A stretch of 21,191 nucleotides of DNA from a virus. The notes under the pieces are model-generated. The model was not told where the DNA came from. It searched no databases and saw only the letters and a list, made by a program, of their open reading frames with translations. The translations under genes and the position numbers were made by a program. The number at the start of each line of letters is the position of its first letter. Within the stretch, counting starts at the first letter, position 1. Shown here in pieces: positions 1 through 21,191 of this stretch. The DNA lies in IMG/VR virus record IMGVR_UViG_3300042289_000342, positions 1 to 21,191 of that record; one strand, written 5' to 3'.

Positions 1-910
1 GGATCTTGATACCACGGATCTTGATTCCCGTCTTTGTGGTGGCGTAAAAGAAGGTCGTGTTGGCCACGGCCATCGTGATAACGGCATCCCCATCTGCCCA
101 CACGTCAGAGTTGTTCTTGAGTGTCAGGAAGTTAGTGATCTTGTACGTTCCCGCTGGGAAATAGACTCGCGTGGCCGCAGTCAGCGCTGCCTGAATAGCA
201 GCCGTATCGTCAGCGACTCCATCCCCAACGGCCCCAAAGTCCTTTACGGACACCACATCCTTAAGCTTGGAATCAACAGTCCTGGTAGCTGCACCAGCCC
301 CACTTTGGGTAAATGACAGCTTGCTAGCCGCAATGCCAGCCGCGGCGTTCACATCAGAGTTGACGATTGCACCGTCCTGGATCTTGCTGCTGGTAACCGC
401 ACCGTCCTGGATCTTGCTGCTGGTAACCGCACCGTCCTGGATCTTGCCGCTGGTAACCGCACCGTCCTGGATCTTGATTGTGGTGACGGCATCGCTTGAC
501 AGCTTGTTGGCTGTGATTGACCCGTCTGCGACGTTTGTGTTGGGGTTGATCCCCAATACCTCGATGTAGTCCTTGTGTTCCTGGATAGCGTAGAAGTTCT
601 GCAGGTCAGCGGTATCCAGCGCATCAGCGGTCAAGGCGCTGCCATCGTTCCAATCCACCAAGCGGCTGGTGGTTGGTGTTTCGCGGCGGATGCTCAGCGT
701 TTGGCCAACAACCGGCGCGGCGCTGAGCTGCACCTGTGTAGCACTCGTCCAGGTGTAGTTGACGCCATCGGCCAGCAGCTGCGTGTACCCGCCGCTCTGC
801 AAGCTCAACCCGTAGTACAGCTTGACGTGTGCCCGCAGCAGGTACGGGAACGGCACTGTGAACGTGACCGTTGACCCGTTGCCCGGGTACTGCACGTAGG
901 AGAAGGGCAC
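1..910 (-). CDS. Tail fibre protein, T7 gp17-like N-terminus (3' end cut off by window edge)
   Basis: This is the receptor-binding fibre that attaches to the podovirus tail. My own translation gives about 303 residues before the window edge. Residues 1-125 resemble the T7 gp17 N-terminal tail-attachment domain, with PFPYLLRAHVKLYYG, LVDWNDGSALTADALD and LQNFYAIQEH in the expected order. Four 10-residue repeats of the form AVTSSKIQDG follow at about residues 141-180. From about residue 213, VSVKDFGAVGDG and DDTAAIQAAL match the opening of pectate-lyase-type beta-helix domains, as in many phage fibres and tailspikes. No ATG lies between the upstream stop (937-935) and the conserved N-terminus. 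The first in-frame candidate is GTG at 910, and another GTG lies at 895. Neither has a clear Shine-Dalgarno, so the start is uncertain. The fibre family is clear; the receptor cannot be inferred. Confidence 0.88.
   Translation of the reverse strand, partial: MPFSYVQYPGNGSTVTFTVPFPYLLRAHVKLYYGLSLQSGGYTQLLADGVNYTWTSATQVQLSAAPVVGQTLSIRRETPTTSRLVDWNDGSALTADALDTADLQNFYAIQEHKDYIEVLGINPNTNVADGSITANKLSSDAVTTIKIQDGAVTSGKIQDGAVTSSKIQDGAVTSSKIQDGAIVNSDVNAAAGIAASKLSFTQSGAGAATRTVDSKLKDVVSVKDFGAVGDGVADDTAAIQAALTAATRVYFPAGTYKITNFLTLKNNSDVWADGDAVITMAVANTTFFYATTKTGIKIRGIKI
371..490 (-). repeat. 30-bp tandem repeat, four units, in the fibre gene
   Basis: Units lie at 371-400, 401-430, 431-460 and 461-490. The first two are identical, the third has one mismatch, and the fourth matches for 16 bases and then diverges. 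The period is exactly 10 codons, so each unit encodes AVTSSKIQDG or a variant. Such KIQDGAVT-type repeats occur in the stalks of phage fibres. Copy number could change by slippage without breaking the frame. Confidence 0.95.
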
Positions 911-913
911 GGC

Positions 914-937
914 TAGGTCTGCAGGGCTGTAGACCTA
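914..937 (-). promoter_or_regulatory. Hairpin spanning the stop of the 1165-codon gene, next to the fibre start
   Basis: A perfect 7-bp inverted repeat, TAGGTCT / AGACCTA (minus strand 937-931 and 920-914), encloses a 10-base loop. The 5' arm begins with the TAG stop of the upstream gene. The 3' arm ends 3 bases before the candidate GTG start of the fibre. It could act in RNA processing or translational coupling. The structure is seen in the sequence; the function is inference and the repeat may be chance. Confidence 0.45.
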
Positions 938-3900
938 TTGTGCCGAAACGCCCAGCCCCTTCAAGAACTTGCCGGTTTCCCTCAGTTCTTCCACCGCCTG
1001 CTGGTTCTGAATGATCGTCATTTTGGTCTTGGCCTCGCTCCATTCCTTGGCGGGCTGGCTGGTGCCGGCTGCAGCGCGACGTTCCAGTTCATCCTGCGTC
1101 AGCAGGTCGTAGTAGTCGGTGACACCGCGGATCAGCTTCTGGGCAATCTTCTTCCGGCGCAGTGCCGGCGGCAGGCCGCCAGGAGGGGCGGATGACAGCT
1201 TGTCGTCGTCTTCCAGCCGTTGATACCAAGGGCTGGTGAACAGGGCATAGAGGGCCTCCTTCTTGGTGCGGCCATTGGTGACACGATCAAGGATTTGCGT
1301 GAGAGGCAGGCTGGCGCCGCCATCTTTGCGAATCCTGATCCCGTCGCTGGTGACCGTCTCAATGGGCATCGAGAACCGCGCGTCAACGCTTTTCCCTGCA
1401 AGGCCCATGCGAGCTGATGGCGGCAGATCGGCGGGCGCCTTGATCTTGCCGTGGATGTTGTTGTACTCCTGCTGGAGGTCATCTGACATTGCGATGCCAT
1501 CCAGCTTCCGCTCAAGCAGCGGCTTTGGCGGATCAAGCATGTCCTGCGTGTCGAGCTCGCTGTAGACCACATCGTTGACCTTCCCCTTAGGCCAGACGGC
1601 CGGGAAGAACATGGGGAACGCGCGGGACAGGTTGATGCCAAGGACGTGCCCTCGCGGTGTGCCGAGGTGATCGGCCTCTTTGCGCTTGGCACCCAGGGCG
1701 CCCGCTGCCAATGGAATGGTGTCCATCAGGAAGTTGCGCAGGAACTGCTCTGCCTTCGCTGTCGCGTCGTCCAGTCCCAGCAGGTATTCCTGGTTGGCAG
1801 TGCTCGGTTCGTCGCGGTAGAAGCTCTGGCGGTCCATGCCAAGAGCACGCTCGAGATTCCGTTCTGCACCGATGAATGGGATTTGACCAGCACCCATGAA
1901 GCCGACGAACTGGCTCAGCTTCTCTCCGGCTTTCTCCGTGCCAGACAACATGGCATCAAGCAGCATCTGCAGCTGCTGCACGCCGGCCTGGCGCGTGATG
2001 TGGCTGGTCAGCACCTTCATGGTTGTCATCGCCAGCTCGTTGCCGTCGTAGTCGTTGGTCAGGGCCGATGTCGCCGCGTCCTTCACGTCCTTCCAGAGGA
2101 ACAGGACATTGAGGACCGGGAAGCCGCCGAGCTTCATGCCGAACAGCGTGTTGCGTCGGTCAGGGTCAGGATCGGTCCCGCCGCCAACCTGCCCGGCCGC
2201 ATCAAGCACGCCGAACGCTGCCAGCAGGGCCCCGCTCATCACCCACCCGGCCTTGACTCGAGCGACCAGTTCCGGCGATGCGTCCTTGCCGGCGTTGACC
2301 ATCTTGATCGTGTCGATCACGCCGAACGTGGCCAGGCGGTGATCAAACAGCAGGCCCATGAACGGTGAGCGCCAGTACGGCATCACGTAGCGATCCACCA
2401 TCCAGTTCTGGCGAAGGCCCATCATTCCCCGATCCAGCGCCTCCCCGGGGTTGCCGGTTGGTGCGTCCTGGAAACGCATCTCGGAGGAGTACCGCAGCGC
2501 TTCCACCGATTCCGGTGTGGCCATGGTCGGGGCGCCGGCCATGTTGCGCTCGGCAAGCATCGCCCCGATCTCGTCGTCAGTGAAATCGCTGCCCTTGAGG
2601 CCGTTCTGCTTGCGGAAGGCCTTGATGTCGCTTTCGCTTGGCGTCGCCTGGTAGATCGCTTCATCGAGCTGGCGTTGCACCCATTCCGCCCTGGTCCGGT
2701 CGTCAAACAGCCCGAGCTGATTGCCCTCCATGCGCGCCTTGACCTCGAGGTCGGCTTTCAGCTTGAAGAGGTAGTGGTACTTGCCAAACACCTCATCCAC
2801 GCCAGCCATGGCCCGCAGGGCGGGTTTCCATGGGGTGTAGAGGTCAATGTCCTTCGCGCTGATGCGTTGGATCCCCTCGCCTCTGGAAAGACCAAGGGCA
2901 GCCACCGATGCCTCCAGCCGGTTCATGCCCGTGTTGAACGTGCCGCCTGGCTTGGTGAGGAACAGGATTCGCGCCGCGGCCTGCAGTTTGTTGGTGAAGA
3001 TCCCCATGTTGTGCGGGTTGCCCAGCCGCATAGCCCAGTTGGAGCCAGGCCGGTAGGGCATGTCGAGGATGCCCTGCATGTCCGTGATCTCCTGTTCATT
3101 GGTGAGCAGCCGCTTGCCGTAGGTGTCGAGGTTGCCGCTGTAGTGGCTCACGCCGTTCTGGAACACCCGCTGCAGGTCACGGCTCCAGGTGGAGCGCAGA
3201 GTGGTCCAGGCGTAGTTGTGGGCCTCGCTGGTGACCTTCAGCGCTTCCATCAGTGGGGCGCGGGTGAGTTGCGTGCCGATCGGCGTTAGGCGGGCGCCGT
3301 TGTAGAAGGTCTGCTGCACCGGCCCGAAAATGGCCATCACGCCGTTGCTGCCGAGGTTCAGGTACTGCGTGTTGAGGTTGCCAAGCTGGCTGTCCTTCAC
3401 CAGCGCCGTGGCCATCCGCATGTGGGTGTTGAACCAATCCTTGTCCAGTCGAGACTTCGGATCCAACCCATCAATCTTGGTGGTGTCGATCAGGAAGTCC
3501 AGCTGTTTCGAGTCGCCATTGTCGATCGCTTCAACGACGCGAGCGAAGTGTTCGTCGGCGCCGAGATCCTTGCCGGTCATGCCAATGGCGTCTGTCACGC
3601 CTTGCTCGAACTCATCGCCAAGGTCCAGGCGGAACTGTTCAAGATCGAGAATGTTCTCCTGCTGGCTGCGCAGTGCTTGTGCGTGCCTTCTGGTGACGAG
3701 GTTGTTGTGGCGCTCCATCACCAATGCCAGCTTGTACTGGCGGAAGGCATCTTGCATCAGCTCCGGCGGTGGCTTGGCACCGGGGATGGCTTTCGCGTAA
3801 TCCCGAATCTGCTCAAGGGAGTCGAGGTAGACCCGTTTGGTGCGATCGGCCCAGAATCGCAGCCACAGCTTGTTCTCCACGGCGTTGATTGCCGGGGCGG

Positions 3901-4432
3901 TCTTGACCGCTGCTCGAGCCAGCAGGTCAGCATCACTGGCGCCCAGATCCCGGTAGTAGTCGCTCACCAGCTCGATCAGCTTCTCCTTGCCATAGCGGCG
4001 GGTGACGAAGGCGAAATCGTCTGGCGCGATCCGTTCGTGGGTGATGCCAAGCGCTTCCGCAAAGCGCGCGTAGTCCTCGCGGGTGGAGAGGTCAACCTCG
4101 CGGATCAGGCGGTCGTAGTTCTGAAAGCGACCTTCGCTGCCGAGCGGTCTGGTGCGTTGATCCAGGCCGCGCCCAACAAAGTCATCCACCTGTTTCGATG
4201 ACATGGTGGCGGCCAGCTGCTGATAGCCGCGCTGGACATCCGCCGTGTCCATTTCGCGGGGTGTGCCATCCCGGCCGGGGATGATCACGCTGTCGCCAGG
4301 AGGTGCCGAGACGCGGGTCCATGCAGCGTTGAGCTGCCGGTCGATGCCTTCCAGCTCCTGCTGCAGTTCGCGCTTGCGCTGCTGCAGTTCCTGGTCGCGT
4401 TGGAAAGCGTCGTCGCAGTTGTTGGCGGTCAT
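935..4432 (-). CDS. Large internal virion protein in the gp16 position (1165 aa)
   Basis: I recognise this by position and size: it is the last giant gene before the fibre, as T7 gene 16 (1318 aa) is. It probably belongs to the internal core ejected into the cell at infection. The N-terminus (residues 1-40) is a charged, Gln/Glu/Arg-rich predicted coiled coil. The middle is largely helical. A hydrophobic alanine/glycine/leucine stretch at about residues 725-745, around VMSGALLAAFGVL, could insert into a membrane. The C-terminus is again charged and helical. I see no catalytic motif, and the SLT transglycosylase domain at the N-terminus of T7 gp16 is absent; a wall-cutting domain is instead found on the protein encoded at 8983-11865. 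ATG at 4432 follows AGGAGG (4443-4448) with a 10-base gap, and the gene starts 2 bases after the preceding stop. The C-terminal half resembles regions I associate with large phage internal or polyvalent proteins, without certainty. Confidence 0.8.
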   Translation of the reverse strand: MTANNCDDAFQRDQELQQRKRELQQELEGIDRQLNAAWTRVSAPPGDSVIIPGRDGTPREMDTADVQRGYQQLAATMSSKQVDDFVGRGLDQRTRPLGSEGRFQNYDRLIREVDLSTREDYARFAEALGITHERIAPDDFAFVTRRYGKEKLIELVSDYYRDLGASDADLLARAAVKTAPAINAVENKLWLRFWADRTKRVYLDSLEQIRDYAKAIPGAKPPPELMQDAFRQYKLALVMERHNNLVTRRHAQALRSQQENILDLEQFRLDLGDEFEQGVTDAIGMTGKDLGADEHFARVVEAIDNGDSKQLDFLIDTTKIDGLDPKSRLDKDWFNTHMRMATALVKDSQLGNLNTQYLNLGSNGVMAIFGPVQQTFYNGARLTPIGTQLTRAPLMEALKVTSEAHNYAWTTLRSTWSRDLQRVFQNGVSHYSGNLDTYGKRLLTNEQEITDMQGILDMPYRPGSNWAMRLGNPHNMGIFTNKLQAAARILFLTKPGGTFNTGMNRLEASVAALGLSRGEGIQRISAKDIDLYTPWKPALRAMAGVDEVFGKYHYLFKLKADLEVKARMEGNQLGLFDDRTRAEWVQRQLDEAIYQATPSESDIKAFRKQNGLKGSDFTDDEIGAMLAERNMAGAPTMATPESVEALRYSSEMRFQDAPTGNPGEALDRGMMGLRQNWMVDRYVMPYWRSPFMGLLFDHRLATFGVIDTIKMVNAGKDASPELVARVKAGWVMSGALLAAFGVLDAAGQVGGGTDPDPDRRNTLFGMKLGGFPVLNVLFLWKDVKDAATSALTNDYDGNELAMTTMKVLTSHITRQAGVQQLQMLLDAMLSGTEKAGEKLSQFVGFMGAGQIPFIGAERNLERALGMDRQSFYRDEPSTANQEYLLGLDDATAKAEQFLRNFLMDTIPLAAGALGAKRKEADHLGTPRGHVLGINLSRAFPMFFPAVWPKGKVNDVVYSELDTQDMLDPPKPLLERKLDGIAMSDDLQQEYNNIHGKIKAPADLPPSARMGLAGKSVDARFSMPIETVTSDGIRIRKDGGASLPLTQILDRVTNGRTKKEALYALFTSPWYQRLEDDDKLSSAPPGGLPPALRRKKIAQKLIRGVTDYYDLLTQDELERRAAAGTSQPAKEWSEAKTKMTIIQNQQAVEELRETGKFLKGLGVSAQ

Positions 4433-4434
4433 GG

Positions 4435-7400
4435 TCAGCAGCCCTCCTGTTCGGCCTTGCGGCGGTTGTCGATGATCTGTTCGTCGAGGTCGTCAATCTG
4501 GCGTTGAAGGCGCTGTTGACTGACCTTGGTGGGCGGGGGGTCGCCGCCCTCGCGGGCCAGGAACGGTTGCGCCGGCAGTTCAATCTGCCCGGGGTTGCCC
4601 TTGGCTGCTTGTTTCAGCGCCGCCCGCACCGTCTGCCCATGGGCTACCACCTCGTCAAGATTGAGCCCTGCCTCCTTGACCACCTGGCGGAACTTGGCGG
4701 CCGATTTGCTGGGCTTGATCGCGTCGTTGGCCAGCACGTAAGCCGTGCGATCCAGGTCGGACTGGAAGGTGATGGTGTTGCGTCCGTAGCGAGGCGATGC
4801 CTGGCGCAGATCCTGCGGCAGGAGTAGCTCTGGCTGCGACGCGGACAACGCCAAGCGGACGGGCGCAGGGCGGACGGGCGCCGGGGCCAGCTCATCCAGT
4901 CCCTGGCGGATGTTGGCCATCGCCTGTCCTGTCCGCCGATACAGGCGGGCGTCGGACTGGGCCATCTCCCGCATCTGGCCTTCGATTGCATCAGCAAGCG
5001 GCGTTGCGCTCCGTGGCGCCGCTGCGGCGGTTTGCTGCACTGCTCGCATCGCCTCGGCAAAGTTTTGGACTAACTCCATCGCCTGCGATTCGGTTGCATG
5101 TCCAGTGGCTACGAGACTTCGCGCCATTTCGGCGGGGATTTGACTGGCATTTATTCCTGTTTCGGCGAATCGACGCGAAGCACCTTGCATCCGAATTAAG
5201 GCCGCCAGGTCTGCGCTTGATGGATTTCCTCGCTGAATACGAACAAGCGCTTCAGGATTCAGCCTTCGCGCTGCAATTACGGCTAGGTATCCAGGATCCA
5301 GCGTCTCTACGTCAGAATGAGCCTTGATCATTTCGTCAAGCTCGTCAACCGTTGGGCGCGAATCACCGCTTTCTCCATACACAAGCCGCTCCTGCTCTGG
5401 CGTCAGGTTGCCGAATCGTGCGTCAAACTCAGCTGAAGCTGCATCCGCTCGCTTTCGATTACTGCTGTTCCGTGCACGATCCAATCGCTTGAACTCTTTT
5501 GCACCTGCTTCGCCAAGCGCAATAATCAAGTCAGCGTCGTCTTCGTTCCTTGCGGCTTCGCGCATGGCACGCAAGCCGGCCTGGTCTTCCCATAGGGATT
5601 GAGCTGCCGTGCTGGGGATGATTGCATCAGCAAGCGGCGTTGCGCTCCGTGGCGCCGCTGCAGCGGTCTGGATGGCACTGTCATCCCGGACTAGGGCCTT
5701 TATCTTGGCTTCAATCTGGGGCAGCTCGTATCCCTGCATGAGCTTGTCCCAGTTGGCGCTTCCACCAGCCAGATCAAACCAATCAGGGACGCCACCCAAG
5801 CGCTTGAAGGTGTCTAACCATTGCTGCTCGGTAATGCCCCAGCGCCCTCGGCCTCGGTTGTGCCCGCCAAGCCGTCGCGCCGTTTGAGCTGGATTTGCAT
5901 TGGAGTCAAGCCGAACGCCAGGAGCTGGCAGCACTTCCGGCGTGATCGCCTTGCCCAGATCAGCCGTCAGCCCCAGCTCTTTCTTCTCCTCGAAGGTCAG
6001 CAGCTCGTAGTCGTTGGCGTCCTTCACCGCCTTTTCCTGCAGTTCCTGCAGTGCCGCATCAGCCCGGGCGTGCTCGAGCGCCAGTCGCGTCTCATCCGCC
6101 AAGGCCTGGGCCGCCCTGCTGCCGGGGGTGATCGGTTCGTTCGGATCAAGCTCATCCAGTCGCACCTGAGCCGGGGCCGGCAGCTCAGGGATCGGAGCAT
6201 TGGGCGGTCGCACCTCGCCGCCAGCGATTGCTTCCTGCAGCAGCCGGGCTTCAGCTGCGTCGCGTTGCTCGGCCGTGAGCTCTACCGGCTGCGACGTCTC
6301 ATCAGCCTGACGCCCGGCTGCAGCGAAAATGTCCTCTTGCACTACGTCGGTGGCGGGTGCCACCTCCTTGCCCATCGCTTCCTGGATGGAAGCCGCCAGT
6401 CGGTTCTTGATGCCCTTGGCCACCTGGGCCGCCTGCTCGCCCGCCAGCACCCTCTGCGTGCCCTCGTTGAGCAGATCGCCCACCGGGCCGGTCTGGTACT
6501 TGAGATCATCAAAGATCGCCAGCGCGCGACTGGCCTCTCCGCTGATGTCCTTGGCGGCGGTGGCATCCACTTGGCCCACCCGCTCGATCTGACCGGCTTG
6601 GCGGCCAACGGTGCCAAACAGCTTTTTCTCCTTGCTGAGCAGCAGCCGGACGGCTCCAGCCACCTCGGCCTTGGCCAACATGCCGGCGTTGAAGTTCTGC
6701 GCCCATTCAGTTCCCGACAGGAGGTCGGGCTGATCAGCGGAAGACGATGCCGGCGAGCTCTTGGACATCGCCAGCATTTCCCGCAGCGTGCCCTCTTTCA
6801 CGTTGTCCGGGCCCTGCTGCACCAAGTAGCGGTAGGCCGACCGCATCGTTTCCTCGTCCACCCCTGATTCGCCGATGATCACTGCACGGCGCAGCGGGAT
6901 CTGCTCATTCACCGCTGCGGTGAACACGTCCTCGGGCAACCGGCCAACGGCAATGCCGTCTTTCCAGAAGCCGCTGGCGCCTGGCTTTCCCAGTGCCTTC
7001 AGCTGCGCCGGATCCTTGATGTCGTACTCGCGGGCCAGCTTGGCCGCATCAAACACCGTGCCCTTGCCGTCGCTCACATTGGAGATGGCGCCTTGCAGCC
7101 GGGCATCGGCTGCCGTGGGTCCGTCGAGGTATTCCACCCGCATCGACGGAATCCCCATGCGCTTGGCCGCCGCCAACCTGTTGTGACCGTTGACGACGTA
7201 GACCCGGCCCGGGTCGCCAATCTCGCCGCCAGCATCACGCCACACCTGGATGATGCCCTCGGCGCTGGGATCCCAGCGCTCCACTCCCGACAACGAGTTG
7301 CCGATCTGTTCGCCCGCCTCGTTGACGCCGCCCTTGTACTGGAACACCAGCGGGGCGGCTTGCACCTCGCCCGTGGGCAGCATCTGCGCGCCCATCATCC

Positions 7401-8979
7401 GATTCACGATTGGAACTCGCCCTTCGGCTGCCATGGCGCCAAACGTGTCGAGCATGTCGGCCTTGCTCAGCTGGCCCGGGTCGTCCACTCCGGTCAGCGC
7501 CTGGGCTTTCTGCCACAGCTGCGGATTGGCCTCTGCATCGAACAGTGGCCGAAGCTCGTAATCCTCGCGGCCACCCAGCTTGCGCATGACCGATGGCAGG
7601 TAGTCATCCGCCAAGCGATCAGCGGGGGCCATCACCATGCCGGCATCCATCGGGGGCGGCGCCTGCACCTGCGCCCTGGCCTCGAGCGTCTGGTTGACCC
7701 GCTCCACCACTGGCGAGCCCGGGCTGTTCAGCACGATCTGCAGTTCGCTGTCGCTCAGCTCCTCGATGCCTTTGCCCAGCGCGGTGCTCTCCGGCAGCTC
7801 AGGGTCGTAATCCCATGGGCGCTCTTGACGTGGTTCGTAGATGGCGCCCATGTCGGCGCCGGGATTGGTTGGATCCTGGAGCTCTGCGCTCGGAATCGGT
7901 TTGGGCTCTGGCGACGCCACGTTCGTTGGCGCAGCGGCCGGCTCGGGTCGCGCCGCATTGCTGGGCATGCCAAGCCGCTGCTCCATCGCGGCATTGGCTT
8001 CCTGGAACGATGGCTCGCGTGGGGCCGGCGCCGGTGGCTCCATCGCCTGCGGCGTGAAATCCAGCCCATCCGCTTCATCCTTCTCGAGCAGGCCCATTGC
8101 TTCCTGCTTGGCGCGTTGCCTCGTCTCCTGCTGCACGGCGCGGGTGGCGCGGGTGTTGCGGCGGATGTTGCGGAAGGCTGCGGCGCCCAGTGAAACCGTG
8201 CCGCCAACCGCGGCGCCCAGCGCAACGCCGAACGCGGCATTGGGCACCAGTGATTGATTTGCGGCATCGAGCATGTCGGCCTTGCCGACATCCACGGCGC
8301 CGGGCAGCTTCAACCCCGTTGTCTCGTTGATCAGATTGACGATGTTGCCGCCGGTGTTGTCGTCGAGGTATGTGCTCAGCGCTTCGTTGACAGCAAATGC
8401 GGCGCCACCGCGGACGGCTGCGCCAAGGGCAGTGGTCGCACGGGCCACGCCAAATCCAGGTGTCACCGGCGCCAGCATCACGTTGAGAGAAACCGATCGG
8501 CGGAACTGATCGCCGCTGCGCTCGTCTTGCGTCATCTGCGACGGGGGCTTGGCGCCCAGCGCGGTGTAGACGCGATCCACCGTCTGATCAAGGTGCCCCC
8601 CGAAACGCCCAGAAGAAGCGTCAGCTTTCGGTCGGCCGCTGGCTCTTTGGGCATAGGAGTAGCCCACTCGCATGGCGTTGTCGCCAACGCCGGCAACGCC
8701 CAACCCGACCCCCTGCAGCGGGCTTGAAGCCACTGCGCGGGACAGTCCGCCGACGTACCGCTGCAATGGGTTGGCGGGGCGCGGCCGGTTGAACAGCTCG
8801 TAGCGGATGTCATTCGAGAGCTTCTCGAAGAAACCCTTGGGCTTCGGCTTCGGCTTGCTCCTTGGCTTGGCGGCTGGCGGCTTGGCAGGTTGCTGCCGCA
8901 CCGCCGGCACCAGATCGCTGCTCTGCTGCGCGCCGGTCAACACCAGCCGGCCATTCACGATCTTGTGTTCTTGTGGCAT
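4435..8979 (-). CDS. Giant internal virion protein with ParB-like domain (1514 aa, polyvalent-type)
   Basis: This is probably a core protein injected with the DNA. The N-terminus is Lys/Pro-rich (KPKPKPKGFFEKL), followed by Ala/Gly-rich, possibly membrane-active stretches to about residue 290 and a Pro-rich linker to about 450. Around residues 500-655 lies a domain resembling the ParB/sulfiredoxin superfamily as found in phage polyvalent proteins. Its core is VYVVNGHNRLAAAKRMG near residue 600, followed by a DGPTAADAR segment and GKGTVFDAAKLARE. Relatives can be nucleases or CTPases, but activity here is unproven. Residues 1105-1332 include a repeat-bounded segment described separately. The C-terminal part has YGRNTITFQSDLDRTAYVLA, reminiscent of domains shared by large phage polyvalent proteins. 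ATG at 8979 follows AGGAAC with a short gap and lies 3 bases after the previous stop. T7 has no equivalent of this domain. Confidence 0.82.
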   Translation of the reverse strand: MPQEHKIVNGRLVLTGAQQSSDLVPAVRQQPAKPPAAKPRSKPKPKPKGFFEKLSNDIRYELFNRPRPANPLQRYVGGLSRAVASSPLQGVGLGVAGVGDNAMRVGYSYAQRASGRPKADASSGRFGGHLDQTVDRVYTALGAKPPSQMTQDERSGDQFRRSVSLNVMLAPVTPGFGVARATTALGAAVRGGAAFAVNEALSTYLDDNTGGNIVNLINETTGLKLPGAVDVGKADMLDAANQSLVPNAAFGVALGAAVGGTVSLGAAAFRNIRRNTRATRAVQQETRQRAKQEAMGLLEKDEADGLDFTPQAMEPPAPAPREPSFQEANAAMEQRLGMPSNAARPEPAAAPTNVASPEPKPIPSAELQDPTNPGADMGAIYEPRQERPWDYDPELPESTALGKGIEELSDSELQIVLNSPGSPVVERVNQTLEARAQVQAPPPMDAGMVMAPADRLADDYLPSVMRKLGGREDYELRPLFDAEANPQLWQKAQALTGVDDPGQLSKADMLDTFGAMAAEGRVPIVNRMMGAQMLPTGEVQAAPLVFQYKGGVNEAGEQIGNSLSGVERWDPSAEGIIQVWRDAGGEIGDPGRVYVVNGHNRLAAAKRMGIPSMRVEYLDGPTAADARLQGAISNVSDGKGTVFDAAKLAREYDIKDPAQLKALGKPGASGFWKDGIAVGRLPEDVFTAAVNEQIPLRRAVIIGESGVDEETMRSAYRYLVQQGPDNVKEGTLREMLAMSKSSPASSSADQPDLLSGTEWAQNFNAGMLAKAEVAGAVRLLLSKEKKLFGTVGRQAGQIERVGQVDATAAKDISGEASRALAIFDDLKYQTGPVGDLLNEGTQRVLAGEQAAQVAKGIKNRLAASIQEAMGKEVAPATDVVQEDIFAAAGRQADETSQPVELTAEQRDAAEARLLQEAIAGGEVRPPNAPIPELPAPAQVRLDELDPNEPITPGSRAAQALADETRLALEHARADAALQELQEKAVKDANDYELLTFEEKKELGLTADLGKAITPEVLPAPGVRLDSNANPAQTARRLGGHNRGRGRWGITEQQWLDTFKRLGGVPDWFDLAGGSANWDKLMQGYELPQIEAKIKALVRDDSAIQTAAAAPRSATPLADAIIPSTAAQSLWEDQAGLRAMREAARNEDDADLIIALGEAGAKEFKRLDRARNSSNRKRADAASAEFDARFGNLTPEQERLVYGESGDSRPTVDELDEMIKAHSDVETLDPGYLAVIAARRLNPEALVRIQRGNPSSADLAALIRMQGASRRFAETGINASQIPAEMARSLVATGHATESQAMELVQNFAEAMRAVQQTAAAAPRSATPLADAIEGQMREMAQSDARLYRRTGQAMANIRQGLDELAPAPVRPAPVRLALSASQPELLLPQDLRQASPRYGRNTITFQSDLDRTAYVLANDAIKPSKSAAKFRQVVKEAGLNLDEVVAHGQTVRAALKQAAKGNPGQIELPAQPFLAREGGDPPPTKVSQQRLQRQIDDLDEQIIDNRRKAEQEGC
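4984..5031 (-). repeat. 48-bp direct repeat, copy nearer the 3' end of the 1514-codon gene
   Basis: This copy differs from the one at 5620-5667 by a single base, with the first 42 bases identical. Both copies are read in the same frame and encode TAAAAPRSATPLADAI. The near-identity at DNA level points to recent duplication or recombination, not only protein-level constraint. Confidence 0.95.
5032..5619 (-). other. Lower-GC in-frame segment between the direct repeats (domain cassette)
   Basis: The repeat-to-repeat period is 636 bases, exactly 212 codons. By hand count, 5041-5640 is about 55% GC, while lines sampled from neighbouring parts of the gene are about 63-70%. The encoded segment is helical and charged, with ARFGNLTPEQERLVYGESGD, PTVDELDEMIKAHSDVETLD and LAVIAARRLNPEAL. 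I do not recognise its fold. Recombination between the repeats would remove it and leave a 1302-residue protein in frame. Acquisition from elsewhere is inference. Confidence 0.6.
5620..5667 (-). repeat. 48-bp direct repeat, copy nearer the 5' end of the 1514-codon gene
   Basis: This is the partner of 4984-5031, in the same orientation and frame with one mismatch. It encodes TAAAAPRSATPLADAI at about residues 1105-1120. The two copies bracket the lower-GC segment. Confidence 0.95.
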
Positions 8980-8982
8980 GGG

Positions 8983-11865
8983 TCAGGTTCCTGTGCGAAG
9001 AAATGCCGCCCTGGCGCGCTGCAGCACGGCGCGAGCGCTTTCACGCCCAATCGAGGCGCGGTTGCCGCCCTGGTTCGGGTAGGCCGTGCCGCCGCCGCGC
9101 GTGGCCACGGACGCCCACTCCAGTGCGATGTCGTCCAGCGCCGCGTTGATGTTGTTGTTCTTGCCGCGCAGGTATGCCGCCAACGCCGGCCGCTTGCTCC
9201 CGATCATCAGCTGCACGGCCAGCCGGTCCTGAACAGCCGGACTCATCACCGTGTCGTCGGAAACGCCGGCCTCCCGAGCAGCGAGCTCCAGCGTTCGTGG
9301 GATGAACTGGTATGCACCGAGAGCGTTGTACCCGCGTCGTTGATAGGCCTTCCACTGCGCCAGGGTCATGCGGCTCAGCCCTGGGATGCCGCCCGGCGTG
9401 TCACCAGCCATGCCACGGTTGGCCGAATCCCATCCGCCTTCGCCACTGCGCAACAGCGCCAGCACAGGCGCAAACGGGCGGACGGCGGTCACAGCCCTAT
9501 CCATAAAAGGGCCTCCGCCATTCCGGCCGCCCCCTTCTCTCATGGCAACCATGGGCGCCGCCGTTGCTGCCGTGGTGCCCGTCAGCGCATTGAAGAACCA
9601 GCCCATGGTCGAGGCGATTGGGCTGGGCGGTGCCGCAGCAGCTCGCTCAGCGCCGATCACGCCCTGGGCATCACGACTGCTGCGCAGCAGGCGTTTCCGC
9701 ACATCAGGCGCGATCTTGTAGGTCGGGAAGTTCTCGGCTTCACGCAGCAACCACTGGCCCACGTTGTTGCCGTAGCCCGCGTCGCGCGCGGCGCGAATCA
9801 CTGCCGCGCTGGGCGCCTGACCGTTGTAGACCCTGGCAACCTCCTCCTGCACGCTCGGCAGCGCCAGCACTGGCTGACCGCTCTGCAGTAGCTCCTTGCG
9901 TCTTGGCAGGTTGTCGAGCTGGCCTGATGGGTAAACCGTTGGCGCCGGTTTGGCGGGTGTGCCGGCGCCGCTGCCGCCGGTCCGTGGCGGCCGTGCCTTG
10001 CCACTCACGGAAGGCTGGTTGGTTTGGTCGGAGCCAGGGAACAGGCGATCGAAGTTTTCCTTGTCGTTCTTGCCGTACTCCTCGAGGGCGCGGCTGGCCA
10101 CGCTTGTGATCTCAGGGACAGTCAGGCTCGCGCCCTTCTTCTTGGTGGCCTCTGCAATCCGGGCGTAGACGTGCGCCTGGTACGCCGACAGCTGCAGCTG
10201 CGCTGAGCGGGCAATGTCGGCGTCGCCCCAGGCCAGCAGGCTGGTGATGTCTGAACCCCGAAGCGATGCTTCCGTCACGTCCGTGGGATAGGCCCACCGC
10301 AGGCGGCTCTTGATCGCCGCAGTGATCAGCGGGGTTACGAGATGGCCGGGCACATCGTCTTTCTCCTTCTCCTTGGAGCGGTAGATGTCGGCGAACCGCT
10401 GGCGCACCTGATCCCGGTCTTGAGGGGCCACGTTGGTGATGTTTGCTTCAAGCTCTCGGGTGGCTGTTTCTGGATCCCACAAGGGGCCCACGCGCCCCTG
10501 CATGTCCATCAGCAGCGCATCCATGCCGGATCGGTCGTAACTGCGCCCTGCCACCGCATCGAGCGTGCTGCTCATGTTCTTGGTGGACTCCATCAGGCGG
10601 TTCAGCGGCACGTTCGCCCGCTGGTATTTCCTCACCAAATTGTTGATTGCCTGGCCGCGCTCCGGGCCGTCTGGCATCCCCTGGGTGACAACAGCCAGCT
10701 CAGACTCGAAGGTCTGGACTCCTTGATCGGCCGCGCGCTGCTGCTGCTGCCATGTCGCCTGGGCAATCTTGTTGCCCTCCTCAAACATTTCAATGCCATA
10801 GAACTCACCAGCCAGCGCCCTGCGTCCGTTCTTGTCCGGCGGCCCAACCTCAGTGGACAGCAGGATCCGCTTGAGCTCAGGGTTGCCGCTGAGCTCTGCC
10901 ATCTCTGCCAACCGGACAAACATCTGCCGCTTCAGGGCGCTCGGCTCGCCAGTGATGCCGGTTTCGTTTGCCAGGCGGTCACCCGTTTGGGCCGCCAGGA
11001 TCTGGATGCCGCGCTCCCATGCCGCACGGTCCTTGCCAAGCTGCGCGACCCTCTTGATCTGCCGGCCGCTGACGGGATCGAACTCAGTCCATTCGATTTC
11101 GCCTGAAGTGCGCGCCCGCTCGTAAATCGCGCCCACCTCTACTGACGCCTGCCGCCAAGAGGTTTCCTTGAGGTGCTTGACCCGATCATCAACATGCCGC
11201 TCGTAGAGCTTCATGCCGGCCTGGCCGATCTGCGGCAGGACGTGCTCAATGAAGCCGGGCGACCCTTCGTTCAGCCCAAAACGCTGCACGACATCCTGAA
11301 CCGCTTGCGCCTCGATCCGCTTCAACTCCGGCGAGCCGATGTCCAGCTCGGCCACGTTGGGGGTGTTGCGATAGCGGTCCATCACGGCCGGCAGGATCCT
11401 CTGCCCTGCGACGCGCGCCAGTGAGTTTTGACGACCGCCTTCTCGGAACGGGTTGACCCGATCCATCATCATTGCCGCGATCGGATCGGCCTTGTCGAGC
11501 TTGCGGTTCTCGGCGGCGTACTGGGCCTGTGATTGCTGCATCTGCTGGTTGGCCAGCACTGCTGCACGCATGGCCTCGCTGCGGCCCTTCTCGTACTCAG
11601 AGCTGGCGTAGAGCTCAAGCCCAGCACCCCCCAGCTGCACCAGATCACGACTGAATGGCGCCAGGGCCTGTGCCAGCTCTTGCCACTGGTTGACGCCACC
11701 GACATTGCCGCCGCTGCCCTGGCCGATTGTGCGGATGCCGCCAGGGTTGGGCATCATCTGCAGCTGCGCTGGCGCGGCCACGTTCTGCTGGGCAGGACGA
11801 ATGAACGCATCAACCGGGCGTGCTGCCGGGATGATCTGGTTCTGGCCGAGATCGCTGCGTGTCAT
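8983..11865 (-). CDS. Internal virion protein (gp15 position) with C-terminal lysozyme-like domain (960 aa)
   Basis: The gene lies directly after the gp14-like gene, where T7 encodes core protein gp15 (747 aa). Residues 1 to about 620 are mostly helical and polar, as expected for a core protein. A Gly/Pro/Ser linker follows at about 625-660. The C-terminal 150 residues look like a peptidoglycan-cutting domain of the lambda lysozyme (GH104) type: LLRSGEGGW with a likely catalytic Glu at 809, MTLAQWKAYQRRGYNALGAYQFIPRTL, SPAVQDRLAVQLM, and ALEWASV followed by GGGTAY. The order and spacing parallel SEG...GAGRYQLL...QD..AL...IWASLPGAGYG of lambda R. It would locally open the wall during DNA ejection. 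T7 carries this role as an SLT domain on gp16, so the domain type and host protein both differ here. ATG at 11865 overlaps the upstream stop as ATGA. Confidence 0.83.
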   Translation of the reverse strand: MTRSDLGQNQIIPAARPVDAFIRPAQQNVAAPAQLQMMPNPGGIRTIGQGSGGNVGGVNQWQELAQALAPFSRDLVQLGGAGLELYASSEYEKGRSEAMRAAVLANQQMQQSQAQYAAENRKLDKADPIAAMMMDRVNPFREGGRQNSLARVAGQRILPAVMDRYRNTPNVAELDIGSPELKRIEAQAVQDVVQRFGLNEGSPGFIEHVLPQIGQAGMKLYERHVDDRVKHLKETSWRQASVEVGAIYERARTSGEIEWTEFDPVSGRQIKRVAQLGKDRAAWERGIQILAAQTGDRLANETGITGEPSALKRQMFVRLAEMAELSGNPELKRILLSTEVGPPDKNGRRALAGEFYGIEMFEEGNKIAQATWQQQQRAADQGVQTFESELAVVTQGMPDGPERGQAINNLVRKYQRANVPLNRLMESTKNMSSTLDAVAGRSYDRSGMDALLMDMQGRVGPLWDPETATRELEANITNVAPQDRDQVRQRFADIYRSKEKEKDDVPGHLVTPLITAAIKSRLRWAYPTDVTEASLRGSDITSLLAWGDADIARSAQLQLSAYQAHVYARIAEATKKKGASLTVPEITSVASRALEEYGKNDKENFDRLFPGSDQTNQPSVSGKARPPRTGGSGAGTPAKPAPTVYPSGQLDNLPRRKELLQSGQPVLALPSVQEEVARVYNGQAPSAAVIRAARDAGYGNNVGQWLLREAENFPTYKIAPDVRKRLLRSSRDAQGVIGAERAAAAPPSPIASTMGWFFNALTGTTAATAAPMVAMREGGGRNGGGPFMDRAVTAVRPFAPVLALLRSGEGGWDSANRGMAGDTPGGIPGLSRMTLAQWKAYQRRGYNALGAYQFIPRTLELAAREAGVSDDTVMSPAVQDRLAVQLMIGSKRPALAAYLRGKNNNINAALDDIALEWASVATRGGGTAYPNQGGNRASIGRESARAVLQRARAAFLRTGT

Positions 11866-12707
11866 TTGCCTTTACCCTTGCCGCCGCCTTTGCCCTTGTC
11901 GCCGCCGCCGGTGTACGACTTCAGCGTGGAATAGGTGCTGATCCCTGTCTGCACGCCGCTCAGCACCGCGCCGCCGATGCGCAGTGCCGCCGCGGCACCG
12001 CTAGGACCGGAACCTGTCATCGTTGGCGCCGGCGCCTCGAGCAGCGCTGGCAATGGCGCGAACGGTGCCACCGGCTCCATGTACGGCTGCATCTCGTAGA
12101 AGGTCTGCGAGTTGTACCGACTCAGGTACTCAGCCACCTGCCCCGCCTGCTCGCGGGTGTACTGCCTGGTGCGGAACCCTTCGTTGATCTGTTGGATCGT
12201 CTGGTAGTCGCCCACCTGGCGCACGTAGTCGTTGATCATCCGGTCAACTGACGCACCGGCCTGATCGCTTGCCATCGCCCGCCCGCGTGCTTTCAGGGCG
12301 GCAACCTGATACTGCTGCATGGCCACGGCCTCACGCATTGAGGCTTCGCTGGCCTGCTGGCTCATCGCTTCGCTGCTGCTCACATAGGCGGCACCAGCTG
12401 CGGCCCGCGTCTCGCCAACCAGATCCGCCTGCGCGATCGCCTTCAGCGTTTCGTAGTTCCGCAGGCTGCGGCTGTACGCCAGGTTCTGGTTGTAGTTGAC
12501 CGTCTCCTGCCAGTAGTTGTACTGGGAGTTGGCATCAGCGACCCTGGCGCTGAAGCCGGCCTGCCACCTGGCGAACTCAGTGTTGGCGTTCTGGAACGCC
12601 ACCTGATTCATGTAGTCCTGTTTGGCGGCAGCACTCTCGGCGCTGGCTCCAAAGGCTCCGAGGATGGCCTGTGCGCCACCAACTGCAAGGGCGAAGGGGA
12701 AGGCCAT
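11862..12707 (-). CDS. Internal virion protein B, T7 gp14-like (281 aa)
   Basis: A small core protein expected at the portal end of the internal core and ejected into the host envelope. The N-terminus has an alanine-rich hydrophobic stretch (FALAVGGAQAILGAFGASA), then a long helical Gln/Ala/Asn-rich region, typical of gp14-like proteins such as T7 gp14 (196 aa). The C-terminus is odd: a glycine-rich region ends in alternating Gly/Lys (GGGDKGKGGGKGKGK), a flexible basic tail that could contact DNA or membrane. ATG at 12707 shares one base with the upstream stop (TGATG) and follows GGAGG with an 8-base gap. The downstream gene overlaps by 4 bases. Identification rests on position plus composition; sequence identity to T7 gp14 is low. 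Confidence 0.78.
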   Translation of the reverse strand: MAFPFALAVGGAQAILGAFGASAESAAAKQDYMNQVAFQNANTEFARWQAGFSARVADANSQYNYWQETVNYNQNLAYSRSLRNYETLKAIAQADLVGETRAAAGAAYVSSSEAMSQQASEASMREAVAMQQYQVAALKARGRAMASDQAGASVDRMINDYVRQVGDYQTIQQINEGFRTRQYTREQAGQVAEYLSRYNSQTFYEMQPYMEPVAPFAPLPALLEAPAPTMTGSGPSGAAAALRIGGAVLSGVQTGISTYSTLKSYTGGGDKGKGGGKGKGK

Positions 12708-13165
12708 CAGACCGCCCTCCAGAAGTGGCAGAACAGCTGGCAGCTGCGCCCCATCGGCTCAGGTGTGTCGATCGTGAACCCGAGATGCCGCAGCCATCGC
12801 AGCGTGGTCAGGTTGCTCGCCAGCGCCCAGTTCTCCAGATACCGGAAGCCGTGCCGCTCGAACAGCGAATCCACCCACCGCCGGCCTTCCCGCAGAAACT
12901 GACGCCGATTACCGGCAGTGGCCAACAGCTCATCGGTGGCCAGCAGCCAGATCACGCTGCCCCCGTCGCCGCCGACGCCACAGATGCCCACAGCGCTCCC
13001 GTCTTCTGCACCAATGCAACGACAGATTGAGGACATGCGCCAGCTCTCTTGCACGGCTAATTCTGCCGTCAGCTGGTGGCTGTAGAGGACTTCCAGCCGA
13101 TCCTGGTAACGCATCCGCTCGGCAATGCGCTGCACCCCTGCAGGCGTTGGTTCAATCCACCTCAT
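12707..13165 (-). CDS. GNAT-fold internal virion protein A, T7 gp13-like (152 aa)
   Basis: Size and position match T7 gp13 (138 aa), a small protein between the nozzle and gp14 genes that is needed for assembly. The fold looks like an acetyltransferase (GNAT) domain: VGICGVGGDGGSVIWLLATDEL in the strand/loop region, a helix around FLREGRRWVDSLFERH, then NWALASNLTTLRWLRHLGF, typical of the end of GNAT folds in phage proteins of this kind. Whether it acetylates anything is unknown. I chose ATG at 13165 over the upstream in-frame start at 13210 because GAGGAG (13172-13177) sits 6 bases before it, and because ATGA overlaps the nozzle stop. Confidence 0.8.
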   Translation of the reverse strand: MRWIEPTPAGVQRIAERMRYQDRLEVLYSHQLTAELAVQESWRMSSICRCIGAEDGSAVGICGVGGDGGSVIWLLATDELLATAGNRRQFLREGRRWVDSLFERHGFRYLENWALASNLTTLRWLRHLGFTIDTPEPMGRSCQLFCHFWRAV

Positions 13166-16100
13166 TGCAGGCTCCTCGCCTGGCCGGTCATCAGGCCCAC
13201 CCACTCGCACGAACTGAACTTGCAGGGGTGTGGCGTGTCGTTCAGCAGCTCAACGACGCAGTTCTCGCCGCGACTGTTGATCGGGATGCGAAACACCCCC
13301 TCGGCGTAACGCATCGCCTCGGCCTCGGCCTGGTTCAGCGAGCTGCCAATCAGCGAATTGCGGCTGCCCAGAATCGTGCCATCAAACGTATAAGTGGCCG
13401 CATCGCGCCGTTCCGCCATCACCTGCACCCTGAAATAGAAGGTTTCGTGGTAACGCAACTTGGCATGACGCACTTGCGTTCTCATCACATTGGCTGCAGT
13501 CTTGCCGCCGCCGATGTCCCGATACAGCTTGAATCGCGTGAAGCGATAGCGGAAGGTGAACGCCTCCCCGAAGAACACCGGCGCCGTGCTCCAGTTGCCA
13601 AATGCTGTGATCGTGTTGCCGCTGCTTGCCTGCCCCAGCAGCACGCCACCGTTAACCGTCGCACTCCAGCCGCTCCATGCCTGCGTCAGCGCTTGGATGG
13701 TGTACGGCAGCGTCCAGGTGGTGGTGTTCTGCACAGCGTTGTAGGTGCCGGCCGCCACGCGCAGCGCCACAGGCGTCGCCGTGGTTGTGGTCACCGTCCG
13801 ATCCAGCAGCAGCAGCGATGGGCTTGGGCTGGCACTGGTCATCCGGTCAGTCACTGGCATCGACTCCAGCCAGACCTCCGTCCCGTACCGCACCAGCAGG
13901 TACAGCACTTCCTCCACGCACAGGATCGAGAGAATCTCGTCAGCCCCGCTCAGCTCCCAGTGGCTCCAGCTGGACTGGGCGCGTTCCACGCCGCCACCGG
14001 TGTTGCGGTAGAGGTATTTGTAGACGTAGATCCGTTTCTGGTAACCGCTGGCGCTTGAGATAGCAAACCAAGCATTGCCCGTATCATTAGCCGTCAGCTT
14101 GAATGTCCCGGATGGGATGTAGCTGGACACTGCCATCGTTAGATCCGACGCATCCGCAATCAGCGCAGTGCCCGCGCCGCGCACACTGAACTCGCGGAAC
14201 TGACTCCACTGCCCGTTGGCCATGCAGAACACAATCGTGCCCTGCACCGGAATCGGCCGGCAGTTGGGATCCATCTCGTAGCTGGTCAGCACCGTGATCT
14301 GCGCTGTGCTGGGTGTCAGCACGGTTTCAGCAGCGTTGAACCGGAACTGGATCTGATCGGAGAAGATGATGAGCTCGTCCTGGTACGGCACTGCATACCG
14401 CAGCACGCTCACCCGGTTGTTGCTGGCCGCAAGGTCGATCGGGTCTGAATCCAGAATTGCCGTGACCGTTTCCGGGAAGAACTCAAAGAAGTCCCGCGCC
14501 CGGCTGAGGATCACGTTCTCGTCTGCCAGGAACCCGAGCCGGTTCTTGTAGATGAAAACGTCCTGGATCGGCTGGCCGATGAACGATGGATCCGGTGCCG
14601 TGTCGTAATCGCCGGCAGTGCGCTGCCCCCAGGTGGGGATCGTAACGCCGCTCACGATGGCGCCATTAGCCGGGCCAAACCAGAACGCGCCGGTTGGCAG
14701 CCGCACCAACAGATGCGGCATCGTGCCCTGATTGATCCGGTACTCAACGCCGGGGCTGACCGTTTCCTGCCAGCTGCCCTCACCAAACGTGCCGCTGCGG
14801 CAAACGAAACTCACGTAGTAGCCATCGAACTTGTTGCCCGGATCGCCTACCACCTCGATCTGATAGCCGGACGGTGCGATCGTCGGCAGCTCGGTGAACG
14901 CCTGCACGCTGTTGGTGATCGCCGTGATGTCCGCGTTCGCCCTGGCATCGGTGGCAGCAAGCGTGATCGCGCTGCTGCTGGTGAGATGCAGCACCGAACC
15001 GCTGCGAGCAATCGTGACCCCCGTCAGCGGGCCGGCCGCGGCGGTGCTCACCGTTGCCACCTGAACCGCTGTTTCGTCAATCACATGGGCTTTCACCGTG
15101 GCAATCTGCATCGCCGTGGTGTCGGAGTTGGTGACCGCAGTGATTGTGGCAACGTGAACCTGCGTCGTGTCCGATCCGCTGCCGTCCAGAACATTCCTGG
15201 CAATGTAAATCTTGGAGCCAACGTGATACCGCACGCCAGCAGCGTTGACGGTGATGGCAGTCACGGCCGTGCCATTGCCGGTGACATTCAGCGTCAGGCC
15301 AGTGCCTCCGGTGTTGTTCGTGGTGGCCAGGCCGGTGGCAGTGGCATTGCGCGTTGTGGTTGCGCCCTGGTTGCTGAGCGTGCTGACGGGGCCACCCTGC
15401 AAGCGGTTTCGAGCTACTGAAATGGCGCCATCCGCTCGATAGCCGCTGCCTGGGTTGTTGCCAACAACCGTTGCCGTCAGCTTTGCGCCATCGCCTGTGA
15501 TCGTCACAGTCAGCCCGCTGCCGCTGCCGCCAGTGGTCGGCACGTTAATCAAGGTGCCGTTCAGCGTGCTGCCGGCTCCCTCGTTGTTCAAAGCCGTCAC
15601 CCCGCCACCGTTCAGCAGCCCGCGCTGCACGAACACCCTGTCACCGGCGCGATAGCCCGATCCGGCAACATTGATCGCCGCAGCTGTGATGACGCTGCCG
15701 TTGCCGGTCACATTCACGGTCAGCCCGCTGCCGCCCTCGTCGGTGGTCGTCGCAGTGCCGGTGACGGTGCCGTTCAGCGTGGTCGCCGAACCCTGCACGG
15801 TGATGGCCGAAGGTGCGCCACCCAGCAGCGCCCCACGAAGTCGCGCAGCAATCTCTGCCGTGCTGACCCGGTTCTCGGTCGTCGTGCTGCCACTCACAAC
15901 CACAGGCGCCACAGCAGTGGACACCGTGACCTGCTGGCTGTTGATGTTGAGCGTGTAGCTCTGGCCGTAGTTGGCCGCCTTTACCCACACCAGCGCTTCG
16001 TTCGCGGCTGGCCGGGCCACAGCAGGCGCCAGGGCAGTGTCCATCGCTGGCACGGCCTTGGTGTTGCTGATGAAGGTGTAGTCGGCGATCGAGGCGGCCC

Positions 16101-16452
16101 GGATGTCGGCCTTTGCGCTCACCACCGACGACAGATAGCTGAACGCACCGCTGGCGACGGTGACCGTCCGCTCGACGCCCGTCAGATCAAACACCCGGAT
16201 GGCCGTCTTGCTGATCACCGCCAGGTACTGCTCGGTGGCATCGCGCAGGATCTGATGGAAGAACACGTCACCAAAGCTGGTGGTGCTCACCCGTGCGATG
16301 CAGCTGCTGCCCTCGCGCTTGCGCAGCCCCTCCGCAGCAGAACTCATCCCATTGATCTGCACCTCACCTTGCGTGGGGTCGCGCTGAGCATCCGGTTGCT
16401 GGCTGATCCCCTGGAACAGATTGGGGATGGAATAGGAGACGAGATCAGCCAC
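13162..16452 (-). CDS. Tail tubular protein B / nozzle, T7 gp12-like, with inserted repeats (1096 aa)
   Basis: The protein forms the tail nozzle through which DNA leaves. The N-terminus (VSYSIPNLFQGISQQPD, then INGMSSAAEGLRKREG) closely matches the start of T7 gp12 (SIKNLKGGISQQPD...VNGWSSETEGLQKR). It is about 300 residues longer than T7 gp12 (794 aa). Much of the excess is three 71-residue repeats at residues 221-433, followed by Ala/Thr/Val-rich mini-repeats. The C-terminal half resumes a nozzle-like beta-rich sequence, including a likely structural core at GFLADENVILSRARDFFEFF. I chose GTG at 16452 because GGGG lies 8 bases upstream and the conserved N-terminus starts just after it. The longer start at 16485 would add an unrelated cysteine-containing leader. 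The gene overlaps gp11-like by 8 bases and gp13-like by 4. Confidence 0.92.
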   Translation of the reverse strand: MADLVSYSIPNLFQGISQQPDAQRDPTQGEVQINGMSSAAEGLRKREGSSCIARVSTTSFGDVFFHQILRDATEQYLAVISKTAIRVFDLTGVERTVTVASGAFSYLSSVVSAKADIRAASIADYTFISNTKAVPAMDTALAPAVARPAANEALVWVKAANYGQSYTLNINSQQVTVSTAVAPVVVSGSTTTENRVSTAEIAARLRGALLGGAPSAITVQGSATTLNGTVTGTATTTDEGGSGLTVNVTGNGSVITAAAINVAGSGYRAGDRVFVQRGLLNGGGVTALNNEGAGSTLNGTLINVPTTGGSGSGLTVTITGDGAKLTATVVGNNPGSGYRADGAISVARNRLQGGPVSTLSNQGATTTRNATATGLATTNNTGGTGLTLNVTGNGTAVTAITVNAAGVRYHVGSKIYIARNVLDGSGSDTTQVHVATITAVTNSDTTAMQIATVKAHVIDETAVQVATVSTAAAGPLTGVTIARSGSVLHLTSSSAITLAATDARANADITAITNSVQAFTELPTIAPSGYQIEVVGDPGNKFDGYYVSFVCRSGTFGEGSWQETVSPGVEYRINQGTMPHLLVRLPTGAFWFGPANGAIVSGVTIPTWGQRTAGDYDTAPDPSFIGQPIQDVFIYKNRLGFLADENVILSRARDFFEFFPETVTAILDSDPIDLAASNNRVSVLRYAVPYQDELIIFSDQIQFRFNAAETVLTPSTAQITVLTSYEMDPNCRPIPVQGTIVFCMANGQWSQFREFSVRGAGTALIADASDLTMAVSSYIPSGTFKLTANDTGNAWFAISSASGYQKRIYVYKYLYRNTGGGVERAQSSWSHWELSGADEILSILCVEEVLYLLVRYGTEVWLESMPVTDRMTSASPSPSLLLLDRTVTTTTATPVALRVAAGTYNAVQNTTTWTLPYTIQALTQAWSGWSATVNGGVLLGQASSGNTITAFGNWSTAPVFFGEAFTFRYRFTRFKLYRDIGGGKTAANVMRTQVRHAKLRYHETFYFRVQVMAERRDAATYTFDGTILGSRNSLIGSSLNQAEAEAMRYAEGVFRIPINSRGENCVVELLNDTPHPCKFSSCEWVGLMTGQARSLQ
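15154..15792 (-). repeat. Three tandem 71-codon repeats inside the nozzle gene
   Basis: Units lie at 15792-15580, 15579-15367 and 15366-15154. Each contains a TLNGT-like start, a GxGLTVNVTGNG strand, a (V/T)xNxAGSGYRAG-like segment and a V(F/Y)VxRxxLxGG end. The period is exactly 71 residues, and divergence is too great for a recent DNA duplication. Similar GLT-NVTGNG / GYxxGD modules occur in phage tail proteins and are probably surface beta domains. Confidence 0.88.
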
Positions 16453-17101
16453 GCAGGTAGCCCCGGTTGCGGCCCAGCAGACCAAGACCTGGCGAGTAGG
16501 TGGGGAACGGCCTCATCCCGGGACCGCCGGTCAGGCTGTTCGCCTGCAGCTGATCCATCTCAACCGCCTGCAGCGCTGTCAACGCCGCCTGCTCATCCAC
16601 CGCCGTGTACCGGAACGAGGAGGAATCGCCCAGCACGCGACCGCTGAACACCCGCGCTGAGCGGATCGTCACCCATCGGTTGAACGCTTCAGGGCTCTCG
16701 TCCCACGACAAGAGGAACACCACATCAGCCTTGAGGGATGTGACATCACTGCCCAGGGAATAGGTGCGCTTCTCGCGGTCGTACACCCGCTGGCCGCGCA
16801 GCTGGAACCGGCCGGCCCACTCGTAGGCATCCGCGGCCCACCTGACCACATTGGTCGGCACCACGATCTCGTTGTTGTTGTCCTTGGTGAACTCGTAGGC
16901 CTGTTCGCTGTTCCAGCTCCAGCCGTTCACCTGCCCCTCCTTGTGGAACTCCAGCAGGGTGCGCTCAGCCATCGAGGCCTCAACGATCTGCTGGGTTTCC
17001 AGCGTGTTGACCGGCTGCTCGCCGATCACGGCCAGCAGGGTATTGACCGCTTCCAGCAGGGTCGTGCGGCCCGGCGTCACTGCCTGGTTGGAGATCGGCA
17101 C
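16445..17101 (-). CDS. Tail tubular protein A, T7 gp11-like (218 aa)
   Basis: An adaptor ring between the portal and the nozzle. The length (T7 gp11 is 196 aa) and motifs fit: LLEAVNTLLAVIGEQPVNTL at the N-terminus, GWSWNSEQ, then VTSLKADVVFLLSWDESPEA, FNRWVTIRSARVF and a C-terminal helix with alanines. The start is GTG at 17101, preceded by a small hairpin (17109-17122) and only a weak AGG; the upstream frame has no better codon. The stop overlaps the nozzle start by 8 bases. It is the first gene after the terminator at 17145-17174, so its mRNA comes from read-through or from a promoter I could not identify. Confidence 0.92.
   Translation of the reverse strand: MPISNQAVTPGRTTLLEAVNTLLAVIGEQPVNTLETQQIVEASMAERTLLEFHKEGQVNGWSWNSEQAYEFTKDNNNEIVVPTNVVRWAADAYEWAGRFQLRGQRVYDREKRTYSLGSDVTSLKADVVFLLSWDESPEAFNRWVTIRSARVFSGRVLGDSSSFRYTAVDEQAALTALQAVEMDQLQANSLTGGPGMRPFPTYSPGLGLLGRNRGYLRG
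16461..16464 (-). promoter_or_regulatory. Shine-Dalgarno-like GGGG that supports the nozzle GTG start
   Basis: GGGG lies 8 bases before GTG at 16452 and inside the last codons of the gp11-like gene. It favours GTG 16452 over the longer reading from 16485. Confidence 0.5.
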
Positions 17102-17108
17102 GACTGGC

Positions 17109-17122
17109 CTGCAGGGGTGCAG
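17109..17122 (-). other. Small hairpin just before the tail tube A start
   Basis: CTGCA and TGCAG arms (5 bp) enclose a CCCC loop on the minus strand. An outer GACTG/CAGTC pairing (17124-17120 with 17106-17102) is an alternative. The 3' arm contains the only AGG near the GTG start, so folding could affect translation. The rest of the gap holds the terminator and nothing else I recognise. Confidence 0.45.
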
Positions 17123-17144
17123 TCCTCATGCTATCGCTGCCAGC

Positions 17145-17174
17145 AAAAAGCCCCCCGCCAAAACGGCAGGGGGC
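17145..17174 (-). terminator. Rho-independent terminator after the capsid gene
   Basis: The minus strand shows a 10-bp stem, GCCCCCTGCC pairing with GGCGGGGGGC (one G-U pair), a GTTTT loop and then five Ts. It lies 34 bases after the capsid TAA. The position equals T-phi after T7 gene 10, which lets capsid transcripts exceed tail transcripts by partial termination. The structure is unambiguous; the role is inferred by analogy. Confidence 0.93.
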
Positions 17175-17208
17175 AGTTCCCCATCGACCCATCGGGATCG
17201 GTTGGAGC

Positions 17209-18453
17209 TTAGGGGATCTCGATGACCCCGGCGCACTCAGGCCGCAACACGCTCATGCCGATCGCCATGCGAGCAACCATCAGCGTGGCCTGGTACATGA
17301 TGTTGAAATCCCCTCCCTGGGGCGTGACCTGCAATCCGATGTTCTTCAGGGTGAGAACACCGATCGCGTCTTTGTGGAACACCATGCCGCGACACTTCGA
17401 CAGATCCTGCTGATAGGCAGTGTTCCGATCGAGCGTGTTGTTGGTGTACGCCGGCTGGGTGACGTGGTTGGACCACATCACCGGGATGCCCTTGACGCGC
17501 ATGATGCGACCTTCGGCAATGGTGCCGTTGCCGCCACCGGCGCCGTTGAAGTCGGCGTTGATCGCCCTGGTTGAATCCAGAAGGCAGTCATACTCCGAAG
17601 GGGGCACCACGGCGATCATGTCCTCAACGGGCACGTCCTTGGCCTGCATCTGCACCTTCAGTGCCGAGATGGCAGCAATCAGGCTGTCACCACGGCTGTT
17701 GGTGGTGGCAGTGGTGTAGCCGGCAGGCAGGGTCTGGGTCTGGCCAATGCGTCCAGCGCTCGGACCGCCAACGGCAGTCACCGTGGTGGAGGCTGCCGTC
17801 TGCGACACCGACACCGTGTAGGTGCCGCGCAGACCGATTGCATCGCCGCTGGTCTGGGTCAGCTGGGCGACGATCACGGTGCCGGCGGTGATGCCGCTAC
17901 CGCTGATCGTCTGTCCCGGGTAGATGCGACCGCTGGTGACCGCGGTGACGGTCAGGGTGGTCGTGGCAATCGAGCCGGTCACCACCGCACCACCACCGGA
18001 GAGCAGCGGTTCCGTTGTGGTCTTGGCTGCGCCAAAGATCACGCGGGCGGCCCGCTGGTCCCACTCCCGAGCCAGTGCCTGGCCGAGCTGATGGGTCAGG
18101 TCTTGCCGCATGTCCACGTAATTCATGAGCTCGTCGAGCTCATAGATCACTTCGGACGCAACCAGCAGACCATCGAGGTTGATGATGTACTCGTTGCGGT
18201 CAGCGTTGGTGGCGTTGGGATCGCCCAGAATCGCGGTGCCAGGTGTGTGATACGAAGCCGTGTGGCGGCCGGTCACCTGGAAGGCAGCGCTCTTGCCGCC
18301 GCGGATGTTGCGCTCCTTGACCTTGCCCTTGAACACGCATTTGCGGTCGAAGGCGTCAAGAATCTCGGTCATGCCGAGCTTCAGGAACAGGGCATTGACA
18401 TCCCCTGTCTGCTTGATCTGACCAAGACGGTCGAGGTTGGTGAGACTGGTCAC
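17209..18453 (-). CDS. Major capsid protein, T7 gp10-like, with inserted beta-rich module (414 aa)
   Basis: The protein forms the HK97-fold icosahedral shell. The N-terminus ([20 protein letters not shown]) matches the T7-group start NLTRLGQ...GD..ALFLK. SGKSAxF-type and ITIDGLLTADV-type motifs appear as [11 protein letters not shown] and [39 protein letters not shown] is the likely spine helix, and [13 protein letters not shown] and [14 protein letters not shown] belong to the later A/P domain. T7 gp10A is 345 aa; the excess is mostly residues 152-231, a Thr/Ser/Val-rich module ([20 protein letters not shown], then [18 protein letters not shown]). The start is GTG at 18453. An AGGAG lies 19 bases upstream, too far to be a normal ribosome site. 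The gene is bounded by a 104-base gap upstream and the terminator downstream. Confidence 0.95.
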
Positions 18454-18497
18454 TGGTTTAAGTGATTGTCAGCTCCTGCCTCACAGATCGCCGAGTC

Positions 18498-18520
18498 GGG
18501 GTATCTCCCGAAGGAGGCCC
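18498..18520 (-). promoter_or_regulatory. UUCG-tetraloop hairpin in the scaffold-capsid gap
   Basis: On the minus strand CTCC-TTCG-GGAG forms a 4-bp stem closed by the very stable C(UUCG)G tetraloop. It is extended by GGG/CCC pairing with a small asymmetric bulge. No T-tract follows, so it is not a classical terminator. RNA processing or mRNA stabilisation before the capsid gene is inference. Confidence 0.6.
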
Positions 18521-18526
18521 GTTCAA

Positions 18527-18540
18527 CTGCACTGCTGCAG
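18527..18540 (-). other. Small hairpin in the scaffold-capsid gap
   Basis: CTGCA / TGCAG arms with a GCAG loop lie 7 bases upstream of the UUCG hairpin. The same arms occur with a different loop at 17109-17122, in the only other gap. CTGCAG-like words are common in this GC-rich DNA, so it may be chance. Confidence 0.35.
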
Positions 18541-18557
18541 AGAAACTGTTGCCCCCA

Positions 18558-19439
18558 TTATGTGGGATAGTTTGATCGCGCAAGGGTTTTCTCGTACCAC
18601 GCCCGGTACTTCTGGTCGCTGTCGTACAACCGCCTGCCTCTGCTGTCGGTCTTCCGGTAAGCCGCCAGGGCTTCCTGCTGGCTGGCGAACACATCCACCT
18701 GGGCCGGGCGACCGCCGCCGATCAGTTCCGGTTCGCCCTGCTGTTGCACCGTGGTGGCCCGGGCCTGCATCGCCCGCAGCGCCAATCGCACCGCGGCCTT
18801 GTTGCCGCTGTCCACCGCGGCGTTGTAATCCGCCAGCTCGTCGGCGCCCATGTTCGTTGCCGCCCACTGGCTGAGTCGCGCAAACTCCTGCTCGCCGCCC
18901 ACCAGCGTCTTGAGCTCGCTCACGTCCGCATCGCTGAAGCCCTGCTGCGCTGCGCCGGTATCAGCCGGCTGCGCCTGGGGGCGGAACGCTGCTTCGTACT
19001 GCTCGATCAGCTGCACCGGGATGTTGGTGCGTGCCGCCAGCTTCTCCCGCAAATCCGCGGTGTCCTCGCCCTTCCGCACGGCGGCATCCCATGCGCTCAG
19101 ATCGAGGCCTTCTTCCTCGGCAGCGCTGGCGATGAACTCGCCATAGCGCTCGGAAGCCTGCTCGCGGGTGAGCGGTTCGGGCGCTGCTTCCGCTGGCTCG
19201 GGTGCCTCGGCCTTGGCCCCCAGCTTGCGCTCCAGTTCCTTGTAGCCGCGCTCCAGCTCCTCGGCGTTCTTGAACTTGCCAGCCAGCAATGCCGGCTCGG
19301 GTGCTGGTGCGTCCTGTTCGGCAGCCTGGATCGCAGCGTTCTGCTGGTCCAGTTCAGCGAAGAACTCATCCAGCACCGCCTCCTGGCCGGGGGCGACCAT
19401 GGCGCGGGGATCCAGCTGTTCGGTGGGTGTTGCAGTCAT
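18558..19439 (-). CDS. Capsid scaffold (assembly) protein, T7 gp9-like (293 aa)
   Basis: An internal scaffold that guides procapsid assembly and is then released. The composition is acidic, rich in Glu/Ala/Gln, and helical. LLAGKFKNAEELERGYKELE at about residues 51-70 is a recurring motif in phage scaffolds of this type. The C-terminus VFASQQEALAAYRKTDSRGR followed by LYDSDQKYRAWYEKTLARS parallels the T7 gp9 end (FxSxxEL...DPRYxxD..Y...VE.K.A.S), the part that contacts the shell protein. T7 gp9 is about 307 aa. The ATG at 19439 overlaps the portal stop as ATGA and has no Shine-Dalgarno before it, so translation is probably coupled to the portal. Confidence 0.92.
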   Translation of the reverse strand: MTATPTEQLDPRAMVAPGQEAVLDEFFAELDQQNAAIQAAEQDAPAPEPALLAGKFKNAEELERGYKELERKLGAKAEAPEPAEAAPEPLTREQASERYGEFIASAAEEEGLDLSAWDAAVRKGEDTADLREKLAARTNIPVQLIEQYEAAFRPQAQPADTGAAQQGFSDADVSELKTLVGGEQEFARLSQWAATNMGADELADYNAAVDSGNKAAVRLALRAMQARATTVQQQGEPELIGGGRPAQVDVFASQQEALAAYRKTDSRGRRLYDSDQKYRAWYEKTLARSNYPT

Positions 19440-21091
19440 GGGGTTGGTTGTTGTTCAGGTGGTGCATCAGCCGGCGGCGGCGCGGCCATCTCCTGGCTGA
19501 TGGCCGCGGCGTTCGCCAGCTTCTGTGGGTCTGCCATGCCGCCTTGCATCGCCTGCTGCGCCATGGCCATCTGCTGCTGTTGCTGCTGCTCGGCCGCCAT
19601 CTGCTCATCGGTCTTGACCAGCCCGATGATGTCCATGCCCATTGAGGCCGCCAGGCGGCGGATCAGTTCAGCCGGCATCACGTAGGTGGCGATCCCTTCT
19701 GGGCCAATCGACTGCTGCAGGATCTGCATGAACCTCGCGGTCTTCTCCAGATCGTTGCCGCGGCCCACGGCTGCCAGGCCAACACTGACCACGGGCTTCA
19801 CCATGTCGGGCAGCTTCGGCAGCTTCCCTGCACGCATCAGCAGCGCCAGCTTCCGCGCCACATAGGGCTGCTGGAACTCCGTGGTGAGGATGCTGTAGAT
19901 CGAGCCGAGGCTGTTCTCGATCTGCAGTGCATGAAGGCGCACCTCTTCGGCTGTGGTGCGCTCGCTGTCGCGCACGTCGGCCAGCATGAACGCCTGCCCC
20001 AGTCGGGCCTCCACCCTGGCCAAGCCCTCCATCGCCACCCGCAGATCCGAGGCCTTGTTGACCTGGATGGTGAACACGTCATCCGGGTTGCCGGGCAGGT
20101 AGGCGCCATTGGCGCTCTCGGCCAGCTTCTTCGGGTTGGCGACGCCACTGGGCTTCACCAGATGTTTCACCTGGGCGCTGACCAACGAGCCCTCGGCGAT
20201 GGCCTGGCTCAGCGCTTCAGCGGTCTGCAGATCAGCCAGACATGCCGCCTCGATGTAGCCCGGCGAGTAGTGGTGCCCGTCGATGCGGTACATCCGCAGC
20301 GGCAGCCAGGGTGACTCGCTGACCTTGGCGGTTCCCGTGGTGCCGGGGATCTTCCGGCCCTTCACCTCCTGATACCACGTAACTGTGTTGTCCTCCCATT
20401 CGACGCAGGTGAACAGCTTCACCGTCCGGTCGTATTCGGAGGCGTCGTCATCACCGTTCTCGTCGTCGATGCCGGCGATCCTGTCGCCATCCTCCTCATC
20501 GAGAACAGCCTTCACCCGCGGCGGGAGGTTCTCAACGCTGAGCTCCTCGCACACGATCGCCTGCAGGGGGTTGCCCATCGGATCGCGCCGCAGCACATAG
20601 CGGTCCAGGTGGAAACACCGCAGACCCTTCTCGCTGACGTAGAGCAGCGCATTGCCGCCCACGATCAGGTGCATCAACATTTCGTGGACCGCCACCCGGT
20701 CGTTGCTGGTTTCGATGCTGCGCAGCACGGCGCGTTCGAGCTTGGCCAGGCCCAGATCAAACGTGCTCTTGCCCTTGGCCAGATCCTCGGGTGTGGCGCC
20801 GGCCGCCAGGGCTTCCTGCTCTTGGGTGGCCAGCTCGATCTCGTCAATCGTGAACCGGAAAAACGCCTCCGTTGGCGGCAGCAACGCCAACGTCAACCGG
20901 CTGGTGATGTTGTGAACGCCGCGAGCGCCAAGGCCATTCCAGGGCAGCCCCCACTGCTGGTTCTGCCCCGGGGTGTAGCTGTCGCTGAGCGGGATCAGGT
21001 ACGGCAGGGTGTACCGGGCAGCGGTGCGTGCCCGCTCCAGGTAGTTGTTCCTGTCGCCTTCCAGCTGCCGGTACTCGCGTTCGCAACCCAT
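19436..21091 (-). CDS. Portal (head-tail connector) protein, T7 gp8-like (551 aa)
   Basis: A dodecameric ring at one capsid vertex through which DNA is packaged and released. It aligns with T7 gp8 (536 aa) over most of its length: ARTAARYTLPYLIP, GARGVHNITSRLTLALLPPT, MLMHLIVGGNALLYV, SPGYIEAACLADLQTAEALS, NKASDLRVAMEGLARVEARL, ERTTAEEVRLHALQIENSLG and VSVGLAAVGRGNDLEKTARF each have a counterpart in the same order. An acidic insert (DDENGDDDASEYD) lies near residues 210-225. The C-terminus holds a glutamine run and a Pro/Ala/Gln-rich tail. ATG at 21091 follows GGGG with a 6-base gap; an in-frame stop lies four codons further up the minus strand. Confidence 0.97.
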   Translation of the reverse strand: MGCEREYRQLEGDRNNYLERARTAARYTLPYLIPLSDSYTPGQNQQWGLPWNGLGARGVHNITSRLTLALLPPTEAFFRFTIDEIELATQEQEALAAGATPEDLAKGKSTFDLGLAKLERAVLRSIETSNDRVAVHEMLMHLIVGGNALLYVSEKGLRCFHLDRYVLRRDPMGNPLQAIVCEELSVENLPPRVKAVLDEEDGDRIAGIDDENGDDDASEYDRTVKLFTCVEWEDNTVTWYQEVKGRKIPGTTGTAKVSESPWLPLRMYRIDGHHYSPGYIEAACLADLQTAEALSQAIAEGSLVSAQVKHLVKPSGVANPKKLAESANGAYLPGNPDDVFTIQVNKASDLRVAMEGLARVEARLGQAFMLADVRDSERTTAEEVRLHALQIENSLGSIYSILTTEFQQPYVARKLALLMRAGKLPKLPDMVKPVVSVGLAAVGRGNDLEKTARFMQILQQSIGPEGIATYVMPAELIRRLAASMGMDIIGLVKTDEQMAAEQQQQQQMAMAQQAMQGGMADPQKLANAAAISQEMAAPPPADAPPEQQPTP

Positions 21092-21092
21092 G

Positions 21093-21191
21093 TCACACCC
21101 CGATGTTCAGGCCGGTGCCGGCTGATGCAGCAGTGGAACCGGGCGCGATCTTCAGGCCGGTGCGGGGCTTGTCCTTGGCCTTCATCGCAGT
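21093..21191 (-). CDS. C-terminal end of a small gp7.3-like protein (5' end beyond window)
   Basis: The frame is open from the window edge to TGA at 21095-21093, one base before the portal ATG. The visible peptide includes MKAKDKPRTGLKIAPGST and ends SAGTGLNIGV. T7 gene 7.3, which lies directly before the portal gene, ends with a similar pattern (SLSVARSSGGGINI), and a basic stretch before a GLNI-type end is typical of its relatives. T7 gp7.3 is a small virion protein needed for tail assembly and adsorption. An ATG at 21185 would give only 30 residues, so the gene probably continues beyond the window. Identification rests on position and the short C-terminal motif. Confidence 0.6.
   Translation of the reverse strand, partial: TAMKAKDKPRTGLKIAPGSTAASAGTGLNIGV

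What the first reader, a model, noticed from the sequence alone, without database searches (positions are those of the whole stretch)
4984..5667. Repeat-bounded, lower-GC domain cassette inside a giant ejected protein
Two 48-bp direct repeats with one mismatch flank 588 bp inside the 1514-codon gene. The period is 636 bp (212 codons), so loss or gain keeps the frame. The segment is about 55% GC by hand count against roughly 63-70% in sampled neighbouring lines. Near-identical DNA repeats suggest a recent event. This looks like modular exchange of effector domains in a protein delivered to the host.
Basis: partly seen in the sequence, partly recalled or inferred. Interest (0 to 1): 0.72.

Follow-up and report, generated by a model that had tools for sequence, protein, structure and literature searches.

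The report
Swappable domain in phage injected protein
A virus of bacteria carries, inside a giant protein that it probably injects into its host, what looks like a recently inserted foreign domain between two copies of a short DNA repeat, at a spot where related viruses carry other domains or none.

Summary
A 48-nt direct repeat (one mismatch) flanks 588 nt inside a 1514-codon gene, period 636 nt. The segment (module C) has GC3 0.495; synonymous resampling from the rest of the window expects 0.785 (z = -10.3).

Contig L001 is colinear with the window at 96-99% over about 14.5 kb, with large breaks only at this slot and at a second slot near the gene's 3' end. L001 and L004 have one repeat copy and an ADP-ribosyltransferase-like domain there; some more distant relatives have short linker-like stretches. 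C is a domain family: it lies at other places in giant phage proteins on 8 contigs, in three of four scanned beside SLT, LPD38 or ddrB-ParB, with no significant Pfam or PHROGs match. The 70%-identical copy lies in a protein whose backbone is 35% identical. Module B, just upstream, is 97% DNA-identical over 304 nt to an otherwise distant giant gene.

Best reading: a payload slot in a polyvalent-like ejected protein, caught soon after an insertion that duplicated a 51-nt linker. Ejection, effector action and copying route are inferred; an assembly chimera is not excluded. The general phenomenon is known; the domain family and the duplication appear unreported in what I searched.

The parts
4435..8979 (-). 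giant gene, 1514 codons, probable ejected (internal virion) multidomain protein
   Evidence: open frame; follows a gp14-like gene (PF24072, 22.6 bits, below cut-off) and a 960-aa gene with an endolysin-type part (phrog_90); relatives are large unannotated proteins in the same place of T7-like genomes
5981..8979 (-). backbone A (codons 1-1000), shared with relatives; residues 533-840 match the extension of phrog_21; a GHNR motif there looks ParB-like but no profile confirmed it
   Evidence: 97.8% and 99.2% DNA identity to L001 in two pieces; phrog_21 E=2.3e-21; no ParB model in Pfam; no match to the ddrB-ParB stretch of L093
5671..5956 (-). module B (about 95 aa, motif RGRWGITEQQW)
   Evidence: 97.0% DNA identity over 304 nt to L006/L007; no other DNA match in the held part of L006 and one of 66 nt in L007; 64% and 56% aa to L005 and L002; GC3 z=-3.7
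5620..5670 (-). repeat copy 1 (peptide QTAAAAPRSATPLADAI), read as a truncated duplicate of the connector
   Evidence: DNA comparison with L006 and L001; not followed by the connector helix
5032..5619 (-). module C, the cassette: 196 codons, predicted all-helical domain with motifs FxRLDRxxNS and FGNLTPEQERLxYG
   Evidence: family alignment A4; relatives on 8 contigs; GC3 z=-10.3; AlphaFold2 pLDDT 82.6
4984..5034 (-). repeat copy 2, native connector position (followed by EGQMREMAQSDARLYRR, as the single copy in L001 and L004)
4543..4983 (-). module D, shared backbone after the slot
   Evidence: 96.3% DNA to L001, 97.5% to L004
4542..4543 (.). second payload slot, empty here; L001/L004 carry 924 nt more with a zincin-like HEAFH motif at this junction
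   Evidence: hhalign of eight relatives' slot-2 stretches against the L001 module, probability 99.4; no HExxH in the window protein
4435..4542 (-). module E, conserved C-terminal 35 residues and stop
   Evidence: 98.1% DNA to L001 and L004

Best explanation
The gene encodes a large, probably virion-packaged and ejected protein built like a polyvalent protein: a conserved backbone (A, D, E) with two payload slots, one between A and D and one between D and E, joined by Ala/Pro-rich linkers. The slots are filled, emptied and swapped between phages. In the window's lineage slot 1 holds module B, shared at 97% DNA identity with a distant giant phage gene, and module C, a helical domain that seems to have arrived recently from a source with lower GC3. 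Module C was inserted at the B/connector junction, and 51 nt of that junction were duplicated, so that the frame stays open on both sides. Most likely this was a double template switch or strand-annealing event during mixed infection, in which copying returned 51 nt upstream of where it had left. Because the repeats are in frame (636 nt), annealing between them could delete module C cleanly. Module C would enter the host with the other ejected parts and act there early in infection. Shown here: repeat, foreign codon use, colinearity break, alternative payloads, spread of C and B. Inferred: ejection, effector role, order of events, copying route, reversibility.
For: Colinearity with L001 at 96-99% over window 232-14802, with large breaks only at the two slots. 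L001/L004 have the connector once, preceded by an ART-like domain instead of B-C. L012, L013 and L015 also lose DNA alignment across slot 1. The ART-like label rests on the domain's relatives: 11 of 13 match DUF3990 and 7 of 13 ART-PolyVal, weakly. C is 70% identical in L063 where backbone A is 35% identical, and sits on the other side of A there. C also lies in giant proteins with SLT+LPD38 (L092), ddrB-ParB (L093) and LPD38 (L095). B is 97% DNA-identical to L006/L007 and stands in slot 2 on another contig. Copy 2 is in the native place: the full connector motif occurs in 7 of 78 distinct giants, window included, and of these 7 only the window has its first half twice. In their first 11 nt each copy differs from the end of B in L006 by one letter, a different one in each; the rest equals the L001 connector. 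The same repeat search found no such pair in 86 other giant ORFs.
Against: Only one contig shows repeat-C-repeat, so an assembly chimera cannot be excluded (the tools may also leave out records very near the window's). Ejection was not tested. The window protein has no Pfam domain above its cut-off. The ParB-like stretch did not match the ddrB-ParB stretch of L093 nor any ParB model in Pfam. C has no significant family and no fold match, so 'effector' is a guess from context. The likeness of the start of copy 2 to the end of B is only 11 nt; it could be the end of C itself, which in L063 is also Ala/Pro-rich, and then the order of events is open. In other members of the C family the GC3 of C is slightly below the rest of the gene (L092, L093, L095), clearly below (L063) or above (L096, L097), so the donor is unknown. 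The copying route is one of several that would leave such a repeat.
Confidence: 0.76

Rival explanations
1. Assembly chimera: two phage populations share the repeat, and the assembler joined B-repeat-D of one with C-repeat of another.
For: The window is a virus record classed as linear, often a fragment; exact repeats of 42 nt are the kind of place where short-read assemblies go wrong; no second contig shows the same arrangement.
Against: The frame is open across both junctions. The two copies differ from each other at two places, which a collapsed single repeat would not give. Domain exchange at this slot is seen on other contigs.
Confidence: 0.12
2. The repeat is a functional protein linker (for example a processing or hinge sequence) that payload domains carry at their ends, and its duplication is selected at protein level rather than being only an insertion scar. 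This does not exclude the best explanation.
For: The connector peptide is conserved in some relatives (7 of 78 distinct giants) and other payloads also sit between Ala/Pro-rich linkers, by eye.
Against: The copies agree at 49 of 51 nt including third positions, so the likeness is at DNA level and recent. In the 6 other giants with the motif it occurs once, and no other giant ORF of 86 has a repeat pair of this kind.
Confidence: 0.08
3. Module C is old in this lineage and was lost by L001, L004 and other relatives through recombination between the repeats.
For: Repeat-mediated loss would leave one in-frame repeat, as L001 and L004 have.
Against: L001/L004 lack B as well and have another domain in the slot; L013, L019, L020 and L024 have only short linker-like stretches; C has foreign codon use; its nearest relative found is in a distant protein at another place.
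Confidence: 0.06
4. A self-splicing or homing element (intein, group I intron, transposon with target duplication).
For: An in-frame insertion flanked by a direct repeat.
Against: No intein, HINT, transposase or endonuclease family matches C in Pfam or PHROGs; C is a domain kept inside other proteins; 51 nt is far longer than usual target duplications (recalled).
Confidence: 0.02

Closest known systems
Polyvalent proteins of phages and conjugative elements (Iyer et al. 2017, PMC5512222; seen: abstract, sections on ARTs, ParB, genomic contexts and evolution, and passages)
   Same: Very large protein beside virion genes; payload domains exchanged among relatives; relatives of the window protein carry ART-like and zincin-like domains, and relatives of C lie with LPD38, SLT and ddrB-ParB domains. 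The paper already reports extensive mosaicism (up to 50 domain combinations in one group) and kinase cassettes suggestive of recombinational variability.
   Different: Module C has no significant Pfam or PHROGs match. The window protein itself has no recognised enzymatic domain and lacks a zincin motif. The 51-nt DNA duplication points to a single recent insertion; the search terms 'direct repeat', 'linker' and 'shuffl' do not occur in that paper's main text.
T7-like ejection proteins gp14-gp16 (review Swanson et al. 2022, PMC8954989; seen: abstract and the section on conservation)
   Same: Similar gene order: a gp14-like gene, a large gene with a peptidoglycan-cleaving part, then giant genes; [quoted passage not shown]
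   Different: No match of the 1514-aa protein labelled as gp15 or gp16 was found in Pfam or PHROGs.
Autographiviridae phages with giant unannotated proteins at this place (uncultured Nohivirus S31C1, Prochlorococcus phages P-SCSP1)
   Same: A homologous giant gene after the tail tubular genes.
   Different: 27-33% identity over 20-36% of the query in 19 records; annotated 'hypothetical protein'. Module C has no match in the phage collection.

Membership tests
Polyvalent proteins | Several domains of disparate activity in one polypeptide | tested here: inconclusive
   Modules A, B, C, D delimited by comparison, but none has a recognised activity in the window protein; ART-like and zincin-like domains are present in the near-identical L001
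Polyvalent proteins | Domains shared with other polyvalent proteins | tested here: met
   Module C lies in giant proteins with LPD38, SLT or ddrB-ParB above Pfam cut-off in 3 of 4 C-bearing proteins scanned (L092, L093, L095; none in L063)
Polyvalent proteins | Gene next to late/virion genes (phage type) | tested here: met
   Head-tail connector (PF12236, phrog_449), gp14-like and endolysin-type genes on the same strand; same order in annotated relatives
Polyvalent proteins | DdrB-like ParB domain (common, not obligatory) | tested here: not met
   Pfam gives no ParB model for any of 13 members of the motif region; hhalign against the ddrB-ParB stretch of L093 gives probability 0.1; only a weak PHROGs ParB hit in L002 (E=0.052)
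Polyvalent proteins | Zincin-like metallopeptidase for processing (common, not obligatory) | tested here: not met
   No HExxH in the window protein; by a loose motif, slot 2 holds one in 29 of the 41 giants with both anchors, near-duplicates included
Polyvalent proteins / ejection proteins | Protein is packaged and injected with the DNA | not testable with these tools
   Needs virion proteomics and ejection assays
T7-like ejection protein cluster | Cluster gp14-like, then large gp15/gp16-like genes, one with a peptidoglycan-cleaving domain | tested here: met
   PF24072 E=1.1e-4, 22.6 bits (below its 27-bit cut-off); phrog_90 endolysin E=1.6e-10 in the 960-aa protein; order as
T7-like ejection protein cluster | Sequence homology of the giant protein to T7 gp15 or gp16 | tested here: inconclusive
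   No Pfam or PHROGs match so labelled; a review calls gp15-like homologues hard to match by sequence (PMC8954989)
ADP-ribosyltransferase (slot-1 module X of L001, not in the window) | Profile match to an ART family | tested here: inconclusive
   Among 13 relatives of X, 11 match DUF3990 (best E 7e-7) and 7 match ART-PolyVal (best E 8e-4), but the L001 member itself matches no family and hhalign with two other ART-like domains gives only a 23-column motif match. That DUF3990 belongs to the ART superfamily is recalled

The most novel reading that the evidence does not exclude
Slot 1 works as a capture-and-release cassette site. Payload domains, including an unnamed helical family (module C), are stitched into an ejected phage protein at Ala/Pro-rich linkers across phage groups. 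The insertion leaves an in-frame direct repeat, so that phage recombination can delete the payload precisely and a population carries both armed and unarmed protein.
Probability: 0.2. Interest if true: 0.72.

Novelty: new member of a known kind. Interest (0 to 1): 0.5.

Why it matters
Giant ejected proteins are among the first phage products to meet the host cell, yet most of their domains are unnamed. This locus shows at base resolution how a domain seems to enter such a protein: a nearly identical relative shows the site without it, the codon usage marks it as foreign, and the duplicated linker marks the joint. It delimits one payload family (module C) that can be expressed and tested, and it points to two slots where further payloads can be collected by comparing close relatives.

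Tried and rejected
Searches for module C from the single window sequence found nothing in viral contigs, genome contigs, phages or plasmids. The family appeared only after one relative turned up inside L063 and was used as a two-row and then five-row query. A second genome scan with the two-row query again found nothing, and tblastn of the L093 member found nothing in phages. These locus scans depend on short conserved peptides, so absence is weak evidence.

Fold comparison of the C model gave no clear match: Foldseek 0 hits at E <= 0.001 in PDB and in viral models, best VIA-align Z 5.6 over 83 residues, within what unrelated helical bundles give. Profiles of C, B, X and the ParB-like region found no convincing solved structure. 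Four of 13 members of the ParB-like region gave a Pfam match to Fe-ADH (best E 0.0019), which I regard as chance.

I considered an ancestor A-X-B-connector-D from which L001 lost B and the window lost X, because the linker AITP stands before B here and after X in L001. The contig carrying both X and B (L103/L136) has B in slot 2, not next to X, so this order is not shown. A tandem duplication was rejected because C has no match to its flanks in the self-comparison of the giants. A degenerate pattern of the connector peptide found only the L001 and L004 contigs again. An alignment of the ParB-like region with partly misplaced coordinates was replaced by a better one. My motif scan for B missed L022, where blastp finds it; the regular expression for the connector missed diverged forms visible by eye in L060, L064 and L045.

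On print: seven paper searches listed no report of repeat-flanked domain insertion in a phage ejected protein. The library is limited to openly licensed papers, I judged by listings, and I opened only two papers, in part.

Full report
Observation. The repeat is real and far beyond chance. Copies lie at 4984-5034 and 5620-5670 (51 nt, 2 mismatches), with a 48-nt core and period 636 nt. The longest exact run is 42 nt against 13-18 nt in 30 random sequences. They lie in an uninterrupted 1514-codon gene, 4435-8979 minus. The 588-nt interior (module C) has GC 0.553 and GC3 0.495. Among 437 overlapping windows of the same length in ten window genes the lowest GC is 0.580 and the lowest GC3 0.684. 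Resampling synonymous codons from the rest of the window gives 0.785 +/- 0.028, z = -10.3, 0 of 2000 as low, while two control segments are ordinary.

Setting. On the same strand lie a head-tail connector (portal-type) gene (PF12236), capsid and tail tubular genes that I name by position (compare), a gp14-like gene (PF24072, below its cut-off), a 960-aa gene with an endolysin-type C-terminal part, the giant gene and a 1165-aa gene. A like order is annotated in Nohivirus S31C1 and Prochlorococcus phage P-SCSP1a, both listed as Autographiviridae. The giant protein is therefore probably one of the proteins carried in the head and ejected; this was not tested.

Near relatives. L001 is colinear with the window at 96-99% from 232 to 14802. 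The large breaks are the slot around the repeat and a second slot at 4542/4543, where L001 and L004 have 924 nt more. There are also a 111-nt length difference near codon 219 and a net 60-nt difference within 232-4542. In L001 and L004 slot 1 holds a segment of about 630 nt followed by one copy of the connector. That segment belongs to a family in which 11 of 13 members match DUF3990 and 7 of 13 ART-PolyVal, though the L001 member itself matches neither; I call it ART-like. The 924-nt module aligns with slot-2 stretches of eight other relatives at hhalign probability 99.4 and has an HEAFH motif. L012, L013 and L015 also lose DNA alignment across slot 1.

Wider family. A scan with four giant proteins found 264 relatives, of which the best 80 were kept. 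In the loci then held, 86 ORFs carry the backbone; with the window, 78 of 87 are distinct by their last 600 residues. Both slot anchors were found in 41; the others lacked an anchor or were under 800 residues and were not counted. In those 41, which include near-duplicates such as L001 and L004, slot 1 is 13-380 residues long and slot 2 49-543. By loose motifs, slot 2 holds a zincin in 29 of 41 and an ART in 1; slot 1 holds an ART in 3 and a zincin in 2. L013, L019, L020 and L024 have stretches of 53-127 residues in slot 1 that look like linker. Module B is in slot 1 in the window, L002 and L005 and in slot 2 on L103/L136.

Module C. Among the 86 ORFs only L063 has it: 70% identical, on the other side of backbone A, which is only 35% identical there. 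Two profile scans brought relatives on 8 contigs in all; L093/L094 and L097/L098 agree closely, and L098 is cut. Hosts of the domain include a 2260-aa protein with SLT and LPD38, a 1324-aa protein with ddrB-ParB and a 1940-aa protein with LPD38, and two 1402-1413-aa proteins. No Pfam or PHROGs family matches C significantly (best E 0.02 and 0.074). With five sequences AlphaFold2 gives an all-helical domain, pLDDT 82.6, pTM 0.69. No structure matched it at E <= 0.001, and the best Z of 5.6 is not meaningful for helices. It is best described as an unnamed domain of polyvalent-type proteins with conserved FxRLDRxxNS and FGNLTPEQERLxYG motifs.

How the repeat arose. The connector with its following helix (TPLADAIEGQMREMAQSDARLY in the window) was found in 7 of 78 distinct giants, window included; of these 7 only the window has its first half twice. 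Copy 2 is therefore read as native and copy 1 as a truncated duplicate. The first 11 nt of each copy differ by one letter from the end of module B as it stands in L006, and the rest equals the L001 connector. The simplest reading is that B was joined to the connector first and that this joint was then duplicated on both sides of C. But 11 nt are few, and the start of copy 2 could instead be the end of C, which is Ala/Pro-rich in L063 too. The same repeat search found no such pair in the 86 other giant ORFs. A template switch to a donor and back, landing 51 nt upstream, or annealing repair, would give this; the route is inferred. The divergence of the copies (2 of 51) is of the order of that between the window and L001 (52 of 2340 in the backbone, 18 of 485 after the slot), so the insertion may be about as old as that split; the sample is too small for more. 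Module B was also shared recently with a distant phage: 9 differences in 304 nt to L006, with no other DNA match in the held part of L006 and one further 66-nt match to L007; the L006 giant protein is only 29% identical to backbone A.

Known or new. Iyer et al. 2017 (PMC5512222; abstract, four sections and passages seen) describe polyvalent proteins, ART and zincin domains in them, LPD domains of unknown function, extensive mosaicism and cassette-like variation. Swanson et al. 2022 (PMC8954989; abstract and one section seen) describe domain swapping among ejection proteins. This locus is therefore a new member of a known kind. The additions are a domain family without a library entry and a clear insertion scar. 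Membership is partial: shared domains and gene context are met; ddrB-ParB and zincin are not met in the window protein; injection is untested.

Limits. The window is a virus record classed as linear, which is often a fragment. No second sequence shows repeat-C-repeat, and the tools may leave out records very near the window's. The effector role of C is a guess from context.

Noticed in passing
window 369-488: Four 30-nt tandem copies coding a ten-residue repeat, near the start of what is probably the tail-fibre gene (minus strand).
   Followed up: no
window 231-296: DNA similarity to L001 ends at 232, and an 89%-identical 66-nt piece of the otherwise different contig L007 begins at 231: perhaps a second exchange boundary, in the probable tail-fibre region.
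   Followed up: no
window 15271-15749: Three diverged copies at 216 and 210 nt spacing inside the 1107-aa tail tubular B-like gene (13162-16485).
   Followed up: no
window near 8321 (giant gene codon 219): L001 has 37 extra codons here relative to the window.
   Followed up: no
L096 2349-6587 and L097 5516-9721: Two C-bearing giant proteins are 90-100% identical per 100 alignment columns over the first 600 and at most 60% after that: another sharp mosaic boundary just after module C.
   Followed up: partly
L006 4608-13013: A 2802-aa giant phage protein holding module B, a zincin-like HEAFH motif and a PARP/ART-like domain (PF00644 26.5 bits, just under the cut-off of 26.7).
   Followed up: partly
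giant proteins of L006, L014 and L021: A further exchanged module, recognised by eye (motif around VRAKG...LDPDAIP), follows module B in L006 and stands in slot 1 of L014 and L021; a diverged form is in L016.
   Followed up: partly
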